Below, piece by piece: positions 1 through 64,000 of a stretch of DNA of 64,000 nt. Within the stretch, counting starts at the first letter, position 1, and each line of letters begins with the position of its first letter. Both the position numbers and the translations under genes were made by a program. The notes under the pieces are model-generated. The model searched no databases, was not told where the DNA came from, and saw nothing but the letters and a program-made list of their open reading frames with translations. Source of the stretch: a virus; IMG/VR virus record IMGVR_UViG_3300030085_004215, positions 1 through 64,000 of that record; one strand, given 5' to 3'.

Positions 1-113
1 ATCTCTGTACCATTTACCCACATCTGAATGTTTTCTTCTAATGGTTCTTCTACTCTATCATCTCCACAACTAAATAAAAATAGTAATGATAATAATAAAA
101 ACTTAATCTTCAT
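1..113 (-). CDS. Lipoprotein, cut by window edge
   Basis: Only the N-terminal 37 codons are inside the window. They read as a lipoprotein signal: a lysine near the start, a run of leucines and phenylalanines, then the lipobox LFSC with Cys17, followed by acidic residues (GDDRVEEPLEE). The product should be lipidated at Cys17 and carried to the inner or outer membrane of a Gram-negative host. It ends 10 bp before the 432-residue outer-membrane-like gene, so the two may share a transcript. The mature domain lies outside the window and its function cannot be told. Confidence 0.75.
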   Translation of the reverse strand, partial: MKIKFLLLSLLFLFSCGDDRVEEPLEENIQMWVNGTE

Positions 114-123
114 TTTTTTTCTC

Positions 124-1422
124 CTACCACCCAACAAACTGATAGTTCATACCGAACTTAATATCATATGCTGGTCGTTCCCAATAATTTAAATATCTTC
201 CCTCTGTAAAAACACCTAAGTTATCTTTAATCTTTACACCAAAGATAGCACCGAAATCATAATCGTTCCAACCATGCCACATTGGTTCCATCATCATAAA
301 ATCATTTGGTTCACCACCCTCTTCTAAATGAGTTTGGTAATGAGCAGCGTTGTGATAAGCATAATCAGTATGACCATAATGATATGGTAACCAATTACCC
401 CAAGCATGTAACCACCAACTTTCATCGTAGTGATACCAATCTATTCCTAATACAATTGAAGTTTCACCTTGATATCCTAAATCTTTCTTTACACCACCAA
501 TATACTTTTCTAACATTCGTGGGAAGTGATATATAAAATATTCTCTATCTGTATATGCAAATATTTTACCATCTGCTCCTCTCCACAACCAATCGTGTCC
601 CCAATACTCACCACCTTCATTCCAAAATGGACCTGAGCCTTCTATTTCTCTCATCTCACCTGTTACAGGGTCTACTTCATAAAGTGTTCTACTATCCCAA
701 CCTGTCGGAGAATTAGGGTCAATCATAGTTGAATCAAACCACATATTGTCATCTATACCAAAAGCATCTTCAGCAAAATTCCACCATTGTCCTTTATACC
801 AAGTGGTATCCAATACCATAGCATCAAACCCATAGACAGGATGTTGTCTGTGTTTCAACCCTATACTAAAATGTAGTTTTTCATTTAAAACCTCTGGTGT
901 AAGATGTAATCTTAAATCTCCATGAACATAACTAATATCTTCAAGACCCAATTCTGTCTTACCGATTTTTACCATAGCCCATTCACCAATGTATCTCACC
1001 CAATATTCTTGATTGAGATATTCATTACCCCATTGACGACCTTCTGAAAATTTAATTAAATACTCCCAACCCTTTACAGGTCCGAATGTAGCACTTTCAT
1101 TAGCATTTTGTTCTGAACCATCATACCAAACACCACCTTTACCAGCAGACTTAACACCTCTCTTTGGTTCATATTGAAATCTTGCAATCTTACGAAGTCC
1201 AAATGATGTTTGAAAATCGGGTTCTAACTCCCTTTCTGTTCTTTCTACTTGTAGAATACCTGTAGATAATCCACCCACAATAGCAAATCTATCATCTTGA
1301 TATCGTGGTGCATTCAAACTAAAACTGCCATAAGCAGTTGAGTACTTTAAAAATTTCCATATCTCATTTTCACCAAATAGAGATGTAGTTAGTAATAAAC
1401 CTATTATAATTTTCTTTAACAT
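124..1422 (-). CDS. Secreted outer-membrane beta-barrel-like protein
   Basis: 432 residues. The N-terminus (MLKKIIIGLLLTTSLFG-EN) is a typical type I signal peptide with predicted cleavage near residue 17-18. The mature part is very rich in Trp, Tyr and Gly, has alternating strand-like stretches, and ends in an aromatic residue (GMNYQFVGW), the usual signal for outer-membrane beta-barrel insertion. I do not recognise the family. It could remodel the host surface, for example in superinfection exclusion, or be an acquired host protein. It lies between a lipoprotein gene and the structural block on the same strand. Confidence 0.6.
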   Translation of the reverse strand: MLKKIIIGLLLTTSLFGENEIWKFLKYSTAYGSFSLNAPRYQDDRFAIVGGLSTGILQVERTERELEPDFQTSFGLRKIARFQYEPKRGVKSAGKGGVWYDGSEQNANESATFGPVKGWEYLIKFSEGRQWGNEYLNQEYWVRYIGEWAMVKIGKTELGLEDISYVHGDLRLHLTPEVLNEKLHFSIGLKHRQHPVYGFDAMVLDTTWYKGQWWNFAEDAFGIDDNMWFDSTMIDPNSPTGWDSRTLYEVDPVTGEMREIEGSGPFWNEGGEYWGHDWLWRGADGKIFAYTDREYFIYHFPRMLEKYIGGVKKDLGYQGETSIVLGIDWYHYDESWWLHAWGNWLPYHYGHTDYAYHNAAHYQTHLEEGGEPNDFMMMEPMWHGWNDYDFGAIFGVKIKDNLGVFTEGRYLNYWERPAYDIKFGMNYQFVGW

Positions 1423-1440
1423 CGTTTTCTCCCCAATGGG

Positions 1441-1491
1441 TTATTTATCACAACATCCACAATCACAATTACAATTTTCACAATTACACAT
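1441..1491 (-). CDS. 16-residue cysteine-rich peptide
   Basis: A complete micro-ORF, MCNCENCNCDCGCCDK, with seven cysteines in 16 residues. It is preceded by a strong Shine-Dalgarno, AGGAG, seven bases from the ATG. The CxC and CC spacing is metallothionein-like, so metal or Fe-S binding is the natural guess, not shown. It sits 49 bp upstream of the secreted barrel-like gene and 51 bp downstream of a structural gene; a possible late promoter (1526-1534) lies just before it. Confidence 0.6.
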   Translation of the reverse strand: MCNCENCNCDCGCCDK

Positions 1492-1525
1492 AATTATCTC
1501 CTATTTAAAATATTCTTTGACGGTA

Positions 1526-1534
1526 ATAAATATA
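1526..1534 (-). promoter_or_regulatory. Candidate late promoter
   Basis: Minus-strand TATATTTAT, 34 bp before the cysteine-rich peptide start. The same motif precedes the genes starting at 4435 and 16548, and a near match precedes those at 33900, 37809 and 47483. The phage has a gp55-like late sigma factor, so a single late box is expected, but this one is not identical to the T4 late box TATAAATA. Confidence 0.35.
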
Positions 1535-1542
1535 AGATAGTC

Positions 1543-2580
1543 TTAAATATCGAACCTGACAACAAACGCAGTTTCATTATCTTTTGATAATTTTAATGGT
1601 CTTGCCAGTTTACCCACAACCATTAATTCATTTTTTTCATTATATAAACCAATCGTTGTTACATATGGTCTAAATTCTGAATGTGTTACCTCACCTATAT
1701 ATGAATCGGTTGCATTATATGATGTTGCAAAACTACCAGTTCCACCTATAGTTGGATTATCTCCAGGTGGAAAAAATTCATGTATATTTTTACTACCCTC
1801 TGCAATAGTAATACTACCACTTAAATCGAGTGTAGATGAAATATTTTTTGTTATATTGAATTCATTGGGTTCTGACCTTACAAGATATTCATATTCATAA
1901 ATAGTTTTTGTTGCTTTATATTTTAAAGTATGGCCTTCTAACTCATCATCACTTTTTACACCAGCATTTATTAAAGAACCCGTATCTGTAATTACTATTA
2001 TACCATGTTCATAAAATATATTACCTACTTGAGAACCACTTCCAAGTGTTGCTGCAGTGGTTGAAATACCTTGTGTTCTATCAAATGAACTTGATTTATA
2101 TGCTGCAAAACTTGATGAGAAAGCAAAATCGTATATATTACCATCTCCATCATCTCGTAAATCATAAGTTACACCACCAGTAGTTACACTTAATTTTACT
2201 GATTCTGGTTTTACCTTTTCACCAAATAAATCTTGTGGAATAGAAAATATTCTAGCAGTATTATGAAGTTCTCTTTTTTGTACTTGTGTATTATTATTTC
2301 CAAATGTTCTATATGGTTCATCATTTTCGTAATACAAATGTTTGATACTAAAATAATTTGGAATATCATAAAATGTACCATTTGCAAATGTACCATTAGA
2401 ACCAGTATATGCACCAAATGACTGTGATGCAGCAGAACCAGTATTAAAGTTGTATATAGAAGAACTTACTGCTCTTAAAACGACATGTCCACTACCGCTA
2501 TCATTATTATTTAAAGTAAAATCTTTAAATGCCTGAAAGGGTTTGATTGACTTATCGGATGGGTCAATGTTCTTTAACAT
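1543..2580 (-). CDS. Virion structural protein, paralogue of next gene
   Basis: 345 residues, rich in Ser, Thr, Gly and Asn. The C-terminus (about 305-345) reads TTIGLYNEKNELMVVGKLARP..., ending in VRFDI. The neighbouring 342-residue protein ends the same way (TQVGLYNDENELLAVAKLSKP..., VKLDF), so the two share a C-terminal domain and are paralogous tail or neck components. It sits 9 bp after that gene in the baseplate block. No enzymatic motif seen. Exact virion position unknown. Confidence 0.65.
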   Translation of the reverse strand: MLKNIDPSDKSIKPFQAFKDFTLNNNDSGSGHVVLRAVSSSIYNFNTGSAASQSFGAYTGSNGTFANGTFYDIPNYFSIKHLYYENDEPYRTFGNNNTQVQKRELHNTARIFSIPQDLFGEKVKPESVKLSVTTGGVTYDLRDDGDGNIYDFAFSSSFAAYKSSSFDRTQGISTTAATLGSGSQVGNIFYEHGIIVITDTGSLINAGVKSDDELEGHTLKYKATKTIYEYEYLVRSEPNEFNITKNISSTLDLSGSITIAEGSKNIHEFFPPGDNPTIGGTGSFATSYNATDSYIGEVTHSEFRPYVTTIGLYNEKNELMVVGKLARPLKLSKDNETAFVVRFDI

Positions 2581-2589
2581 TGCTCTCCC

Positions 2590-3618
2590 CTAAAAATCGA
2601 GTTTTACTTTTATAATAGCTTCTCTTGAGTATGATTTTAAAATAGGTTTACTTAACTTAGCAACTGCTAACAATTCATTTTCATCATTATATAGACCAAC
2701 TTGTGTTATAAAAGTTTTTGGGTCTTTAAAAAATGTTTGTTGAGTAAAAGCACCATCTGAACCCGTAAAGAATGTTGGATTAGCACTAAAGTTATAATTC
2801 TTATTTGTTACCCTACAAAAGAAGTTAGTAGAACTAATTTCTTCTTCTCTACGAACTTGGAATTTTTGACCACCTACCAGAGCATTAAATAATTTTTGAG
2901 GATTATTTGCAAATGCATCTGAATTTCTACCAGTAGCAAATGAACCCGTTATATCTAATATTTCTGGATGTAGTAAAATAATTCCCAAATCAGGATAAAA
3001 TAATCCATAACTACCACCAGGTTGATTAGCAGCAGTTGTATCAACCACACCAGTACCACTTGCAATTGAACCACTAACAACATTGAATACCCTACCACCC
3101 TCATTTACTGTTGCAACATTAGTTGCACCACTATCATCAATTAGGTGTATTTTGTGTGGTGTGCCTGCACTACTAGCACTTACTACAAGTTCCCAATTAC
3201 CTGGGTCTACCTTTTCTCTCATTCTTGCTCTATTAAATGCTATAAAATAAAATTCATCAGATGCACTTGGTGCACCAGTAAATGTAAATTTTTCAGTAGC
3301 AGGTGGAAGTAAAACATTTGCAAATTGTCTGTAATTTGCTGCACTTTCTCTTGCACCTATTGTGAGTTTAGTGGTATTTCCTTGTGAACCACTTCCATTA
3401 AAATGAGCATATCCGATATCAAATTGTACTTCAGATGTCGAATCTGTATCTGGATTTTTATGTCTTACTGCTAAAAAAGACCCAGTTGCAGCTTGAGTAG
3501 AACTTGTAAAAAATGAAGTTAGTGTTCCACTACCACCACTCCAAATACCACTTGATATTTTTACTCGTTGATTCTCTACTACATCATTTGCTCTATCGAA
3601 TCTTGTAAATACTGACAT
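2590..3618 (-). CDS. Virion structural protein, paralogue of previous gene
   Basis: 342 residues, beta-rich, Gly/Ser/Thr/Ala-rich and without catalytic motifs. The last 45 residues carry the GLYNxxNEL-x(4)-KLxxP block shared with the 345-residue neighbour, evidence of duplication within the virion cluster. It starts 10 bp after the 268-residue gene ends. The start codon follows an AAGGAG-type ribosome site. Probably a tail or baseplate accessory protein; family name not known to me. Confidence 0.65.
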   Translation of the reverse strand: MSVFTRFDRANDVVENQRVKISSGIWSGGSGTLTSFFTSSTQAATGSFLAVRHKNPDTDSTSEVQFDIGYAHFNGSGSQGNTTKLTIGARESAANYRQFANVLLPPATEKFTFTGAPSASDEFYFIAFNRARMREKVDPGNWELVVSASSAGTPHKIHLIDDSGATNVATVNEGGRVFNVVSGSIASGTGVVDTTAANQPGGSYGLFYPDLGIILLHPEILDITGSFATGRNSDAFANNPQKLFNALVGGQKFQVRREEEISSTNFFCRVTNKNYNFSANPTFFTGSDGAFTQQTFFKDPKTFITQVGLYNDENELLAVAKLSKPILKSYSREAIIKVKLDF

Positions 3619-3628
3619 CTTCTACTCC

Positions 3629-4435
3629 TTATAATCTACTTGGGTCAGCTTTGACTGTAATTGCTACATTAAAAGTAGCACCTGTCGAAAGACCAGTAAC
3701 TGTTAAATTTGTTGAGGTATCTGCGGTAACTGAACGAGAAACAACTCTTATTGATTTACCCTCTAAAGTTATTGAACGCTTTCTTTCTTCTTCATTCAAA
3801 AATACAGGTGTAGTAGCACCAACATTAGTTTGGATATCTGATATTGCAGCTGCACCTGCAGATGCTGCAGCTAAATCTGCTGGAGTAAATCCTGGTGGGA
3901 AATTACCAGCAGCAAATCCTGCTCCACCTGCAATATTACCAAAATTTGCAGGCCCCCTTCCTCTACCTCTACCTCTTCTTCTTCTTCTTTTTCGTTTTCT
4001 ACGAATAATATTAGGTGTTAAGTTTGCAATAGTTGCATCATGTAATGTGAAACTATATCCTGCTTCTGCATCACTACCATTTCTTGTATTAGGAACTACT
4101 GTCTGTGTTATGCCAGGACCAGTAAATGCTAAATTAGGAGATGGTAACTCTAATATAGGTAACTTCGCAGTATTTTTTGGTAACGATACCAATTTAAATC
4201 TCATAATTTGATTCTCATCTACAAATGCTTCAAGTAAAGGCATGTTTTCAATTACTGCCCCATAATAATTAGAACCATTTGGATGAGTTACATCCCACAA
4301 ACGATAATCGATTTCATCATCTGCTAATGCAAATTTAGTTATATTGAATTCATCTTGACCTCTAGCTAATGCTTCTCTACCCTTTTTGGTGAGAACGGCA
4401 TCAACAGTGATACTTGTATTATTTAAAAATCCCAT
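3629..4435 (-). CDS. Structural protein with Arg/Gly-rich linker
   Basis: 268 residues. The N-terminal part (1-90), with VDAVLTKKGREALARGQ followed by FNITKFALADDEIDY, is a pattern I associate with phage tail-region structural proteins. The middle (about 143-162) is an extreme basic stretch of Arg/Lys passing into RGRGRGRG, unusual for a virion protein and possibly an RNA, DNA or polysaccharide contact or a flexible linker. Alanine-rich sequence follows, then a beta-rich tail (210-268). A candidate late promoter lies 43 bp upstream. Confidence 0.6.
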   Translation of the reverse strand: MGFLNNTSITVDAVLTKKGREALARGQDEFNITKFALADDEIDYRLWDVTHPNGSNYYGAVIENMPLLEAFVDENQIMRFKLVSLPKNTAKLPILELPSPNLAFTGPGITQTVVPNTRNGSDAEAGYSFTLHDATIANLTPNIIRRKRKRRRRRGRGRGRGPANFGNIAGGAGFAAGNFPPGFTPADLAAASAGAAAISDIQTNVGATTPVFLNEEERKRSITLEGKSIRVVSRSVTADTSTNLTVTGLSTGATFNVAITVKADPSRL

Positions 4436-4478
4436 TTTTTACTCCTATTGATTTGAACAAAGATGGTGGTGTTCTTAT

Positions 4479-4487
4479 ATAAATATA
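4479..4487 (-). promoter_or_regulatory. Candidate late promoter
   Basis: TATATTTAT on the minus strand, in the 66-bp gap before the 268-residue structural gene and after the 1647-residue gene. Matches the boxes at 1526-1534 and 16572-16580. The plus strand here also reads TATAAATA, the exact T4 late box, so orientation is uncertain. Confidence 0.4.
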
Positions 4488-4501
4488 ACATCGTTTACTT
4501 T

Positions 4502-7500
4502 TTACTCCACTTTTAATGCGGATTCACCTGATTCCTTAACTACAAGTTTTGTAGGTGAGGTTATTGTTATTTCTACAGGGTCATTACCGTCTATAGTATT
4601 TTTCTTTGTTAATGTTATTGGTTTATAGTATACCCTAAACAAACTACTGTCATATGATACACTTTGAAATTCTGCTGGATGAAAAGATGCACTATAAGGA
4701 TTATCTATTGAAGCACTTAGTGATGAAGAATAAAATTTTTGTTTTATTTCATTATGTTCACTTATCCTTGAGGAACTAACAAATGTCATGACAGGGTCTG
4801 TTAAATCTGATGTTATACCACCAAAAGTAACACTTGCAGTTGCATATAATGTTCCATATTCAGATTTTGGATTTATTTCATCAAGAACGGTTAATGATGG
4901 TATACCCAAAAATCCAAGTGAACCACTTTCCAAACTATTTAAATTTAATTCACTTTCAAATGTTGGAAATTCTCCATCAATTCTAAAAGGATGTATAGAT
5001 TGACTTAATCTATTTGTTAATTGTACTCCATCTTGAAATTGATTAGCATTTTCAAAAAATGTGTTTTCAAATTCTGGTTGTTTACCAACAACTTCTTTAG
5101 CTCGTTCAAGTATATTAGGTTCTATAAGTATACCAAATGTTGTATTTGCTCTTGCAGGAACCATTGTTTTCAGTTGGTCCCAAATACTTTTATCGTAATA
5201 TTGTAGTATTCTCATATAATCCCAAAAATTATTTGCTCGAGCATACTTTTTCCAATACTCTCTTTGTGTTTTTTCTAATCCTCTATATTCATATTCATAT
5301 TGGTCTCTTGGGTCACCTATTTGGTCATCTATATCAAAATTAGCTAAACTATATATAATATCTTCATTTACTACATCTACAGGTGAAAAGTAAATACCTA
5401 ATTTATTTGAATCTGTAGGTGCGGTATCATATGCAGAAGCCTCTCTTCTTACATTTACAGATAAACCACCAACAAGATTTGTAGGTTCTACTCTTATCTT
5501 TGTTGCGTTTCTTCTACTTGGTCCAATATTAGGTATTTGTAATTCCTCTTTATCAACAACACTTCTAAATGGATTGTCTGCAAATAGAGTTGCATCTGAA
5601 CCAGTTGCATAAGATGTTCTAAATGATTTATCATCTATACCATTTGGAAATGTATCAAGGTTTACATTATCACCCATTGTTAATCTATATTCAAGATTAT
5701 CATACTGAGATGCAGTAGTATTACCATTATATGCCTGTGGTGCTCGAACATGATTATCAAAAACACTTTGTGATAATGGTTCACTCCACAATCTAAATTC
5801 CATCATAGAACCACTAAATAATACCCCTTTCATATGATTAGTATTACTTGCAGCTACTGAACCACTACCACCAATAAATAAATTACCATTTGTTATAAAT
5901 GCATCATTTAGTTTTTGTCCATTAGAAGTTGTACCATCAGTTGTTAAACTCGATGAATCTTGGTAAAGTATAGTTTCTCTCGTTGCATCGTATTGTTTAC
6001 AAGTAAGTTCATACTTAACAGAACTTTTTCTATCTTCATCAGCATTTAAATCAATACCACTACCACTAATACGAGTGAGCATAACACTCCAAAAATCACC
6101 ATTATAGACAGGTAATTCAGATGAAGTTATAAATGTGTCTGTACCAGAACCTGATATTGCAAATTCTAAGTGACCTTTGTTATCTGGTGCACCATTATCT
6201 CTTAAATTAATTGCCCAACTACCCTTTGAACCTGATGCTTGCATTATTTGTTGGTCTTTAGATGGAGTTAAACTTCTATATCTAAACTCTATTGTTTGTG
6301 GTTTTATTGCAGGAGAATCAGTATTAGACCATGGAGCAATCAATATATTATTAGATTTAAAATCTAATGCATAAGTAAATTTTCTTTTTATTTCTGGTGC
6401 AACTCTTTGACCAGGTAAATTTGGTCCACCATACTCACGAACTCTTAATATAGAACTCGGTATACCATAACAATTAATTAACCCCTTTAATGCCCTCACA
6501 GTCCCTTTTGTTTTTAAAAAGAATGGTAGGTTATCAAGTATTCTTTTCCATATTTCTTCTGTCAATGATTCAGATGGAGATTCATTAAGTGCACCACCAT
6601 CAATATCCTTTCCAAGTAGATATGTAGGCACAATTACTAAATCATTACCATTTGTAAATTTTATTCCAAATTGTTTACCAACTTCACGAACTATATCTTT
6701 TGATATTCCCTCAGATACTTTAGATGACCGTTCATTTACATCTGTAAAGTGTCTAACATATGACCATATTTCATCAAATTGTTGACCTATCATATCTGTA
6801 AAATTTAAAAATTCTATATTTGAAGTATCATTTCTTACAAATGCAGGTAATTGATTTACCAACCTATCATCATTTCTTTTATCATAATCTTGTGCGTAAC
6901 TTATTTGAGTATCATACCAACCTGTAAATACAGAATGACTAGTGTGATAAATTGAAGTACTACCTGCAGCACCCTCTTTAGGCCAAGATGAATCATAAAA
7001 TTCTCCAACAGAACTACTTATGTAACTTGATGATACTGTATACAAAAAGTTTTCATATGGGTCAAACGAATTTATTACTCGTCTCTTCAAAGTTTTTTGT
7101 CTATTAAGTGAAGATAAAGAACCAGTAACATTTGTTAAATCATTAATTTCTTTAGTATAATTTTGTATCAACTCTACTTTTTTCTTCATGTTCCTTAATC
7201 GTAATTCTGCACTACCAAACTGATTAAAATTACCGTATGCATAATCAGAAAAATCTATAAACTTTTCTGTTCTTTTTTGATAATCAACATTAACTTGTAC
7301 ATCTAATAAACTACTTGAAAATAATTTATCTGCAATTTCTTGTTGTGTAGTGGTATCTGTACCAACAATATTTTCCATTGTTTGAAAACCAGTACCTTGA
7401 AAATTTATTGGATTATCTTTAGAATTAAAATTTGGAACTCGTAAATATAATAGTTCTTCTAAATCTTCTTCAAATGGAATCATATCTATCGTATCCTCAT

Positions 7501-9445
7501 ATGGTTCCATTTTTTCTTCAACAAAATATACTTTAGAATTTACTTCTATTGTATCGGGTAATGGTTCATATAGTTTTATGTATCTTGCTTTTTTATCTGC
7601 TATATCATTTATTGGAAGTGTACCATCGTTAAGTGGTAACGATTGAGCAGGTGCATCTAAAATCATAATACATAAATGCATTCCATCATCTGATACCATA
7701 TAGTTATTTAATCTTCCTACATTATTTTTACGATAGTTTACATAAAATTCATCAAATACTTTTGTTGGTTGTTGTTCACCACTATGGTCAAATTTAGTTG
7801 CTGCAGCTTCATATGATAAATCCACTCTAACTTTATTGAAATCTAATACTTCAGTAATTGTTGCTACATAATCAATAGGAACTTTATCTGGTAATTCACC
7901 CTCTTCTTCTGCAACAGCCAAAACAACATCTCTTGTAGTTGGAATCATTGGTTCATCTACAATATATTCATTGCCTGGTTCTAATAATCCAGGTTTACCA
8001 AGTGGTGGCTCAAACTCATCTACTGATTCTCTATTATTTGGATTTTGTGCTGGTGGTAAAGCACTTCCACCACCACCTCCACTACTGCCTGGTGAATCCT
8101 CTTGGTCTTCTGCTAATCTTAACATATTGATTCTATTTTTTCTCATTGTTAAGAAATGGTCCATACTTTTCCACTTACCAAGAGTTGCAGAAACAACATT
8201 ATTTGCATAAACCGTATGGTGTTTATCAAGTATTAAATTATATACATCTAATGGTGGGTAATTAAATTGAGTACCTACCTCATCTGCTCTGTACCAACTA
8301 CCTTTATGTTTGATGGGGTGTCCTGCAGTAGTTATAAGATTACCATATTTTGCTAATCCATCACCATATGGTCTATTATCTTTTACTACTTTTTTAACTT
8401 TAGCAAAACCTTGATTGGTTTTTACTTTCATACCAGGTTTCATCATTTTAATAGGTATCATTCTATTATTACTCAATCTGATTTTTGTATCCCCTACAAA
8501 ACATGCACTACCATAATCATCAAATTCATCATAATCTTGATAATCATTATCTGGTGCAGGAGTATCTTGAACTTGTTCTGTTACTGGTATGGAAACTGCT
8601 TCTTTAATTGCTCGTTTTAATTTTCTTCTTATTTCTTTAGCAGCATCTAAAAATCTTCTTCTGGCTTCTTCTTTTGGTCTTGGTCTTTCATCATCTATCT
8701 CATCATCCTCATCATCTTCTACTACAGGTGGTGGGGGTGGTGGTTGAAACTCAAACATTTCTTTAATTACAATTTCTCCACCAACCATCGAATCGGTAAA
8801 TCCTCTTTCATTTGTACCTGGTTCGAATAGTAATACATTAGGGTCTGTTAAATCAAATCTTATTTTACCAGCACCAGGTGTGTTTGTTTTTGGTATATAA
8901 ACCATATCCTTATTGATAGATGCAAAATTTTTCTGATATGGTACATTTTGAATTTGTTGTACATCTACTTTGACTTCTCTTCTATTTGGAGATATTTCTT
9001 TTATAAGATATTTTAATTCTCTTTCAAATAATTCAGAAAGTGGAGTATCTTCACCACCCTTGTCACTAAAAAATCGAGGTCTACCATTAACAACTTGAGT
9101 TCTAACTTTACCCACATGAATAAAACCATCTTCATTAATCAAAACACTCTTTTTTTGTCCAGCTAATCTTCTGAGAAATAAATACTGAACTGTAAATCTA
9201 CCTTGAGAAAATTGACTACCAATACTTCTAAGATGTGTACCAACATCAATATCTATTGTCTGTTCATTAGAAAATGAAACATCTTGGGGTTTTAAAATTT
9301 CATCTCCGTATAAAATATCACCAGATTCATCATATATTAGTAATCGTATAAAATCATTATCATCTTTACCCCAACCACTATATACACTTTTTGGAACATC
9401 TAATTGTAGTTTATCTTCTTCACTTATACCATAGGTTATTGGCAT
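4502..9445 (-). CDS. Giant baseplate/tail protein with Hint and LamG-like domains
   Basis: 1647 residues, the largest gene here. Residues 1-310 precede a Hint (hedgehog/intein) domain: it opens at Cys315 (ACFVGDTKIRL), has the block B histidine at TTAGHP (His376), and the block F motif LDKHHTVYANNVV (His409/His410), ending near residue 424. The terminal His-Asn of a splicing intein is absent, so N-terminal cleavage or thioester chemistry is more likely than splicing. A Ser/Gly linker follows (about 445-460). Residues 950-1000 contain LPFFLKTKGTVRALKGL, which resembles tail-baseplate linker proteins, and about 1020-1255 is a LamG/concanavalin-like sandwich suited to glycan contact. It overlaps the S74 gene by 10 bp. 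Specific virion role inferred. Confidence 0.7.
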   Translation of the reverse strand: MPITYGISEEDKLQLDVPKSVYSGWGKDDNDFIRLLIYDESGDILYGDEILKPQDVSFSNEQTIDIDVGTHLRSIGSQFSQGRFTVQYLFLRRLAGQKKSVLINEDGFIHVGKVRTQVVNGRPRFFSDKGGEDTPLSELFERELKYLIKEISPNRREVKVDVQQIQNVPYQKNFASINKDMVYIPKTNTPGAGKIRFDLTDPNVLLFEPGTNERGFTDSMVGGEIVIKEMFEFQPPPPPPVVEDDEDDEIDDERPRPKEEARRRFLDAAKEIRRKLKRAIKEAVSIPVTEQVQDTPAPDNDYQDYDEFDDYGSACFVGDTKIRLSNNRMIPIKMMKPGMKVKTNQGFAKVKKVVKDNRPYGDGLAKYGNLITTAGHPIKHKGSWYRADEVGTQFNYPPLDVYNLILDKHHTVYANNVVSATLGKWKSMDHFLTMRKNRINMLRLAEDQEDSPGSSGGGGGSALPPAQNPNNRESVDEFEPPLGKPGLLEPGNEYIVDEPMIPTTRDVVLAVAEEEGELPDKVPIDYVATITEVLDFNKVRVDLSYEAAATKFDHSGEQQPTKVFDEFYVNYRKNNVGRLNNYMVSDDGMHLCIMILDAPAQSLPLNDGTLPINDIADKKARYIKLYEPLPDTIEVNSKVYFVEEKMEPYEDTIDMIPFEEDLEELLYLRVPNFNSKDNPINFQGTGFQTMENIVGTDTTTQQEIADKLFSSSLLDVQVNVDYQKRTEKFIDFSDYAYGNFNQFGSAELRLRNMKKKVELIQNYTKEINDLTNVTGSLSSLNRQKTLKRRVINSFDPYENFLYTVSSSYISSSVGEFYDSSWPKEGAAGSTSIYHTSHSVFTGWYDTQISYAQDYDKRNDDRLVNQLPAFVRNDTSNIEFLNFTDMIGQQFDEIWSYVRHFTDVNERSSKVSEGISKDIVREVGKQFGIKFTNGNDLVIVPTYLLGKDIDGGALNESPSESLTEEIWKRILDNLPFFLKTKGTVRALKGLINCYGIPSSILRVREYGGPNLPGQRVAPEIKRKFTYALDFKSNNILIAPWSNTDSPAIKPQTIEFRYRSLTPSKDQQIMQASGSKGSWAINLRDNGAPDNKGHLEFAISGSGTDTFITSSELPVYNGDFWSVMLTRISGSGIDLNADEDRKSSVKYELTCKQYDATRETILYQDSSSLTTDGTTSNGQKLNDAFITNGNLFIGGSGSVAASNTNHMKGVLFSGSMMEFRLWSEPLSQSVFDNHVRAPQAYNGNTTASQYDNLEYRLTMGDNVNLDTFPNGIDDKSFRTSYATGSDATLFADNPFRSVVDKEELQIPNIGPSRRNATKIRVEPTNLVGGLSVNVRREASAYDTAPTDSNKLGIYFSPVDVVNEDIIYSLANFDIDDQIGDPRDQYEYEYRGLEKTQREYWKKYARANNFWDYMRILQYYDKSIWDQLKTMVPARANTTFGILIEPNILERAKEVVGKQPEFENTFFENANQFQDGVQLTNRLSQSIHPFRIDGEFPTFESELNLNSLESGSLGFLGIPSLTVLDEINPKSEYGTLYATASVTFGGITSDLTDPVMTFVSSSRISEHNEIKQKFYSSSLSASIDNPYSASFHPAEFQSVSYDSSLFRVYYKPITLTKKNTIDGNDPVEITITSPTKLVVKESGESALKVE

Positions 9446-10278
9446 TTTTCAAACCTCACATTAATATCATCATAATCCACTCTGTATAATCCAAGTAATT
9501 TATCAACTGCTTGTGGATTAGTTTTCATAACTTCTTGTGCCATAACACCTTTATATCTTTGTGTACCCCATATATATCTGAATTCATATGTGTTAAATCC
9601 ATTTTCTATACCAACTGGTACGATATCTCGTTTTAATCTTTCATCACTAAATATTTTCTTTAGTGCTTTACCGACTTTTTTAACTGTTTTCTTTACTGCT
9701 TTTACTGTACCACTTGGTTTTATTCTATCTAAAACCTTTTTACCAAGACTTTTTTTCTTGGGCGGTTTTGCATCTTGTGCTGCTTGGTCGGTTAAATCTG
9801 CTATAGTTTTATTCAATCTATTTATAGTATCGGTAAGACTTTGGTTCAATTCTTCCGTTGCGGCTTCTTGTTCTGCCAATGCTTCTTGTAACACTACTGT
9901 ATCTGCTTCATCAATACCTTCAGCTTCTAATTCATCGTCTATATCATCTACCTCGTTTGGAAATATTTCTAAAAATTGTAAATCATTACCAAACTTTTTT
10001 ATTACTAATTCTTGAGTACTCACTCTTTGATTTACAAGTAAACGAACATTTTGATGTGGTGCATCAATAGAATTCCCTAAATTATCTGGATCTTCAAATG
10101 ATTGTAAAACACCCTCACCATTTCTGATAGGAGTTACTGCATCTAATGCAGAACCACTAATTTGCATTCGTTTAAATGCATCTTCTGCAAGTTCTTTTTG
10201 GCGTTGTTTATCACCATCATTTACATTAGTGTAAAATTGATTGTTTTTAGATTTTAACTGTTCTGCAGTGTACGGCAT
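9436..10278 (-). CDS. Virion protein with S74 intramolecular chaperone
   Basis: 280 residues. After a coiled-coil-like acidic middle (about 110-165) and a basic stretch (175-208) comes the C-terminal chaperone of endosialidase-type tail fibres: SDERLKRDI starting at Ser211, then GFNTYEFRYIWG, YKGVMAQEV and VDYDDI. Ser211 and Lys216 match the Ser-Lys dyad that in known S74 domains performs self-cleavage just before the serine, releasing a fragment of about 70 residues. Probably a trimeric fibre or baseplate appendage. Its end overlaps the start of the 1647-residue gene by 10 bp. Confidence 0.8.
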   Translation of the reverse strand: MPYTAEQLKSKNNQFYTNVNDGDKQRQKELAEDAFKRMQISGSALDAVTPIRNGEGVLQSFEDPDNLGNSIDAPHQNVRLLVNQRVSTQELVIKKFGNDLQFLEIFPNEVDDIDDELEAEGIDEADTVVLQEALAEQEAATEELNQSLTDTINRLNKTIADLTDQAAQDAKPPKKKSLGKKVLDRIKPSGTVKAVKKTVKKVGKALKKIFSDERLKRDIVPVGIENGFNTYEFRYIWGTQRYKGVMAQEVMKTNPQAVDKLLGLYRVDYDDINVRFEKCQ

Positions 10279-10279
10279 T

Positions 10280-11458
10280 TTATCTCACTACTTTAAATAT
10301 ATAATCATCATCATATATCATTGATGTTTGGTCAACACCACTTCCACTAACCACTTTAATTTCAAATCTATAAAATCTTTCTGGTTGAAAACTATTTAAC
10401 CAAACATTCATATAATTACCAGATGAATCACAACTTACAATTGAACCAGTACCAAATGGTATAATAACATCTTCGGTATATGCATCTTTAATAGAGTAAT
10501 ATGTACCATGTTCGAGTTCAACACTTCCACTTGGTAGATATTTTACTGTCAATGCTGCTGGTGTAGTATCAAAAGTTCTTGCAGGATATAATTCTCTACC
10601 TGCAAATCTAAATTTAACTTTAGAGTTTTCTTTGTACTCCTCTTTCATATTTTTAAAGTAAATAGTTAATCTATCTAAATCCGTAGGACTTAGTGCACTC
10701 AAACTACCAGTATTCCAACTTGAATCATCCCATTCAACTTCTAATTTAGGTGGAAATATAGTGTGTGTTTCTCTTGAGAAAAATAACAAATCACCAAGTG
10801 GTGTAGTATTATGTTCATCAGAACCTGTAGCAGTTGTTGGGTCATAAACACAAAATTCACTACCAGTAGTAGGTATATTTTCTCGTTTTAAGATAAATCC
10901 ATTATTAGGAAATATTGAACTTGAATAGATTTGATTTTTAACTAAATCAGTTACATCCATTCTTATGTCTGTAGTTTCGTAACTTAAATTAAAAGATGCC
11001 GATACATTATATTGACTATCTAAACTACTCGTGTACCATGTACCACCTATAGTATCACTTCCACTTACCCATTGTGTTTTTGTAGTAGCATTATCACGAT
11101 ACTTCCAACTAGCACCATTATCAATAGCTGGATTTGCATCTAACCTACCAGTTCCAGCACCCCAACTACCACTTACTATGTAGGCATGTAAAGATTGTGT
11201 TACTGCCAACTCATGTGAACCAGCATCATATAAATTTAAATAGTACTTAGCAGTACTTGGTATCAAACCACTTTGTATGGAAGATGAGATGTAACTATAA
11301 TCAAATTTAATAATTGCTCTTGAAACTGCAACTGTAGTTCCTGCAGTATTTACAAATTTTCTAATTTCAAGTATTTCATCAAGTGCTGTGTTTATTGAGG
11401 AAGATACATTTCCCTCATATAATGTTGTATCAGCAGTTGGGTATTCAAAATAATACAT
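10280..11458 (-). CDS. DNRLRE-like beta-sandwich structural protein
   Basis: 392 residues. The first 240 follow the layout of DNRLRE/CBM96-like domains: repeated T-x-Y-E-G start, SRAIIKFDYSYI, AKYYLNLYDAG, a HAYIVSGSWGAGTG stretch and a NGASWKYRD segment. Such domains bind polysaccharide in other proteins. The C-terminal 140 residues form a second beta-rich region. The stop touches the gp6 gene's neighbourhood: the start (11458) overlaps the gp6 stop by one base. Likely a baseplate-attached adhesin or wedge accessory; carbohydrate binding is inference. Confidence 0.6.
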   Translation of the reverse strand: MYYFEYPTADTTLYEGNVSSSINTALDEILEIRKFVNTAGTTVAVSRAIIKFDYSYISSSIQSGLIPSTAKYYLNLYDAGSHELAVTQSLHAYIVSGSWGAGTGRLDANPAIDNGASWKYRDNATTKTQWVSGSDTIGGTWYTSSLDSQYNVSASFNLSYETTDIRMDVTDLVKNQIYSSSIFPNNGFILKRENIPTTGSEFCVYDPTTATGSDEHNTTPLGDLLFFSRETHTIFPPKLEVEWDDSSWNTGSLSALSPTDLDRLTIYFKNMKEEYKENSKVKFRFAGRELYPARTFDTTPAALTVKYLPSGSVELEHGTYYSIKDAYTEDVIIPFGTGSIVSCDSSGNYMNVWLNSFQPERFYRFEIKVVSGSGVDQTSMIYDDDYIFKVVR

Positions 11459-13428
11459 TAAGAGTCTCCTACTACTCTACCTTGTATATCTGAAGCTGGA
11501 AACTTTAACTCAAATATACATGGGTCGAGTGATGGATAAACAATACCATCTTTGGTTGCAGTGTTTATATCATATACATTTCCACTATAACCATTACTAC
11601 TTCTGTACCTATTTTCAATCACAACCATTTGTTTACTTGGGTTATCATCTTCAGGTGGTACAATACTCTGAACACCATCGGTAAGAGATATTGCAAAAGA
11701 TATATCACTCAACACAATAGGTTGATTTATTTGCCACTTATCAATAATAAAGTGTTGTTTTACTTTATCAATACATTTTGCTAATACTTCTGGTTTATTA
11801 AAACCACTTTTTACAATTATAGAAAATCGAACTGCTATATTAACAATATATGCATCTTTAATATTTATTGCATCTGTAACTAAACGATACTGAGATAAGT
11901 ATATTCTTAAATTTTGTTTTACTGTTTCATTTAACAATGTTAATTTTTTAGTGGCATTAAACCCCAATACATAAAAATTCATTGCTAATGGATTTGGTAT
12001 TGGAGTTACATTTGGTTGTTTTACAATCCTACCCTCTCTAATAACAGTCTGTGTATTTTTTTCAAGTTGTTCATCTTGTATTATAAATACTTTTGCAATA
12101 GCACCATATTTTTGTGGTAATGAATATACACGAGTTACATAATCTTCTTTAGTAACTGCTCTATTTTGTGAATTAAAATATGCAATTGCGTTTAATCTAA
12201 CCTGTTCAGGTGATTCTGCTCCACCACCACCAACTGCAGGTTCAATATTATTTGCTACTAAAGATGCTCGTGTTGAATCGAGAGTATCTACATCTAACCC
12301 ATCATCATTTATTAAAAAATTTACATCACCAAGTTGTGTTATCTCACCACTTACCACATTATCTTCTATCTTACCACCATATGTATATGTTACATTTAAT
12401 GTAATGTTGCTTGGTGCAAGACCATATGTTTTAGTTTTTAAAAAATTACTTGGGTCAAAACTTGTATCAAGTTTAGATATACCAGTACCTAAAGATGAAC
12501 CTACATTATCTGGATTAGGAATCAATTCTTCATCAGCATTAGTACTAACACCAGCACCAAATCGTATTTCCGTTTTACCATCACTTCTAATATATGTTGT
12601 AAATCTACGAGCAGTTTTAACTAATTTAAGTAAAAATGGTGCACTTGTTTTGTTTGTAGACACATCAGGTGAGTTAGCAGCATTATTTTCTATATCATCA
12701 AATACTGTATCTTGTGCTAAAAAAGGAACTTGATACCATTTGTTACCATCATCATCAATACATGAAGTAATTTCAATAACATTTTTTTCGTTTAAAATTA
12801 TTTTATCAAACTTTTTTGCTGCACCAAATGTAAATGTATCAGTTCTTACTTCACCACTCTCAACCATAGCATTTTTATATAATGTATATTCTGTTGGGTC
12901 ATCACCACTAACACTACTTATTACTTCAGTTCGAGGGTCAAGACTTGATGAAAAAGCAAAATTTAAATCATCCATTAATCTAAATTGAGTACCTGAATTT
13001 GATAAAAGAGTACTATTTGCTCTTATAATTGGTGCATAATCTAAATCTGGTCGATAAGTTTCATTAACTTCTTCTGCAGGAACTGTAATACCAAATTCAA
13101 CTTTTGCAGTTGCAGGACTTGATAATTTTGGTTTATATCCAAATGATTGTGCAATCTTAAAAATGTTTTTCTTTTCTTCTGCAGAATGTAATAATGCTTC
13201 ACGATATTGATTATCAATGTAATATGATAATACATCTCCTACATATGAAGCCATTTCAATAAACATCATTCCAGGTGACGCTTCATTAAAATCATTATAT
13301 GCACTTGGATAGTAAGTTTTTGCAAACTCAATTAAATTTTGTCTGATGGATGGAAAATCTCTACCTATATAGGTAACTTCTTTTTTTTCTTTTTTTATAT
13401 TTGTTCCATATTCTACATCTGATGGCAT
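11458..13428 (-). CDS. Baseplate wedge protein gp6-like (baseplate J family)
   Basis: 656 residues, close to the 660 of T4 gp6. The N-terminus has the family hallmark: DFPSIRQNLIEFAKTYYP, then ASPGMMFIEMASYVGDVLSYYIDNQYREALL, i.e. the gp6/gpJ motif. A J-like segment EQVRLNAIAYFNSQNRAVTKEDYVTRVYSLP lies in the middle (about 408-438). gp6 dimers build the hexagonal ring of the baseplate wedges. It is next to the gp25 gene (24 bp gap), the same order as in many contractile-tail phages. Confidence 0.92.
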   Translation of the reverse strand: MPSDVEYGTNIKKEKKEVTYIGRDFPSIRQNLIEFAKTYYPSAYNDFNEASPGMMFIEMASYVGDVLSYYIDNQYREALLHSAEEKKNIFKIAQSFGYKPKLSSPATAKVEFGITVPAEEVNETYRPDLDYAPIIRANSTLLSNSGTQFRLMDDLNFAFSSSLDPRTEVISSVSGDDPTEYTLYKNAMVESGEVRTDTFTFGAAKKFDKIILNEKNVIEITSCIDDDGNKWYQVPFLAQDTVFDDIENNAANSPDVSTNKTSAPFLLKLVKTARRFTTYIRSDGKTEIRFGAGVSTNADEELIPNPDNVGSSLGTGISKLDTSFDPSNFLKTKTYGLAPSNITLNVTYTYGGKIEDNVVSGEITQLGDVNFLINDDGLDVDTLDSTRASLVANNIEPAVGGGGAESPEQVRLNAIAYFNSQNRAVTKEDYVTRVYSLPQKYGAIAKVFIIQDEQLEKNTQTVIREGRIVKQPNVTPIPNPLAMNFYVLGFNATKKLTLLNETVKQNLRIYLSQYRLVTDAINIKDAYIVNIAVRFSIIVKSGFNKPEVLAKCIDKVKQHFIIDKWQINQPIVLSDISFAISLTDGVQSIVPPEDDNPSKQMVVIENRYRSSNGYSGNVYDINTATKDGIVYPSLDPCIFELKFPASDIQGRVVGDS

Positions 13429-13451
13429 TTTATCTCTCCTATTATAATGGA

Positions 13452-13970
13452 CTAAACTCCAGTCGTGGATGTTATTGTGACCGTTTCTATTGCTGTTGGG
13501 TCACTAACATCAACTGTAAAGGTTAATCTTACAATAATTCTGTTTTTATCAACTTCATCCATTACAGATTCAACCTCAATAAGCGTGATATAGGATAGTT
13601 GTTTACCTACTACTTCACGAATTTCTTCTTCTATTCTATTTGTTAAGTCTGGTGTTGCCTGTTCAAAAAGTAAATCAGTCAAATTACTACCAAAGTCAGG
13701 TAATCCTAGCCGTTCACCTTTTCTTGTTAATAACACATTTTTTAAATTTGATTTTGCTTGTTCTTTTAAGGTTCTAGCTCGAGGAAAAAAACCAGTAGCA
13801 CCAACTTCATATGTTAGTGGAAAGGTTAATCCAAAGAAAGATTTTTCATCTGCATTTAAATGATATATTGCAGGATTATCATACTCATCAGGATTTTCAG
13901 AAAATTCAATGAATCTTTGAATTTGTTCCTCGGTAGGATTATCAAAATCAAATAATATTGGGTCTGGCAC
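13452..13970 (-). CDS. Baseplate wedge subunit gp25-like
   Basis: 172 residues of the GPW/gp25 family. The conserved core is seen at about 80-150: LKEQAKSNLKNVLLTRKGERLGLPDFGSNL, then LLFEQATPDLTNRIEEEIREVVGKQLSYI. T4 gp25 joins the wedge core and primes sheath assembly. The protein is somewhat longer than T4 gp25 (132) because of an N-terminal extension of about 50 residues rich in acidic and aromatic residues. Adjacent to gp6. Confidence 0.9.
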   Translation of the reverse strand: MPDPILFDFDNPTEEQIQRFIEFSENPDEYDNPAIYHLNADEKSFFGLTFPLTYEVGATGFFPRARTLKEQAKSNLKNVLLTRKGERLGLPDFGSNLTDLLFEQATPDLTNRIEEEIREVVGKQLSYITLIEVESVMDEVDKNRIIVRLTFTVDVSDPTAIETVTITSTTGV

Positions 13971-13979
13971 TTACATTTC

Positions 13980-14468
13980 CTATTTCATTTTATCGTGTTT
14001 CATTAAATCACTATAATCGCGTGTTAAAGCGTTCATAACATCTTCTGGTATTTCATCGGTACTTTTACCCATTTCTTTAACAGTCTGTACTGCTCCTATT
14101 TCTCGTTGTACATTTTTATCACCACCAGCTCTTAAACTATTTCCATATCCTAAAAGTTCTGCAGCTCTTGAACTATCAAACGCTCCACCACCCATTGTTG
14201 GGTACTCATCCATTTCTTGAGAATTACTATTCAACCCAACTGTCTCATTTAATACTTCATTAAGTGCTGAATTTTTTGTGTATTCTACCATCTTTCTTTT
14301 CTTTTTAATCGGTTTTGGTTTTGATAACTTCTTAACTGGTTTTATACGATTCTTAAGAGAAGATTTTCCCTCGTTAATAAATATCTCATTAACTTGTTTT
14401 CGAACCTCTACTTCGACTGTTTTTTTTACTACTTCTCGTATTATCTTTACTAATTGTTTATTAGTCAT
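13980..14468 (-). CDS. Conserved phage protein, basic N-terminus
   Basis: 162 residues; unrecognised. Residues 1-65 are helical and strongly basic (KKLSKPKPIKKKRK), residues 80-160 are more acidic and Gly-rich. It lies between gp25 and a 163-residue structural gene, 9 bp from each, so it is probably expressed with the baseplate genes. It may be an assembly factor or a minor virion protein. Confidence 0.55.
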   Translation of the reverse strand: MTNKQLVKIIREVVKKTVEVEVRKQVNEIFINEGKSSLKNRIKPVKKLSKPKPIKKKRKMVEYTKNSALNEVLNETVGLNSNSQEMDEYPTMGGGAFDSSRAAELLGYGNSLRAGGDKNVQREIGAVQTVKEMGKSTDEIPEDVMNALTRDYSDLMKHDKMK

Positions 14469-14477
14469 GTTGACCTC

Positions 14478-14969
14478 CTAAAATACTTGAAACCCCATAC
14501 CCACTAATGGTGGTATTGGGGGTGTTGAAATGAATACTAATTGTGAATGATATGTTTCAAAAGCTGTGGTTAATTTATCTAAAAATTCATCTACACTTTG
14601 TGGTGCAATTGAAGCTGGTGTATCAATATATACTCCTGAAAATCCTGGTGTAGTTACAATTGGTGGTGCACCTGATGCTGCAACTGCACCAGCCCAATAA
14701 GAGGTTAAACCTAAATCAACTGCTCTACTCAATGGAAATCTACCATTACTTTTAAAACAAACTTTCATCATATTTGTTAAACCTGTTGGAAATAAAGACT
14801 TCATTGGAACTGGTGGCAATGGTGGTGCACCAACTGTATTTGCTTTAGTAAATCCAATTTTAATGGTGTTATCATATTCTTCACCAATTACTTCTGCCAT
14901 AGTTTCCCCACTTTCAAAGCCTTCATTATATCTTAACTTGTACCTAGCTTTAAATATACCAAACGCCAT
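14478..14969 (-). CDS. Baseplate-region structural protein, unknown
   Basis: 163 residues; not recognised. It has a proline-rich patch (GAPPLPPVPMKSLFPTG, about 47-63) and a Gly/Ala/Pro segment around 95-125. No enzymatic motif, no signal peptide. Its start overlaps the stop of the 400-residue hub/spike candidate by one base, so translation of the two is probably coupled, which suggests a role beside the hub. Confidence 0.55.
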   Translation of the reverse strand: MAFGIFKARYKLRYNEGFESGETMAEVIGEEYDNTIKIGFTKANTVGAPPLPPVPMKSLFPTGLTNMMKVCFKSNGRFPLSRAVDLGLTSYWAGAVAASGAPPIVTTPGFSGVYIDTPASIAPQSVDEFLDKLTTAFETYHSQLVFISTPPIPPLVGMGFQVF

Positions 14970-16171
14970 TATATCGTCTTATTTACACTAAGAATCCCAC
15001 CTTTACCAGATTCGATTCCTAAAATTTGTTTAATGTTTGATTGAAGTTTAATACCACCACTTGGATTTACTGCTACTGGACCTGTAGGTGCAATTAAACC
15101 CGTAGTGATTAACTTCATAATTTCTTCTAACAGAGTAATCAATTCTTCACCCAATACTAATGAAAATTTTGCATCAAATGCACCTAATTTTGTAACGGGT
15201 GTTTCAGTAACAACTTCTGCAACTGATGATAGTGATATATTATTGTTACTAAATAATCCGATATCTCCACTATTTTTTGTATTCAAAATAATTTTATCGG
15301 AGTTTATTAATACAGATTTACCATCATATGGTTCAGGAATTAATTTTGATACATGACCAGGTGTAAACTTTAATACTTGATTTGTAGTTAGATATACACT
15401 TGAACCATCTGTATCTAATTCTTCTTCGACAGGTTTTTTTGGGTCGTCTGCTGATAATCTTGTTTGTCCTACATTCAATAATATATTACCCGAGTTTTCT
15501 CCCTCGACACCAGTAACCTTTGTTATATCACTTCCTAATCGTATAGTATTTTCAAATCTTCCCTCTATTATTAAATCACCCTCATTTGGTAATAATCTAT
15601 TTGCAGGAGATTTTTGTGTTATATCTATACCCATTTCTTGACTTATATCATCATCATTAGAATATGAAAGTGTATCACTTAACGGATTACCCTTTTCATC
15701 AACCCCATCAGGTATCAATGTACCTTTAATATTACCACTACTAGCTCGATGCATTAAATTTTGTGATGGGTTTCCAAACAGATTTAAAGGACCAGGTGAT
15801 AGATAATAATATTCACCAAAATATTGTGTACCAATCAAAATCTCACCAATAGTGGGTATCATGTTTATATTTGGATTAAATGGTTTGAAATCAAAACATT
15901 CTGAAACATTTTGACCTGCTTGTGAGTGTACAAATCTAGCTCTAACTCCACCAATATAACTGAAATCTGTTTGACCATCTAAAGTTTTAGGAAATTCTGC
16001 AAACTCTGATACGATGTGTACTTCAAGAACTTCAATTGGTTCTAATTCAAAAAATAAAGAATCTCCATCAGAAATTTCATGGAGTAATTGCATCTGAGAT
16101 GTAGTAGTCTGCAGACGATTATTTATAGGACCAGTTTTATTGGTATTAGTTTTTTTTATTATTCTTGGCAT
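14969..16171 (-). CDS. Putative baseplate hub / central spike protein
   Basis: 400 residues. The middle (about 60-130) looks like an OB-fold region of gp5-type hub proteins (VRARFVHS..., PTIGEILIGTQYFGEYYYL). From about 205 to 310 come short repeating hydrophobic/polar strands (GDLIIEGRFENTIRLGSDI, VLINSDKIILNTKNSGDIGLFSNNNISLSS), the pattern of a triple beta-helix needle. No lysozyme domain is present, unlike T4 gp5. Position next to gp25/gp6 supports a hub or spike. Confidence is moderate because the assignment rests on pattern only. Confidence 0.6.
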   Translation of the reverse strand: MPRIIKKTNTNKTGPINNRLQTTTSQMQLLHEISDGDSLFFELEPIEVLEVHIVSEFAEFPKTLDGQTDFSYIGGVRARFVHSQAGQNVSECFDFKPFNPNINMIPTIGEILIGTQYFGEYYYLSPGPLNLFGNPSQNLMHRASSGNIKGTLIPDGVDEKGNPLSDTLSYSNDDDISQEMGIDITQKSPANRLLPNEGDLIIEGRFENTIRLGSDITKVTGVEGENSGNILLNVGQTRLSADDPKKPVEEELDTDGSSVYLTTNQVLKFTPGHVSKLIPEPYDGKSVLINSDKIILNTKNSGDIGLFSNNNISLSSVAEVVTETPVTKLGAFDAKFSLVLGEELITLLEEIMKLITTGLIAPTGPVAVNPSGGIKLQSNIKQILGIESGKGGILSVNKTI

Positions 16172-16548
16172 TAATTTAATTTAGCTGTAATGTTATCACT
16201 TTCATCTTGTAACTCTTCAACAGTACTATGAATATTATCCATTAATTGTTGTTTTTCTTTTTCAGTTAATCCAAACTCACCCTCAGATTCCCCTTTTACA
16301 GAACCTTGTGCTAATCGTTGTACGATTGTTGCAAGTTTAACTAACTGTTCATCATTCTTTACATTGATTTCTAAATACTCTTTCAACATAGGAATTATTT
16401 GAACTGCAGTATCACCATCTTTAATAAATGATGTTACCTCTTTCATTAACACTTCTAATTGTGTTTTATTTCGCTTTGAATTATCATATATATCTTTGAA
16501 TACATCTGATAGGGTTTTACCCTCAAAAATTTCATAATCTGCTGACAT
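16171..16548 (-). CDS. Small helical protein, first of the virion operon
   Basis: 125 residues, predicted all-helical and acidic, ending in a Glu/Lys/Gln-rich coiled-coil-like stretch (LTEKEKQQLMDNIHSTVEELQDE). Not recognised. Its stop overlaps the hub candidate's start by one base. It is the first gene of the minus-strand structural run, 23 bp after a candidate late box, so it may be a tail-assembly or regulatory protein. Confidence 0.55.
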   Translation of the reverse strand: MSADYEIFEGKTLSDVFKDIYDNSKRNKTQLEVLMKEVTSFIKDGDTAVQIIPMLKEYLEINVKNDEQLVKLATIVQRLAQGSVKGESEGEFGLTEKEKQQLMDNIHSTVEELQDESDNITAKLN

Positions 16549-16571
16549 AATATACCTAAAGTGATTCTATA

Positions 16572-16580
16572 ATAAATATA
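16572..16580 (-). promoter_or_regulatory. Candidate late promoter of virion operon
   Basis: TATATTTAT on the minus strand, 23 bp before the first gene of the structural block. The whole 16549-16704 gap between divergent genes is extremely AT-rich and holds several TATAAATA-like strings on both strands (around 16600-16620), which could serve the plus-strand gene at 16705. Confidence 0.4.
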
Positions 16581-16704
16581 ACACTTGTTAAAAATAACTT
16601 AATATATAAATATATATAAGAAAAGTTTATTTTATATATACAATAGTTATATAGGTCGGATAAATTCCGGCGTGTATTGATTAACTAACGGGAGAAAAAA
16701 CCAT

Positions 16705-16926
16705 ATGAAGGAAGTCATAACACTCGTCAAAGGATATATCGATGATATTGCTCATCTAATGCTATCCTTTGTTGCCATTGGAGCTATTGGAGAAGTAATT
16801 TTCGGTAGTGGAGTCTTTGGCGTAAATGTTATTGGTAACCTAACATCTATCATAAACACATTCGGCGAATCCGGTTTCGCTGGACTAGTCGCATTGTTGG
16901 TGTTGGTGGGTTTATTCCGTAAGTAG
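16705..16926 (+). CDS. Small two-helix membrane protein, isolated plus-strand gene
   Basis: 73 residues with two hydrophobic segments (about 16-38 and 57-71) and a short polar middle. The ribosome site GGGAG stands upstream of the ATG. The gene is on the opposite strand to its neighbours, and visibly richer in G and C than the surrounding DNA, with many strong codons, hinting at high expression. It has its own terminator at 16949-16973. Possibilities are a holin, another lysis membrane protein, or an abundant virion-associated hydrophobic protein. No decisive motif. Confidence 0.7.
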   Translation: MKEVITLVKGYIDDIAHLMLSFVAIGAIGEVIFGSGVFGVNVIGNLTSIINTFGESGFAGLVALLVLVGLFRK

Positions 16927-16948
16927 TACTATATCGGAAAACACAATA

Positions 16949-16973
16949 GGGGGAGTCTATCCGAGGCTCCCCC
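16949..16973. terminator. Bidirectional terminator between convergent genes
   Basis: A 9-bp stem (GGGGGAGTC with GGCTCCCCC, one G-U pair) and a 7-base loop. It lies 23 bp after the plus-strand gene and overlaps the last codons of the GH6 gene on the minus strand. On the minus strand it is followed by TATTGTGTTTT, a weak U-tract. Confidence 0.8.
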
Positions 16974-17790
16974 TTATCAAATCCACAGTTTTTTGAGCAT
17001 TGAATCTTCCAGCTTTTGGCCAACCGTTTACAGCACCATCACTTTCACCTGGAGTTTTAATCCAAAGGTATGCATCACAATAATCTGAATTGGTTTTAGT
17101 AGTGGGCAATGGTCCAAGTTTCATGTTTGGAGGATTAAATGTTTCATCTACCTCATTACCATTACGAGAGGTATCAATCACATAACTACATCCAATGTTA
17201 TTTGCAATATAATCACCATAATTTATACATTTATCTGTAGTTACAAAATTACTTGTATTAAGACTAAATCCTTTTATAGATTCATTCATAAATATATTTA
17301 AATAATCTACTGCTTCCATCTTTTTTAACCAATATGGATGACCAATATCAAGATAAATCAAAGCATTTGATTGAGTTAATATTTTTAGTGATTCTATTAT
17401 AAGATATTTTCTATCCCTAAAATCTTGTGTACTCATGTTACTCATATGAGGAATTGCATCAGGTTCAAAAATTACTAAGGGTTGATAATCACCTATACCG
17501 TCTGTAACATTTCTTATATATTTTAGATAATCGTTTGGGTGTAATCCACCTTTAGAATGTCCACCCACATCCCTACCAGTAATCGAATATAAAACAATGG
17601 TAGGTTGTGTAGGAAACGCATGTTTACATAATCTATGTATTCTTGATGATAATCTCTTTATTGGTTTTTTTATATTCTTTTCTACATACCAAACTGCGTG
17701 AGGTTGAGATGTAATATAACCAAGTTCAGGATAATTTATTATGTTATGTTTTCTATAATTCCACGAATGTTGAAATAGTATCAAAACCAA
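16957..17790 (-). CDS. Glycoside hydrolase family 6 (cellulase-like)
   Basis: 277 residues, essentially a bare GH6 catalytic domain; no signal peptide, linker or carbohydrate-binding module. GH6 enzymes are inverting beta-1,4-glucanases. Visible motifs in order: AVWYV (32-36), VLYSITGRDVGG with Asp74, VIFEPDAIP with the proton donor Asp111, YLDIGHPYWL (146-155), SLNTSNF (176-182), YVIDTSRNGNE (203-213), NPPNMKLGP, and LWIKTPGESDG with Asp251. These match the donor and the proposed base region of Cel6 enzymes. The start overlaps the late sigma gene by 10 bp. Without export signal it probably reaches glucan upon lysis or in the virion. Substrate unproven. Confidence 0.85.
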   Translation of the reverse strand: MVLILFQHSWNYRKHNIINYPELGYITSQPHAVWYVEKNIKKPIKRLSSRIHRLCKHAFPTQPTIVLYSITGRDVGGHSKGGLHPNDYLKYIRNVTDGIGDYQPLVIFEPDAIPHMSNMSTQDFRDRKYLIIESLKILTQSNALIYLDIGHPYWLKKMEAVDYLNIFMNESIKGFSLNTSNFVTTDKCINYGDYIANNIGCSYVIDTSRNGNEVDETFNPPNMKLGPLPTTKTNSDYCDAYLWIKTPGESDGAVNGWPKAGRFNAQKTVDLIRGSLG

Positions 17791-18500
17791 CTACCAGTCA
17801 ATTTGGTATCTATTGAACCTGTACTAAGAAATCGTTTGTGTAGGTTTACATGATGTTTTTTCATCACATTAATCACACGAGTAATATGTTGTGTATTACT
17901 GCCAGTCATTTCTCTAATTAAAATGTACAAAGCTTTTTTGTTAAAGTTTTCAATGTTATGTCTCATATCAATCAATTCAACAACTGAATTAGCAACATCT
18001 AAATCTTTTTTTCTTTTGAAAACAGTAGTCATATTACTTTTCCAATATTGAGCTAGTGATTCAACATAATCAAATTTTTGAACTTTATTTTCACGAAATC
18101 TAGCTTCAGAGACAGGGTCTCGTTTGTAATCCGATGTTTCTTCAGAGGTGTGTTGTTTTAATCTTTTATAATTACCATTATTGTGAAGAATCAAATAATT
18201 CTTAGCAACAATACTAAAGTATGAGAATGCCTTTCCCTTACCCTCTGTAAATTTATGAATGTTCATATATAAAAAGGATACTACCTCGTGTTTTACATCT
18301 TCTGATGGGACATCAAAATAATAAAACTTAAATGTATGAATAATGTTTTCACACAACTTTTCAAACGGAACTCGTATATGTTCATTGTAAATCCGTTCTT
18401 TCATATAAGGTCTATCTTCTTTATTCAACCGAATAATCGCATTCTCAGTATCTTGGTTAAAATAATATCGTGGTGAACCTTTTTTTGCTTTTCTTGGCAT
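17781..18500 (-). CDS. Late-transcription sigma factor (T4 gp55-like)
   Basis: 239 residues. N-terminal PRYYFNQDTENAIIRLNKE, then a region-2-like stretch EDVKHEVVSFLYMNIHKFTEGKGKAFSYFSIVAKNYLILHNN (about 65-108), the arrangement of phage sigma factors for late genes. It would direct host RNA polymerase to late promoters such as the structural operon. The C-terminal third is basic. It overlaps the GH6 gene (10 bp) and the upstream 83-residue gene (1 bp), so these are translated as a unit. Confidence 0.8.
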   Translation of the reverse strand: MPRKAKKGSPRYYFNQDTENAIIRLNKEDRPYMKERIYNEHIRVPFEKLCENIIHTFKFYYFDVPSEDVKHEVVSFLYMNIHKFTEGKGKAFSYFSIVAKNYLILHNNGNYKRLKQHTSEETSDYKRDPVSEARFRENKVQKFDYVESLAQYWKSNMTTVFKRKKDLDVANSVVELIDMRHNIENFNKKALYILIREMTGSNTQHITRVINVMKKHHVNLHKRFLSTGSIDTKLTGSWF

Positions 18501-18751
18501 TATATATCCTTTTCTGTTATTTTTGTTAAATCATTTACGGTATCTTTGATACCCTCAAATACAGTACCGATTTCATCATCAGATTCGAACTTACCCTCTG
18601 AATCTAATTCATCGAGTATACTTTTAGTTTGTATTACTCTAGCAGAATATTCCTCAACCCAATCTTCTAATCTTTCTACTTTACGAAATAAATTAAAACT
18701 TGTATACATAAATGTTATTGTGGTTATTCCTAAAATTATTTCAATGACCAT
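18500..18751 (-). CDS. Membrane-anchored small acidic protein
   Basis: 83 residues: one N-terminal transmembrane helix (2-22), then a soluble acidic helical tail (EDWVEEYSARVIQTKSILDELDSEGK...). One-base overlaps on both sides tie it to the late sigma factor and the HD hydrolase. Function unknown; it may tether a partner to the membrane. Confidence 0.65.
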   Translation of the reverse strand: MVIEIILGITTITFMYTSFNLFRKVERLEDWVEEYSARVIQTKSILDELDSEGKFESDDEIGTVFEGIKDTVNDLTKITEKDI

Positions 18752-19524
18752 TATTTATCTCCAAATAGTTCAGTAAATAAATCTTTGGCATTTTCACCTC
18801 TAAGTTTAGTATCTACTTCAGTATTTACTGCTTTTTTAATATTAGTAACTGATTTAGCAACTCGTTTAGTTTCTTTTTTATCTCCACGAGTCCACTCATC
18901 TGCTTCTATAAAGGTTGCCATGACATCTGCTTGATGTAGAATACGAGCAATATTACTTCTAAGTGCAACCTCTTTGGAATATGTTTTTAAATACTTTTCA
19001 TTTGCTTGTTCATACAAACCATCTGTAAGTCTTAAACCAATATATTCATTTTCGGTCATTTTGATACCAAAATGTTGAAGTAACCAACATGCCCTATCCG
19101 TAACTGTCATGAATGTAGGTATAGGATTATGGTTATATATTTTACCTTGATTTTTTCTGTGCCAATCAGATTCATTAATTACATAATAATCATCTTCTAA
19201 ATCACCAACCTTACCTAAATCATGATGGAGTGCTGCAAAAATTAATTCCTCATCTGTAAAATTAATATCTGCACCATTTTGTTCCCATAATTTTTTTATT
19301 TGTTCTGAAAAATCAACAATATGTAATACATGCTCTACATAACCACCAACCATGGCATTATGATAATGTTCTCTACCACTTGCTGGTGCTACTACCATTC
19401 TATCCTCAAAATAATCATACATTGTATTTAACTTATCTAATCGTTCGCCTGAAAAGGTTTTACCGATTATATCTCTAAGTCTATTCCAATTATCTTGTAT
19501 TTGTTGTTCAGTAAGTTGTTTCAT
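18751..19524 (-). CDS. HD-domain phosphohydrolase
   Basis: 257 residues. HD-superfamily metal ligands are visible: His65 in GYVEHVLHIV, His100-His101-Asp102 in ALHHDLGKVGD, and Asp200 in LHQADVMATFIE. HD enzymes hydrolyse nucleotides or phosphodiesters; the substrate here is unknown, possibly a nucleotide second messenger or dNTP. It is the first gene after the early promoter 19557-19586 and is followed without gap by a membrane protein, the late sigma factor and GH6. Confidence 0.85.
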   Translation of the reverse strand: MKQLTEQQIQDNWNRLRDIIGKTFSGERLDKLNTMYDYFEDRMVVAPASGREHYHNAMVGGYVEHVLHIVDFSEQIKKLWEQNGADINFTDEELIFAALHHDLGKVGDLEDDYYVINESDWHRKNQGKIYNHNPIPTFMTVTDRACWLLQHFGIKMTENEYIGLRLTDGLYEQANEKYLKTYSKEVALRSNIARILHQADVMATFIEADEWTRGDKKETKRVAKSVTNIKKAVNTEVDTKLRGENAKDLFTELFGDK

Positions 19525-19556
19525 AATGTTTGTATTTCTCCAATCTAAGATGTTAT

Positions 19557-19586
19557 AATATATGGCTTTTTTACTATATAAGTCAA
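19557..19586 (-). promoter_or_regulatory. Early promoter, HD-sigma-GH6 operon
   Basis: TTGACT (19586-19581) and TATATT (19562-19557) with an 18-bp spacer and an upstream A-tract. One of the 16-member family described in the findings. It fires into the HD hydrolase, late sigma factor and GH6 genes. Confidence 0.85.
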
Positions 19587-19595
19587 GTGTTTTTT

Positions 19596-20450
19596 TTATT
19601 TTTTTTCATTTATTGATTTTAGATAAGAACCACCGATATTCCAAAACAATGTCTTACCTTTTAATTTTTCTATATTCTGTTCTAACCAGTACCATTGTTT
19701 TTTATCCCAAAATTCATTACAATCAAATGGTACTTCATAATCATCCATCATATCATCAAATGCATAAGGTGATTTCTCAAGTATGATATTTTTTAAATCA
19801 CCCGCATGATTTTCATTTAAAATCTTTTTTGTTGATGAGAATGCACTCATCGTAATAGAGTAAACCTTTCGTGATACCGAATCCAACTTCCACCAATCAT
19901 CACCATACTCTAAAAATTCTTTTATCAATCCACTTGCAGTTACACCACTTCCGATACTCACTACAAGATTGTCATAATCCCTATCTTTTAATACTTCTTT
20001 CATCCTATCACCCATATAACTTATATATGCAGGATGATTAAACGCGTAAGGTAATTGTTGCCAACCATTTTCTTTTGCTTGAGTGTTTAGTTTGTTTTGC
20101 ATAAATGCCATCATATTAGGTCTCATGGGATGTAACTTACCACCATTACCCTCAACTCGTTCTAACAATATTTTTGGAAACCTATCAGTATTAGGATATG
20201 CAGAAATAAATTCTATATCATAGTCTTTACATAACTTACTTAATGTCCAACCTGTCCAACTACCATAAACTGATAAGTGTGTTAGTGGTTTTGATTTATC
20301 TATACTATCACTCTCTAAGATTTTTTTGATACCCTCAATCTTTGCCCATCGTGGAAATATATTACCATCTCCAACTAAATCATCTCTCTTGACATCAACA
20401 TCAATACCTTTAAGTGAATATGTTTCTACTGGTGTTTGTATTAAACCCAT
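19596..20450 (-). CDS. PLP-dependent enzyme, ACC deaminase/D-cysteine desulfhydrase-like
   Basis: 284 residues. N-terminal TPVETYSLKGIDVDVKRDDLVGDG matches fold-type II (tryptophan-synthase beta) enzymes of the ACC-deaminase/D-cysteine desulfhydrase group. The candidate Schiff-base lysine is Lys37 (PRWAKIEGI); the usual GGNK is changed. SVYGSWTGW (60-68) stands where the family has its substrate loop, and SIGSGVTASGL (165-175) is the glycine-rich phosphate-binding loop. Overlaps the asparagine-synthetase-like gene by 10 bp. It may supply or process an amino-acid moiety in the same pathway; substrate unknown. Confidence 0.7.
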   Translation of the reverse strand: MGLIQTPVETYSLKGIDVDVKRDDLVGDGNIFPRWAKIEGIKKILESDSIDKSKPLTHLSVYGSWTGWTLSKLCKDYDIEFISAYPNTDRFPKILLERVEGNGGKLHPMRPNMMAFMQNKLNTQAKENGWQQLPYAFNHPAYISYMGDRMKEVLKDRDYDNLVVSIGSGVTASGLIKEFLEYGDDWWKLDSVSRKVYSITMSAFSSTKKILNENHAGDLKNIILEKSPYAFDDMMDDYEVPFDCNEFWDKKQWYWLEQNIEKLKGKTLFWNIGGSYLKSINEKK

Positions 20451-21946
20451 TTCCCAAATCCATTTTCAGTACCAGATAAGGTATCTCTCATACCCTTATG
20501 TTTAAAACCAAATATTCTTTCAAAGTTATCACCGATACAATGAAATAGTTTTTTTCTATTTCTAAAATTTATTTCTACATCATTTAAAATTACATCTTCA
20601 ATATACTCTTTGAAATTTGTTCCTTTCTGAAACGCTCTTTTCTCTTGGTCACATACCTCATCTGGTAAGTGTCCACGAAATGCTTCAGCAAGTGGTTTCT
20701 TCCATTGGTTTCCACTATTATCTAATACTGGTTGTGTAAGGTTAGTAGTGTAATCTAAAAAATCTAAATCAAAGAATGGACATCTTAATTCTATTGTTCC
20801 ATAATTCATAAAGATATTATTTCCGCGAAGTAAATTACCATAGTATTGTTTCTCAAATAATTTCTTTCGTACATCACTCCAATCTGGTTTCTTACTGAAC
20901 ATTCTGAATGTACCATATGAACCATACGATTCATCAGAACCCTCACCACTAAACGCAACCTTAACACCATCCTCTGCCATTCTCTCGGCAACATAACTTT
21001 GTAGAATACCAACTTCCATTTGGACTGTCGATGGATATTCTATAACCTTTATTGTTTCTAAAAATTTTCTTTTTAATTCTTCTGGGTCTCGTGGTATCTC
21101 TACCTCAACCAATGGTACATTGATATGTTCTGCAACCATTCTTGCAAACATTAAATCTCTTGAATCCTCATCAAACTTACAAGTGTATGAAACGATATCA
21201 GGTACTTTCTTACTTAACAAATAAGTAATCACACTTGAATCAATACCACCACTTAAACAAGTTGCAACCTTAACATCACTTAATAATCTTTTTTCTACAG
21301 CGTTATCTAATAACTCATATGTTTTTTTATTAACCTCATCTTGGTCAAACTCTTTATCTTCAAATGGTGTCCAAGTAAAATAATAATCTTCCTCAATATG
21401 TACTGAACCAGTAATTGTATTTATTTTAACTACTGAATTTTTTGGAACAAACTTACATTCTGCTTGTGGTAATATTTTTAATATTGATTTCATTTCTGAT
21501 GCAATCAAAATATTTGTATCATTGTTATAAATATATAATGGAATTTTACCAACCCAATCTCTTGATATAACTAATTCATTTGTTAATTCATCATGCAATA
21601 CAAAACTAAACATACCCTCTAATCTTTTTAATTCATTTTCTTTGTACAAATATAAAATTATTTCTGAATCACTATTACTAAAAAATGTATAACCTCGTTC
21701 TTCATATTCTTTTCTTAATTGTGGATAGTTCCAAATCTCACCATTAACAACAAGTGCATAATCATCAAATACAAATGGTTGGTTTCCTGCCTCACTTACA
21801 TCATTAATACTCAATCGATTATGTCCAAGATGTACATTACCACTTTCGTATATACCTCTATTATCTTTACCTCTATGTTCAATCTGTTGTAGCATATCAA
21901 CTACTACTTCATCACTATGATTGATAGTACTAACTATTCCACACAC
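20441..21946 (-). CDS. asnB: Glutamine-dependent asparagine synthetase-like
   Basis: 501 residues. I place the start at a GTG (21946) directly before TGT, because it leaves the essential N-terminal Cys2 (CGIV) as nucleophile and has an AAGGAG site seven bases upstream; an ATG 18 bases earlier would bury the cysteine. The glutaminase domain shows EHRGKDNRG, HNRLSI and NGEIWNY; the synthetase domain has the ATP pyrophosphatase loop CLSGGIDSS (231-238) and FSGEGSDE. Known reaction: aspartate plus glutamine plus ATP to asparagine; related enzymes amidate other carboxylates. Overlaps both neighbours (10 and 17 bp). Confidence 0.88.
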   Translation of the reverse strand: MCGIVSTINHSDEVVVDMLQQIEHRGKDNRGIYESGNVHLGHNRLSINDVSEAGNQPFVFDDYALVVNGEIWNYPQLRKEYEERGYTFFSNSDSEIILYLYKENELKRLEGMFSFVLHDELTNELVISRDWVGKIPLYIYNNDTNILIASEMKSILKILPQAECKFVPKNSVVKINTITGSVHIEEDYYFTWTPFEDKEFDQDEVNKKTYELLDNAVEKRLLSDVKVATCLSGGIDSSVITYLLSKKVPDIVSYTCKFDEDSRDLMFARMVAEHINVPLVEVEIPRDPEELKRKFLETIKVIEYPSTVQMEVGILQSYVAERMAEDGVKVAFSGEGSDESYGSYGTFRMFSKKPDWSDVRKKLFEKQYYGNLLRGNNIFMNYGTIELRCPFFDLDFLDYTTNLTQPVLDNSGNQWKKPLAEAFRGHLPDEVCDQEKRAFQKGTNFKEYIEDVILNDVEINFRNRKKLFHCIGDNFERIFGFKHKGMRDTLSGTENGFGKWV

Positions 21947-22616
21947 GAAGTAACTCCTTGACATTTTTCTTTTCGTTATTCATATCACCAAGATGAACTG
22001 AACCACCAATTGTTGTAACCCGTTTTAATTTTAAATCTGCTTGTTCACATAAGAACTTACCCATCTCACATAACGCCATCCAATCAGCATAACCACTTTT
22101 ACTAATTCTCATGCTACGAAAAAATGCAGTTAAATACAATCCCTCTTTACGAGGTTTCAAGTCAATTGATAATAAACAAGGCATTCCACTCATTGTTTTC
22201 CTACCATCTGATTTAGGGTCATAAATACTCATTGCAATTGTTTTACTATTCTTATGTTCTTTTAATCTCTTAATAGTTTGTTCTACTTGATTAAAACTAT
22301 TATCCCAATTAATCATTCTACCCCAATAAGTTTTGTTCCACTTTACTTTGGTATCATTTTGTTGAAATTGTAATTCATCCATAAATGGGTGTAGTTTTGG
22401 TTTTACAAATGTAACTGATGATGCATAATCTATCCTATCATCACCAAAGATATACCGAAAGGTAGAATCAAATTTTTTATCGATATCAAAGTTATCTTCT
22501 ATCTCTACGGACATATTAATACTTTCGTTCATCACATCTTTGTTACCATGTTCTAAAAGATACTCGTGTGATTTTATCCAAGCATCTGTCGGTGAATTTG
22601 CTTTAATTACTTTCAT
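21930..22616 (-). CDS. Thymidylate synthase-fold pyrimidine hydroxymethylase-like
   Basis: 228 residues. Thymidylate synthase signatures: TYWGRM (96-101), SGMPCLLSIDL with the nucleophile Cys147, FFRSMRISKSGYADWMAL (165-182). In the ungapped alignment of RS-x(9)-N, the substrate-reading Asn of thymidylate synthase is replaced by Asp178, as in T4 dCMP hydroxymethylase, so a cytosine nucleotide substrate and hydroxymethyl product is inferred. The protein is shorter than ThyA (264). It overlaps the asparagine-synthetase-like gene (17 bp) and the methylase-like gene (4 bp). Confidence 0.75.
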   Translation of the reverse strand: MKVIKANSPTDAWIKSHEYLLEHGNKDVMNESINMSVEIEDNFDIDKKFDSTFRYIFGDDRIDYASSVTFVKPKLHPFMDELQFQQNDTKVKWNKTYWGRMINWDNSFNQVEQTIKRLKEHKNSKTIAMSIYDPKSDGRKTMSGMPCLLSIDLKPRKEGLYLTAFFRSMRISKSGYADWMALCEMGKFLCEQADLKLKRVTTIGGSVHLGDMNNEKKNVKELLRVWNS

Positions 22617-24232
22617 TTCTTATGATACACAAATATAGGTTCGAATTTATACACATTATTATCATGTTCAACTGAATTTAATATTCCAGTCTTACTTGGG
22701 TCTAACCCAATCATTCTTGTCATTAACATTTTTAATTTACCTTTATATTCACATCCAAGTTCTTCTAATATTTTTCTACTATCACCCTCTAAATCATAAT
22801 AAGTATTTGCACCAATTTTGATACTAGCAATATTCCAAAGTATATATCTATCATCTTTAAGATACTCATATGCAGTTGTAAGAGTTGGTCTAAGAAAATT
22901 ATCAACCCAATCTTCATATTCTGAATATGCTTTAAAACTTTGATTCTCATCTTGTGAATATTGTTCACGATTAAAATACGGTGGTGAAGTAAACACCAAA
23001 TCTAATTTACCTTTATACTTTTGAAAATTTGGATTGTTACTTATTAATTCACTACCCTCTCTAAATACATCATATGTATTACTTTGCTTTTGTACTTCAA
23101 AAAATTGAGTAAATGTTTCAGAAAAATCATCTACACAATTTTCATTGTAAAAATTAGCAACTGCTTCATACCTACCAAAATTATCAGGATTAGGGTCGGT
23201 TCCTACATAATGTATTTTTTTACGAGAACTCATTGCTCCCAATATCCTACCACCCCAACCACTTGATGGGTCATATATATGAAATCTTTGGTCTTGATTT
23301 TCTATATGGTCTGTAAATTTTTCATATAGTAATTTTGCTGTAAGTGGTGGGAAGTTTACTGCAGGTTGTCCACATGCTAATCTAAATACTTGTAATATCT
23401 TTGGAAAAATTCCAACCGTTTTATCATAGTGTCTAATTAAATATAAAAATTTAGTTACTTTACCACTTTTACTTGTTTCTTCTGAAATTATATCTTCTAT
23501 GTTACTTAACATAGTATCATCTAATAACCCATTATCTTTACACTCTTGCACGTCTTTTGCAGTTAGGTATACATTACCATGGCCTTTGTATTCTTCATTC
23601 ATAGTACCATAGTTTCCGACTGTACTTTCCTTTACTCTTGCAAGTACAAATCTCACATCTTTATGTTTACCAATACAAACCTTACCATCATGGACATTCT
23701 TGATAAACTCTTTACCACTCTCTCCATTCCAAAATGGATTTTCATCTTTCTTGGTTACAATACTTCTTGACCATGAATACATGGAATCTCTTTTTACTGC
23801 CCTACGCATTATATGTACAAACTTTTCTTCCATGCTTGGGTCACCAAAATGGTCATAGATAGATAAACCATTATCAGCAGATTTACCAATACTGATTTTT
23901 GTTTTTAACATTGTTGGAAAAAACTGATTAACACCAGATGCATCTTTATTAAAATTCTTAATTATACCAAGTGATTCACTATCACCAGTATTATCCTCAA
24001 TCAAATAATCACAAGGATTACCTTTTAACTTTTTAAACTTTTTTATTAACCCATCTTCATCTTTACCAATGACAGGTGGTGTACCATAAACATCCCATTG
24101 TTCAGTAACTTCACTGCGAAGTAATCGTGCCCATTCTGTAAACTCGTCGGTAGACATTTGTAAAAGCTTATGATAGGTGGTGTTTGATTTAAACTCAGAG
24201 AATCGACTTCTCTCATAAAACCATTTTTTCAA
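22613..24232 (-). CDS. DNA methylase-like modification enzyme
   Basis: 539 residues. The C-terminal part (about 315-539) is a class I methyltransferase: SAM motif DPSSGWGGR (321-329), VGTDPNP (343-349) and the catalytic TSPPYF (415-420) of N6-adenine/N4-cytosine methylases, followed by EYEDWVDNFLRPTL. The N-terminal 300 residues are unrecognised and may carry DNA recognition or a second activity. First gene of a four-gene overlapping operon with a hydroxymethylase-like protein, so it may methylate DNA or take part in a larger base modification. Confidence 0.8.
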   Translation of the reverse strand: MKKWFYERSRFSEFKSNTTYHKLLQMSTDEFTEWARLLRSEVTEQWDVYGTPPVIGKDEDGLIKKFKKLKGNPCDYLIEDNTGDSESLGIIKNFNKDASGVNQFFPTMLKTKISIGKSADNGLSIYDHFGDPSMEEKFVHIMRRAVKRDSMYSWSRSIVTKKDENPFWNGESGKEFIKNVHDGKVCIGKHKDVRFVLARVKESTVGNYGTMNEEYKGHGNVYLTAKDVQECKDNGLLDDTMLSNIEDIISEETSKSGKVTKFLYLIRHYDKTVGIFPKILQVFRLACGQPAVNFPPLTAKLLYEKFTDHIENQDQRFHIYDPSSGWGGRILGAMSSRKKIHYVGTDPNPDNFGRYEAVANFYNENCVDDFSETFTQFFEVQKQSNTYDVFREGSELISNNPNFQKYKGKLDLVFTSPPYFNREQYSQDENQSFKAYSEYEDWVDNFLRPTLTTAYEYLKDDRYILWNIASIKIGANTYYDLEGDSRKILEELGCEYKGKLKMLMTRMIGLDPSKTGILNSVEHDNNVYKFEPIFVYHKK

Positions 24233-24243
24233 ATATAACCTCT

Positions 24244-24795
24244 TTAATTTAAGTGTGTAACCAAATCCAAATTAGTTCTCATAATTTGAGCAGAATCAAA
24301 TCTATATGGTTTGGTTCCAGGCGTTTCTAAGATATCAATACGATTAACCCATCTTGGATTCATTGTATCTTTAACCTGATAAACACCGTCCTTTCCATTA
24401 GTTCCTTTTAACAAAATAAAATCGCCATAATCTAACCACCCACCCCATCGTGTCAAAAGGTTTCTACTAACCGCTATGAATCGGTACTCGCTAGCTTTGT
24501 GTACCCTTATGCGCGTTCCATCCGCGAGAATGTTCGGTGTAGAATCAGTTTGATACGGAACTGGGTGATACATTGTTACGGTAACTTCTAGTCCCTCAAG
24601 TTTATGTTCTGAAACTAACTTGTTAAGTCTATAGTTTTCCGATTTCAAATCATTCACATTATCCATGTAAAAACTTTGGTAATTGTCAAAAATAACTGTC
24701 CAAATGTACCCATTTGCAATAAGTACACTTAGAAACGATAAATATGTTTTCCAATGCTTCATAATAGTATTATAAAGTACTTCATTCACACTCAT
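24244..24795 (-). CDS. Membrane-anchored 3D-domain protein, putative cell-wall enzyme
   Basis: 183 residues from the ATG at 24795, which has a GGAG site; a longer reading frame would run backwards into the tmRNA gene. One transmembrane segment (about 15-36), then a 3D/double-psi beta-barrel domain: VTVTMYHPVPYQTDSTPNILADG, AVSRNLLTRWGG, YGDFILLKG, GVYQVKDTMNPRWVNRIDI, with the three aspartates of the family (Asp in QTD, YGD, KDTM and IDI). Such domains occur in lytic transglycosylase-like proteins, suggesting a role in lysis or wall remodelling. Confidence 0.7.
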   Translation of the reverse strand: MSVNEVLYNTIMKHWKTYLSFLSVLIANGYIWTVIFDNYQSFYMDNVNDLKSENYRLNKLVSEHKLEGLEVTVTMYHPVPYQTDSTPNILADGTRIRVHKASEYRFIAVSRNLLTRWGGWLDYGDFILLKGTNGKDGVYQVKDTMNPRWVNRIDILETPGTKPYRFDSAQIMRTNLDLVTHLN

Positions 24796-24845
24796 AAATA
24801 AATATCTCCATTTCTTTTTAAAATACAACATTTTTTTATTTTTTG

Positions 24846-25248
24846 TGGAGCTGGGGGGATTCGAACCCCCGTCCTGCATATATTTTATAAATAGTCATTC
24901 ACAGCTTAGTTTGGTTCCAAATCGGTAGTCACCAACAACCCACCATGTCTCACTTTACTCAGAGTGGTTTAACTGATGAAATTTTATACTCTATCACACG
25001 AGTGGATGTCTAACTTATTTTATGACCGAGTGTTAGACAACTCAGTATCTTAAGCCGCGTAGGCGTAAGATGGTTGGGAATCACCGATTGGTAATTCTGA
25101 GTAATCATACTCAGTCAAATGCCAATCTATCACCAACCCGTCTAGCGATTGTTCGCCAATTGAGTTTCGTTGAGTTTTATTTAAGAGTCTACTCAAACTC
25201 TGCTGCACTAACTTACAAAACGATACCAGTCGATTTCCAGTCAGCCCC
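24846..25248 (-). ncRNA. ssrA: tmRNA (ssrA), phage-encoded
   Basis: About 403 nt. The 5' end GGGGCTGACTGG pairs with the 3' end CAGCTCC plus discriminator A: a 7-bp acceptor stem with the G3-U70 alanine identity pair. The T-arm GGGGG-TTCGAAT-CCCCC is intact; CCA is not encoded. In between lies a reading frame ending SQPSYAYAA-stop, in the usual place and with the AA ending of a degradation tag; if it starts after the first pseudoknot near GEQSLDG the tag would be about 35 residues, unusually long. It rescues stalled ribosomes. The acceptor stem is the same as in the phage tRNA-Ala. Confidence 0.88.
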
Positions 25249-25251
25249 ATA

Positions 25252-25416
25252 TTAATCAATTTCATCATGACCATCTTCATCGTGCCACGGATATAATTCA
25301 CCATCGACATTTGAATCTACAGTGTATTGTAAATCCTCAATTAATTGTTCAATAATACTCCAATCTTCTTCATTGTATGCATCTTCTAACAATTTAATTA
25401 TTTCATCATAATTCAT
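25252..25416 (-). CDS. Small acidic protein
   Basis: 54 residues, strongly acidic (MNYDEIIKLLEDAYNEEDWS...). Complete with ATG and TAA; starts inside the end of the 197-residue gene (11-bp overlap) and stops 4 bp before the tmRNA 5' end. The coupling supports it being real. Function unknown; a DNA-mimic or inhibitor role is only a guess from the charge. Confidence 0.6.
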   Translation of the reverse strand: MNYDEIIKLLEDAYNEEDWSIIEQLIEDLQYTVDSNVDGELYPWHDEDGHDEID

Positions 25417-25999
25417 ATTCAAATCCAATCTTAGCTTTATAAAATTCTTTACCTTGTAATTTAGAAATTTCTCCTAAATTATATATCCTAAACTTTTTAG
25501 TAAGTTGATATGATACTTTAAATTTATCTTCAAACTCAAATGTATCCCTACCATCTTCTTCGCTTGGTGGAAAGTATCCATCAAATGTAACTTCTACTTC
25601 TACTTTGTCATTACGATATTTCTTCTTTTTACTCATACCAAAAGATACGAATGTTACAAAGTTTTTACTAAACACATTTTCATCTGTGTTACGACTCGTG
25701 AAACCAAATGACCAATCATTCCAACTTCGTCTTGAGTCAATCTTTAAATATCTAACATCACGACTTTCTTTGTTCATATATTCTGGTTTGAAGTAAATAC
25801 CATTATCAAACTTATACCAAAACAAATCATCAATATAAAAAGAACCTAACTCTCTTTCCCATTGTCTGTTAGCAAAAAAGTTATCTTTACTTATTCCAAT
25901 ACTAACTTCGTAATCATCTGGATTAGGTTGTACATTTGGTGTTCTTGCAGCAAATGATGTAAACAACATTACACCTGCTAATAAACTATCTAATACCAT
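25406..25999 (-). CDS. Secreted beta-rich protein
   Basis: 197 residues. The start MVLDSLLAGVMLFTSFAA-R reads as a signal peptide with an FAA cleavage site. The mature part consists of alternating polar/hydrophobic strands with many Phe, Tyr and charged residues and ends YKAKIGFEYEL, outer-membrane-protein-like. Unknown family; probably acts in the periplasm or outer membrane. ATG overlaps the stop of a 26-residue membrane peptide gene (TAATG). Confidence 0.6.
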   Translation of the reverse strand: MVLDSLLAGVMLFTSFAARTPNVQPNPDDYEVSIGISKDNFFANRQWERELGSFYIDDLFWYKFDNGIYFKPEYMNKESRDVRYLKIDSRRSWNDWSFGFTSRNTDENVFSKNFVTFVSFGMSKKKKYRNDKVEVEVTFDGYFPPSEEDGRDTFEFEDKFKVSYQLTKKFRIYNLGEISKLQGKEFYKAKIGFEYEL

Positions 26000-26079
26000 T
26001 ACTTATCTCCAACTCCAAAGTATTCTAATATACCCCATATTACTACTAAACTAACCACAACGAAAATTATAAAATTCAC
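25999..26079 (-). CDS. 26-residue membrane peptide
   Basis: MNFIIFVVVSLVVIWGILEY... is nearly all transmembrane helix. It uses a GTG start with AGGAG six bases upstream and ends in TAATG overlapping the next gene. Translational coupling on both sides argues for a real gene. Confidence 0.55.
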   Translation of the reverse strand: MNFIIFVVVSLVVIWGILEYFGVGDK

Positions 26080-26198
26080 TTTAATCTCCTATTGAAAAAC
26101 TCGTCTATGAAACCTTTACCAGCATACATTACTGCTAACCACAATGATATTTCAATCACCTCTCCATATCCAAGATAATTTAAAGTCTCAATATCCAT
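26076..26198 (-). CDS. 40-residue membrane protein
   Basis: Starts at an ATG that overlaps the stop of the upstream 52-residue gene and overlaps the downstream 26-residue gene by 4 bp. One hydrophobic segment (about 15-28, ISLWLAVMYAGKGF) with a basic tail (NRRLK). Part of a chain of tiny coupled genes; function unknown. Confidence 0.55.
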   Translation of the reverse strand: MDIETLNYLGYGEVIEISLWLAVMYAGKGFIDEFFNRRLK

Positions 26199-26356
26199 TA
26201 CTTTCTCCTATCTGAGCTTTTACCAGCTACTCTTTTTTCGTACTTACGCTTTCGTGGTTTCTTTTTTCTTCTATCTTCACCACTGCGTTTTTCAACTACT
26301 GATTTACCTAAAATGGTAATTATCACATCATCCATCACTTTTAAGAACTTATTCAT
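26198..26356 (-). CDS. 52-residue highly basic protein
   Basis: First 20 residues are mixed hydrophobic, the rest is extremely basic (EDRRKKKPRKRKYEKR). It overlaps the end of the DUF4494-like gene and shares a base with the next gene. Could bind nucleic acid or membrane phospholipid; not recognised. Confidence 0.5.
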   Translation of the reverse strand: MNKFLKVMDDVIITILGKSVVEKRSGEDRRKKKPRKRKYEKRVAGKSSDRRK

Positions 26357-26558
26357 TAATCACTCCCACAATCTTTGATTCTTTTGCCACTTTTACTTCA
26401 AATGGGTAGGGTGAATCTTTTAAGTGTTCGTTTACTTTTGCTTCTGCAACACTCACAGAATCACATTCCACTAAAAAACTTCTACGAGTTCTCTTTTCTT
26501 TCGTACCATTTTTAGTTGGAATCTCCTCTGTAAATATAACTTGTGCTTCAAAATACAT
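26349..26558 (-). CDS. Small DUF4494-like protein
   Basis: 69 residues with the layout of DUF4494: MYFEAQVIFTEE..., a basic central strand, FLVECDSVSVAEAKVNEHL, then FEVKVAKESKIVGVI. That family is known from phages and Bacteroidetes and has no assigned function. Match is by eye and tentative. Confidence 0.5.
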   Translation of the reverse strand: MYFEAQVIFTEEIPTKNGTKEKRTRRSFLVECDSVSVAEAKVNEHLKDSPYPFEVKVAKESKIVGVINE

Positions 26559-26584
26559 AACTATTTCTCCTATTTGTTATTAAA

Positions 26585-27565
26585 TTATAAATATGCTCTT
26601 GGTGATGGTAAATCACTATAGTGGTCTTTGAAGTGAATTGATTTATATTTATCAACAGCCAATTCCTTGTGTTTTGCCTCTACCATAATATCTACATCAT
26701 TACCATAAGTATTAATGAAATCATAAACATAATCAGAATGTGCTTGTGGTCTTATCTTATCATCTTCTTGTTCAATACTCCTACTCTCAGAGTAATGAAC
26801 AACTGGCACAATACCCTTAGGCCATGTAGACATAGCCATCTCCAATGCTTCTTGTTCTGATAAATCACCAGTACAAAATTTGTGATGATGATAATCGAAT
26901 ACAATAGGTACACCAACTTTTTTGTATATACCCTCATATAAATCTTTTACACTATACATAGAGGCTTTATCATCATTTTCTAATGTCAATCTACTACTAA
27001 CACTTTCTGGTAACTTGTAAAAATTCTTACAGAATCTATCCATGGCAGATTCTTTATCTCCATACACACCACCAAGATGAATGTTAATCTTGTTGTATGG
27101 TGTTCTTGATAATCCCATCATATCCATAACATCACCATGTATTGTTAAGTCCTTTACACAATTATCAACAACATGGTCGTGTGGTGATACCAATACATTG
27201 AATGGGCCTGGATGCGTTGTTAATCTAAGTTTATGTGTGTTTGCCATAATACCTGCTGAACGGAGATATGTTTTTATCTCATCGATATCTTTCATATCAT
27301 CCCATTCATATTCGGTTTTCCACGGTACAATATCACTACTCATTCGATAAAACTCATATCCATTTAAGATATTCCACTGTACGATTGAGTTCAAATCTTT
27401 TACATTTTGAAGTGTTAGTTCACTAGCGTAATCAACACCCTTCTCATCAAATGTTCTGCGAATCATACTACGATTTGTAGTGATTGGTTTTGTGCCTTTT
27501 GGTTTATCACCATACTTTGTTGGATAACTAAGTTTCATACTAATACATGCGTAACCTAAATTCAT
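26585..27565 (-). CDS. uvsE: UV-damage endonuclease (UvsE/UvdE)
   Basis: 326 residues with a TIM-barrel UvsE layout: NLGYACISMKL (2-12), SSDIVPW (57-63), HPGPFNVLVSP, NKINIHLGGVYGDKE, RLTLENDD (about 191-198) and VPIVFDYHHHK, all carrying the metal-binding His/Glu/Asp residues of the family. It nicks DNA 5' of UV photoproducts in repair. Useful to a phage in sunlit water. No promoter of the 18-bp family directly upstream; it follows small membrane genes. Confidence 0.92.
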   Translation of the reverse strand: MNLGYACISMKLSYPTKYGDKPKGTKPITTNRSMIRRTFDEKGVDYASELTLQNVKDLNSIVQWNILNGYEFYRMSSDIVPWKTEYEWDDMKDIDEIKTYLRSAGIMANTHKLRLTTHPGPFNVLVSPHDHVVDNCVKDLTIHGDVMDMMGLSRTPYNKINIHLGGVYGDKESAMDRFCKNFYKLPESVSSRLTLENDDKASMYSVKDLYEGIYKKVGVPIVFDYHHHKFCTGDLSEQEALEMAMSTWPKGIVPVVHYSESRSIEQEDDKIRPQAHSDYVYDFINTYGNDVDIMVEAKHKELAVDKYKSIHFKDHYSDLPSPRAYL

Positions 27566-27568
27566 TCT

Positions 27569-27712
27569 CTACCTTTTATATAATTGTGAAAGTTTAAATT
27601 CTTTAATTTGTTTTTTCTTAGTTCTAACATAATTTCTGACTGCTTCTCCAAGCATCATATCATTAGGATATTTATCAACCAACTCTTCTATTTTTTTATA
27701 ATCAGTTTTCAT
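27569..27712 (-). CDS. 47-residue basic protein
   Basis: MKTDYKKIEELVDKYPNDMM..., helical, with a basic C-terminal half (TKKKQIKEFKLSQLYKR). An in-frame ATG two codons earlier also exists. It overlaps by one base the stop of the 49-residue membrane gene. Unknown function. Confidence 0.5.
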   Translation of the reverse strand: MKTDYKKIEELVDKYPNDMMLGEAVRNYVRTKKKQIKEFKLSQLYKR

Positions 27713-27861
27713 TACCATTCCTCATTTCTACCGAAATTGTTTTTTTCGATTCGTTTTTTTAGATGTCTTTTATACATCCAAATAAATACTATATTCTTAA
27801 ATAGTGATATAATATCCCCAAACCACCAAAAAACTTTCAGTATAAAATAAGGAATTACCAT
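27712..27861 (-). CDS. 49-residue membrane protein
   Basis: Hydrophobic first 29 residues (ILKVFWWFGDIISLFKNIVF) followed by a basic tail (KRHLKKRIEKNN). ATG at 27861 lies 7 bp inside the end of the 124-residue gene, and TAATG joins it to the next gene. Not recognised. Confidence 0.5.
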   Translation of the reverse strand: MVIPYFILKVFWWFGDIISLFKNIVFIWMYKRHLKKRIEKNNFGRNEEW

Positions 27862-28229
27862 TCATATCCTTGAAATGGTACACGAACTAAAAAATATGCC
27901 TTGTCATCTATATAAAACATTTCATTAATAGCCCAAGGATTAGTATGTTCAAAAACAATTCTATCTATAACAATCTCTTTTGTTTCTTCTCTTTGCATCT
28001 TAGGTATGTTGTTCCAAGCAAATGCTTCCACTATTTGTATTTCAAAGTGACAATACATATCCTTACCAGGTACTAACTGATATGCTATAATTTCAGGTCT
28101 ATCAACTCCTTGAACTTGGTCTTGTAACAGAATTGGGTCAGGTATCATATATCCTTGACCTTTTAAAATTGCCATAAACATAAATGTTAATAGTGCAAGT
28201 AACAAATGTATTTTACTAAACTTAGACAT
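27855..28229 (-). CDS. Signal-anchored protein, unknown
   Basis: 124 residues. A basic N-terminus and hydrophobic segment (8-24, HLLLALLTFMFMAILKG) act as signal or anchor; the rest is a soluble beta-rich domain ending VPFQGYEW. No lipobox. Probably periplasmic. Lies downstream of early promoter 28256-28285. Confidence 0.6.
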   Translation of the reverse strand: MSKFSKIHLLLALLTFMFMAILKGQGYMIPDPILLQDQVQGVDRPEIIAYQLVPGKDMYCHFEIQIVEAFAWNNIPKMQREETKEIVIDRIVFEHTNPWAINEMFYIDDKAYFLVRVPFQGYEW

Positions 28230-28255
28230 ATTATTATCCTTTATTGTTGTGCTTT

Positions 28256-28285
28256 AATATAAGGCCAAAAACATATACGAGTCAA
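28256..28285 (-). promoter_or_regulatory. Early promoter
   Basis: TTGACT at 28285-28280 and TATATT at 28261-28256 with an 18-bp spacer. It serves the 124-residue membrane-anchored gene and followers toward UvsE. Confidence 0.8.
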
Positions 28286-28297
28286 GTACTTTTTTCA

Positions 28298-28396
28298 TTA
28301 GATTTTAAAGAAGTCCTCAATATCTGACCAATATAAAACCATTGTCAATACAAATACTACAGCAAATGTTGAAAGACCTATATATATTTCCATCAT
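28298..28396 (-). CDS. 32-residue membrane peptide
   Basis: MMEIYIGLSTFAVVFVLTMV... single transmembrane helix with a short acidic tail (SDIEDFFKI). Ribosome site AGGAG six bases before the ATG. Ends just upstream of the early promoter of the next transcription unit. Confidence 0.6.
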   Translation of the reverse strand: MMEIYIGLSTFAVVFVLTMVLYWSDIEDFFKI

Positions 28397-28405
28397 AATT
28401 AACTC

Positions 28406-28726
28406 CTATTTTAATTGTAAATCTTGTACCCACTTAGGTACATTTTTTTCCATGTAATGTTGTATCACAAATGCTTCTGCTATATGTGAGAAGAACCAAA
28501 AGAATGTTAGTATTGGTACAAATATCCTATAGTCCAATTCCATTACAGAAACACCCAACCAGGTAAAAAATATCATTCCCATAGATTTAGTCAAAAAACT
28601 TATTCCACTAAATCCAAGACTTAATATATTACCTCTTGCCACTACAATGTATATATTTAACACCAAGTGTATCAAGTTTAAAAACGAGGGAGCAATAACT
28701 CCCATTAAAAAATATTCTGCTATCAT
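28406..28726 (-). CDS. Membrane protein with three to four helices
   Basis: 106 residues with hydrophobic segments around 3-22, 24-42, 44-62 and 68-90. No family recognised. Start overlaps the stop of a 27-residue gene (ATGA). Its position among small membrane genes suggests a host-envelope role. Confidence 0.6.
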   Translation of the reverse strand: MIAEYFLMGVIAPSFLNLIHLVLNIYIVVARGNILSLGFSGISFLTKSMGMIFFTWLGVSVMELDYRIFVPILTFFWFFSHIAEAFVIQHYMEKNVPKWVQDLQLK

Positions 28727-28806
28727 TTAAATATATCCCTTTCTAATTCTTTAGCTAAATTATAAAATGTATATGCAAATATTACATATAGTAATACTTC
28801 AATCAT
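28723..28806 (-). CDS. 27-residue membrane peptide
   Basis: MIEVLLYVIFAYTFYNLAKE... one membrane-spanning helix and a charged end. Overlaps the upstream 68-residue gene and shares ATGA with the downstream one, so it is embedded in a coupled chain. Confidence 0.5.
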   Translation of the reverse strand: MIEVLLYVIFAYTFYNLAKELERDIFK

Positions 28807-29005
28807 CTTTTTTATCCAACTCATTCATATCATAGTAATATGGTCCACCATCTTTGTCAATTTTATTGTTATCACTACTCCATATTTTTCTTATATTATC
28901 TTTTTTACCAAAAATTTTTTCCCAATTTTCATCATACTTCTTTTTATCTGATACTCGGTTCTTATCACCTTTACCAGCATCAGAGTATTTTATTGATTGT
29001 TTCAT
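28799..29005 (-). CDS. Small charged protein with GKGDKNR motif
   Basis: 68 residues, rich in Lys and Asp. The start KYSDAGKGDKNRVSDKKKYDENW resembles a short conserved protein seen in many tailed phages; no function is known. Overlaps the MazG-like gene by 4 bp. Confidence 0.6.
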   Translation of the reverse strand: MKQSIKYSDAGKGDKNRVSDKKKYDENWEKIFGKKDNIRKIWSSDNNKIDKDGGPYYYDMNELDKKDD

Positions 29006-29277
29006 TTTAACAAATTACTCCACTTCATCAACTTCATCTTTTTCAACTGAACTCTATTGTTCAAATCTCTACTGCTTAACATCCCACTATTTTTCATCAG
29101 TTCTATCATACATAGTACATCGCCTACTTCCTCTATAAGCCTATCGTTGTCCTTGTAGTCCTCACAACGGATGGCTTTAGAACACGCCTCAATCATTTCA
29201 CCACACTCTTCCATAGTGATAACTAACAATTCAGTTTCGTAATCTAACTTTTTATTTATTGTATTTTGTTTTTCCAT
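29002..29277 (-). CDS. MazG-like nucleotide pyrophosphohydrolase
   Basis: 91 residues from the ATG at 29277, which overlaps the stop of the deformylase gene (TAATG); a TTG five codons earlier is possible. The all-alpha NTP-PPase pattern is clear: LLVITMEECGEMIEACSKAIR and LIEEVGDVLCMIELM, providing the EExxE and ExxD metal-binding residues. MazG proteins hydrolyse NTPs or dNTPs to monophosphates; phage versions may alter host nucleotide or alarmone pools. Confidence 0.82.
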   Translation of the reverse strand: MEKQNTINKKLDYETELLVITMEECGEMIEACSKAIRCEDYKDNDRLIEEVGDVLCMIELMKNSGMLSSRDLNNRVQLKKMKLMKWSNLLK

Positions 29278-29900
29278 TATTCTAATATCCAATTATCGTT
29301 TAAAAACTTTTGTGCTTTTTTGTATTTTAAAACTTTTACCGCATCACCTTTTTTAATTGTGACCAATTCATTACGACCAATTTTCTTTTCTGCTTTATAT
29401 GTAGTATCCACTTTTCTATCCATACACACCAAACCATTTAAATGGTCTATTTCGTGTTGTACACAAACTGCTTCTAACAATCTTAAATCTCTGTTATCTT
29501 TATCATCCTTTTCCCAAGTACCTTTACCACTACTCGTCTCAACACCACTAAATATCCAACCACTATCTGATTGTGCAGTTTCAACATGAATTGTTTCGTA
29601 TCGTTCTGTATTTACCCCTTTGCCTGGATAAGAGAGACAACCCTCATAATAAGGTATTTTATTTTCCTTTGATACAATCTTCGGGTTGATGAGTACCAAA
29701 GGTTCACGAACATTGACAACGGCCACAGATGCATCAATTCCCACTTGATTCGCTGCCAACCCAATACCGTCCCCTCTTTTGTTAAGTATCTGAAATAGTT
29801 CCGTTGCGATAGCCATTCCCTCTTCAACTGAGACCTCCTTAAGTTTTTTATTAATTAATGGATTGTGATTTTTATTACAATTAATCACTTTTCTTGACAT
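29277..29900 (-). CDS. def: Peptide deformylase
   Basis: 207 residues. All three deformylase motifs are present: GIGLAANQVG (45-54), EGCLSYPG with Cys88 (86-93), and QHEIDHLNG with His149, Glu150, His153. It removes formyl from nascent N-termini on phage or host proteins; a phage deformylase is known from marine phages. Between motifs II and III there is an extra stretch (about 107-140, acidic and Ser/Gly-rich) not seen in minimal phage enzymes. Confidence 0.93.
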   Translation of the reverse strand: MSRKVINCNKNHNPLINKKLKEVSVEEGMAIATELFQILNKRGDGIGLAANQVGIDASVAVVNVREPLVLINPKIVSKENKIPYYEGCLSYPGKGVNTERYETIHVETAQSDSGWIFSGVETSSGKGTWEKDDKDNRDLRLLEAVCVQHEIDHLNGLVCMDRKVDTTYKAEKKIGRNELVTIKKGDAVKVLKYKKAQKFLNDNWILE

Positions 29901-30072
29901 AGTATCCCTTTAGATAATCTTTAACAAAACCATTTTCAACTCTCTGTCTTAGTTTGTAATCATCATAAGATTCACCCTCTAACCTCTTAGGGCCTTTTAA
30001 CAATTCACTAACTTTAGTTCTTGGGTCTTTACCCTTTTTAAGTTGTTTAGGTATTATATAAATATCACTCAT
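29881..30072 (-). CDS. Small hypothetical protein
   Basis: 63 residues, charged, with a basic C-terminus (KDYLKGYYVKKSD). Overlaps the deformylase start by 20 bp and shares a base with the 41-residue gene upstream. Not recognised. Confidence 0.5.
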   Translation of the reverse strand: MSDIYIIPKQLKKGKDPRTKVSELLKGPKRLEGESYDDYKLRQRVENGFVKDYLKGYYVKKSD

Positions 30073-30197
30073 TATTCACCTACCTTTTGTTTGTAAAGTT
30101 TAGCATCTTTTTCATCACGAGCGATGAATTTAGTACCATCTTTTAAAGTGAACACCTTGTAGTCTTTCCATTGACCTGTTTTACTTTTCTTTGGCAT
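30072..30197 (-). CDS. 41-residue basic protein
   Basis: MPKKSKTGQWKDYKVFTLKDGTK... forms two or three likely beta strands. GGAG eleven bases from the ATG. Coupled to the genes on both sides. Not recognised. Confidence 0.5.
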   Translation of the reverse strand: MPKKSKTGQWKDYKVFTLKDGTKFIARDEKDAKLYKQKVGE

Positions 30198-30393
30198 TAT
30201 GTAACTCCTCTTGTTTTAAAATCCATTCTTCATAAACATCATCTATTTGACTATCTGTCAAATTTCTTTTTTCAAATGCCTTTTCTCTTGTCATCATAGT
30301 TAAAGGCACATCTGCTAAACTTGGTGGTCTACCCCACTCATCAACCATAATCTTTTCTTGTAGCCAAGTCGGTCTATATTCTCGATATGTCAT
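30181..30393 (-). CDS. Small hypothetical protein
   Basis: 70 residues, mixed charge, with WLQEKIMVDEWGRPPSLADVPLTMM in the middle. It starts one base after the 147-residue gene ends and overlaps the next gene by 17 bp. No recognised domain. Confidence 0.5.
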   Translation of the reverse strand: MTYREYRPTWLQEKIMVDEWGRPPSLADVPLTMMTREKAFEKRNLTDSQIDDVYEEWILKQEELHNAKEK

Positions 30394-30837
30394 CTAATCT
30401 CCAAATTTATGATTGATAAAATCTTTTTGTTTTTGAACTGCTTTTTTCAAAGCTGCTTTCTTCTCTTTTTGTCTATCCAATAACATCTGTTCTTTAGACC
30501 TACGCTTTACTTTTTTTCTTTTAACAGGTTTAATTTTAGTAGGTTTAAGAGTACCTTTCAACTTAGGTTGTTCCACACCCTTATGAAACACATTTCCATC
30601 TTTATCTACAAACTCATTCATAAAATGCCATCCAGCAGGTCTACCCGTAGGTGTGTATGCTGGTTTTGATGTTTCAGGAAACTTCTCGTGAAGTAAACCC
30701 ATTACGGCGTGACTTCCAATAACAGATACAGAATCCGTACTGACATTCTTTACAGGTTCACCTGTGATTTTACAATCCATGTATGCTATTCCATCTATGA
30801 AATAACCACCATTTTTTTTAAATGTACTATTTGACAT
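30394..30837 (-). CDS. Conserved phage protein with basic tail
   Basis: 147 residues. N-terminal half has GGYFIDGIAYMDCKITGEPV and RPAGWHFMNEFVDKDGNVFHKGVE, a pattern I have seen in other marine myovirus proteins of unknown role. The C-terminal 50 residues are highly basic (KPVKRKKVKRRSKEQ), so nucleic-acid binding is plausible. Confidence 0.6.
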   Translation of the reverse strand: MSNSTFKKNGGYFIDGIAYMDCKITGEPVKNVSTDSVSVIGSHAVMGLLHEKFPETSKPAYTPTGRPAGWHFMNEFVDKDGNVFHKGVEQPKLKGTLKPTKIKPVKRKKVKRRSKEQMLLDRQKEKKAALKKAVQKQKDFINHKFGD

Positions 30838-30857
30838 TTACTACTCCTTTTTTTTTA

Positions 30858-31073
30858 TTATGCTTCTCCGATAGAACCAGATGCTATTCCGTCTTCGAAC
30901 AACATCTCTAACATTCCATCACTTACTTCTTTAGAGAATTTTTTATATTTAACATTATTTTCCATATCAAACTTAATTACATCATCTATAAGTTTTGATA
31001 TAAGTGGTAATGATTTACCTTTTGCTACTTTTTCTATTTCTTCTAATCTGTTTACTAATGTCATAATATCCAT
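30858..31073 (-). CDS. Small helical protein
   Basis: 71 residues, helical (LVNRLEEIEKVAKGKSL), acidic at the end. It lies directly after the tRNA-Cys gene in transcription order and 20 bp before the 147-residue gene. Unknown. Confidence 0.5.
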   Translation of the reverse strand: MDIMTLVNRLEEIEKVAKGKSLPLISKLIDDVIKFDMENNVKYKKFSKEVSDGMLEMLFEDGIASGSIGEA

Positions 31074-31096
31074 TGCTTTTTCCTAATTAAATTTTG

Positions 31097-31170
31097 AGTG
31101 CTGGACAGGATTCGAACCTGCGAATAATGGATTTGCAATCCACCCCATTAAACCACTCTGGCACCAGCAC
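31097..31170 (-). tRNA. tRNA-Cys (GCA)
   Basis: 74 nt. Acceptor stem GTGCTGG/CCAGCAC is perfect over 7 bp, discriminator is U as expected for cysteine, anticodon GCA sits in the loop TTGCAAA, and the T-arm GCAGG-TTCGAAT-CCTGT is standard. CCA is not encoded. The SWIM-protein gene overlaps its 5' end by 23 bp. Confidence 0.92.
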
Positions 31171-31420
31171 GGCCCTCTGCATTTGCCACTCGTTGGTTTA
31201 ATTTTCTATCTTGTACTTCAAGTATATGTTTACAATATTTTCTTTTGTGTCTCCTACGAAATTTAAACGCCATGCAATCACAGGCCCATTCAATACGAGA
31301 TGGGTCAAAGCGAATATCATATTCTTTACCATCTACTTTGTAGTGTTCCCATCCATAATCATCAATGAGAACACCATCAAATTTTTCTATTATCAAATCT
31401 ATTAATTTTTGATTATTCAT
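31148..31420 (-). CDS. SWIM zinc-finger protein
   Basis: 90 residues. The SWIM pattern CxC...CxH is visible in EWACDCMAFKFRRRHKRKYCKHILEV (about 44-69), a DNA- or protein-binding zinc module. Its start lies only about eight bases after the -10 box of promoter 31429-31458, so the mRNA is almost leaderless. Its stop codon lies inside the tRNA-Cys gene, so RNA processing of the tRNA would trim the 3' end of this mRNA. Confidence 0.75.
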   Translation of the reverse strand: MNNQKLIDLIIEKFDGVLIDDYGWEHYKVDGKEYDIRFDPSRIEWACDCMAFKFRRRHKRKYCKHILEVQDRKLNQRVANAEGRAGARVV

Positions 31421-31428
31421 ATGCCCTT

Positions 31429-31458
31429 AATATAAGTATAAAACATAATACAAGTCAA
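31429..31458 (-). promoter_or_regulatory. Early promoter, near-leaderless
   Basis: TTGACT (31458-31453), 18-bp spacer, TATATT (31434-31429). The SWIM gene ATG at 31420 follows without a ribosome site. Promoter 43288-43317 has the same nearly identical spacer and arrangement. Confidence 0.85.
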
Positions 31459-31467
31459 GTATTATTT

Positions 31468-31758
31468 TTAACTATTTTTATATGGATTAGTTTTTGTTAA
31501 ATCTGCTCCAACCCAACCTTTAGATTCAGAGTAAACCATTTTAAACCTACGACCTAAACCACTAACATCCTTAGATACTCTAACGACCTTGTAATTTTTA
31601 TTCCATTTACTACTAAACATTCTTTTCATAACAGAAGTAATATACCAAGTTTTACTTGTATCGTTAATATTAACATGGTCTGTAAAACTCATAGTTTTAC
31701 CATTGATTTTATTTCTCATTAAAAACCTAAATGATGTCATTTCACTTTTCCAATTCAT
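31468..31758 (-). CDS. Early small basic protein
   Basis: 96 residues from the ATG at 31758, which follows AAGGA; an in-frame upstream start would lie inside the promoter. Basic (about 20 Lys/Arg) with Trp, Tyr and Ser; no known domain. The position right behind an early promoter suggests a host-takeover function. Confidence 0.65.
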   Translation of the reverse strand: MNWKSEMTSFRFLMRNKINGKTMSFTDHVNINDTSKTWYITSVMKRMFSSKWNKNYKVVRVSKDVSGLGRRFKMVYSESKGWVGADLTKTNPYKNS

Positions 31759-31784
31759 TATTTTTTCCTTATTTTTGTTACTTA

Positions 31785-31814
31785 AATATAAGGCTTTTTT
31801 ACTATACAAGTCAA
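31785..31814 (-). promoter_or_regulatory. Early promoter
   Basis: TTGACT (31814-31809), 18-bp spacer, TATATT (31790-31785), followed by the AAGG...AAGGAAAAAATA leader before the ATG at 31758. Confidence 0.85.
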
Positions 31815-31836
31815 GTGTTTTTTTCATTTTTTTTTA

Positions 31837-31862
31837 ATTGGGGAGAAATTAATCTCCCCAAT
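31837..31862. terminator. Perfect 10-bp hairpin after PhoH gene
   Basis: ATTGGGGAGA pairs with TCTCCCCAAT around a 6-base loop, 4 bp after the PhoH stop. No U-tract follows on the minus strand (an A-tract does), so it is a 3'-end stabiliser or weak terminator rather than a textbook one. Confidence 0.5.
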
Positions 31863-31865
31863 CGA

Positions 31866-32696
31866 TTAGTTTTTCTCCCAATATCCCAATTTAGGTGCTA
31901 TATAAGTGGGTCTGTCTAACCACTTACTTAAAGTAACTTCTGCTTCCACTTCGGGTGAAATATCAAAGTCATTATATCTATGTAGTAAATCTGCAACTAT
32001 AGGATGTCTAACAACATCTCCTAAATCAAATCTACAAAAACCACATCCATAAACACCAGTAAATCTCTTAACACTATCCTCCAAACCATTATCCGTTTTG
32101 GTTCGTAAATCACTCTGTTGCAAATCTCCACTAACGATATATTTAGAACCCAAGCCAATTCTCGTTAGAAAAGTTTTGATTTGTGATGGTGTAGAGTTTT
32201 GTGCCTCATCTAACATTACAATTTTATTCTGTAGTGTTAAACCTCTCATGTATGCAAGTGGAATAACTTTTATTATTCCAGCTTTTCTCAATACATCCAA
32301 TCTCTGCTTACCGATTATCTGTTCCATATTATAATATACTGATTGCATAAATGGTTCAGTTTTCTCATCAATATCACCAGGTAAATATCCTATCCTTTCA
32401 CCGTCTACCTCAACCATAGGTTTGGTGACAATAATACCGTCAAAGTTAGAATTTTTATCTGCAATACTCTGTAATGCCCAATATGTTGCAACATATGTCT
32501 TACCACAACCTGCAGGCCCAACACAAAATGTAATAGTATTGGTATCAATATTATCCCAAAACTTTTGTTGATTTCGTGTTTTTGCTTTAAAATCCCATTT
32601 GATTCTTTTCATTTGAGACAGTGCTTGTCGATGGTTTGCACATTCTTGATTACTTACAACCTTTGTAATAGTTTCAACTTTTCGTTTTCTACTCAT
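31866..32696 (-). CDS. phoH: PhoH-like ATPase
   Basis: 276 residues. Walker A GPAGCGKT (60-67), Walker B IVMLDEAQN, and the PhoH-typical KPMVEVDGERIGYLPGD and SGDLQQSDL stretches. PhoH proteins are P-loop NTPases, possibly linked to RNA metabolism, and are very common in marine phages. The ORF begins after a gap of about 70 bp with no box of the 18-bp family. Confidence 0.92.
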   Translation of the reverse strand: MSRKRKVETITKVVSNQECANHRQALSQMKRIKWDFKAKTRNQQKFWDNIDTNTITFCVGPAGCGKTYVATYWALQSIADKNSNFDGIIVTKPMVEVDGERIGYLPGDIDEKTEPFMQSVYYNMEQIIGKQRLDVLRKAGIIKVIPLAYMRGLTLQNKIVMLDEAQNSTPSQIKTFLTRIGLGSKYIVSGDLQQSDLRTKTDNGLEDSVKRFTGVYGCGFCRFDLGDVVRHPIVADLLHRYNDFDISPEVEAEVTLSKWLDRPTYIAPKLGYWEKN

Positions 32697-32765
32697 AATA
32701 ACATCCCCTTTGAGTTAATTAGTTGTAAACCTGGGTTCAATTATAAATAGAATATATATTGTTGT

Positions 32766-33707
32766 TTACTTTATTTTTATACCACCTTTTAATGGATTTC
32801 TTATTTTTTTCTCTGAAGTTTTTTCTTCTATTTTCAGCTCACTATCACTATCACGATTTTCGACAATGTCAAGTTTTTTTTCAATTTTTTCTCGTTTTAA
32901 TATATTATCTTTTTTCTCACCATATACTTCCCACCACTTTTTTATTTTTTTATTTTTTTTCAAAAAAGGCTTCGAAGCTGCTCCAGTTTTTCCAGAATCT
33001 TCTTTTTCTTTAAGTAACAGTGCTTGGTTAAATGCTATCACCAACATTACAGCCAATGGGTCAAAGACGAATATTAAGACGAATATAAAAAAACTAACTA
33101 CAGTATCCACATCGGTGTTAAAAGTTCTAGCTAAATAAATTGCAGGTCCTACATCAACTCCAGTCTCAACGAGTGCAATTTTTAAATCACCTATCTCTTG
33201 TTTAAGACTCATCATAGTTGTATTAACTTCATTTATTTTAGGTTGATACTCTTCCCTAAGTTTTCTTTTGGCAGTTCTGTAATTATCAGGTAGTTCAGAT
33301 ACTGCGGCTTCTAACTCTTCTTTTAAAAACTTTTTATCCTCTGATAATTGTTTTAATCTATCTTCTTTATATAATAGTGCTGTTGATTCTTTTTCAAAAG
33401 TTACTGTTGCACCTTGATAGGCATTGGATAAATATCCAAATATTCCAGCAGAGGTTATTAATATCAATACCACAGTTGCTATTGATAAATAAACTTTTTG
33501 TAGGTAATTTATTTTATCCCAATATCTGTATAGAAATGCAGCAGTAACCAACTTACCAAATTCTAATGAACCTGCCATGATGATTACTGATAATGTTGCA
33601 CCACTAAATAATTTACTCAATCCAAATACTGAATAAAAACCTGCACTACCAGCAATTAGTAATGCAGCAATCCCCAAAAATATATGAAAATTCTTGGAGC
33701 GTTCCAT
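32766..33707 (-). CDS. Membrane protein with coiled coil
   Basis: 313 residues. Hydrophobic helices at about 9-30, 38-60, 69-92 and 203-226 (FFIFVLIFVFDPLAVMLVIAF) flank a long charged coiled coil (108-180, ESTALLYKEDRLKQLSEDKKFLKEELEAA...). The C-terminal 85 residues are soluble and lysine-rich. A phage envelope protein of unknown role; might rearrange host membranes or act as a lysis regulator. Confidence 0.7.
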   Translation of the reverse strand: MERSKNFHIFLGIAALLIAGSAGFYSVFGLSKLFSGATLSVIIMAGSLEFGKLVTAAFLYRYWDKINYLQKVYLSIATVVLILITSAGIFGYLSNAYQGATVTFEKESTALLYKEDRLKQLSEDKKFLKEELEAAVSELPDNYRTAKRKLREEYQPKINEVNTTMMSLKQEIGDLKIALVETGVDVGPAIYLARTFNTDVDTVVSFFIFVLIFVFDPLAVMLVIAFNQALLLKEKEDSGKTGAASKPFLKKNKKIKKWWEVYGEKKDNILKREKIEKKLDIVENRDSDSELKIEEKTSEKKIRNPLKGGIKIK

Positions 33708-33720
33708 AGTTTTCTCCTAT

Positions 33721-33900
33721 TTATTCTTCTTCAAGTTCTATTAGATTTTGTAGGTGTTCTAATTGCTTTTCAACTCCAATTATCATCCTTAACCACTGTT
33801 CAAATCGTGGGTCGGTATCAGTTGGAATACGGTCTTTTAATCTACCTAATTCAGCTTCGATGTAAGACACCCTGTCTAATACTTCATTTTTTCTACGCAT
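33721..33900 (-). CDS. Small coiled-coil protein
   Basis: 59 residues, helical, acidic (MRRKNEVLDRVSYIEAELGR..., ending LEHLQNLIELEEE). Starts 20 bp after a GATATTTAT box, stops 13 bp before the membrane gene. Possibly a partner of that coiled-coil membrane protein; no domain recognised. Confidence 0.6.
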   Translation of the reverse strand: MRRKNEVLDRVSYIEAELGRLKDRIPTDTDPRFEQWLRMIIGVEKQLEHLQNLIELEEE

Positions 33901-33927
33901 AATTAACCTCTATTATTATATAAATAT

Positions 33928-34650
33928 CTAAATTATCTCTAAGTTGTTATAAAATTCATTTTTTATGTATTTTTGTATATGTTCTGCTGCGATTTTATCT
34001 GCCTCTGAACTTGGGTGGTGGTCTAAAACTCCTGTATTTGGTGGGTGTATATCATCTTCAACATACACAGATGGTAGGTCCCAATCGCGACCACAAAAAT
34101 ATTGTTCAGCCATCTTTCTTTGTCTCTCATTAGTAATATCAGTTTCGGTTTTACACATACCCTTTTGACCAGTTAAATTTAAATGTGTATATCTCAAACC
34201 AGAATCTTTCCACCATTGTAACATTCGTTCCTCAAAATCATCAATCCCATGATATTCCATGTTGTAGGGATGTCTGTACGGCCACCCACCTGTAGAATAT
34301 ATAAAGTACACTAAGTTTTGTTGTTCTTCGTAATAACTCGTCAACACACCACAATAGTATTCAAGGAACTCATCTAAGAACTTTGGATTATCTTTAAATG
34401 TTTTATAAAACTCTGTACACCAGTGTTGTGTATTTCTTCTATCTGTTTTTGAGTAGCGGTCATACATAAACTGAATAGACCGAACCATGCCAGGTATCGT
34501 GAATACGGTGATGTCCGCATTTTGCCTTGCCTTAGCAGATTTACTCCAAATCGTCTCAACCCCACCTCCATAATATTTCATCTCACCTAACTTATTGTCT
34601 ATCCATTTTGGAAATGTATTCCAACTATCTCCTATATAATATACTTTCAT
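33928..34650 (-). CDS. SGNH-hydrolase-like protein
   Basis: 240 residues. The N-terminus KVYYIGDSWN (2-11) matches the GDS block with the catalytic serine, and DHHPSSEAD near the C-terminus gives the DxxH dyad of SGNH/GDSL esterases. The middle (VYFIYSTGGW) could be the oxyanion-hole block, but the usual GxND is not clear. Likely an esterase or acyl/acetyl hydrolase on a sugar or lipid. Coupled to the J-domain gene (2 bp gap). Confidence 0.65.
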   Translation of the reverse strand: MKVYYIGDSWNTFPKWIDNKLGEMKYYGGGVETIWSKSAKARQNADITVFTIPGMVRSIQFMYDRYSKTDRRNTQHWCTEFYKTFKDNPKFLDEFLEYYCGVLTSYYEEQQNLVYFIYSTGGWPYRHPYNMEYHGIDDFEERMLQWWKDSGLRYTHLNLTGQKGMCKTETDITNERQRKMAEQYFCGRDWDLPSVYVEDDIHPPNTGVLDHHPSSEADKIAAEHIQKYIKNEFYNNLEII

Positions 34651-34652
34651 GT

Positions 34653-35186
34653 CTATATCATACCTAATTGATGTAAAATATATTCTTTTAATGGTTCTTT
34701 ATTATCTGCTGGAGTATGCACCCATGTCCACGCCATTGTTGTTTTCATAGTTTCTATATTACCTACGATTGCAGTTATTTGTTTTTTAAACTCACTAATC
34801 ATTTTATCATCTAATAATATTTCTGCACCAACCTCATCTGCAATATCCAATAACTTACCTAAATCTTTTTTCTTATTTGCTTCATTTGCTTCTTTAAATT
34901 TTTCATCATCACCACCTTTATCAGGATGTGTTTTTCCAGCAACTTTTCGATACAATTGTTTAAAGGTATCATCCTCAACTTCAGTATCAATTATTAAATT
35001 ATTATCATCCTCTACTTGCTGTGGTGATTCTTTTAATTCTTGTGGATTTTGCATAAACTTACGAAAATCGGTATTGAATTGTTCTACACTTCTTTTATAT
35101 ATTACACGAGTTTCTTCAAGTTCTAATTGTAAAAATCGAAGTTGTTGTCGAATTTTCTTTTGGTGTAACTGTTGCTGGATATCCAT
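34653..35186 (-). CDS. J-domain-like protein
   Basis: 177 residues. The middle has YRKVAGKTHPDKGGDDEKFKEANEAN (about 79-104), i.e. helix II, the HPD motif and helix III of a DnaJ domain. The N-terminal half is a coiled coil. It would stimulate a host DnaK. The neighbouring Hsp20-like gene suggests a phage chaperone set. Confidence 0.75.
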   Translation of the reverse strand: MDIQQQLHQKKIRQQLRFLQLELEETRVIYKRSVEQFNTDFRKFMQNPQELKESPQQVEDDNNLIIDTEVEDDTFKQLYRKVAGKTHPDKGGDDEKFKEANEANKKKDLGKLLDIADEVGAEILLDDKMISEFKKQITAIVGNIETMKTTMAWTWVHTPADNKEPLKEYILHQLGMI

Positions 35187-35194
35187 TTAAATAA

Positions 35195-35389
35195 CTATGG
35201 AATATCTTCGAATTCTGCATCAATTACCTTATAACATATATAATATTTATTGCCCTTTCTTAGGACAGCTTCTGCAAATGAATATTGTTTTTTTAATTCT
35301 TCAATGTTGAAACCACAATCTACATCCACTATCCCAAGAAGAGCAAATAAATCATTCTGTACTTTGATTAATTTAGGAAATCTTGACAG
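35195..35389 (-). CDS. Small conserved ORF, start uncertain
   Basis: About 64 residues ending AVLRKGNKYYICYKVIDAEFEDIP. The frame is open from an amber stop at about 35410; no ATG exists, so it must start at CTG (35389), ATT (35392) or an internal GTG (35324 region). It overlaps the Hsp20 gene end, which would allow coupled translation. Codons look coding but the start is unresolved. Confidence 0.45.
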   Translation of the reverse strand: MSRFPKLIKVQNDLFALLGIVDVDCGFNIEELKKQYSFAEAVLRKGNKYYICYKVIDAEFEDIP

Positions 35390-35846
35390 AATGCTTTTTT
35401 GGTTTTTCGGGTTCTATTTTAGGTATATCAATAGAAAGAACACCATCAACAAATGATGCGTTTATATTCTCACCATCAAGTAATTCACCTAATTCAAAAG
35501 AACGCTTGAATGAAGAGTGTTTGAGTTCTCTACGGATGACCTTTGCTTTAACATCATCAAAAAAACCACCCTTGTTACCAGAAATTGTAAGGACACCGTC
35601 CTCAACATCTATTGATAAATCCTTTTTGGATAAACCAGGTATTTCTGCTATAACACCAACCTTATCATCATACTCATATACATTTACTTTTGGATATGCA
35701 GTACCTTGATATGGTTTTACTCCAACTTGTTTTTCAATCTCTGGAAATTGTTGTGAGACCATTTGGTCAAACAATCTATCGAATGGTGTTAGAAAATTAT
35801 CCCTGTCGATTATAGGGAATGGATTACGGACAACTACTTTAGTCAT
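35373..35846 (-). CDS. Small heat-shock protein Hsp20
   Basis: 157 residues from the ATG at 35846, preceded by AGGAG and 7 bases. Alpha-crystallin domain at about 50-145: PKVNVYEYDDKVGVIAEIPGLSKKDLSIDVEDGVLTISG, then FKRSFELGELLDGENINASFVDGVLSIDIPK. It holds unfolding proteins, a known marine phage accessory function that may aid virion assembly. Confidence 0.9.
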   Translation of the reverse strand: MTKVVVRNPFPIIDRDNFLTPFDRLFDQMVSQQFPEIEKQVGVKPYQGTAYPKVNVYEYDDKVGVIAEIPGLSKKDLSIDVEDGVLTISGNKGGFFDDVKAKVIRRELKHSSFKRSFELGELLDGENINASFVDGVLSIDIPKIEPEKPKKHSVKIS

Positions 35847-35968
35847 TTTACTTCTCCTGTTTTGTTTACTTTTAGCCAAACTTATATCCTCACTTGAGCG
35901 ATATAATTATTATAGTAATCAATCTCATACGAGCATTGAATTTTTACTACATATATAAATATATGTTG

Positions 35969-36142
35969 TCAAACTTTTATTAAAATTTTTTTTGGTATAT
36001 TCCAAATTCTACCCATGCTATCCTTGACTCGAACCTCACTTACTTTAGATGAATCATCCCAAAAGTTTACTATTTCATCTTTGTATAAAACACCATCAGG
36101 TGTTGGGTAATCTGATAATACTTTATATCTATTCTTCTTCAT
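35969..36142 (-). CDS. Small beta-rich protein
   Basis: 57 residues from an ATG embedded in the end of the thioredoxin-like gene (GAGGGTGAGG directly precedes it). Sequence MKKNRYKVLSDYPTPDGVLYKDEIVNFW... is an SH3-like beta pattern. Unknown. Confidence 0.5.
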   Translation of the reverse strand: MKKNRYKVLSDYPTPDGVLYKDEIVNFWDDSSKVSEVRVKDSMGRIWNIPKKILIKV

Positions 36143-36455
36143 CCTCACCCTCAATAGATTCATCTTGAGCAAAATCTTCTTCTTCTAAATCTATTGGATA
36201 GTAAAGTTGAAATTTAGATATTAGCAACTCTGGGTCTTGTACTCCAACCATAGTTTCTAATACTTTACCATCAGAAACTATTTTAATAGTAGGAACACTT
36301 TTTACTCGATAACTCTCAGCAAGTACAGGGTCTTCATCTATATCTTCAATGTAAAGGGGATAACCTAAACTATCTAATTTTTCTATTATGGGCTTAAATG
36401 TTGTACATGGCCCACACCATTTTGCACTAAAATAATAAAACCTAATATCATCCAT
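36129..36455 (-). CDS. Thioredoxin-like protein, acidic tail
   Basis: 108 residues. WCGPC at 13-17, SVPT cis-proline motif, and the thioredoxin strand order are clear. The C-terminal 25 residues are acidic. One of two thioredoxin genes separated only by a 25-residue gene. Could serve ribonucleotide reductase or disulfide maintenance of phage proteins. Confidence 0.88.
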   Translation of the reverse strand: MDDIRFYYFSAKWCGPCTTFKPIIEKLDSLGYPLYIEDIDEDPVLAESYRVKSVPTIKIVSDGKVLETMVGVQDPELLISKFQLYYPIDLEEEDFAQDESIEGEDEEE

Positions 36456-36532
36456 TATTCACTCCACTCTATATATTTGTAACTTTGTGTAGTAGTTTTG
36501 GTAGCGTAATCTACAACTATTTCATATATCAT
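36455..36532 (-). CDS. 25-residue peptide between thioredoxins
   Basis: MIYEIVVDYATKTTTQSYKY..., complete, with TAATG joining it to the 108-residue thioredoxin gene and an overlap of 4 bp with the upstream one. Codon arrangement indicates a coupled cistron. Function unknown. Confidence 0.5.
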   Translation of the reverse strand: MIYEIVVDYATKTTTQSYKYIEWSE

Positions 36533-36777
36533 TTTCCAATAGACTCCAATATTTTACTTCGTGGTTGAGCACCAATAAATCTACTGATTTCATTACCATT
36601 TTCTTCTATTACAGTTGTGGGTACACTACGAACATTATATTGTCTTGCCATATCCTCTTGCGAGTCAATATCTATAAATTCGATATTATGACCCTCTGAT
36701 GATAATTGTTCCATAATTGGTTTATATGATTGACAAGGCCCACACCAAGTTGCACTAAAATATTTTATCGATTTCAT
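36529..36777 (-). CDS. Short thioredoxin-like protein
   Basis: 82 residues, a minimal thioredoxin/glutaredoxin-sized fold with WCGPC at 11-15, YNVRSVPTTVI (cis-Pro) and FIGAQP. Overlaps a 32-residue basic gene upstream (ATGA). Its presence beside another thioredoxin suggests different redox partners. Confidence 0.88.
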   Translation of the reverse strand: MKSIKYFSATWCGPCQSYKPIMEQLSSEGHNIEFIDIDSQEDMARQYNVRSVPTTVIEENGNEISRFIGAQPRSKILESIGK

Positions 36778-36872
36778 CGCTTTTTCCTAAATAGTATAGT
36801 TGGTGGTCCAACTCGTTTTTTCTTATCTAACAAAGATTCCTCTTTAACTTCCGAAGATTTTTTTCTTTTCAC
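36774..36872 (-). CDS. 32-residue basic peptide
   Basis: GTG start inside the end of the nuclease gene; MKRKKSSEVKEESLLDKKKR followed by VGPPTILFRKKR. ATGA overlap with the short thioredoxin gene. Weak ribosome site, so moderate confidence. The KKRVGPPTILF block may be a conserved docking motif. Confidence 0.45.
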   Translation of the reverse strand: MKRKKSSEVKEESLLDKKKRVGPPTILFRKKR

Positions 36873-37230
36873 CGTGGTACTCGTAGGCATGACCATTTTC
36901 CTTAAGCAATTCATTTACGGATTTCTCGTGCCCCTTAACAAATATCTCTCCAAGTACACGACCATATTTACCACGACCATGAGATATAATACTGAACTTA
37001 CCATCGTCTGAATTTTCTAAAAGGTCTTTTACATATTCTTTTGCTGCCAAACCTTTTTTCTTTTCTTCCAAATCTCTTGTTCTACTTTCCCATGTATCAA
37101 CACCATAAAATCTAATTCTTGATTTTACCCATACATCAAAACCTAAATCAATCATAGCATCACAGGTATCACCATCAACAACCCTATCTAACTTACAACT
37201 ATAACCATGTTTTTTTACTTGTTTTCCCAT
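36844..37230 (-). CDS. Staphylococcal-nuclease-like protein
   Basis: 128 residues with the SNase OB-fold signatures: VVDGDTCDAMIDLGF (17-31), RFYGVDTWESR (catalytic Arg and Asp), GKYGRVLGEIFV with a second Arg. Phage nucleases of this kind may degrade host DNA. No signal peptide, so it acts in the cytoplasm. Confidence 0.85.
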   Translation of the reverse strand: MGKQVKKHGYSCKLDRVVDGDTCDAMIDLGFDVWVKSRIRFYGVDTWESRTRDLEEKKKGLAAKEYVKDLLENSDDGKFSIISHGRGKYGRVLGEIFVKGHEKSVNELLKENGHAYEYHGEKKKIFGS

Positions 37231-37242
37231 AATATTTTCCTA

Positions 37243-37524
37243 TTAAAGCCTTCTAATTCCAAATTGGTGGCCTATCTTTTTTAGACAGACAGCACTATTA
37301 TTAAATATACCATCGTTAATAGATTCGACAGCATTTTCTAAATCTGCAAAATCAAAAGGGATTTCAAATATCTGGTTATTATATTCATATGTGGTATTTT
37401 TCTTTTTGTAAATCAATTCACATTGTTCGAATACCTCTCTAAAATTTTGATACGCAGCATAGTCTCCAGCAAAACCTGCTACTTTATCTGATAAAATTAA
37501 ATATTTGTTATAATCAATCATCAT
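37243..37524 (-). CDS. Hypothetical helical protein
   Basis: 93 residues; no family recognised. Contains a Tyr/Asn-rich stretch (YKKKNTTYEYNNQIFEIPF) and a single cluster CLKKIGHQFGIRRL at the end. Starts directly after the 94-residue gene stop. Confidence 0.5.
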   Translation of the reverse strand: MMIDYNKYLILSDKVAGFAGDYAAYQNFREVFEQCELIYKKKNTTYEYNNQIFEIPFDFADLENAVESINDGIFNNSAVCLKKIGHQFGIRRL

Positions 37525-37809
37525 TTATTTACCTGCTTCCAATTCACAACTTAGATGGTTAGTTCCACTACCTATATAATCATAATCAACTTCTGAAGTA
37601 TCTTCATCGCAGTATTCACAAATCCATTCGTTTACTATTCCTTCTGCTAAATGATTAGCATGAAAGCGTATACCTGATGAAGTATTTAAATTATCTGATT
37701 TAATATTTTGTTCAATCTCAGATGCTAACTTAGTTCTGAACGCATCAGAACTAATATTAGCTTGTGAATCTTTATGTTTATCAATAGTGTATTTTATTAC
37801 TTTATACAT
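37525..37809 (-). CDS. Hypothetical protein with CxxC
   Basis: 94 residues. A C-terminal CEYC followed by a distant single Cys is seen in WICEYCDEDTSEVDYDY, possibly a metal site. Start only 8 bp after a GATATTTAT box at 37818-37826. Not recognised. Confidence 0.5.
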   Translation of the reverse strand: MYKVIKYTIDKHKDSQANISSDAFRTKLASEIEQNIKSDNLNTSSGIRFHANHLAEGIVNEWICEYCDEDTSEVDYDYIGSGTNHLSCELEAGK

Positions 37810-37846
37810 AACTAAAAATAAATATCAAGTTCCTTTCTCAAAATGT

Positions 37847-37897
37847 AAAAAAAATGGCGGGATGGAAAAGAAAGGAAAATAAAAAAACCACCCCGCC
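37847..37897 (-). terminator. Terminator after MoxR gene
   Basis: A 10-bp stem with one mismatch (37856-37865 with 37888-37897) and a 22-base loop, followed on the minus strand by a run of eight T. It lies 10 bp after the MoxR ATPase stop, so it ends the early MoxR transcript. Confidence 0.8.
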
Positions 37898-37906
37898 TGG
37901 TCAACA

Positions 37907-39064
37907 TTAGCTGACCGAATCTGTATCTGCTTCGTTAAACAAATCGTCAGAAGAACCATCAGAAATATATTTCTGAACTAATTGTTTTACAAAAGTTCTC
38001 TCGGAATCAATCCCACCTTCATCAGCAAATTGAGGATAGATACTAACCTCTGCAGCTTCATCAAGTCCAAAACCATCATAAATTAAACCAGTCATTTCAA
38101 CTGATGTTCTTGTAGATACACCATTTGAAACTTTACCAGTATCAGATTTGGATTCCATACGAGTAGTATGAGCAATTTCTGAAACTGCTTTTAGTAAATC
38201 TGGTTCTACATTAGGAAACATATAACTTAGTAAACCTAATTCTTGCTCATCATCAAGAACATCCATCTCAACGATAGTGAATCTATCCATAAGAGCTTTA
38301 TCCATAACACGAGTAGAAGTATACTCGTTACCAATGTTAGCAGTTGCTACAAAGGTAACACCCTCAGCGACTGGGATAGTTTCCTGTCCACTAGCCTCAT
38401 CAAGCCTTAGGTATCTTTGACCTTGGTCAAGAACTGTCATCAAAATATTCCAAGCATCTGGATGAGCTCTTGATAACTCATCAAGAAGAATCACAGCGTT
38501 AGGTGTTTGAATAGCCTTTACAAAAAGTGATTCTGAAAAGTAAGTACCTTTCTTCTTATCAAAGTGAACATTACCAATCAAGGTAGCTCTTGGGTCTTGA
38601 GTAGAACCCATATTGAAATAAAAGTCAGGCCTATCAAGAGAATTAACCAATGATTTAGAAGCCATGGTTTTACCACAACCAGCCGGGCCAGTCATCAAAA
38701 TATTCTTACCACGAACAGCAGAACGGATAAGGTACTTCCACTTAAGTTCACTCATAACCAAACCTTTAGGTTTTAGGTTATATGAAGAGTGAATAAAATT
38801 TAAGATTTCAGCGTGTTCACTTGGAACCTCAACTGAAGATAAATCAATTGTAGGAGCCGAAGTTTTTTCGAACTCACTCATTGGTACAACCCACCAATAG
38901 GTTTTACCAGATTTATTAACTCTCTGTTCAAGAGCCATACCCTTTTCAAAAGCTCGTTTACGAGCTGATATTGAAATTGATGAGGTATGTTTGTTTCCAT
39001 CGGCATCCCATGCGTTGAAACGATTACCAGATTTTTCTACTTTTACGATTAGTGATTTATTCAT
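37907..39064 (-). CDS. MoxR/CbbQ-type AAA+ ATPase
   Basis: 385 residues. Walker A GPAGCGKT (126-133), Walker B VILLDE (191-196), then sensor 1 FVATANIG and arginine finger region DKALMDRF. The N-terminal 100 residues are a separate domain. MoxR ATPases act with von Willebrand factor A partners to activate or remodel target complexes; the 687-residue VWA protein at 40619 is the obvious partner. Early promoter directly upstream, terminator downstream. Confidence 0.88.
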   Translation of the reverse strand: MNKSLIVKVEKSGNRFNAWDADGNKHTSSISISARKRAFEKGMALEQRVNKSGKTYWWVVPMSEFEKTSAPTIDLSSVEVPSEHAEILNFIHSSYNLKPKGLVMSELKWKYLIRSAVRGKNILMTGPAGCGKTMASKSLVNSLDRPDFYFNMGSTQDPRATLIGNVHFDKKKGTYFSESLFVKAIQTPNAVILLDELSRAHPDAWNILMTVLDQGQRYLRLDEASGQETIPVAEGVTFVATANIGNEYTSTRVMDKALMDRFTIVEMDVLDDEQELGLLSYMFPNVEPDLLKAVSEIAHTTRMESKSDTGKVSNGVSTRTSVEMTGLIYDGFGLDEAAEVSIYPQFADEGGIDSERTFVKQLVQKYISDGSSDDLFNEADTDSVS

Positions 39065-39113
39065 ATTTATTTTCCTTTTGTTTTCTTTATTTTTTCTTTA
39101 TTTTCGATACCTT

Positions 39114-39143
39114 AATATAAGGCTTTTTGCCTATACGAGTCAA
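39114..39143 (-). promoter_or_regulatory. Early promoter of MoxR ATPase
   Basis: TTGACT (39143-39138), 18-bp spacer, TATATT (39119-39114), with the leader AAAAGGAAAATAAAT before the ATG at 39064. Confidence 0.85.
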
Positions 39144-39172
39144 GTGTTTTTTTCACTTTTTTTAAATTATTT

Positions 39173-39271
39173 TTAAACATTAACTAATACCATCCAAAAA
39201 TAAAATGTAGCAAATATTAAACTACAAGTTAAAAACTCTGCTATTCTATAACCAATTAATTTCCAATTCAT
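39173..39271 (-). CDS. 32-residue membrane peptide
   Basis: MNWKLIGYRIAEFLTCSLIF... one membrane helix, then a polar end. GAGGAAAAATAATT precedes the ATG. Coupled behind the 61-residue gene. Unknown. Confidence 0.55.
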   Translation of the reverse strand: MNWKLIGYRIAEFLTCSLIFATFYFWMVLVNV

Positions 39272-39273
39272 AA

Positions 39274-39459
39274 TTATTTTTCCTCTATTGTTAATTCTGA
39301 GTTTTCTAAAGTATCTTTTAAAGAGTATAAACTATCTAATGCAGAATCTATTGATACACGAGCATCTGAATTTGCGTTGTACTCTGGCATCTGAATGATA
39401 GCATCATCGAGTTCTGCTTCAATTATTTCTAATTCTACTAATATTTCTTTTTTAGTCAT
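39274..39459 (-). CDS. Small acidic early protein
   Basis: 61 residues, acidic and helical (ELEIIEAELDDAIIQM...). It lies two codons from the 30-residue gene (TAATG). Driven by promoter 39590-39619. No known domain. Confidence 0.6.
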   Translation of the reverse strand: MTKKEILVELEIIEAELDDAIIQMPEYNANSDARVSIDSALDSLYSLKDTLENSELTIEEK

Positions 39460-39551
39460 TACTTTTTCTCCTTATTTGGGTAAACTATTTTATCCATTTC
39501 AGCAAAAAATTCATCCATATCTTTTTGTATTTCTTCAAAAATTGTTTTCAC
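39459..39551 (-). CDS. 30-residue early peptide
   Basis: GTG start with AAAGGA upstream; MKTIFEEIQKDMDEFFAEMD... followed by a Lys-rich end. First cistron after promoter 39590-39619 and coupled to the 61-residue gene. Confidence 0.5.
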   Translation of the reverse strand: MKTIFEEIQKDMDEFFAEMDKIVYPNKEKK

Positions 39552-39589
39552 TTTCAAATCCTTTATTTTTTTCTCATTTTTCATACCTT

Positions 39590-39619
39590 AATATACGGCT
39601 TTTTTACTATATAAGTCAA
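39590..39619 (-). promoter_or_regulatory. Early promoter
   Basis: TTGACT (39619-39614), 18-bp spacer, TATATT (39595-39590). Its -35 box overlaps the stop of the 239-residue gene. Confidence 0.85.
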
Positions 39620-40335
39620 GTGTTTTTTTCATTTTTTTTAAAAAAAGTCGTAAAATTAGGCCCATAATCGTGGTTATTACCATATTTTTTCTTAAAATAT
39701 TGAGTATAATACTCCCTTACACCTGGTCTACCATCAATAGATAAATCAAAATCCCTACCTACATAATCAGCTAATATCTTATAATTACCTGTCGTTCCCA
39801 TTGTATCTGTTTTCCAAGAAGTGGTCAACATCACACCATCAGGCCCATCAAAGAATTTTCCTGGCCCATCTATGATAACTAAATCTACATTCTTGTGTTT
39901 TTCTAAATCATGTTTATATATAACTGAATTCCAATCAGGTTCTGTTTTATCATCAGTATAACATTCTACATATTCCATACAATTATCTGGGTCAAATCCA
40001 AGTTCTTTCAATCTATCATAATATACTTTAATATTTTCATAAGAGTAGTATTCAAAATTCCAATCTACTGTATGCTTAATCTTATGAAGTAACAATGTAG
40101 TAAATCCCGCACCATACTCAATAACATGCTGTAGTTTTTGTTCTAAAATTTTCTTAACTTGTGAATGATAAAACTTAAAATGTGCACCGACTGGATTTGG
40201 GCCATGATAATCTAAATGACCATATTGTTCATGTATATCCAACATATATTGACAGTATAGTGGATATTCTGACATGAATAACTCCGTGCCACCACTTTTA
40301 TTATTTTCCGTTTCTCTATATTCTTTTATATTCAT
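39616..40335 (-). CDS. Class I SAM-dependent methyltransferase-like protein
   Basis: 239 residues. HVIEYGAGFTTLLLHKI (about 70-86) resembles the SAM-binding motif I (E/DxGxGxG-like), and VDLVIIDGPGKFFDGPDG is a motif IV candidate with IDGP. The remainder is globular. Substrate unknown; could methylate a small molecule or glycan. It is preceded by the tRNA-Ala gene and shares no promoter with the next gene. Confidence 0.6.
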   Translation of the reverse strand: MNIKEYRETENNKSGGTELFMSEYPLYCQYMLDIHEQYGHLDYHGPNPVGAHFKFYHSQVKKILEQKLQHVIEYGAGFTTLLLHKIKHTVDWNFEYYSYENIKVYYDRLKELGFDPDNCMEYVECYTDDKTEPDWNSVIYKHDLEKHKNVDLVIIDGPGKFFDGPDGVMLTTSWKTDTMGTTGNYKILADYVGRDFDLSIDGRPGVREYYTQYFKKKYGNNHDYGPNFTTFFKKNEKNT

Positions 40336-40345
40336 TTTTTAGGAG

Positions 40346-40418
40346 TGGAGCTGACAGGGTTCGAACCTGCGACCCCCACAGTGCAAGTGTGGTGCTCTCC
40401 CAACTGAGCTACAGCCCC
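40346..40418 (-). tRNA. tRNA-Ala (UGC)
   Basis: 73 nt. Acceptor stem GGGGCTG/CAGCTCC with G3-U70, discriminator A, anticodon TGC in the loop CTTGCAC, T-arm GCAGG-TTCGAAC-CCTGT. CCA not encoded. The acceptor is identical to that of the phage tmRNA. Confidence 0.94.
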
Positions 40419-40436
40419 ATGTTATTATATATTTAA

Positions 40437-40622
40437 TTAATTACTTTTCTGCCACCAATGAAGTTTACCTTTGTCATCTTCAAAGCATTCCCAATCACAA
40501 TATACCCAAACACATTTCCAAGAATAAATAATATATTGGTTTTCATCTTTTGGTTTCATACTCCAGCCACAAGGACAGACTGGAGTATTTCCGAACCATT
40601 TTTTTAATAACCACTTTATCAC
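40437..40622 (-). CDS. Cys/Trp-rich small protein
   Basis: 61 residues with five Cys (CPC, CVWVYC, C) and eight Trp, likely metal-binding or membrane-surface protein. Overlaps the VWA protein stop by 4 bp. Not recognised. Confidence 0.5.
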   Translation of the reverse strand: MIKWLLKKWFGNTPVCPCGWSMKPKDENQYIIYSWKCVWVYCDWECFEDDKGKLHWWQKSN

Positions 40623-42682
40623 TTTTCCAAGAACTTTTTGTTCATTGTTTTAGCAACTTGTAAAACATTTTGAACATCAATATATTGAGCATCATTACCA
40701 TACATTTTCTTAAAGTTTGATTTCTCGCTATCAGAACTGTAGCTTGAATCACTAACAAAGTAAGATAAAACCTTAACACCCATTTTACGAATAGCTTTAA
40801 CTTGTTTGTTAGTATGAATTAATGCCTGGCCATGATTGTAACTAATTTCATTGTTATTAAACATTGGCATTCCATCTGAAAAATTTAAGAAGTATGAATC
40901 ACGATTTCTTGATGTAGGAACAATATCTTTCAGTATTGCTTCAAAACATAAACCTTCTGGTGTTGTTCCGCCAGGGTGAATATTTTTAAACATATTTCTA
41001 ACTTTCATAAAACTATCAGTACGAGAATCATAACCAATTAAAATTAAAGGAAGCGTATCTGAATTTCTACCATAACTACGATTTGTATTGTGAGTACTTC
41101 TAAAACTAACAACCACATCCACATTTGAAATCATGTCAACTGCCTTACAAATAGCAACAACTGATACCATTGTATTGAACCATTTATCCCCACCCATAGA
41201 ACCACTAGCATCAACTGAGATATGTAAGAACGCATCTGAATAAGATTCAACAAATGTTTGTTGAAAAACTCTATCATTACCAAAACCTAATTCAGCAATT
41301 AATCTCTTATCAATACGACCAGAATCTAATCTGTTCCATTTTAAATCACGAGATTCTCCACGAACTTGTAACTTACGACCTAACTTACTACCAAGTTTAA
41401 CACCCTTAATAATAGCATCTTCATAACCTCTTGTCCAAGTAGTTAGTACTGATGGGAACATATTTTCATCAATCATAGTTTGAGTAAGTTTTTTTACATA
41501 GATACAAGCAACACCTTTACCTGCAACATATCTACCTTGTTTATTATCCCAAACTTCACCAACACCCTCACCTGTATTAACTTTTTCAACACCAGCTTCT
41601 TCCATAGTTTTAACAATTTGATTATCTTTTTTAGTGAGAGTACCTTGTTTTTTAGTATCACCATTTACAAAATCTTTTTGTTTTGAAAATTGTTTACTAA
41701 GTTGTCTTTTTTGATTATTAGTAAGTTCTTCAACCTTACCTGGAATTTGTTCACCATCTTCATTACCACCCTCAGAACCTTCACCAGAACCCTCAAGTTG
41801 TGGATTATCACCAGTAACAGGTTGATTTTTTGTATCACCGAATTCATCAGTAACCTCTTTACCATCAGCCAAACAATCAAGAATAAGTTTGTATACTTGA
41901 GTTGCAACTTTATATGCTTCTTCAGTAGAATTCATTTTCTTGATATTACTAAAAATTAGTCTGTATATTTTATCAAGACCAGGTAGTACATCTAATCTAC
42001 GATTTTCATTAGTTAGATTTAAGATTCTGAAAATGTATGAATCCCAATCTAAATCAGTATACTCATTTGTTTTAAGTGCTTTATCAACAACTTTAGAGTG
42101 AAAATACTTATCATACATTGAATGATAATAACCTTTATAACCAGGTGAATTTGAGAACACATAATAATCAATTCTTCTATCTTCTACATAGTTCAATAAA
42201 TTTTTAAGATGTCCAAGAATATCAAATCTATCAAAACCTTTCTTCTCACCTAATACAAAAAGTTCTTCAGGTGTATTTTGTTCAAGATTTCTTAAGAAAT
42301 CAAAATCTGAAAGTTTAATATGAGAACCCTCATGAAGTGCTAACCCAACAACTGGGTCAAAGTTTTTCTCATCAATCTTGGAACCTATAACAACTGTTTT
42401 ACCATCTGTATATGAATCACCACGAGTTTGAAATTTAACATTTATATCAGAACGACTTGTTACAATAGTAACAAAGTTAGATATTGCTCTACGATAAGAT
42501 GCCAATTGTACATGGTCAGCACCTTTCTTGACTGGTTCATCATCAATGAACTCACTTCTACGAGTATCCCACTCAGTATCAGCCCAAAAAGAACTGAAAG
42601 GGTTTGTATTTTTAGATAGGTTTTTAGCACTATATTTTTCACGAAGTGCCATTGGGTTAAAATGTTTTAGTTTTGAATCCAT
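40619..42682 (-). CDS. VWA-domain protein with HExxH (CobT/MoxR partner-like)
   Basis: 687 residues from the ATG at 42682 (after AAGGAAAAAATA); an ATG seven codons earlier lies at the promoter +1. An HEGSH zinc-protease-like motif at 117-121 sits in GLALHEGSHIKLSDFDFL. A Glu/Gly/Gln-rich linker spans about 285-320, and a VWA domain follows with the MIDAS DASGSM (Asp491) and TTPEG. This is the layout of proteins that pair with MoxR ATPases such as the one at 37907. Possible role: ATP-driven attack on a host target. Confidence 0.82.
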   Translation of the reverse strand: MDSKLKHFNPMALREKYSAKNLSKNTNPFSSFWADTEWDTRRSEFIDDEPVKKGADHVQLASYRRAISNFVTIVTSRSDINVKFQTRGDSYTDGKTVVIGSKIDEKNFDPVVGLALHEGSHIKLSDFDFLRNLEQNTPEELFVLGEKKGFDRFDILGHLKNLLNYVEDRRIDYYVFSNSPGYKGYYHSMYDKYFHSKVVDKALKTNEYTDLDWDSYIFRILNLTNENRRLDVLPGLDKIYRLIFSNIKKMNSTEEAYKVATQVYKLILDCLADGKEVTDEFGDTKNQPVTGDNPQLEGSGEGSEGGNEDGEQIPGKVEELTNNQKRQLSKQFSKQKDFVNGDTKKQGTLTKKDNQIVKTMEEAGVEKVNTGEGVGEVWDNKQGRYVAGKGVACIYVKKLTQTMIDENMFPSVLTTWTRGYEDAIIKGVKLGSKLGRKLQVRGESRDLKWNRLDSGRIDKRLIAELGFGNDRVFQQTFVESYSDAFLHISVDASGSMGGDKWFNTMVSVVAICKAVDMISNVDVVVSFRSTHNTNRSYGRNSDTLPLILIGYDSRTDSFMKVRNMFKNIHPGGTTPEGLCFEAILKDIVPTSRNRDSYFLNFSDGMPMFNNNEISYNHGQALIHTNKQVKAIRKMGVKVLSYFVSDSSYSSDSEKSNFKKMYGNDAQYIDVQNVLQVAKTMNKKFLEK

Positions 42683-42708
42683 TATTTTTTCCTTATTTTT
42701 CATACCTT

Positions 42709-42738
42709 AATATACGGCTTTTTTTATATATAAGTCAA
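42709..42738 (-). promoter_or_regulatory. Early promoter of VWA protein
   Basis: TTGACT (42738-42733), 18-bp spacer, TATATT (42714-42709), then the leader with AAGGAAAAAATA before the ATG at 42682. Confidence 0.85.
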
Positions 42739-42756
42739 GTGTTTTTTTTACTTTTT

Positions 42757-43281
42757 TTAATTTATTTTTTGTACCCATTTTCGTAATCTCTTTGGTAACA
42801 TCTGTTGGTCGGTAATCATATTGGTAAGTTGATTCTTCATAACCATAGATATCTTATCATCTAAATACAACTCTTTACAATAATCTAATGTTGGCTGATA
42901 TCCCCAATCATTATAATACTGTTTAACCATTGATTCAGATTCACTCATGCTAAGGTAATTGACAGTTGGTGTTTTCCACACAACCTTTCGTTTAGGTTTG
43001 GGGTTGTTCTTACTTTCCTCATATTGTTTCAACCACCTGTCCCAACTTTTATCGGAAACAATTCCTTTTGCAACTCTACCACTACCCGTAGAACGCCTAT
43101 CCATTCTTTGTAAATTCTTTTTAGTATCTGATTTGACTGGTTGAACATAACCACCTGTTTTATGTGGGTAAACTTGATGTGCAGAATATTTCTCTGTTTC
43201 AGAACATTCTATACATTCAGTATATCCAAGATGGATTCGGTGGGTATCCATCTCAATTCCACATTTTTTACATTCATTCAT
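42757..43281 (-). CDS. Zinc-ribbon early protein
   Basis: 174 residues from the ATG at 43281, seven bases after the -10 box. Zinc ribbon CKKCGIEMDTHRIHLGYTECIEC (4-26) with CxxC twice; the rest is basic (WLKQYEESKNNPKPKRKVVW). Probably binds nucleic acid or RNA polymerase. Stop lies inside the A-tract region of the VWA promoter. Confidence 0.7.
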   Translation of the reverse strand: MNECKKCGIEMDTHRIHLGYTECIECSETEKYSAHQVYPHKTGGYVQPVKSDTKKNLQRMDRRSTGSGRVAKGIVSDKSWDRWLKQYEESKNNPKPKRKVVWKTPTVNYLSMSESESMVKQYYNDWGYQPTLDYCKELYLDDKISMVMKNQLTNMITDQQMLPKRLRKWVQKIN

Positions 43282-43287
43282 ACTTGC

Positions 43288-43317
43288 AATATAAGTATAA
43301 AATATAATACAAGTCAA
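43288..43317 (-). promoter_or_regulatory. Early promoter, near-leaderless
   Basis: TTGACT (43317-43312), 18-bp spacer, TATATT (43293-43288). Only six bases separate the -10 box from the ATG at 43281. The spacer closely resembles that of 31429-31458. Confidence 0.85.
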
Positions 43318-43320
43318 GTA

Positions 43321-43878
43321 TTATTTTGTATAATCGTAAATAATAAAATCTTTTTCAAATAGATTATAAACAAGTTCATATGTTTTATCTGTATAATACT
43401 TTTGATATGGTTCATGTCTCGATAAATTCCACATTGGTAATTGATATTTATCTATATTAATCTTTTCACAAAACAAATCAAAACTATCTTGTAGGGATTC
43501 GTAACGACCTATCAAATCAATTTTTTCATTTAAATATTCAGATTGTAGTTTTGTTAAATTAGAATCTAACCCTTCATATAACCAAGTGGTAAAATCCATT
43601 TTCTGTGCAGTTGCTTTAAATTGATATTGTGGAGATTTGTGAAAGTGATAATAACTAACCATCCTATCATATGGATTTCTTACTACTGCAAATTTAAAAA
43701 ACGAATTCCAAACACTATCACGGCAATATCGTTTTATTACATTGCAACTATCGTGAGGATATCTTTTTCGGACTACCTTTTTATCATATCCTTGTGTATC
43801 AAAAGAATTACGAATACTCGTTCCAGCATTTTTTGGTATATGAATAAATATAAATTTATACTCGTGATTTATAAACAT
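43321..43878 (-). CDS. Sulfotransferase-like protein
   Basis: 185 residues. PAPS-binding loop IPKNAGTSI (14-22) and the 3'-phosphate motif VVRNPYDRMVS (65-75) mark a sulfotransferase family 2 type protein. It transfers sulfate from PAPS to a carbohydrate or other acceptor. Its location away from the glycan genes at 58-64 kb leaves the acceptor unknown. Confidence 0.85.
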   Translation of the reverse strand: MFINHEYKFIFIHIPKNAGTSIRNSFDTQGYDKKVVRKRYPHDSCNVIKRYCRDSVWNSFFKFAVVRNPYDRMVSYYHFHKSPQYQFKATAQKMDFTTWLYEGLDSNLTKLQSEYLNEKIDLIGRYESLQDSFDLFCEKINIDKYQLPMWNLSRHEPYQKYYTDKTYELVYNLFEKDFIIYDYTK

Positions 43879-44111
43879 TAATTTAAATCAGGTTTTACTT
43901 CGTAATCATCCAACACCCTAAATGTTAATATAACCTTTTCATCTTCCCATGGCTCATAACTTTCCAACAAACAATTATCAGTAGTCATTTTCTCTACTAC
44001 TTTTTTTTGCTGAGATTCCTTATGACAGATAATATAAATTAAATCACCATCTGTCCTAACCATTACACTATTATCAGGTTTATTATATATTACATCATCT
44101 TTAAGTTTCAT
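43878..44111 (-). CDS. Hypothetical beta-rich protein
   Basis: 77 residues, mixed strands, no recognised motif. Shares one base with the sulfotransferase gene and overlaps the nucleosidase-like gene by 11 bp, suggesting operon membership. Confidence 0.5.
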   Translation of the reverse strand: MKLKDDVIYNKPDNSVMVRTDGDLIYIICHKESQQKKVVEKMTTDNCLLESYEPWEDEKVILTFRVLDDYEVKPDLN

Positions 44112-44796
44112 TTAATTTATCAAGAACTAATGTTTTAAATTCAACAATACCTTTACTTACATTTTCATCCCAATCAGTACCCGCATCTCCATCTGCACCA
44201 TCTGATATATACTTAAAAGATATAAAAGGAATATCATATAAATAACAAACCTTTGCTAAAGCATATGCTTCCATATCTACAACCTCACCATAATAATTAG
44301 TCTTATCCTCTACAAAACTATCTCCACTACCACAAGTTGCATTTTTACCTATAGGATTGAACTCTATATGTTGTGGTTGAATAATAACTGGTGGGTCTTG
44401 TTCGAATGGAGTTTCACCTTTTAAAAATCCAAGACCAGTAACATCCATATCTCTCTGTACAAACTTTGTACAATCCACTAACTCACCTTGTTTATATTTA
44501 CGACTTCCAGCAGTTCCATAGTTGATTACTAAATCGTATGGAATATAACTACCAAACTTACCAAACTTCTGTGTAAGTGCAAATGTGGCATTGACCTTAC
44601 CAACACCAGTATATAATATATTATATGGTTCTAATTGTCCTTGTGTTTCTACTTCAAGTGCAGATACAAAAAGAATGTTTTCTATTTTACCCATAAGTTT
44701 AGTATTACCCTTTATATGTTTAGGTTCGTATGGACACATCAAACATCCGTGTCCACAACAATAACCTCGTTCTGTTAAAAACTCTCGTGATAACAT
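44101..44796 (-). CDS. DUF5522-like cysteine domain fused to nucleoside phosphorylase/MTAN-like domain
   Basis: 231 residues. Residues 1-34 hold FLTERGYCCGHGCLMCPYEP with Cys13, 14, 18, 21, as in the small DUF5522 proteins. From about 35 it is a purine nucleosidase/phosphorylase fold: NILFVSALEVE, VINYGTAGS, VVDMEAYALA (172-181) with a nucleoside-contacting Met-Glu, and FKYISDGADG with Asp199 at the catalytic aspartate of MTA/SAH nucleosidase. An internal ATG (Met35) could make a free enzyme. It would release adenine, which APRT next door reuses. Confidence 0.75.
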   Translation of the reverse strand: MLSREFLTERGYCCGHGCLMCPYEPKHIKGNTKLMGKIENILFVSALEVETQGQLEPYNILYTGVGKVNATFALTQKFGKFGSYIPYDLVINYGTAGSRKYKQGELVDCTKFVQRDMDVTGLGFLKGETPFEQDPPVIIQPQHIEFNPIGKNATCGSGDSFVEDKTNYYGEVVDMEAYALAKVCYLYDIPFISFKYISDGADGDAGTDWDENVSKGIVEFKTLVLDKLNET

Positions 44797-45278
44797 TAGT
44801 CATATTTTAATACTGATTTTACTTTATCACTATTCAAAAAACTTAAATTGATTAAATAGACTTCATCCACTACATCGTATCCAGCTTCTTGACATAATTC
44901 TCGTGTGGCTTTTGCAGTACCACCTGTCGCATATACATCATCCACAATTACTACCGAACCCTCACCAGGTTTAATCTCTAATGTATCAGTACCATATTCT
45001 AATTCATAATCTTTACTGATTACTGGTGGTGGAAGTTTACCTTTTTTCCTAACTGGTACAAAACCTACTCCCATTCTCTTTGCAAGATAGGCACCAAATA
45101 TAAACCCTCTTGCTTCACATCCTACAATGTAAGTTGGATTATGTTCTAATAATCCCCTCATGAGTAAAGTGGAATGATTGAGTGCATTTGCATTTGCCAA
45201 TAGTGGGGTAATATCTTTAAATGTAACACCTTCTTTTGGCCAATCTGGCACATCTATTATATAATCGTTTAAGTTCAT
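44796..45278 (-). CDS. apt: Adenine phosphoribosyltransferase
   Basis: 160 residues from the ATG at 45278 with GGAG six bases upstream. PRPP-binding loop VVIVDDVYATGGTAKA (109-124), GCEARGF (53-59) and KEGVTFKDITPLL (15-27) are APRT signatures. It makes AMP from adenine and PRPP. Starts one base before the nucleosidase-like gene, so the pair forms an adenine salvage step from MTA or SAH. Confidence 0.93.
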   Translation of the reverse strand: MNLNDYIIDVPDWPKEGVTFKDITPLLANANALNHSTLLMRGLLEHNPTYIVGCEARGFIFGAYLAKRMGVGFVPVRKKGKLPPPVISKDYELEYGTDTLEIKPGEGSVVIVDDVYATGGTAKATRELCQEAGYDVVDEVYLINLSFLNSDKVKSVLKYD

Positions 45279-45279
45279 G

Positions 45280-45639
45280 TTATTCTCCAATGACATTAGT
45301 TACCTGTATTAATATAATTGATAATGCTAACAATAAACATATGATGGTTTTAACCGTAGGAATCTCTCGTAAAAATAAATAGGACATAATACCAAAAACA
45401 ACTGTTCCTATACCAAATCCTATCATTCTAATATTCCAAGTAAATCCAAAATATTCATAACTTAATCGTGTTGCTAAAAAAAATAAATAACCTATTGGTA
45501 TACCGAATATGGCCATCCACTCTGGTGAACTCCAAAACCAATGACCCTTAAATCTATTAGTGAACTGAGCATTTAGTTGCCACCATGCGAATATGTTACT
45601 AATAAATAATAGTGCAATTGCACTAACTAATTTATTCAC
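45280..45639 (-). CDS. Four-helix membrane protein, transporter-like
   Basis: 119 residues with four hydrophobic segments (about 4-22, 40-60, 69-88, 94-116). Size and layout resemble small multidrug-resistance/EamA half-transporters; the characteristic Glu14 is not evident. Two-bp gap to APRT, so it may be in the same transcript. Confidence 0.55.
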   Translation of the reverse strand: MNKLVSAIALLFISNIFAWWQLNAQFTNRFKGHWFWSSPEWMAIFGIPIGYLFFLATRLSYEYFGFTWNIRMIGFGIGTVVFGIMSYLFLREIPTVKTIICLLLALSIILIQVTNVIGE

Positions 45640-45870
45640 TTAATACTCTTCTCCATAAAGTGAGTACTTCTTAATAGTAGGTGGTTTCTCTTTACCATCC
45701 TCTACATGAACTTCACCCTTTTGTGCATCAATATAGAATTCAGTCATTTGAGTTTCCATAAAGATAGCATTTAAAACTTCAGTAAGTGATGCATAAATTT
45801 TATCATCACCACCACTAACAATACTCCACCTATCACCAGGTGGTACACGAGTTGCTTTAAGTTCCTTCAT
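45640..45870 (-). CDS. Hypothetical protein
   Basis: 76 residues, with a mixed alpha/beta pattern and an acidic patch (EVHVEDGKEKPP). Overlaps the next upstream gene by 14 bp. No recognised domain. Confidence 0.5.
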   Translation of the reverse strand: MKELKATRVPPGDRWSIVSGGDDKIYASLTEVLNAIFMETQMTEFYIDAQKGEVHVEDGKEKPPTIKKYSLYGEEY

Positions 45871-46102
45871 TTATAAGTTCCTTTTTTGGATATTCCATGA
45901 AAAAGTATTTATCCAATATTTCTAACTTATCATCATATTCAGCCATAATCTCTAACTCTTTTTCTATCGTTTCCATAATATCAGGATGTTCAGCAACACC
46001 TACAGTATTCTGTAATAAGTTCTCTACATTGATTCGATGTTTTTCAATATGTGCTTTAAAATGCAATCTACTTGCTTTTAATATTTGTTTTCTTATTGCC
46101 AT
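45857..46102 (-). CDS. Conserved T4-like phage helical protein
   Basis: 81 residues, all-helical. LHFKAHIEKHRINVENLLQN and VAEHPDIMETIEKELEIMAEYDDKLEILDKYF look like a short protein I associate with marine T4-like phages, of unknown role. Coupled to the HNH gene by a 10-bp overlap. Confidence 0.6.
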   Translation of the reverse strand: MAIRKQILKASRLHFKAHIEKHRINVENLLQNTVGVAEHPDIMETIEKELEIMAEYDDKLEILDKYFFMEYPKKELINEGT

Positions 46103-46584
46103 TGTTTTGTTCCTTTAAAATTAAGTTTTCGTTTCTTCTTAAGATGAACCTCTGAGTTAGTTTTTTTTCTATGACAAGGTTTACATAATGTCTGTAGATT
46201 CTCTAACTTATAATAACTCCAATCTAAATCTTTTGCCTTTACTCCCTTTTGTTCTACTAATGGTCTGATATGGTCACAATCCCATCTTCTTGTTATCACA
46301 CCACAATGATTACATTTCCCTCTATCTCGTTTTCTCAAATGTGCTCTTTGTTCTCTTGAATGATATATTATCATATACTCCGTAGCACAATCTTCATGCC
46401 AACTCTTTCTCTCATTGATGGTTCCATCTTCTTTGATAATCATCTTACCACACCATCTACACATTCCTTTTATTTTCGTATAATAACTATCAGGTTTTGG
46501 TGGTTTTCTAAAATCACCATCCCACTCCTCTTTTTCTTTTCCAAATGTTCTCTCGTGTCTCCTACCAAATCTACTTAATGGCAT
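46093..46584 (-). CDS. HNH endonuclease
   Basis: 163 residues. Two zinc sites (CRWC at 42-45; CNHC at 91-94 with CKPC at 134-137) and the HNH core WDCDHIRPL (Asp104-His105) ... LENLQTLCKPCHRKKT. Free-standing, not inside an intron. Could be a homing endonuclease or a DNA-packaging-linked nuclease. Confidence 0.88.
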   Translation of the reverse strand: MPLSRFGRRHERTFGKEKEEWDGDFRKPPKPDSYYTKIKGMCRWCGKMIIKEDGTINERKSWHEDCATEYMIIYHSREQRAHLRKRDRGKCNHCGVITRRWDCDHIRPLVEQKGVKAKDLDWSYYKLENLQTLCKPCHRKKTNSEVHLKKKRKLNFKGTKQWQ

Positions 46585-46833
46585 TCAAACCTCTTCTCCA
46601 TCTGAATCATCCCAATAATTATTGAATGGGTCATTAATCTTAGTTTCCCAAATATCATCAGCACATTCCAACCCATCTTCATCTATACCAATATTGAAAT
46701 ATTCCCAAACATATCTCTGTAAATCTTTTGGTTGTATGTATAACCCATTTGTATTTCTTGGTCTTGTTTTCCTAAAGTTATCTTGGTCTCTACAAATTCG
46801 TTTAAATAAATATTCACCTAACTTATTTACCAT
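46585..46833 (-). CDS. Hypothetical acidic protein
   Basis: 82 residues, basic N-terminus and acidic tail (DDIWETKINDPFNNYWDDSDGEEV). Overlaps the deoxyribonucleotidase-like gene by 11 bp. Not recognised. Confidence 0.5.
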   Translation of the reverse strand: MVNKLGEYLFKRICRDQDNFRKTRPRNTNGLYIQPKDLQRYVWEYFNIGIDEDGLECADDIWETKINDPFNNYWDDSDGEEV

Positions 46834-47407
46834 TAATAATATTCATTGCCTCTTCTATACCATTTACCCTATTTGGGGTCTCGATATCTTGATTCCATGC
46901 TTGATTAATCAACATATAACCCTTATCATCTTTTCTATTCTTTTTCCAAAAATGATAGTTTGCAGGTGAATCATCAATTAAAAAATCACATTGTACAGTC
47001 CACTTAAATCTCCCTCTTCTAAAATAAACTGTTTCAAAGTTCAATCCCCTATCACCTAACCATTTCAATGTCCAATACCTACATATTGGTGCCTGAGATG
47101 TAATACAAACAAACTTATGTTCTCCTAATTCTATTTGTTCTCTAAGATAATCCACCTCTGATTTAAATTCAGTTCCATTACCCAAGATAGTTTCGGCGTG
47201 CTCTTCTCGGTATATCTTTTGTATCTCTTCATTAGTACCTTGATAACAATGTTCTAAATCCCAATGAACTGAGGTTTCCTCAACGGAGTAAACTCCATCA
47301 GAACCTTTGCGTATAAATTTGGGGTAATTCTTTTCTATAACTTTGTAGAGGTCTAATGAGAAATCTCTCAATACTCCATCTACATCTACACCTATTATGT
47401 ATGACAT
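46823..47407 (-). CDS. 5'(3')-deoxyribonucleotidase-like HAD phosphatase
   Basis: 194 residues. HAD motif I VDVDGVLRDF (Asp8, Asp10), motif II VCITSQ, motif IV FLIDDSP. The cap region matches NT5C-like nucleotidases that dephosphorylate dNMPs. It may trim host or modified nucleotides. Confidence 0.82.
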   Translation of the reverse strand: MSYIIGVDVDGVLRDFSLDLYKVIEKNYPKFIRKGSDGVYSVEETSVHWDLEHCYQGTNEEIQKIYREEHAETILGNGTEFKSEVDYLREQIELGEHKFVCITSQAPICRYWTLKWLGDRGLNFETVYFRRGRFKWTVQCDFLIDDSPANYHFWKKNRKDDKGYMLINQAWNQDIETPNRVNGIEEAMNIINGK

Positions 47408-47408
47408 A

Positions 47409-47483
47409 TTATTTTCTCTTGAAATAGTTTAACATCCAAATCCAATAGATAACACCTACCAGTAATATTAGTATCTCTCCCAT
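47409..47483 (-). CDS. 24-residue membrane peptide
   Basis: MGEILILLVGVIYWIWMLNY..., one membrane helix with a basic end. No clear ribosome site, so uncertain. A GATATTTAT box (47517-47525) lies 33 bp before it. Confidence 0.4.
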   Translation of the reverse strand: MGEILILLVGVIYWIWMLNYFKRK

Positions 47484-47550
47484 GATGATTCATACAAACC
47501 ATCATAACACTCAAGTATAAATATCGGATAAAAGTGCGAAACTTAATTAT

Positions 47551-49074
47551 TTATAAAACTTTAATTCCATATCGTTTTTCAAATCCAATACCATCATTAT
47601 GGGTATTCACAATTGGCATACCCTTTATATTAAGTGAGGTATTGAGTAACATCGGGCAACCTGTCTTCTTGTAAAATTCATTAATGAGATTATAAAAGTT
47701 CGGGTTATCATCCTTACTAACAGTCTGTACTCGTGATGTGTTATCAACATGACATATAGCAGGATATAAATCAGGTTGTTTACATTTAGCAACGAACTGC
47801 ATATACTGAGACTTCCTAACTGGCATATCGAATATTTCGTGTGCGTGTTCCTCAAGTACTGCAGGTGCAAAAGGTCTGAACTCCTGTCGTTTCTTAATCT
47901 TATTAACTCTATCTTTGATATCATCACCACGCGGGTCTGCCAACAAAGAACGATTACCTAACGCTCGAGGACCAAACTCCGCTCGACCACTCGCCACACC
48001 AACGATATCACCTTTAAGAAGCTTTTTCAAAGTTTGCTTAATTGGATATTCTCCTTGTATATCATAACCCAAGAAAGTATTCTTCCAATCGAGATGTTTA
48101 CCCAATACATATGCAGCACATCCCAACGATGAACCACCATCACCGGGATTTGGAATAATCCATATATTGGGATATCTTCTCGCCAATAAGGAATTCGCTA
48201 CACAATTTAATGCAACTCCACCACCATATACAAAGTTATCTATATTGGGTAACATGGATTGTGCTAACTCAAATACTTTAAGTATCTCTTCTTCACATAT
48301 TGCTTGTACATTTGCTGCTATATCAAACTTCCACTTATCACTTCCATCATCTGGATAACACTTAGGATTCCAATCCATACATCCTCGGTGTAGGTTTTGT
48401 TTAAACTCTACAATACCCTCATTGAAGAATTCATCGCGTATCTCTTTTTGTAATGTGGTATCTAATGTTCCCCATCCTGCCATACCCATAAGTATGTATT
48501 CATCTTCTTGAGGTTTTAAACCCAACCTCTGTGTCATAGCACTATACCATAACCCTAATGAATGTGGATATTGACGATTCCACAACTTTTTAAATTGGGT
48601 TTCCCCATTGTGGTTTGTTCTGATATGCCATATAGTGGTGGTATCCCATTCTCCTATTGCATCAATCATCACACCAATACTCTCTCTATAGGGAGAGGTA
48701 AAATATGCTGCACTCGCGTGTGATAAATGATGAGATATGTAATGGTTGGGTTTAAGATTAAATTGTTTTAAATACTTACTTGGTAGGTTCTGAAGAGTAA
48801 AGGTATCTTGAGTTTGACCTGCCCATAGTTGTCGTGATTTCTTTAACCAAGGCTGTTCAAACCACACGACTGTATCCCAATCCCCATAACGGCGTAATTG
48901 AGATAGTAGTTGTGGATTTAATAACTCATCATTTTTTATTTCTGAGTTTCGTTCACTATGGCCTGCAAACCTTATATCGGTATCGTGTATAAGTGCAGCA
49001 GTAGCATCATGATTTAAACCAGTTAATCCAAGTATTCTTTTGTTTTGATTGGGTTTGGTTATGTAACATTTCAT
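47551..49074 (-). CDS. NodU/TobZ-family carbamoyltransferase
   Basis: 507 residues. GLNHDATAAL (19-28) and HHLSHASAAY (115-124) belong to the YgjD-like carbamoyl-AMP domain, YGGGVALNCVANS and RAEFGPRALGNRSLLADPR...RQEFRPFAPAVL to the C-terminal part. Known members transfer carbamoyl to hydroxyl groups of nodulation factors or antibiotics, and one phage-linked type forms 5-carbamoyloxymethylcytosine. With the hydroxymethylase-like gene at 21930, DNA carbamoylation is a reasonable hypothesis. Not in one operon with it. Confidence 0.9.
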   Translation of the reverse strand: MKCYITKPNQNKRILGLTGLNHDATAALIHDTDIRFAGHSERNSEIKNDELLNPQLLSQLRRYGDWDTVVWFEQPWLKKSRQLWAGQTQDTFTLQNLPSKYLKQFNLKPNHYISHHLSHASAAYFTSPYRESIGVMIDAIGEWDTTTIWHIRTNHNGETQFKKLWNRQYPHSLGLWYSAMTQRLGLKPQEDEYILMGMAGWGTLDTTLQKEIRDEFFNEGIVEFKQNLHRGCMDWNPKCYPDDGSDKWKFDIAANVQAICEEEILKVFELAQSMLPNIDNFVYGGGVALNCVANSLLARRYPNIWIIPNPGDGGSSLGCAAYVLGKHLDWKNTFLGYDIQGEYPIKQTLKKLLKGDIVGVASGRAEFGPRALGNRSLLADPRGDDIKDRVNKIKKRQEFRPFAPAVLEEHAHEIFDMPVRKSQYMQFVAKCKQPDLYPAICHVDNTSRVQTVSKDDNPNFYNLINEFYKKTGCPMLLNTSLNIKGMPIVNTHNDGIGFEKRYGIKVL

Positions 49075-49113
49075 ATTAATATATATTAAGTTACATGAGG
49101 AAAATGTAATATT

Positions 49114-49139
49114 TTTTTACCTCGAAAGCGAGGTAAAAA
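49114..49139. terminator. Strong hairpin before carbamoyltransferase
   Basis: An 11-bp perfect stem (TTTTTACCTCG / CGAGGTAAAAA) with a 4-base loop. A-tracts and T-tracts flank it, so it may end transcription from the plus side or act as a leader structure. It lies 40 bp before the carbamoyltransferase start. Confidence 0.55.
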
Positions 49140-49196
49140 TAAAAGTGTTAATACTATGTTTACCTCATAGGTAGGGGGTGATAATAACTCGCTTAG

Positions 49197-49287
49197 GTAA
49201 AAAAAGCCACGCCAATATAAGCACGAGTTTGGCATTCTGACATATTGTCATACATTCACCGATTCACGATTAATAGCCCGGCGTGGC
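49197..49287 (-). terminator. Long-loop terminator of ncRNA
   Basis: Stem GCCACGCC (49287-49280) pairs with GGCGTGGC (49213-49206), enclosing 66 nt that contain a smaller TGACA hairpin, and is followed by seven U residues (49205-49199). It ends the RNA driven by promoter 49577-49606. Confidence 0.7.
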
Positions 49288-49440
49288 CATGTTCGGGTGT
49301 TGGGGTCATACCTGAACTACCTGATTGACCTAATGTTACACTTTTATTTTTTACTAACCCGTATTTCGTCATAACTGACTTTTTGTCATGATTGGTATTT
49401 TATTTTTTGTAAGGGTGACGAACTCCAAATCTGGAGTCAC

Positions 49441-49485
49441 TTAAAGTATTACTTGAAGCCCACAGTTAAAGTAGTACTTGAGGTC
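49441..49485 (-). repeat. Direct repeat, 20 bp, period 25
   Basis: Two copies of a 20-bp unit (49441-49460 and 49466-49485), sharing TTAAAGTA and TACTTGA with three mismatches. They lie inside the ncRNA. Could be binding sites for a regulator or a duplicated structural element. Confidence 0.6.
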
Positions 49486-49576
49486 TGACAATGTGTCATT
49501 ATATTTAATGTGGTTGGGTAAGTAATCCAAGTCAATTTCCCCAAAATGGACAAATAATAATAGACATAGCCACCTT

Positions 49577-49606
49577 AATTTACGAAAAAAATACTATACG
49601 AGTCAA
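49577..49606 (-). promoter_or_regulatory. Early promoter of ncRNA
   Basis: TTGACT (49606-49601), 18-bp spacer, TAAATT (49582-49577). The -10 box is one base off the consensus. No gene lies in the 500 bp downstream except the ncRNA, so it does not serve the carbamoyltransferase directly. Confidence 0.8.
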
Positions 49607-49619
49607 GTGTTTTTTTTAA

Positions 49620-50288
49620 TTATTCTAAAGTTTTTTGAAATTCTTCGAATGGTATATACTCGACTTCAAGTTCTTCTTTAACCTCTACTTCAAGTGGTAC
49701 TTTAAGTGTTTCCTGAATATTGACATTCTCGTCATTCTTTATATGGATATCACGAGGTATGTGGTCATCAATCACACTCACTAATGGTACATCTCTGTGT
49801 CTATACCAACCTTTCATAGTGGTTTGTAGTTCATATACACAATTCAAACAAAGGACTCGTAGGTTCTCTAACTTGGTATTTAGGTGGTCTTTGTCTATAA
49901 AATCCAATAGTAAAGGGTAGGTATCATCAGTTATGTGTGTGAAATCACACGGACAATTACTACACTTTTGTTCTAAATAACCCTCTTTAAAACATTTTTT
50001 CAGTAACACGGTCTCCCTATAGGGTGAGGGATTTTCACCTTGTAATATTTTTTTTAGGTCATAAGGTGATATACGAGTACTATTCCGTTTCCTAATCCCC
50101 TTACTGGAGGGTAGTGGGTTCCATAACCCGTATTCCTTACAATATTTTTTAAAGGTAATATAACTCATATTTAGGTATTCACTGGCCATTCTCATAGATT
50201 GGGTGGACTCTATGGCCCACTTTATCTTGTTTTCGGTGGGTCTTTTACTCGGACGACCAACATTACTATTTTTTATACTAATACCCAT
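49620..50288 (-). CDS. HNH endonuclease with N-terminal HTH-like region
   Basis: 222 residues. N-terminal MASEYLNMSYITFKKYCKEYG is a likely helix-turn-helix. Zinc-ribbon HNH core: CSNC (109-112), LDFIDKDHLNTKLENLRVLCLNC with Asp134-His135 and Cys147/Cys150. The C-terminal tail is acidic. A damaged relative lies at 54541-55010. It may be a homing endonuclease; its stop is followed by the ncRNA promoter. Confidence 0.82.
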   Translation of the reverse strand: MGISIKNSNVGRPSKRPTENKIKWAIESTQSMRMASEYLNMSYITFKKYCKEYGLWNPLPSSKGIRKRNSTRISPYDLKKILQGENPSPYRETVLLKKCFKEGYLEQKCSNCPCDFTHITDDTYPLLLDFIDKDHLNTKLENLRVLCLNCVYELQTTMKGWYRHRDVPLVSVIDDHIPRDIHIKNDENVNIQETLKVPLEVEVKEELEVEYIPFEEFQKTLE

Positions 50289-50311
50289 GATAAAAATCCT
50301 TAAAATAATAC

Positions 50312-50342
50312 TTGACTTTTAGATATAAATGGACAATATATT
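50312..50342 (+). promoter_or_regulatory. Plus-strand promoter, same family
   Basis: TTGACT (50312-50317) and TATATT (50337-50342), spacer 19 rather than 18. It faces the MscS-like gene at 50582 across a 240-bp leader that has no gene. An additional TATAAT sits near 50551. Confidence 0.5.
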
Positions 50343-50581
50343 TTCATATTTATATCATCTTTATTATTATACCTATCTATGATAATAACTATCCCGATAG
50401 GGTAAAAAGTGGGTAGAAGTGGTTAATAATGTATAAGAAATTCGGTACACTACCATTTTCAGAATATTTCCACGAAGTGGTCCTTCAGGAAAAGTTCATG
50501 TATTATATTTATTTATAAGTGGAAACTTCTTCAGTATCGGAACCGTATAATCTATATATTCATAATCATTAAAGGAAAAAA

Positions 50582-50914
50582 ATGGAAACAATTAAAGAAT
50601 TTATAAACGAATACTCTTGGTTATTAGTGACAGGAGTAGGGTTATTATTGTTTCAAAACACCATAACTGAGATAGTTGAGGGAATTATGATATTCTTAGG
50701 TAATGATTATAATGAGGATGATGTTGTCGAAGTGGATGGTTCTCCTGGTCGTATAGTACGAGTGGGAATGTGGAAAACCGTATTCTTTATATATCATATC
50801 GTAGATGGTAAAGTAGTAGGTGGTAGTAAATTAGTTGTCGTGAATTCTAAACTAAAGGATTTAAAAATAGAGAAACCCCTACCCAACTTGGATTTATCTA
50901 AGTATCAAAAATGA
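50582..50914 (+). CDS. MscS-like membrane protein fragment
   Basis: 110 residues on the plus strand. One transmembrane helix (about 12-30), then a beta-domain like the MscS cytoplasmic part: GNDYNEDDVVEVDGSPGRIVRVGMWKTVFF, then KLVVVNSKL. It is much shorter than MscS channels, so it may be a partial or regulatory form. Ribosome site AAAGGA precedes the ATG. Translationally coupled to the next gene (ATGA). Confidence 0.65.
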   Translation: METIKEFINEYSWLLVTGVGLLLFQNTITEIVEGIMIFLGNDYNEDDVVEVDGSPGRIVRVGMWKTVFFIYHIVDGKVVGGSKLVVVNSKLKDLKIEKPLPNLDLSKYQK

Positions 50915-51048
50915 GGTCTTTCCTATACAAGATATTGTTTTATGAGATTAACTTGTTTAAACATAAGAACAAAACCCTTGATTATTTAAACTCCAGAAAA
51001 CCACTTCGTATTCGTATACAAGAATATAATCAACTCCATAATAAATAA
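50911..51048 (+). CDS. 45-residue basic protein
   Basis: MRSFLYKILFYEINLFKHKN... begins inside the stop of the MscS-like gene. Mixed hydrophobic and basic residues. Its end overlaps the convergent minus-strand gene at 51030 by 19 bp. Unknown. Confidence 0.5.
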   Translation: MRSFLYKILFYEINLFKHKNKTLDYLNSRKPLRIRIQEYNQLHNK

Positions 51049-51173
51049 AGATACCCCAATCCAATCAATATCAAAATCACCATTTTAAAATACTCATAAT
51101 ACTCGTCTTGTTTTGAAAATTGAACTGGTCGTTTCTTCTTCTCTACCTTATCCCAATCACCTAATCTACCCAT
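51030..51173 (-). CDS. 47-residue tail-anchored protein
   Basis: MGRLGDWDKVEKKKRPVQFS..., soluble basic start and a C-terminal membrane helix (MVILILIGLGYLYLLWS). Overlaps the plus-strand gene convergently. Tail-anchored topology is likely. Confidence 0.5.
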   Translation of the reverse strand: MGRLGDWDKVEKKKRPVQFSKQDEYYEYFKMVILILIGLGYLYLLWS

Positions 51174-51258
51174 AAAACCACCACATTGCAATTATCCAAC
51201 CTAATGGTATACCTATTGAGATACCCATTAAAATATACTCTATTCCATTATCATTCAT
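51166..51258 (-). CDS. 30-residue membrane peptide
   Basis: MNDNGIEYILMGISIGIPLGWIIAMWWFYG. One helix. Starts four bases inside the stop of the 114-residue gene (ATGA) and overlaps the 47-residue gene. Confidence 0.5.
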   Translation of the reverse strand: MNDNGIEYILMGISIGIPLGWIIAMWWFYG

Positions 51259-51599
51259 TTTCTTTTCACCTCTACATCCAACATTCGACATAAATCCATT
51301 GTGAGATTATTGTATTCGGGATATTTCACTAAGGTTTCTAACAACTTATCAACATACTCAATTGGGATTGTATCGAGTTCGGGATACTCTATCAACATCA
51401 TACTCACTTGTAGAAATGTATGGATGGCCTCCTCTACCTCTTTTGGATGGCCTGGTTGAACTCCCTTTTTACCCGATTGATAATCCTTCATTAATCGTTC
51501 AAAATGTTCACGAAGTTCTTTTTCGTTGGGTTTATCGTTACTCAACTTCTTCCTTATCCGTTGAGGTATCGTGAGTATTCCAATGATATTCACTTTCAT
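51255..51599 (-). CDS. Hypothetical helical protein
   Basis: 114 residues, helical, charged (EKELREHFERLMKDYQSGKKG; EEAIHTFLQVSMMLIEYPELD). No motif recognised. Overlaps the upstream gene by 62 bp. Confidence 0.55.
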   Translation of the reverse strand: MKVNIIGILTIPQRIRKKLSNDKPNEKELREHFERLMKDYQSGKKGVQPGHPKEVEEAIHTFLQVSMMLIEYPELDTIPIEYVDKLLETLVKYPEYNNLTMDLCRMLDVEVKRK

Positions 51600-51756
51600 A
51601 TTGAGGTGTTGAATTATATTCTTGTATTAATTGACCTCTCACTATACTTTCATCTTGTTCATTTAATTTAATATCTAAAAAATCCCAATCTATTGTGATA
51701 TTATCTTTAAGGTAGTCACGAATCATTTCGTATTTTTCTTTTAACTCTTCACTCAT
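51538..51756 (-). CDS. Hypothetical acidic protein
   Basis: 72 residues from an ATG preceded by AGGAAAGATA. A TTG start 23 codons earlier (51825) with AGGAG is also possible. Acidic and helical. Unknown role. Confidence 0.5.
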   Translation of the reverse strand: MSEELKEKYEMIRDYLKDNITIDWDFLDIKLNEQDESIVRGQLIQEYNSTPQYESEYHWNTHDTSTDKEEVE

Positions 51757-51858
51757 TATCTTTCCTATAACTTGGATTAACTCTTTTATTGAAATCCAAA
51801 GTGTGTTTATATTACTCTCTCTCAAGGTACTCTCCTTTCACGATTGACGATATTGATT

Positions 51859-51885
51859 TGGGTTGGTTCGTTAGAACCAATCCCA
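51859..51885. terminator. Hairpin after GHKL-like gene
   Basis: TGGGTTGGTTC pairs with GAACCAATCCCA (one-base bulge) around a 4-base loop, about 80 bp after the 575-residue gene stops. No clear U-tract, so it may be a 3'-stabilising hairpin. Confidence 0.5.
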
Positions 51886-51962
51886 TTAACTTATCGAGTC
51901 GTAACTTTGTTGGGTGATTCCACCTCTTATATATACATATATTTGTTTTGAAAAAATAGTCG

Positions 51963-53690
51963 TTACTTTGTTGTCAAATCGAATACTTTCATATTTTTCC
52001 ACCCATTTACTTTGGTGAGGTCTTTCTTATCAATAACCACTATTCTTTCCACACCTCTTACTTTGTAATGTGTATTACCATAATCTCTGATATTGGTTTT
52101 GAGTTTATTAAAATGGTTATCATTTTCTCCACCATGTACCCAAACCATAGTTCTGAAAGGTTTCATGTGGTCTGGAGTTTCCATCTGAATCCTGGCCAGA
52201 AATTCAGTATAGTGGTAATCATCCATTACATCTATCTGAAACTCTAACAAATCATATTTATCATTTTCATCCACTTGGTGAACCAAATCCAAATTATGTG
52301 GATACACTTTCTGTAAATCCTCTTTCCAACTACTATCTAATGTATCAACATTCCTGTCAAGTACTCTACCCATATTCAATAGTGTATTACTATGTAGTGG
52401 ATGAGTATCATCTTGTAGAATTTTTACAATTTCGGATACCTCATTCTTCTCTTGTGATGAATGTACGGTTCCTTTAGTTTTATGTTCCCAACCCATATCC
52501 AATACGAGTTTTCTCAAAAATGTTTTAATTTTCTCTTGAAATTTGGTATCACTAATCTTGGTCTTATCACGACCAGAGGGATTATCTGGAGATGAGGGTA
52601 GTATTTGGATAACTAATTTACGATAGTTATATCTTGAATCCCATGTACGAGTATGTTCACTATATAACCCAATTTCAAATAATCTAACCCTATTCGGTCC
52701 AAGTACATCAATGGTTGGGAAAGACCTATCTCCACCTTTGGAATCCCATAGAAATACATTATCCTCACCAACCCTATTCTTAAAATCCTCGAACTCGGCC
52801 GAGTTTTCAGGTGGTATCACATCCGTGTAATAAACTGATATATGATACTCCTTATCACCATCTTTAATTTTATGGAAATTACCTAAAACATCGTCCTCTT
52901 GGTTTACTGAGGGTATCATATCCTCAATAGTGGTAACAAGATTATCACCAAATACTGGTAAGTATAGTTTATTATTAGAACCAGTATTATCACCAATTTT
53001 GAAGTTTATACTAACATCAGTATTGTTGAATCTTCTACGAGTAAATTTTCTAATCTTGTAAAAATCAAAATTAAGACCTAAATCACTATATAGATTTATC
53101 TTATCGAAGAAACCAGTATATTCTCCACCTTGACCATGTAGTTTAAGAAAATCAACAAGACCAACAGAATAGAAATCTACTGAGATTCCTACACAATGAT
53201 TCATAAATTGTCTTTTAGAAATATTATGAATATCATCCTCTAAAAAATTCTGATTATCGAATTCATAATTAAATTTACCAATGATATAAGTATCACCAGA
53301 AATTTTGAAACCAACATAATCTCTAATCCCAATTTGATACATCCCTAATGAACCACCAATTCCGGCCAGGTCAATAGAGTAATCACTTGGTTTTTTCTTT
53401 TTACCAGTTTTTCTTCTGATAAAGTTACTTATCACAAAATTCATTCCAGAGTTTTCATCAACCACCTCTGGTCGTTTTGTTAATCCAACACCATTATCCG
53501 AATGGATAAATATATTATTATCAATATGGTTAAGAATCTTTCTTGATTCATAATCAAATGAGTTATCGTCTTGTTCGGCCGAGATATTCTCATCGGTGAA
53601 ATCGTTCTCCAATGGTTGGACAGTAATCCAACTATGTAAATCTTCACCAATATCATAACTACCGATTTTGTTTAATTTTGAAAAATCCAT
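51963..53690 (-). CDS. Putative GHKL-type ATPase
   Basis: 575 residues. IHSDNGVGLT (62-71) and LAGIGGSLGMYQIGIRD (108-124) look like the G1 (DxGxG) and G2 (GxGxxG) ATP-lid boxes of GHKL ATPases; a clear N-box ExxxN was not found, so the call is tentative. The C-terminal 250 residues are unrecognised, ending in VRGVERIVVIDKKDLTKVNGW. It has its own early promoter (53729-53758), so it may interfere with host DNA topology, chaperones or signalling. Confidence 0.45.
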   Translation of the reverse strand: MDFSKLNKIGSYDIGEDLHSWITVQPLENDFTDENISAEQDDNSFDYESRKILNHIDNNIFIHSDNGVGLTKRPEVVDENSGMNFVISNFIRRKTGKKKKPSDYSIDLAGIGGSLGMYQIGIRDYVGFKISGDTYIIGKFNYEFDNQNFLEDDIHNISKRQFMNHCVGISVDFYSVGLVDFLKLHGQGGEYTGFFDKINLYSDLGLNFDFYKIRKFTRRRFNNTDVSINFKIGDNTGSNNKLYLPVFGDNLVTTIEDMIPSVNQEDDVLGNFHKIKDGDKEYHISVYYTDVIPPENSAEFEDFKNRVGEDNVFLWDSKGGDRSFPTIDVLGPNRVRLFEIGLYSEHTRTWDSRYNYRKLVIQILPSSPDNPSGRDKTKISDTKFQEKIKTFLRKLVLDMGWEHKTKGTVHSSQEKNEVSEIVKILQDDTHPLHSNTLLNMGRVLDRNVDTLDSSWKEDLQKVYPHNLDLVHQVDENDKYDLLEFQIDVMDDYHYTEFLARIQMETPDHMKPFRTMVWVHGGENDNHFNKLKTNIRDYGNTHYKVRGVERIVVIDKKDLTKVNGWKNMKVFDLTTK

Positions 53691-53728
53691 TTCTTAATTC
53701 CTTGTATTTTCTTTATTTATTATACCTA

Positions 53729-53758
53729 AATATACGAACAAAAACATATATGTGTCAA
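53729..53758 (-). promoter_or_regulatory. Early promoter
   Basis: TTGACA (53758-53753), 18-bp spacer, TATATT (53734-53729), feeding the GHKL-like gene. The upstream gene's stop lies inside its -35 box. Confidence 0.85.
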
Positions 53759-54210
53759 GAGTTTTTTTCATAAATTTTTATTTTATGGTACATTTTATTT
53801 AAGGCCTCTTTTTGTTTCGGTGTAACCCGACCATATCGTTTTACCCCTTTTAGAACACTAGTCAAAAAGGATAAACTACTATCTTTCCATTTATCAGTAC
53901 CATCGGCCTCTTTTACTAAAAACATCAACTTAGTTATTTTTTCTTCTATACTCTGTATCTTCTCAACTCGTTTTGGGTCGTCATTTTCTTTTCTCCATTT
54001 CACATAACCATCTATAATTTTTTGGATTGCCGATTCCATCTTAGGTGTTATAGTTCTACCACCACTAATTGCATTAGTCATACTATGGACAAATTCCTTG
54101 TAACCGTCATTCATATAGTAATCACCGTCTGAGATGATGTAACTCAGTTGTTGGTGTTGTTTTTTGAATTTGTCCATATTATCGACAATCCTATGAGGGA
54201 CTTTACTCAC
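53755..54210 (-). CDS. Hypothetical helical protein with repeated motif
   Basis: 151 residues, GTG start. Two similar blocks occur: GGRTITPKMESAIQKIIDGY (about 50-69) and YGRVTPKQKEALNKMYHKI (about 127-145), suggesting an internal duplication of a helix-turn-helix-like unit. No catalytic motif. Unknown. Confidence 0.55.
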   Translation of the reverse strand: MSKVPHRIVDNMDKFKKQHQQLSYIISDGDYYMNDGYKEFVHSMTNAISGGRTITPKMESAIQKIIDGYVKWRKENDDPKRVEKIQSIEEKITKLMFLVKEADGTDKWKDSSLSFLTSVLKGVKRYGRVTPKQKEALNKMYHKIKIYEKNS

Positions 54211-54214
54211 TTAC

Positions 54215-54415
54215 TTAGAAATCCTCCAGGAGTTCATCAAGTTCACTATCCATTCCATCAAAATCATTGATGAATCCATCATTCAATGTATCGAACATCA
54301 CATTATCCATCTTCATATCGTCAAGTGACATTTTTTTGGTTCCATATCCAACATCTTTAGTAGATGTATGTTTTTTGAGTTTTTTTGGTTTATTGACCAT
54401 TTTGTTTTTCTTCAT
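54215..54415 (-). CDS. Small early protein, basic then acidic
   Basis: 66 residues from the ATG at 54415 behind AAAGGAAAAACA. A frame extending to 54652 is spurious, since it runs through the promoter. N-terminal third basic (MKKNKMVNKPKKLKK), C-terminal part acidic (MDSELDELLEDF). Might be an RNA-polymerase or nuclease inhibitor; unknown. Confidence 0.6.
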   Translation of the reverse strand: MKKNKMVNKPKKLKKHTSTKDVGYGTKKMSLDDMKMDNVMFDTLNDGFINDFDGMDSELDELLEDF

Positions 54416-54441
54416 TGTTTTTCCTTTATTTATCATGGTTA

Positions 54442-54471
54442 AATATACAAAACTTTTACTATATGTGTCAA
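54442..54471 (-). promoter_or_regulatory. Early promoter
   Basis: TTGACA (54471-54466), 18-bp spacer, TATATT (54447-54442), serving the 66-residue gene. Confidence 0.85.
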
Positions 54472-54540
54472 GTGTTTTTTTCACTTTTTTAATTTTTTTT
54501 TTCGTAAGGAGTTGGTGGGAAGTACTCCGCCCTCCCACCA

Positions 54541-55010
54541 TATGAGAATCAGAACTAACTACCGATATTAATTTCGCCACCTCGGTAGAGGGTGACCTTA
54601 AATCTTTCGATTGATGTCCGATGTGCTCTTCCGTTCCACCTCGGTAAAACATTTTCTACAAAGGGTCTGTGTTCCCTATAGAAGTAATCAAACCATGTAC
54701 CATCAATCTAAATCTTAGTGTTGGACTGGTTCTCCTCTTTATTCGCGAGTTCAAGGATATTCCGAGTTGTCCGTAGACTTTCATTTTAAGGTTCTCACAC
54801 CACTCAATCCCTACTCCTCTTTCGTGAACTGAGCCAACAAAATCTTTGGTGGTCTTTGTCTATGAGTTCCACCTTCTCTCATCTGCCTCATTATTCTTGA
54901 TTCTACCGAGGACTTTAGTAGAACCCCACATTCTTCTTACCCTATCCCGTCTTTACCCAATGTGGTAGGTGGGATTCAACAGGTTTTCATTAGTTCATCG
55001 GTTTATTTTC
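54541..55010 (-). pseudogene. Decayed HNH endonuclease-like gene or structured RNA
   Basis: About 470 bp downstream of an early promoter, richer in G+C than its surroundings, with no intact ORF. One frame reads VELIDKDHQ and shares an identical 16-bp stretch (ATAGACAAAGACCACC on the minus strand) with the catalytic IDKDH codons of the intact HNH gene at 49620-50288. Another open stretch (54707-54555) lacks a start codon and reads DGTWFDYFYREHRPFVENV. Several hairpins are also seen: TTCTAC/GTAGAA (54901-54923), CCACATT/AATGTGG (54926-54965), TGGTGGGA/TCCCACCA (54513-54540). Pseudogene is favoured, RNA not excluded. Confidence 0.5.
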
Positions 55011-55029
55011 TCCTCATTTATCATACCTA

Positions 55030-55059
55030 AATATACGGCTTTTTTACTATATAAGTCAA
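55030..55059 (-). promoter_or_regulatory. Early promoter upstream of decayed gene
   Basis: TTGACT (55059-55054), 18-bp spacer, TATATT (55035-55030). It reads into the ORF-less 54541-55010 region. The stop of the zinc-binding gene lies within its -35 box. Confidence 0.85.
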
Positions 55060-55223
55060 GTACTTTTTTCATTTTTTTTCAATTTTTTTTTATCATTAAT
55101 ATCTAAATCTATTACACACCCTAAACAAATTTCTGGATAAAAAATCATTTTACCATCTAATGGACCAGAACAAACCTTACAAGTAATTTCTTCCAGTCCG
55201 ATAGTCATTAATGGTTTTTTCAT
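55056..55223 (-). CDS. Small zinc-finger protein
   Basis: 55 residues with CKVC and CLGC pairs about 20 residues apart, a treble-clef or ribbon-like zinc site. Lys-rich tail. Ends in the -35 box of the next promoter. Unknown target. Confidence 0.6.
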   Translation of the reverse strand: MKKPLMTIGLEEITCKVCSGPLDGKMIFYPEICLGCVIDLDINDKKKLKKNEKST

Positions 55224-55225
55224 TT

Positions 55226-55570
55226 TTAAAACAATTCTCCATTTACTTGGATTAAATCTTGTGTTAATGTACTTGGTTCATCAAAAGATGAAGTGATAAA
55301 TGGACCATCTTCATCTACATCTACATCCCATCCACACCCAACTCTGGCCATTACTTCGTCTACGATTTTATCCTCACCAAATGCAAGTTTATCAAACCAG
55401 TCGTACTTCATATCTAATACTGAAGTAGGATTACTGAAATCAATATCACCATTTTCTAAAATTTTAAAGACATTACCATTAATGGTATCAATTACAGAAT
55501 GGACTTGAAATAAAACTTTTATTTCACTTGTGTCACGATTGTTGTTTTCTAAATATGTTTCTAAGTTCAT
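55226..55570 (-). CDS. Early acidic protein
   Basis: 114 residues from the ATG at 55570; upstream in-frame ATG is at the promoter +1. Acidic (GWDVDVDEDGPFITSSFDEP). No domain recognised. One of several promoter-proximal single genes. Confidence 0.6.
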   Translation of the reverse strand: MNLETYLENNNRDTSEIKVLFQVHSVIDTINGNVFKILENGDIDFSNPTSVLDMKYDWFDKLAFGEDKIVDEVMARVGCGWDVDVDEDGPFITSSFDEPSTLTQDLIQVNGELF

Positions 55571-55596
55571 TATTTTTCCTTTATTTTTCATACCTT

Positions 55597-55626
55597 AATA
55601 TACAAAAGAAATACTATATAAGTCAA
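55597..55626 (-). promoter_or_regulatory. Early promoter
   Basis: TTGACT (55626-55621), 18-bp spacer, TATATT (55602-55597), with the standard leader before the ATG at 55570. Confidence 0.85.
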
Positions 55627-55635
55627 GTACTTTTT

Positions 55636-55995
55636 TTAATTTTTTTCAGAAAGTTTTGAAAAATATTCATCCTTACTGATACCCAGTCTACCATTAGTTT
55701 TTCTACCCCAAGTAAACTCACTCTTTAGTTTTTTGTTAGACAATACATTAACAAAAAACTCATTAGTTGGATTCTCACAAACAAACTCATAGTTTTTTAA
55801 GAATCTATCCACACCATTCATATCACTACTTTTTGTGAAATACATTCTTTCATATGGTAAATTTACAGTACTCATAGACAATTTGAAATTCTTGAAATAC
55901 TTATTGTACTCAACTCCGACATGTTGGATAGTACCACTTCTTTTATTTACCCAATAAGTGTAAGTACCTTCTTTTAGATGTTTTCTTGTATTCAT
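55636..55995 (-). CDS. Early basic protein
   Basis: 119 residues from the ATG at 55995. Rich in Lys, Asn and Phe, likely mixed alpha/beta. No known domain. Single gene between two early promoters. Confidence 0.6.
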   Translation of the reverse strand: MNTRKHLKEGTYTYWVNKRSGTIQHVGVEYNKYFKNFKLSMSTVNLPYERMYFTKSSDMNGVDRFLKNYEFVCENPTNEFFVNVLSNKKLKSEFTWGRKTNGRLGISKDEYFSKLSEKN

Positions 55996-56021
55996 TATTT
56001 TTTCCTTATTTTTCATACCTT

Positions 56022-56051
56022 AATATACTAAAGAAATAGTATATGTGTCAA
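56022..56051 (-). promoter_or_regulatory. Early promoter
   Basis: TTGACA (56051-56046), 18-bp spacer, TATATT (56027-56022), with the leader AAGGAAAAAATA before the ATG at 55995. Confidence 0.85.
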
Positions 56052-56068
56052 GTGTTTTTTTCATTTTT

Positions 56069-56413
56069 TTATAAATAATTTGGACCCGTCCAACTATAAT
56101 AATCTTGGTTCTTATCAAAGATATTACCACGAGTATGTTTTGCTGCTGCATTATATCCTGCGGCCTTGAATACATCACCACACTTCATAGGTAGACCTTT
56201 ATGTTGTCCATCTACTTTTGCAACAAATCCCCAAACACGATTCCTCTCTACAATCTTGTCGAACTTACGACCTGGTTTTATGTCTAATTCTAAATCTCTG
56301 GCATGAGTATGTTTAGACCAGTTGTGATAACTCGTTTGAATACCTTTCAATAGGTTTTCAACACCTGTTTTGTAATCGTTTTTTGGTGGTAATGGTTTAA
56401 TTCCGTTAATCAT
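56069..56413 (-). CDS. Early protein, unknown
   Basis: 114 residues, basic in the middle, ending NQDYYSWTGPNYL. GLPMKCGDVFKAAGYNAAAKHTRG is the most distinctive stretch. Not recognised. Follows promoter 56440-56469. Confidence 0.6.
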   Translation of the reverse strand: MINGIKPLPPKNDYKTGVENLLKGIQTSYHNWSKHTHARDLELDIKPGRKFDKIVERNRVWGFVAKVDGQHKGLPMKCGDVFKAAGYNAAAKHTRGNIFDKNQDYYSWTGPNYL

Positions 56414-56439
56414 TATTTTCTCCTTATTTTTGATACCTT

Positions 56440-56469
56440 AATATACGAAGAAAATATAATACGAGTCAA
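56440..56469 (-). promoter_or_regulatory. Early promoter
   Basis: TTGACT (56469-56464), 18-bp spacer, TATATT (56445-56440). Confidence 0.85.
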
Positions 56470-56517
56470 GTACTTTTTTTATATTTTTTGAAGTTTTTTA
56501 ATGAATGGAATAAAACT

Positions 56518-56802
56518 TTATTTGTATAACATTTCCCATAGGTTTTTCAGAAAAAGTGATAGAAAACCAACTCCGATGACACCTCTCCATTTTGTCGTAT
56601 TTTCTCTGAATTGAGTATTCTGTTTTGTCTCTGCCCATAATCCCTCGTGTGGATTAAATAGATTCTCCTTCAAAAACCTTAATGATTCATCTGTCCTACC
56701 ATGTGCCATGGACATTTCGTGTTTCAACTCATCAAGTTTTTTTTCAATTGAATCAATCTTATTATGGACTAAATCAAATTCTTTTCTATCGGCTTGGTTC
56801 AC
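56518..56802 (-). CDS. Coiled-coil membrane protein
   Basis: 94 residues: a coiled coil (DRKEFDLVHNKIDSIEKKLDELKHEM), then a C-terminal transmembrane helix (VIGVGFLSLFLKNLWEML). Similar in layout to XhlA-type or Rz-like accessory lysis proteins. Confidence 0.55.
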   Translation of the reverse strand: MNQADRKEFDLVHNKIDSIEKKLDELKHEMSMAHGRTDESLRFLKENLFNPHEGLWAETKQNTQFRENTTKWRGVIGVGFLSLFLKNLWEMLYK

Positions 56803-56846
56803 CTTAACATACCCCTATGTTTAGTTGATAATAAATACTGTATATA

Positions 56847-57044
56847 TTAATTTCTGTACTTTCTTGGAGTTGGTTTTTTTGGTTTATATCCACTTTCTAA
56901 AACTTTTTTATCTTCAATCAAGTTATCAATCAATCTGTTCTTTCTTTCCATAGATTTTATAGTGAATAAACCCATTGACAAACCACCCATTATTACTCCA
57001 ATAATAATACCACAAAAAAATGCCAACCAAATAGGATTAATCAT
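56847..57044 (-). CDS. Small membrane protein
   Basis: 65 residues: hydrophobic N-terminus (WLAFFCGIIIGVIMGGLSMGLF) and basic tail (PKKPTPRKYRN). Overlaps the 40-residue gene by 8 bp. Unknown. Confidence 0.55.
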   Translation of the reverse strand: MINPIWLAFFCGIIIGVIMGGLSMGLFTIKSMERKNRLIDNLIEDKKVLESGYKPKKPTPRKYRN

Positions 57045-57159
57045 TTTGTCTTTGATGTTCGTATAACACTAATACATACATTAAAACACATCCCATTGCG
57101 ATTAGTCCTACTGGAACCACATTAAGATATATTATTAAAATTGCCTCACTAATCGTCAT
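57037..57159 (-). CDS. 40-residue membrane protein
   Basis: MTISEAILIIYLNVVPVGLI..., one or two membrane passes with a short polar end. Overlaps both neighbours. Confidence 0.5.
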   Translation of the reverse strand: MTISEAILIIYLNVVPVGLIAMGCVLMYVLVLYEHQRQND

Positions 57160-57337
57160 CTGTTTCCTCGTTGGTTAAATACTCAGAATCTTGATGTACC
57201 ACAATGACACTTCCACTTTCTTCACTTGGATTATCTTCATAATCTTTACGAAGTTCTATGGCCTCTTTTTCAATCTCTATCGAAAGGTTTTCAAGTTCTT
57301 TTAATTGTTCTTGTGTTAAAATTGGTTCTTTACTCAT
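57149..57337 (-). CDS. Small acidic protein
   Basis: 62 residues, acidic and helical, ending YLTNEETDDD. Coupled to the 85-residue gene (4-bp overlap). Unknown. Confidence 0.5.
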   Translation of the reverse strand: MSKEPILTQEQLKELENLSIEIEKEAIELRKDYEDNPSEESGSVIVVHQDSEYLTNEETDDD

Positions 57338-57591
57338 CCTAATAACCTATCTTCATCATCAACTATATCTTTATCTTCTTTCCACCATTCTACCTGTCTA
57401 TTCTGTAATGATGACCTCAATCCTAAATCAAAATCATTTTCAGTCTGTACTTTCCATAATTTATCAAATTCACTTTCATCTATCTGTTTTCGTTTAACAA
57501 AATAGGTTTTTGCACCCGATATACCAACATCATCCGATAAATCAACTTTATCAATTATCTCATCAAATTTATTAACTAATAAATACTTCAA
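57334..57591 (-). CDS. Hypothetical protein
   Basis: 85 residues, mixed alpha/beta, with an acidic C-terminal part (KEDKDIVDDEDRLLG). Starts 12 bp after the lipoprotein gene. No recognised domain. Confidence 0.5.
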   Translation of the reverse strand: MKYLLVNKFDEIIDKVDLSDDVGISGAKTYFVKRKQIDESEFDKLWKVQTENDFDLGLRSSLQNRQVEWWKEDKDIVDDEDRLLG

Positions 57592-57603
57592 CTCAAACTC
57601 CTT

Positions 57604-58140
57604 TTATTCAAGGACGATACCAATCATATCCCAACTCTCTCTATTGTATTGTGCACCGACCCATAGTGTATCACCAATCATATTTTGGACTGGTGCAATC
57701 ATATTTACAACCTCACCATCATCACTATAACTGGCATAATTACTCGTTCTAACTTCATGACCAACAAAATGTGTTATATAAGTGGTATCATAACCGACCC
57801 ATTGTACTTCATCACTTAACCCACCATGAACATAATAACCCATAGTATCACCAACATGCCAATATAGATTACTTTCGAAATACACTTTCCATCTATCAAC
57901 TGCCCCATCTTGGTCTGTTAAGAACCCCTCTAACCTATGTAATGTTTGCCATTTAAATCTATTGATTGTAAGATGATATAATCCGTTATCATCTTGTGGT
58001 AAACCCACTGTCCAAACAAATTCAAATTCTCGTTCCTCCTCATAGTGTTTATCTTCACACCCTATGAATATGAATAGACTAACGAGAACTATTCTTTTTA
58101 TTAATCTTGAATGTCTTTGAATCTTTTTTACTAAATTCAT
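57604..58140 (-). CDS. Lipoprotein, beta-rich
   Basis: 178 residues. Basic N-terminus, hydrophobic stretch and lipobox FIGC (Cys28) mark a lipoprotein. Mature part beta-rich with many Trp and Tyr. Probably exposed to the periplasm or outer leaflet, for example as a superinfection-exclusion protein. Its start region overlaps the 55-residue gene by 62 bp. Confidence 0.65.
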   Translation of the reverse strand: MNLVKKIQRHSRLIKRIVLVSLFIFIGCEDKHYEEEREFEFVWTVGLPQDDNGLYHLTINRFKWQTLHRLEGFLTDQDGAVDRWKVYFESNLYWHVGDTMGYYVHGGLSDEVQWVGYDTTYITHFVGHEVRTSNYASYSDDGEVVNMIAPVQNMIGDTLWVGAQYNRESWDMIGIVLE

Positions 58141-58246
58141 TGTAACTCTTCCTTTTCTTTTTTGGTTTTTTCTTTGTTTGGATTGTTTCTCTGAAGGCCT
58201 CTTCTTCGAGTTCTTCCCAATCCAAATTGTTATGAAATTTACTCAT
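58079..58246 (-). CDS. 55-residue basic protein
   Basis: Starts at an ATG with AGGAG six bases upstream and ends within the lipoprotein gene in another frame. N-terminal acidic helix (DWEELEEEAFRE) then a Lys-rich tail (KKKPKKKRKSYNE). First gene after promoter 58259-58288. Confidence 0.6.
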   Translation of the reverse strand: MSKFHNNLDWEELEEEAFRETIQTKKKPKKKRKSYNEFSKKDSKTFKINKKNSSR

Positions 58247-58258
58247 TTACAACTCCTT

Positions 58259-58288
58259 AATATAACACCAAAAATACATACGAGTCAA
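58259..58288 (-). promoter_or_regulatory. Early promoter
   Basis: TTGACT (58288-58283), 18-bp spacer, TATATT (58264-58259). Drives the small basic protein and the lipoprotein. Confidence 0.8.
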
Positions 58289-58527
58289 CGCTTTTTTACT
58301 CTTAATTTCTCTATGAAACTTAAAAACTCTTCTATACTATAAGTAGTACCCTGGTCATCGAAAATACTAAAATTTTCTAATGATTCTGGTTGGTTGTGAA
58401 TCAGATTGTGTAGTGCAAGCATACCATCTCCTGCATACCAAGTTCCTAAACTCTCTTCACCTAAAATATTAGAATCAAACATTAAATTTTCTTTAGATTC
58501 ATTTTTCCCTAATATGAAAAACGTCAT
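58285..58527 (-). CDS. Hypothetical protein
   Basis: 80 residues, mixed helix, ending in a basic KLRVKKR. Overlaps the glycosyltransferase gene by 29 bp. Not recognised. Confidence 0.5.
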   Translation of the reverse strand: MTFFILGKNESKENLMFDSNILGEESLGTWYAGDGMLALHNLIHNQPESLENFSIFDDQGTTYSIEEFLSFIEKLRVKKR

Positions 58528-59764
58528 TTACCATCCCCTCTTCAAGTGGTTTCACTCTTCTAATTTCAACATCAAATATATCTATCTCAAATCTTCCTTC
58601 TTCACCCGAATCAGAGAGTATATTTGATAAATTTTCAATAATATCTCTACTATAGTTCGTTATTCTATCACAATCAAATCTTAAAATAATATCATTATCT
58701 ACTTCCGAATGATGTGTCTTGATTTTTTTTGATAAATCGTACAATGTATTCTGTTGTTCTGAACTTATGTATTTATTTACACCATAACCTTTATGTCCAA
58801 CCCAATCTCCATAAATTGTGGTACACCACGGTTCTAAATATTCTAAATTCTGTAAATTACAATTCTCTACCACAAAACCTATATCATATACTTTAGGTAT
58901 GACTGGATGTAACCATTCATCATGAGTTATTATTGCACCCCATTTTCTAATAAAGTTTCGTGTACTCCGTTGGTTCTGAGCCAACCACTCCGATGATTCT
59001 CTACCCTTCATAAAAACTTGACCTGCAGGATTTCTAATTGCACCATCTTTGAATCTACTACCTCTACAAGTCATATGATACACAAACCCTTTCCAAGTCT
59101 GTATCAACTCGTATCCTGCCAAAAGAAATCTGTTGAATATATCAGAGTCCTCTTTGGATTGTGGTGCAAATAGTGGGTCATGTCCACCAACAAAATCCCA
59201 ATCCTTTTTCATTATGGCCCATGGTGCAAATATTCCTTTTGAAATCTCTTGATTGAGAGATAATGGCCCGTATAACAAACCATCCTTACCAGTTTGGATA
59301 TCATCAACAAACTTTAATAATTCAGTTTCTTTAAACTCCTCTGGTTCTATTCCGAAATCTTCTAATATTTTTTCTTTACCATCTGGATGTAATGGTGGTT
59401 CTATTCTTGTTAGTGATACGACAGTTCCATCTTTAATAAGTTTATCTATCTGTACATCTGAATTAGGACAGAGATACATATCTGCATGAAATATCATAAC
59501 TATATCATTACTTGAATACTCATTTATTAATGTATCATATAGAATAGTATGTCCTAATCTTTCTGGACCTGGATTGACATGTAATCTAACCTTTTTATCA
59601 GTTTTCATAATTTCCTCAACCCACTCAACTGTCCCATCTGTACTTGCATCACTTGCAATACAAATCTCGTGTTCTATAGATTGGTTCCTACGAATACTAT
59701 TATATGCCTGTTTTAAATATTTTAAGTTATTCCTACTTGGTAATATAAAACTTATAGGTCTCAT
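58499..59764 (-). CDS. Family 2 glycosyltransferase
   Basis: 421 residues. GT-A fold: FILPSRNNLKYLKQAYNSI (6-24), IASDASTDGTVEWVEE (36-51) and FHADMYL (DxD-like, about 92-98). The C-terminal 170 residues are an extra domain. It probably decorates host or virion glycan. Shares four bases with the next gene. Confidence 0.85.
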   Translation of the reverse strand: MRPISFILPSRNNLKYLKQAYNSIRRNQSIEHEICIASDASTDGTVEWVEEIMKTDKKVRLHVNPGPERLGHTILYDTLINEYSSNDIVMIFHADMYLCPNSDVQIDKLIKDGTVVSLTRIEPPLHPDGKEKILEDFGIEPEEFKETELLKFVDDIQTGKDGLLYGPLSLNQEISKGIFAPWAIMKKDWDFVGGHDPLFAPQSKEDSDIFNRFLLAGYELIQTWKGFVYHMTCRGSRFKDGAIRNPAGQVFMKGRESSEWLAQNQRSTRNFIRKWGAIITHDEWLHPVIPKVYDIGFVVENCNLQNLEYLEPWCTTIYGDWVGHKGYGVNKYISSEQQNTLYDLSKKIKTHHSEVDNDIILRFDCDRITNYSRDIIENLSNILSDSGEEGRFEIDIFDVEIRRVKPLEEGMVNDVFHIREK

Positions 59765-60672
59765 TTATTTGTCAACTCCCAATGTTCTTTCCATTTTTCT
59801 TCTGTATAGTTTTGTTCAAATCTCTTAAGTGTCGTATCACTACACAAATCCCAAAATTTTTGTGACCTTAGTTTTCTTGCAACTTCTTTGGCCCCTTCTA
59901 AATCACCAACCTCGACTGTAGTTAGTGGATGTAATATTTCTTGTGTATCCAATCCTTTGTATCCAATACAAGGTGTTCCATGAAACCCACAGTTCATGGC
60001 AAATGTACCAGCAGCATGTGTCCTCATCAGATGAACACCTATACTAAAACCACCTAATGTATCTAACCAATCTCTCCAATTCATATAAGGTAGGTAATCT
60101 ATATCCTCAATGGCATCTTCTTGGTCTTGTTTTCTACCCATCGAGGGTGCCGACATAGGATATCCTATCTCTCTTGCCACTATGTAAGAATCAAAACCAC
60201 CATACCAACTAACAAAGTTACCACCAATCATTATACTGTTACTCCATCCAAACTCTCTTCTATTAAATCCATCAGTAATCATCAAACTTCTCATCACTCT
60301 TACATCCTTACAACCTAAACCAAGATAGTAATTCACATCACTTTCATTGTGACAATATACCCAATCTGCATCTGTTATCGTATTATAGTATTTGAATTGA
60401 TTTTCAATGGTGTAATCTTGAAAATACCAATGTGGTCCTTCCTGCATTACTGCAACTTTATCACAACATTCTCTGTATGTATTTAAATCTACATTAGGAT
60501 TTGTTTTTGGTATTATAACAATACCCAAATCAAACTTTTCACTCGGTATGTTGTTTATATTATAATGTGGTGCATCTAATGCCATCATCCAACCATATTC
60601 AGTTCTGGCATTGGGAAAATCTCTTGGTATTTTACCTTCTATTTGACTTTCTGAAAAAAATACAACCTTCAT
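59761..60672 (-). CDS. GT-B glycosyltransferase-like
   Basis: 303 residues, two Rossmann-like halves; FGWSNSIMIGGNFVSWYGGFDSYIV at about 140-165 and HAAGTFAMNCGFHGTPCIGYKGLDTQEIL near 219-247 resemble GT4-like donor-binding regions. Donor sugar unknown. ATGA couplings on both sides. Confidence 0.65.
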   Translation of the reverse strand: MKVVFFSESQIEGKIPRDFPNARTEYGWMMALDAPHYNINNIPSEKFDLGIVIIPKTNPNVDLNTYRECCDKVAVMQEGPHWYFQDYTIENQFKYYNTITDADWVYCHNESDVNYYLGLGCKDVRVMRSLMITDGFNRREFGWSNSIMIGGNFVSWYGGFDSYIVAREIGYPMSAPSMGRKQDQEDAIEDIDYLPYMNWRDWLDTLGGFSIGVHLMRTHAAGTFAMNCGFHGTPCIGYKGLDTQEILHPLTTVEVGDLEGAKEVARKLRSQKFWDLCSDTTLKRFEQNYTEEKWKEHWELTNK

Positions 60673-61334
60673 TTTATCTCTGATATTGTAACAAAATTTA
60701 ATTTATATTGTGATAATAAATATTCTAAAACCTGTTCAAAATGTAGAAAATTTTCTTCATTCCACACATTTTGATTGTGTGTTCCATTGATATGTGATTG
60801 AAACATAAATGTATTTCCATATAAACTTAATGAATCTGGTTCATTAATACCATCACACCCCTCAAAAAAATTACATCCCCATTTTATTCCTTGATTTATT
60901 TCACTATGTCCTGCAACCCACTCAAAATTACCACTAATTGCATCTGCACTTTGTTGGTTCACTCCCCAACCTGGTGCCCTAAATCCATTTGGTTTGTAAC
61001 CACACTTCTCCCACAAGTTTAAACTTTCTTGAACCCGTTCCATTGCAAGACCATAACTTAATTCGTAAAACTCCATCTCACCCAAGTTTTCGGTTTTACA
61101 TGCATGATAATGACCATGATTACTCATTTCAATCCAATCATATTGTTTCCAAAAATCCACAAACTCTTTTGTGATTGGATACTTACCATGATAATTACTC
61201 GGAATAAATAAATTAAATTTTACTCCATAATTGTGGTGTAGATTTTCAAGATATTGTATTTGGACATCACCCTCAACACCCCACTCTTTTTCTGGATGTA
61301 CATCATCAATTGCCACAACTACATTTGTTTCCAT
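60669..61334 (-). CDS. Polysaccharide-deacetylase-like protein
   Basis: 221 residues from the ATG at 61334, whose TAATG overlaps the previous stop. NodB-homology features: VAIDDVHPEK (Asp-Asp), SNHGHYHA (HxxxH-like metal site), GFRAPGWGV (catalytic Arg-Ala-Pro). It removes N- or O-acyl groups from sugars, fitting the surrounding glycosyltransferases. Confidence 0.78.
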   Translation of the reverse strand: METNVVVAIDDVHPEKEWGVEGDVQIQYLENLHHNYGVKFNLFIPSNYHGKYPITKEFVDFWKQYDWIEMSNHGHYHACKTENLGEMEFYELSYGLAMERVQESLNLWEKCGYKPNGFRAPGWGVNQQSADAISGNFEWVAGHSEINQGIKWGCNFFEGCDGINEPDSLSLYGNTFMFQSHINGTHNQNVWNEENFLHFEQVLEYLLSQYKLNFVTISEIK

Positions 61335-61732
61335 TACCAACTCACTTCCCAGTCCTCAAATTCAGCAGCAATACAATCTATCTTGTAGTCCTTACGTCCT
61401 TCTCCAACCTGGTCTTGTATCACATTCTTTGCAGTATTTCTAATACCATTTAATCCGTGAGTTAAACCAAGATTACCATCACCTTCCCCTGCTCGATATG
61501 AAGACTCATTATACCATATATGTGTATTCATCTGTGCCAATACTATAATTGCCCTAATCATCTCACCTGTAGGTTTTTCCCAATTCAGTAACATATCTAA
61601 ATCATGAACTATATCCTTGATTTCTTTTGCATACTCTTCTTTATGTTCTGGTATCTTTACCTCTTTTAATTGTATTATTGATAACCTGTCAATTAACTCT
61701 GAAATCGTTGGTAAATATTTTCTATCTGCCAT
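61334..61732 (-). CDS. Small protein of the glycan cluster
   Basis: 132 residues, helical; begins LPTISELIDRLSIIQLKEVKIPEHKEEY, a start I have seen in small proteins beside sugar-metabolism genes. No known function. Overlaps the epimerase gene by 11 bp. Confidence 0.6.
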   Translation of the reverse strand: MADRKYLPTISELIDRLSIIQLKEVKIPEHKEEYAKEIKDIVHDLDMLLNWEKPTGEMIRAIIVLAQMNTHIWYNESSYRAGEGDGNLGLTHGLNGIRNTAKNVIQDQVGEGRKDYKIDCIAAEFEDWEVSW

Positions 61733-62534
61733 CTAATTGTTCCTTATATTTTTTAATACCTATTAATGGGTCTGTTGGTGTCCAATTAGGTAAAAAAGTA
61801 TGTGTTGCAGCACAAGTATAATCTTGATACCCAATTGGTTTTTGATTCACATTTGTAAAATGATATGGTACATCTAACACATCACATATATCATTATATG
61901 ATGTTGGTTTACCAGTACCTACATCGTAAATACCACTTATATTACCATTAATTGTTGTATATTCTTTCATTGCAAGTATACATGCATCAACTACATCCTC
62001 AACCCAAATAAAATCTCTTTGTGGTGATTTATGTTCATTACCATCTTGTGGAAATATTCCAAAATTATCTGATTTATATATTTGATATGGTATTGATGAC
62101 ATTAAACCTTTATGTTCCTCTCCGATTCCATATGTATTGAAAAATCTCAATGATATAAATTTATCACCTAATAATGACATACCAAGTTTTTCTGCACAAT
62201 ATTTTGACCAAGAATATGAATTAGTAGGACCAGAACTCCTTACAAGAGAACCACCATATCCATAAATTGCAGAACTACTTGCAAACACCACCCTCTTATC
62301 GTATTTTTTTGCAAATTCAAACACCACTCTACTACGAACAAAATTATGATAAAACATATTATTAATATCGGGTTCTCTTAAATCTGCACAGGCACCTATA
62401 TGAAAAATACCATCACACTCCTTGAAGGCATTTTCATCATAATTATCATCAATACCAAACCCAATATATTCATCGAACCTATTTGCAAGATTTTTTCCTA
62501 TGAACCCTTTGTGACCAGTAATTATGTAACTCAT
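61722..62534 (-). CDS. NAD-dependent sugar epimerase, heptose-epimerase-like
   Basis: 270 residues of the short-chain dehydrogenase type: YIITGHKGFIGKNLANRF (3-20) Rossmann start, Tyr-x3-Lys pair in SYSWSKYCAEKL, FFNTYG, RDFIWVEDVVDACILAM, and YQDYTCAA resembling the HldD substrate stretch. Could make an ADP- or GDP-heptose-type sugar for phage or host glycans. Confidence 0.8.
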   Translation of the reverse strand: MSYIITGHKGFIGKNLANRFDEYIGFGIDDNYDENAFKECDGIFHIGACADLREPDINNMFYHNFVRSRVVFEFAKKYDKRVVFASSSAIYGYGGSLVRSSGPTNSYSWSKYCAEKLGMSLLGDKFISLRFFNTYGIGEEHKGLMSSIPYQIYKSDNFGIFPQDGNEHKSPQRDFIWVEDVVDACILAMKEYTTINGNISGIYDVGTGKPTSYNDICDVLDVPYHFTNVNQKPIGYQDYTCAATHTFLPNWTPTDPLIGIKKYKEQLDGR

Positions 62535-63526
62535 TTTTTTGCCTCTTTTAGAAAATCTTCATAAGTAAAAAATTTAGATTGATTGTTGAGTAACTTTGCC
62601 TCATTGTGTTTAGACATCTGAGATATAATATCCCACCAATTTCCCTTTTTATCAACATAACCTCGTTGATTAGTTTCATCCTTAATATATAATCGTTTTC
62701 TTGGGTGTCGTCTGTTGTGTACTCTCAAAATATTTTTAACAACAAATTGTACATAAGAATCACCAAGAACTAATTTTGCCATTCTACCAAAACTTGTATC
62801 CTCTGCACACATCAATAACGAATGTGGTATATTAACACCAGATTTTATAACATCCGATTTAATTACAAGACAACTACCATCAAACTTTGGGTAATCTATA
62901 ATTTTAATATCTAACTCATCACCCATCTCATTAATTTCGTTCATCCTATCAATAGTCATATAGGCTTTTTCTGATGCCTCATGGTTATCTGTCCACTCTT
63001 GTTTATCCACATACTCAACATCTTCAAAATATGGATGTTCTAAAACTTTCCAAGAATCATCCCAATTTTTTCTGTATCCGAATGTAAGTACATATCTGTT
63101 GATATTGTTTTGTTTAGCATACTCATCAACACTTTCTATGGTCGTTAGTGTTTCTTTTGGGAATAGACTATCTGTCTCACCCCATAAAACAAAATCAACA
63201 TCCTCACAATAATTGTGATTCAAATCTCTTCTGTAACCTGGTATGTTATAGATTGGGTCATCGTTGGTTTTTGTAGTTACATTTACTTTATATCCTGCAC
63301 TTTCCAACCGTCTTGTCTTGTTAAAAAAACTTACAAATATTTTCTTTTCATCACCATCTATTCTTTCTAAATATTCAGAGATATTCCAAGTGAAATCAAA
63401 TATAATGTTTTCCTTATTTTCTACTCCATCACAAAAATTTAAACATGATTGAATATATTCATCAACCATTTCTATTTCGTAAAACATTACATGACAACCA
63501 ACCACATATTTATTTTTCAATAACAT
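62531..63526 (-). CDS. Glycosyltransferase-like protein
   Basis: 331 residues. GETDS (DxD-like) in DFVLWGETDSLFP and HSLLMCAEDTSFGRMA suggest a GT-A fold. Contains many aromatic residues and a C-terminal basic patch (HNRRHPRKRLYIKDE). Family not recognised; the assignment comes from motif and neighbours. Confidence 0.6.
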   Translation of the reverse strand: MLLKNKYVVGCHVMFYEIEMVDEYIQSCLNFCDGVENKENIIFDFTWNISEYLERIDGDEKKIFVSFFNKTRRLESAGYKVNVTTKTNDDPIYNIPGYRRDLNHNYCEDVDFVLWGETDSLFPKETLTTIESVDEYAKQNNINRYVLTFGYRKNWDDSWKVLEHPYFEDVEYVDKQEWTDNHEASEKAYMTIDRMNEINEMGDELDIKIIDYPKFDGSCLVIKSDVIKSGVNIPHSLLMCAEDTSFGRMAKLVLGDSYVQFVVKNILRVHNRRHPRKRLYIKDETNQRGYVDKKGNWWDIISQMSKHNEAKLLNNQSKFFTYEDFLKEAKK

Positions 63527-64000
63527 AATTATCCTTTATTGTATTCCACACATTTTTCATCAAATCATTTCTTTGTGTTTTATCAAACCCATTAAAATGC
63601 CAAACCCAACCTGTCTCAAAAAGTAGGTTTCCTTGTAGTACACCTCTCATATGTAGTTGTGAGAGATTGAACTTATCACTTAAAAATTTCAATTCATAAT
63701 CACTTGCACGAATCATATAATTTATAGGAGTTTGGTCTGAACCCTTTTTCAATGTATTATGTTGTCGGTTTCTGAGTTCATCTTCATTCTCGTAATAGAA
63801 ATCAGTAACAGTTTTACAAAACTCCTTATGTTTTTTATTCATAACAATGAACCCACAATTAAAATATGTAGTCCAATCAAATTTTACATCGGGCCAGAAA
63901 TCTTGATAACCTTTTATACTATTATGACTCCATTCTATGAAAAATTTATCTTGAACTGCACCAAACTCACCACCTGCCTCATCAAAGAAATTAGGACAAT
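63510..64000 (-). CDS. Glycosyltransferase-like protein, cut by window edge
   Basis: The frame stays open to the window end: about 163 codons seen. YFNCGFIVMNKKHKEF and SDQTPINYMIRASDYELKFLS look like the nucleotide-sugar transferase GT8-like type (N-x-G, later DQxxxN). An internal ATG at 63842 is unlikely to be the start because the reading continues upstream with normal codons. Confidence 0.7.
   Translation of the reverse strand, partial: CPNFFDEAGGEFGAVQDKFFIEWSHNSIKGYQDFWPDVKFDWTTYFNCGFIVMNKKHKEFCKTVTDFYYENEDELRNRQHNTLKKGSDQTPINYMIRASDYELKFLSDKFNLSQLHMRGVLQGNLLFETGWVWHFNGFDKTQRNDLMKNVWNTIKDNYVIEK

What the first reader, a model, noticed from the sequence alone, without database searches (positions are those of the whole stretch)
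16957..17790. Phage-encoded GH6 cellulase tied to the late sigma factor
A complete GH6 catalytic domain with Asp74, Asp111 and Asp251 in the conserved places lies in a tailed-phage genome, without a signal peptide, 10 bp coupled to the gp55-like gene. GH6 enzymes are known from bacteria and fungi; I know of no described role in a phage of this type. It may degrade bacterial cellulose or another beta-1,4-glucan at lysis or in biofilm.
Basis: partly seen in the sequence, partly recalled or inferred. Interest (0 to 1): 0.8.

Follow-up and report, generated by a model that had tools for sequence, protein, structure and literature searches.

The report
Cellulase gene carried by marine-type phages
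Large uncultured tailed phages carry an intact, cellulase-type (GH6) enzyme that has its own phage-only branch and has lost the features bacteria use to secrete it, so it probably digests a cellulose-like polymer after the host bursts.

Summary
The ORF at 16957-17790 (-) is a complete GH6 catalytic domain: Pfam PF01341 E=3e-37, and the predicted fold matches M. tuberculosis Cel6 at TM 0.84. D74, D111, D148 and D251 are present, and there is no signal peptide.

It is not a one-off. IMG/VR scans found at least 178 viral contigs with relatives. All 95 distinct full-length members compared keep the catalytic residues, under purifying selection. In the tree the phage proteins form one branch (support 100/100), at most 45% identical to bacterial GH6. 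Among 50,697 deposited phage records, no member of this branch was found.

New trait: the four cysteines that are near-invariant in secreted bacterial GH6 (two disulfides) are lost. One pair is gone from every member compared; the other is complete in only 13 of 95. This fits folding in the cytoplasm without export.

The tie to the sigma factor is positional. In relatives with the same sigma gene the slot is empty or holds a methyltransferase, endonuclease VII or other cargo. Elsewhere GH6 follows peptide deformylase or sits in a replication module. The gp55 resemblance is weak.

Most likely it is a cargo endo-beta-1,4-glucanase released at lysis against the host's or biofilm's beta-glucan. 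Substrate, host and timing are inferred, not shown.

The parts
16957..17790 (-). GH6 gene. ORF opens at TTG 17790; the likelier start is TTG 17784 (275 aa, TTGA 4-nt overlap with the upstream stop)
   Evidence: start inferred from relatives' GTGA overlaps
17569..17571 (-). codon of Asp74 (aligned with T. fusca Cel6A D79)
   Evidence: invariant in 95 of 95 distinct phage members
17458..17460 (-). codon of Asp111 (aligned with T. fusca D117, catalytic acid by literature knowledge)
17347..17349 (-). codon of Asp148 (YLDIG motif)
17038..17040 (-). codon of Asp251 (PGESDG motif)
17781..18500 (-). upstream gene, putative sigma factor with weak gp55 resemblance; overlaps the GH6 start
16705..16926 (+). 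73-aa hydrophobic protein on the opposite strand; downstream border of the cargo slot, kept in nearly all relatives with or without GH6
   Evidence: no Pfam or PHROG family
16171..16548 (-). conserved 125-aa gene beyond the cargo slot
14969..16171 (-). conserved 400-aa gene leading into the baseplate module
   Evidence: no family match
13452..13970 (-). baseplate wedge subunit (PHROG 261/43)
11458..13428 (-). baseplate wedge subunit (PHROG 10646/219)

Best explanation
The gene encodes a working endo-type GH6 beta-1,4-glucanase belonging to a phage-only branch of GH6. It is a cargo gene placed behind a phage gene (a putative sigma gene here) and read from a 4-nt stop/start overlap. The protein folds in the host cytoplasm: it has no signal peptide and has lost the disulfides of secreted GH6. 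It is probably freed at lysis, where it would cut beta-1,4-glucan (cellulose or similar) in the host's matrix so that progeny escape or spread. Shown here: family, fold, intact catalytic residues, selection, single phage clade, disulfide loss, cargo-slot behaviour. Inferred: activity, substrate, release at lysis, benefit.
For: GH6 by profile, sequence and fold. All five checked catalytic-site residues (Y68, D74, D111, D148, D251) are invariant in 95 distinct phage members, and pairwise dN/dS has a median of 0.15 (0.08-0.12 for the closest lineage-A pairs). The phage members form one clade, 100/100. Cysteine columns present in 99-100% of 80 bacterial GH6: the first pair is absent from 59 of 59 phage members; of the second, one cysteine remains in 51% and its partner in 5%. 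On 95 members the second pair is complete in only 13, and no cysteine lies at the RDC position. Bacterial relatives carry secretion or lipoprotein N-termini and linkers. The phage members are single-domain, about 280 aa. The model's closest structures are endoglucanases of about 290 residues rather than the longer cellobiohydrolases. Cargo slot. Base composition is fully adapted: GC 0.313 against 0.321 for the window.
Against: No activity, virion or expression data exist. Host and its glycans are unknown. In lineage B the gene lies in a DNA-replication module (ThyX, gp32-like SSB, UvsX, exonuclease) and in lineage C beside peptide deformylase and other metabolic genes, not in lysis or tail modules, so late expression is not assured for the whole family. 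No holin or endolysin was identified beside it.
Confidence: 0.55

Rival explanations
1. Virion-borne depolymerase: the enzyme is carried in or on the particle and clears beta-glucan at adsorption, like the cellulases proposed for Erwinia phage S6.
For: In the window the gene lies upstream of the baseplate module. Phage S6 uses cellulose as first receptor and carries GH5 and GH48 enzymes (PMC9544554). Gilgamesh gp72 GH6 sits in a tail operon.
Against: Single domain with no anchoring module, whereas the S6 enzymes and Gilgamesh gp72 have extra N-terminal domains. In lineages B and C the gene is outside structural modules.
Confidence: 0.17
2. Auxiliary metabolic gene: it supplies glucose or cellobiose from beta-glucan to the infected cell or community.
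For: Neighbours in lineage C include peptide deformylase, glutaredoxin, methyltransferases and a desaturase. GH6 has been listed as a viral AMG in sediments (PMC8725595).
Against: No export route during infection: no signal peptide, and the disulfides are lost. Sugar released after lysis would not feed the phage.
Confidence: 0.1
3. Repurposed intracellular glycosidase: the GH6 fold now acts in the cytoplasm on another beta-linked glycan, for example host glycan precursors or a defence-related sugar.
For: Cytoplasmic adaptation, replication-module position in lineage B, and partial loss of the Trp/Cys pair before NPPGR in lineages A and B.
Against: The sugar-binding tryptophans W34 and W154 and K245 are invariant in all 59 members checked, as expected for a glucan cleft.
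Confidence: 0.13
4. Recent host-gene capture or contaminating bacterial DNA with no phage function.
For: GH6 is otherwise a cellular family.
Against: At least 178 viral contigs, conserved phage neighbours, phage capsid and terminase genes on the same contigs, monophyly and purifying selection.
Confidence: 0.02

Closest known systems
Bacterial secreted GH6 endoglucanases (M. tuberculosis Cel6 Rv0062, T. fusca Cel6A)
   Same: Fold, catalytic aspartates, sugar-binding tryptophans, domain length
   Different: Phage clade lacks signal peptide, linker and CBM, and has lost the two conserved disulfides; at most 45% identity
Streptomyces phage Gilgamesh gp72 (annotated glycoside hydrolase, GH6 by match)
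   Same: A GH6 domain in a phage
   Different: Groups with bacterial GH6, not the phage clade (long branch); extra N-terminal domain; lies in a tail operon
Erwinia phage S6 cellulases gp094 (GH48) and gp095 (GH5)
   Same: Phage enzymes aimed at beta-1,4-glucan; gp095 degrades carboxymethylcellulose (PMC9544554)
   Different: Different GH families and multi-domain with possible virion attachment; found in Schitoviridae
GH6 entries in viral AMG lists (Mariana Trench and Aral Sea viromes)
   Same: GH6 in viral contigs (PMC8725595, PMC9948696)
   Different: Listed only; in the passages read, no clade, context, residue or selection analysis. Their relation to this clade was not tested

Membership tests
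Glycoside hydrolase family 6 | Profile match above curated cut-off over nearly the whole domain | tested here: met
   129.4 bits against 27, profile 20-298/305
Glycoside hydrolase family 6 | GH6 distorted barrel fold | tested here: met
   TM 0.84 to 1up0; the top hits, including all of the best 35, are GH6 structures or GH6-derived scaffolds
Glycoside hydrolase family 6 | Catalytic Asp residues and active-site Tyr | tested here: met
   Y68, D74, D111, D148, D251 in 95/95
Glycoside hydrolase family 6 | Inverting hydrolysis of beta-1,4-glucan | not testable with these tools
   needs enzyme assay
Secreted bacterial GH6 endoglucanase | Signal peptide and two conserved disulfides | tested here: not met
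   Cys columns lost; no signal peptide by inspection
Virion-associated polysaccharide depolymerase | Anchor or tailspike domain, or presence in virion | tested here: inconclusive
   no extra domain; virion content not testable here
T4 gp55-type late sigma factor (neighbour gene) | Sequence or fold match to gp55 or sigma-70 region 2 | tested here: inconclusive
   no library match; hhalign score 26.6 against at most 21.9 in 150 shuffles; model pLDDT 59

The most novel reading that the evidence does not exclude
A phage-exclusive, cytoplasmically adapted branch of GH6 cellulases is shared across unrelated large tailed phages (Bacteroidota-phage-like and PA5oct-like lineages) and forms a general phage weapon against a cellulose-like matrix that is widespread among their hosts.
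Probability: 0.35. Interest if true: 0.75.

Novelty: new variant of a known kind. Interest (0 to 1): 0.6.

Why it matters
Phage enzymes against beta-1,4-glucan are known from few cases and other families. A conserved phage-only GH6 branch implies that many bacteria hit by large phages wrap themselves in a cellulose-like polymer, and it offers compact, disulfide-poor cellulases that should express easily. It makes a direct test possible: does the matrix limit phage release, and does GH6 relieve it?

Tried and rejected
(1) Functional link to the sigma gene: rejected because the slot is variable. (2) Holin partner: the 73-aa hydrophobic gene is kept where GH6 is absent, so it is not a specific partner. 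(3) MT836874 'phage' GH6: rejected as bacterial; its neighbours include TonB-receptor-like and AraC-like proteins and it groups with bacterial GH6. (4) Apparent loss of the sigma gene in L012-L015, L017 and L024: an artefact of ORF picking; translation shows it intact in L013 and L017. (5) Host from portal family PF07230: no match anywhere, uninformative. (6) Sigma identity by structure: model too poor. (7) Viral structure library: no GH6 match at E<0.001.

Full report
What is there. The ORF at 16957-17790 (-) is a complete GH6 catalytic domain. It matches Pfam Glyco_hydro_6 at E=3.4e-37, M. tuberculosis Cel6 at E=1.9e-40, and the GH6 fold at TM 0.84/0.80. W34, Y68, D74 and D111 align with T. 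fusca W41, Y73, D79 and D117. The likelier start is TTG 17784, because relatives use a GTGA overlap at the same point. The setting is a tailed phage: baseplate wedge genes lie downstream, and the record is a 120,405-base virus contig.

How common it is. Protein searches of 50,697 deposited phage records found only Streptomyces phage Gilgamesh gp72 (two records) and one bacterial-looking contig mislabelled as phage. PHROGs and the viral structure library BFVD have no match. IMG/VR behaves differently: two alignment-driven scans found 129 and then 178 viral contigs encoding relatives. A scan of 84,980 bacterial and archaeal species genomes returned only bacterial GH6, at most 42% identical in the best segment. 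The sampling habitats of the IMG/VR contigs could not be checked with these tools; 'marine-type' rests on the cultured relatives and on my own recollection of the dataset numbers.

One phage clade. In a maximum-likelihood tree the 33 phage representatives form a single group with 100/100 support and a long stem. Gilgamesh gp72 falls among bacterial proteins, though on a long branch. The phage group splits into lineages A (window type) plus B, and lineage C.

Still an enzyme, no longer a secreted one. Of 95 distinct full-length members, all keep Y68, D74, D111, D148 and D251, and pairwise dN/dS has a median of 0.15. W34, W154, K245 and E249 were invariant in the 59 members first checked. The four cysteines that 99-100% of 80 bacterial GH6 share are lost. 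The first pair is gone from all 59 members checked. In the second pair one cysteine survives in about half and its partner in 5%; on 95 members the pair is complete in only 13, and no member has a cysteine at the RDC position. Bacterial relatives have lipoprotein or linker N-termini; the phage ones are bare domains of about 280 aa. This fits folding in the reducing cytoplasm. It is an inference, but one resting on two independent features.

The sigma link. The upstream gene (17781-18500) has no family match. A profile comparison with T4 gp55 gives a score of 26.6 against a maximum of 21.9 for 150 shuffles, so 'gp55-like' is plausible and unproven. In 78 IMG/VR loci with a 75-100% identical sigma gene, 22 have GH6 behind it, 53 do not and 3 could not be judged. 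Where GH6 is missing, the slot is short and empty or carries an N6/N4 DNA methyltransferase (L226, L251), endonuclease VII (L234), lipoprotein-like genes (L231, L243) or unknown genes (L228, L247). GH6 is therefore cargo in a variable slot. Co-transcription with the sigma gene is likely from the overlap; functional dependence is not indicated.

Other contexts. In lineage B the gene follows a conserved 140-aa gene of unknown function and neighbours ThyX, gp32-like SSB, UvsX and a 5'-3' exonuclease. The B capsid protein is 52-59% identical to those of an uncultured 484-kb phage, Microcystis phage Mel-JY01 and Flavobacterium phage immuto. In lineage C it follows peptide deformylase, directly or with one gene between, in more than 50 loci. 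C contigs carry terminases 58.5% and a capsid protein 70% identical to Pseudomonas phage PA5oct. The window phage itself is nearest to Mel-JY01 and immuto. So one GH6 clade spans two distant groups of large tailed phages. Hosts are not known; Bacteroidota for A and B and Proteobacteria for C are guesses from these relatives.

Function. The most likely role is a lysis-released endo-beta-1,4-glucanase acting on the host or biofilm matrix. Phage S6 shows that cellulose can matter to a phage and that phages can carry cellulases, though S6 uses multi-domain GH5 and GH48 proteins (PMC9544554). A virion role, a metabolic role and a cytoplasmic repurposing remain open. No enzyme, virion or expression evidence exists.

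Literature. In the library searched, GH6 in viruses appears as entries in AMG lists (PMC8725595, PMC9948696). No description of this clade was found. Most subscription journals are not in that library.

Noticed in passing
window 24843-25248 (-): Phage-encoded tmRNA, tag peptide GDSQPSYAYAA (Rfam RF00023, 88 bits).
   Followed up: partly
window 4502-9445 (-): 1647-aa protein beside an S74-chaperone gene contains a Vint/Hint-type self-processing domain at residues 314-423.
   Followed up: no
window 58499-63526 (-): Glycan-biosynthesis-like cassette: GT2, NAD epimerase, DUF2334, plus a carbamoyltransferase at 47551-49074. The phage may remodel surface sugars.
   Followed up: no
slot between 17781 and 16926; loci L226, L251, L234, L243, L231, L228, L247: A variable cargo slot behind the putative sigma gene holds different genes in related phages.
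   Followed up: yes
L254-L315 and others: Recurrent peptide deformylase-GH6 gene pair, sometimes with glutaredoxin or a methyltransferase between, in PA5oct-like uncultured phages.
   Followed up: partly
L034:1942-2370 and lineage B loci: A 140-aa gene of unknown function lies immediately upstream of GH6 in nearly all lineage B loci that extend far enough; no Pfam or PHROG match.
   Followed up: partly
L247:1153-3210, L249:2769-4826: A 686-aa protein without a credible family match (best Pfam E=0.05) occupies the cargo slot.
   Followed up: no
window 26585-27565 (-); 31866-32696 (-): UV-endonuclease UvdE and PhoH genes.
   Followed up: no
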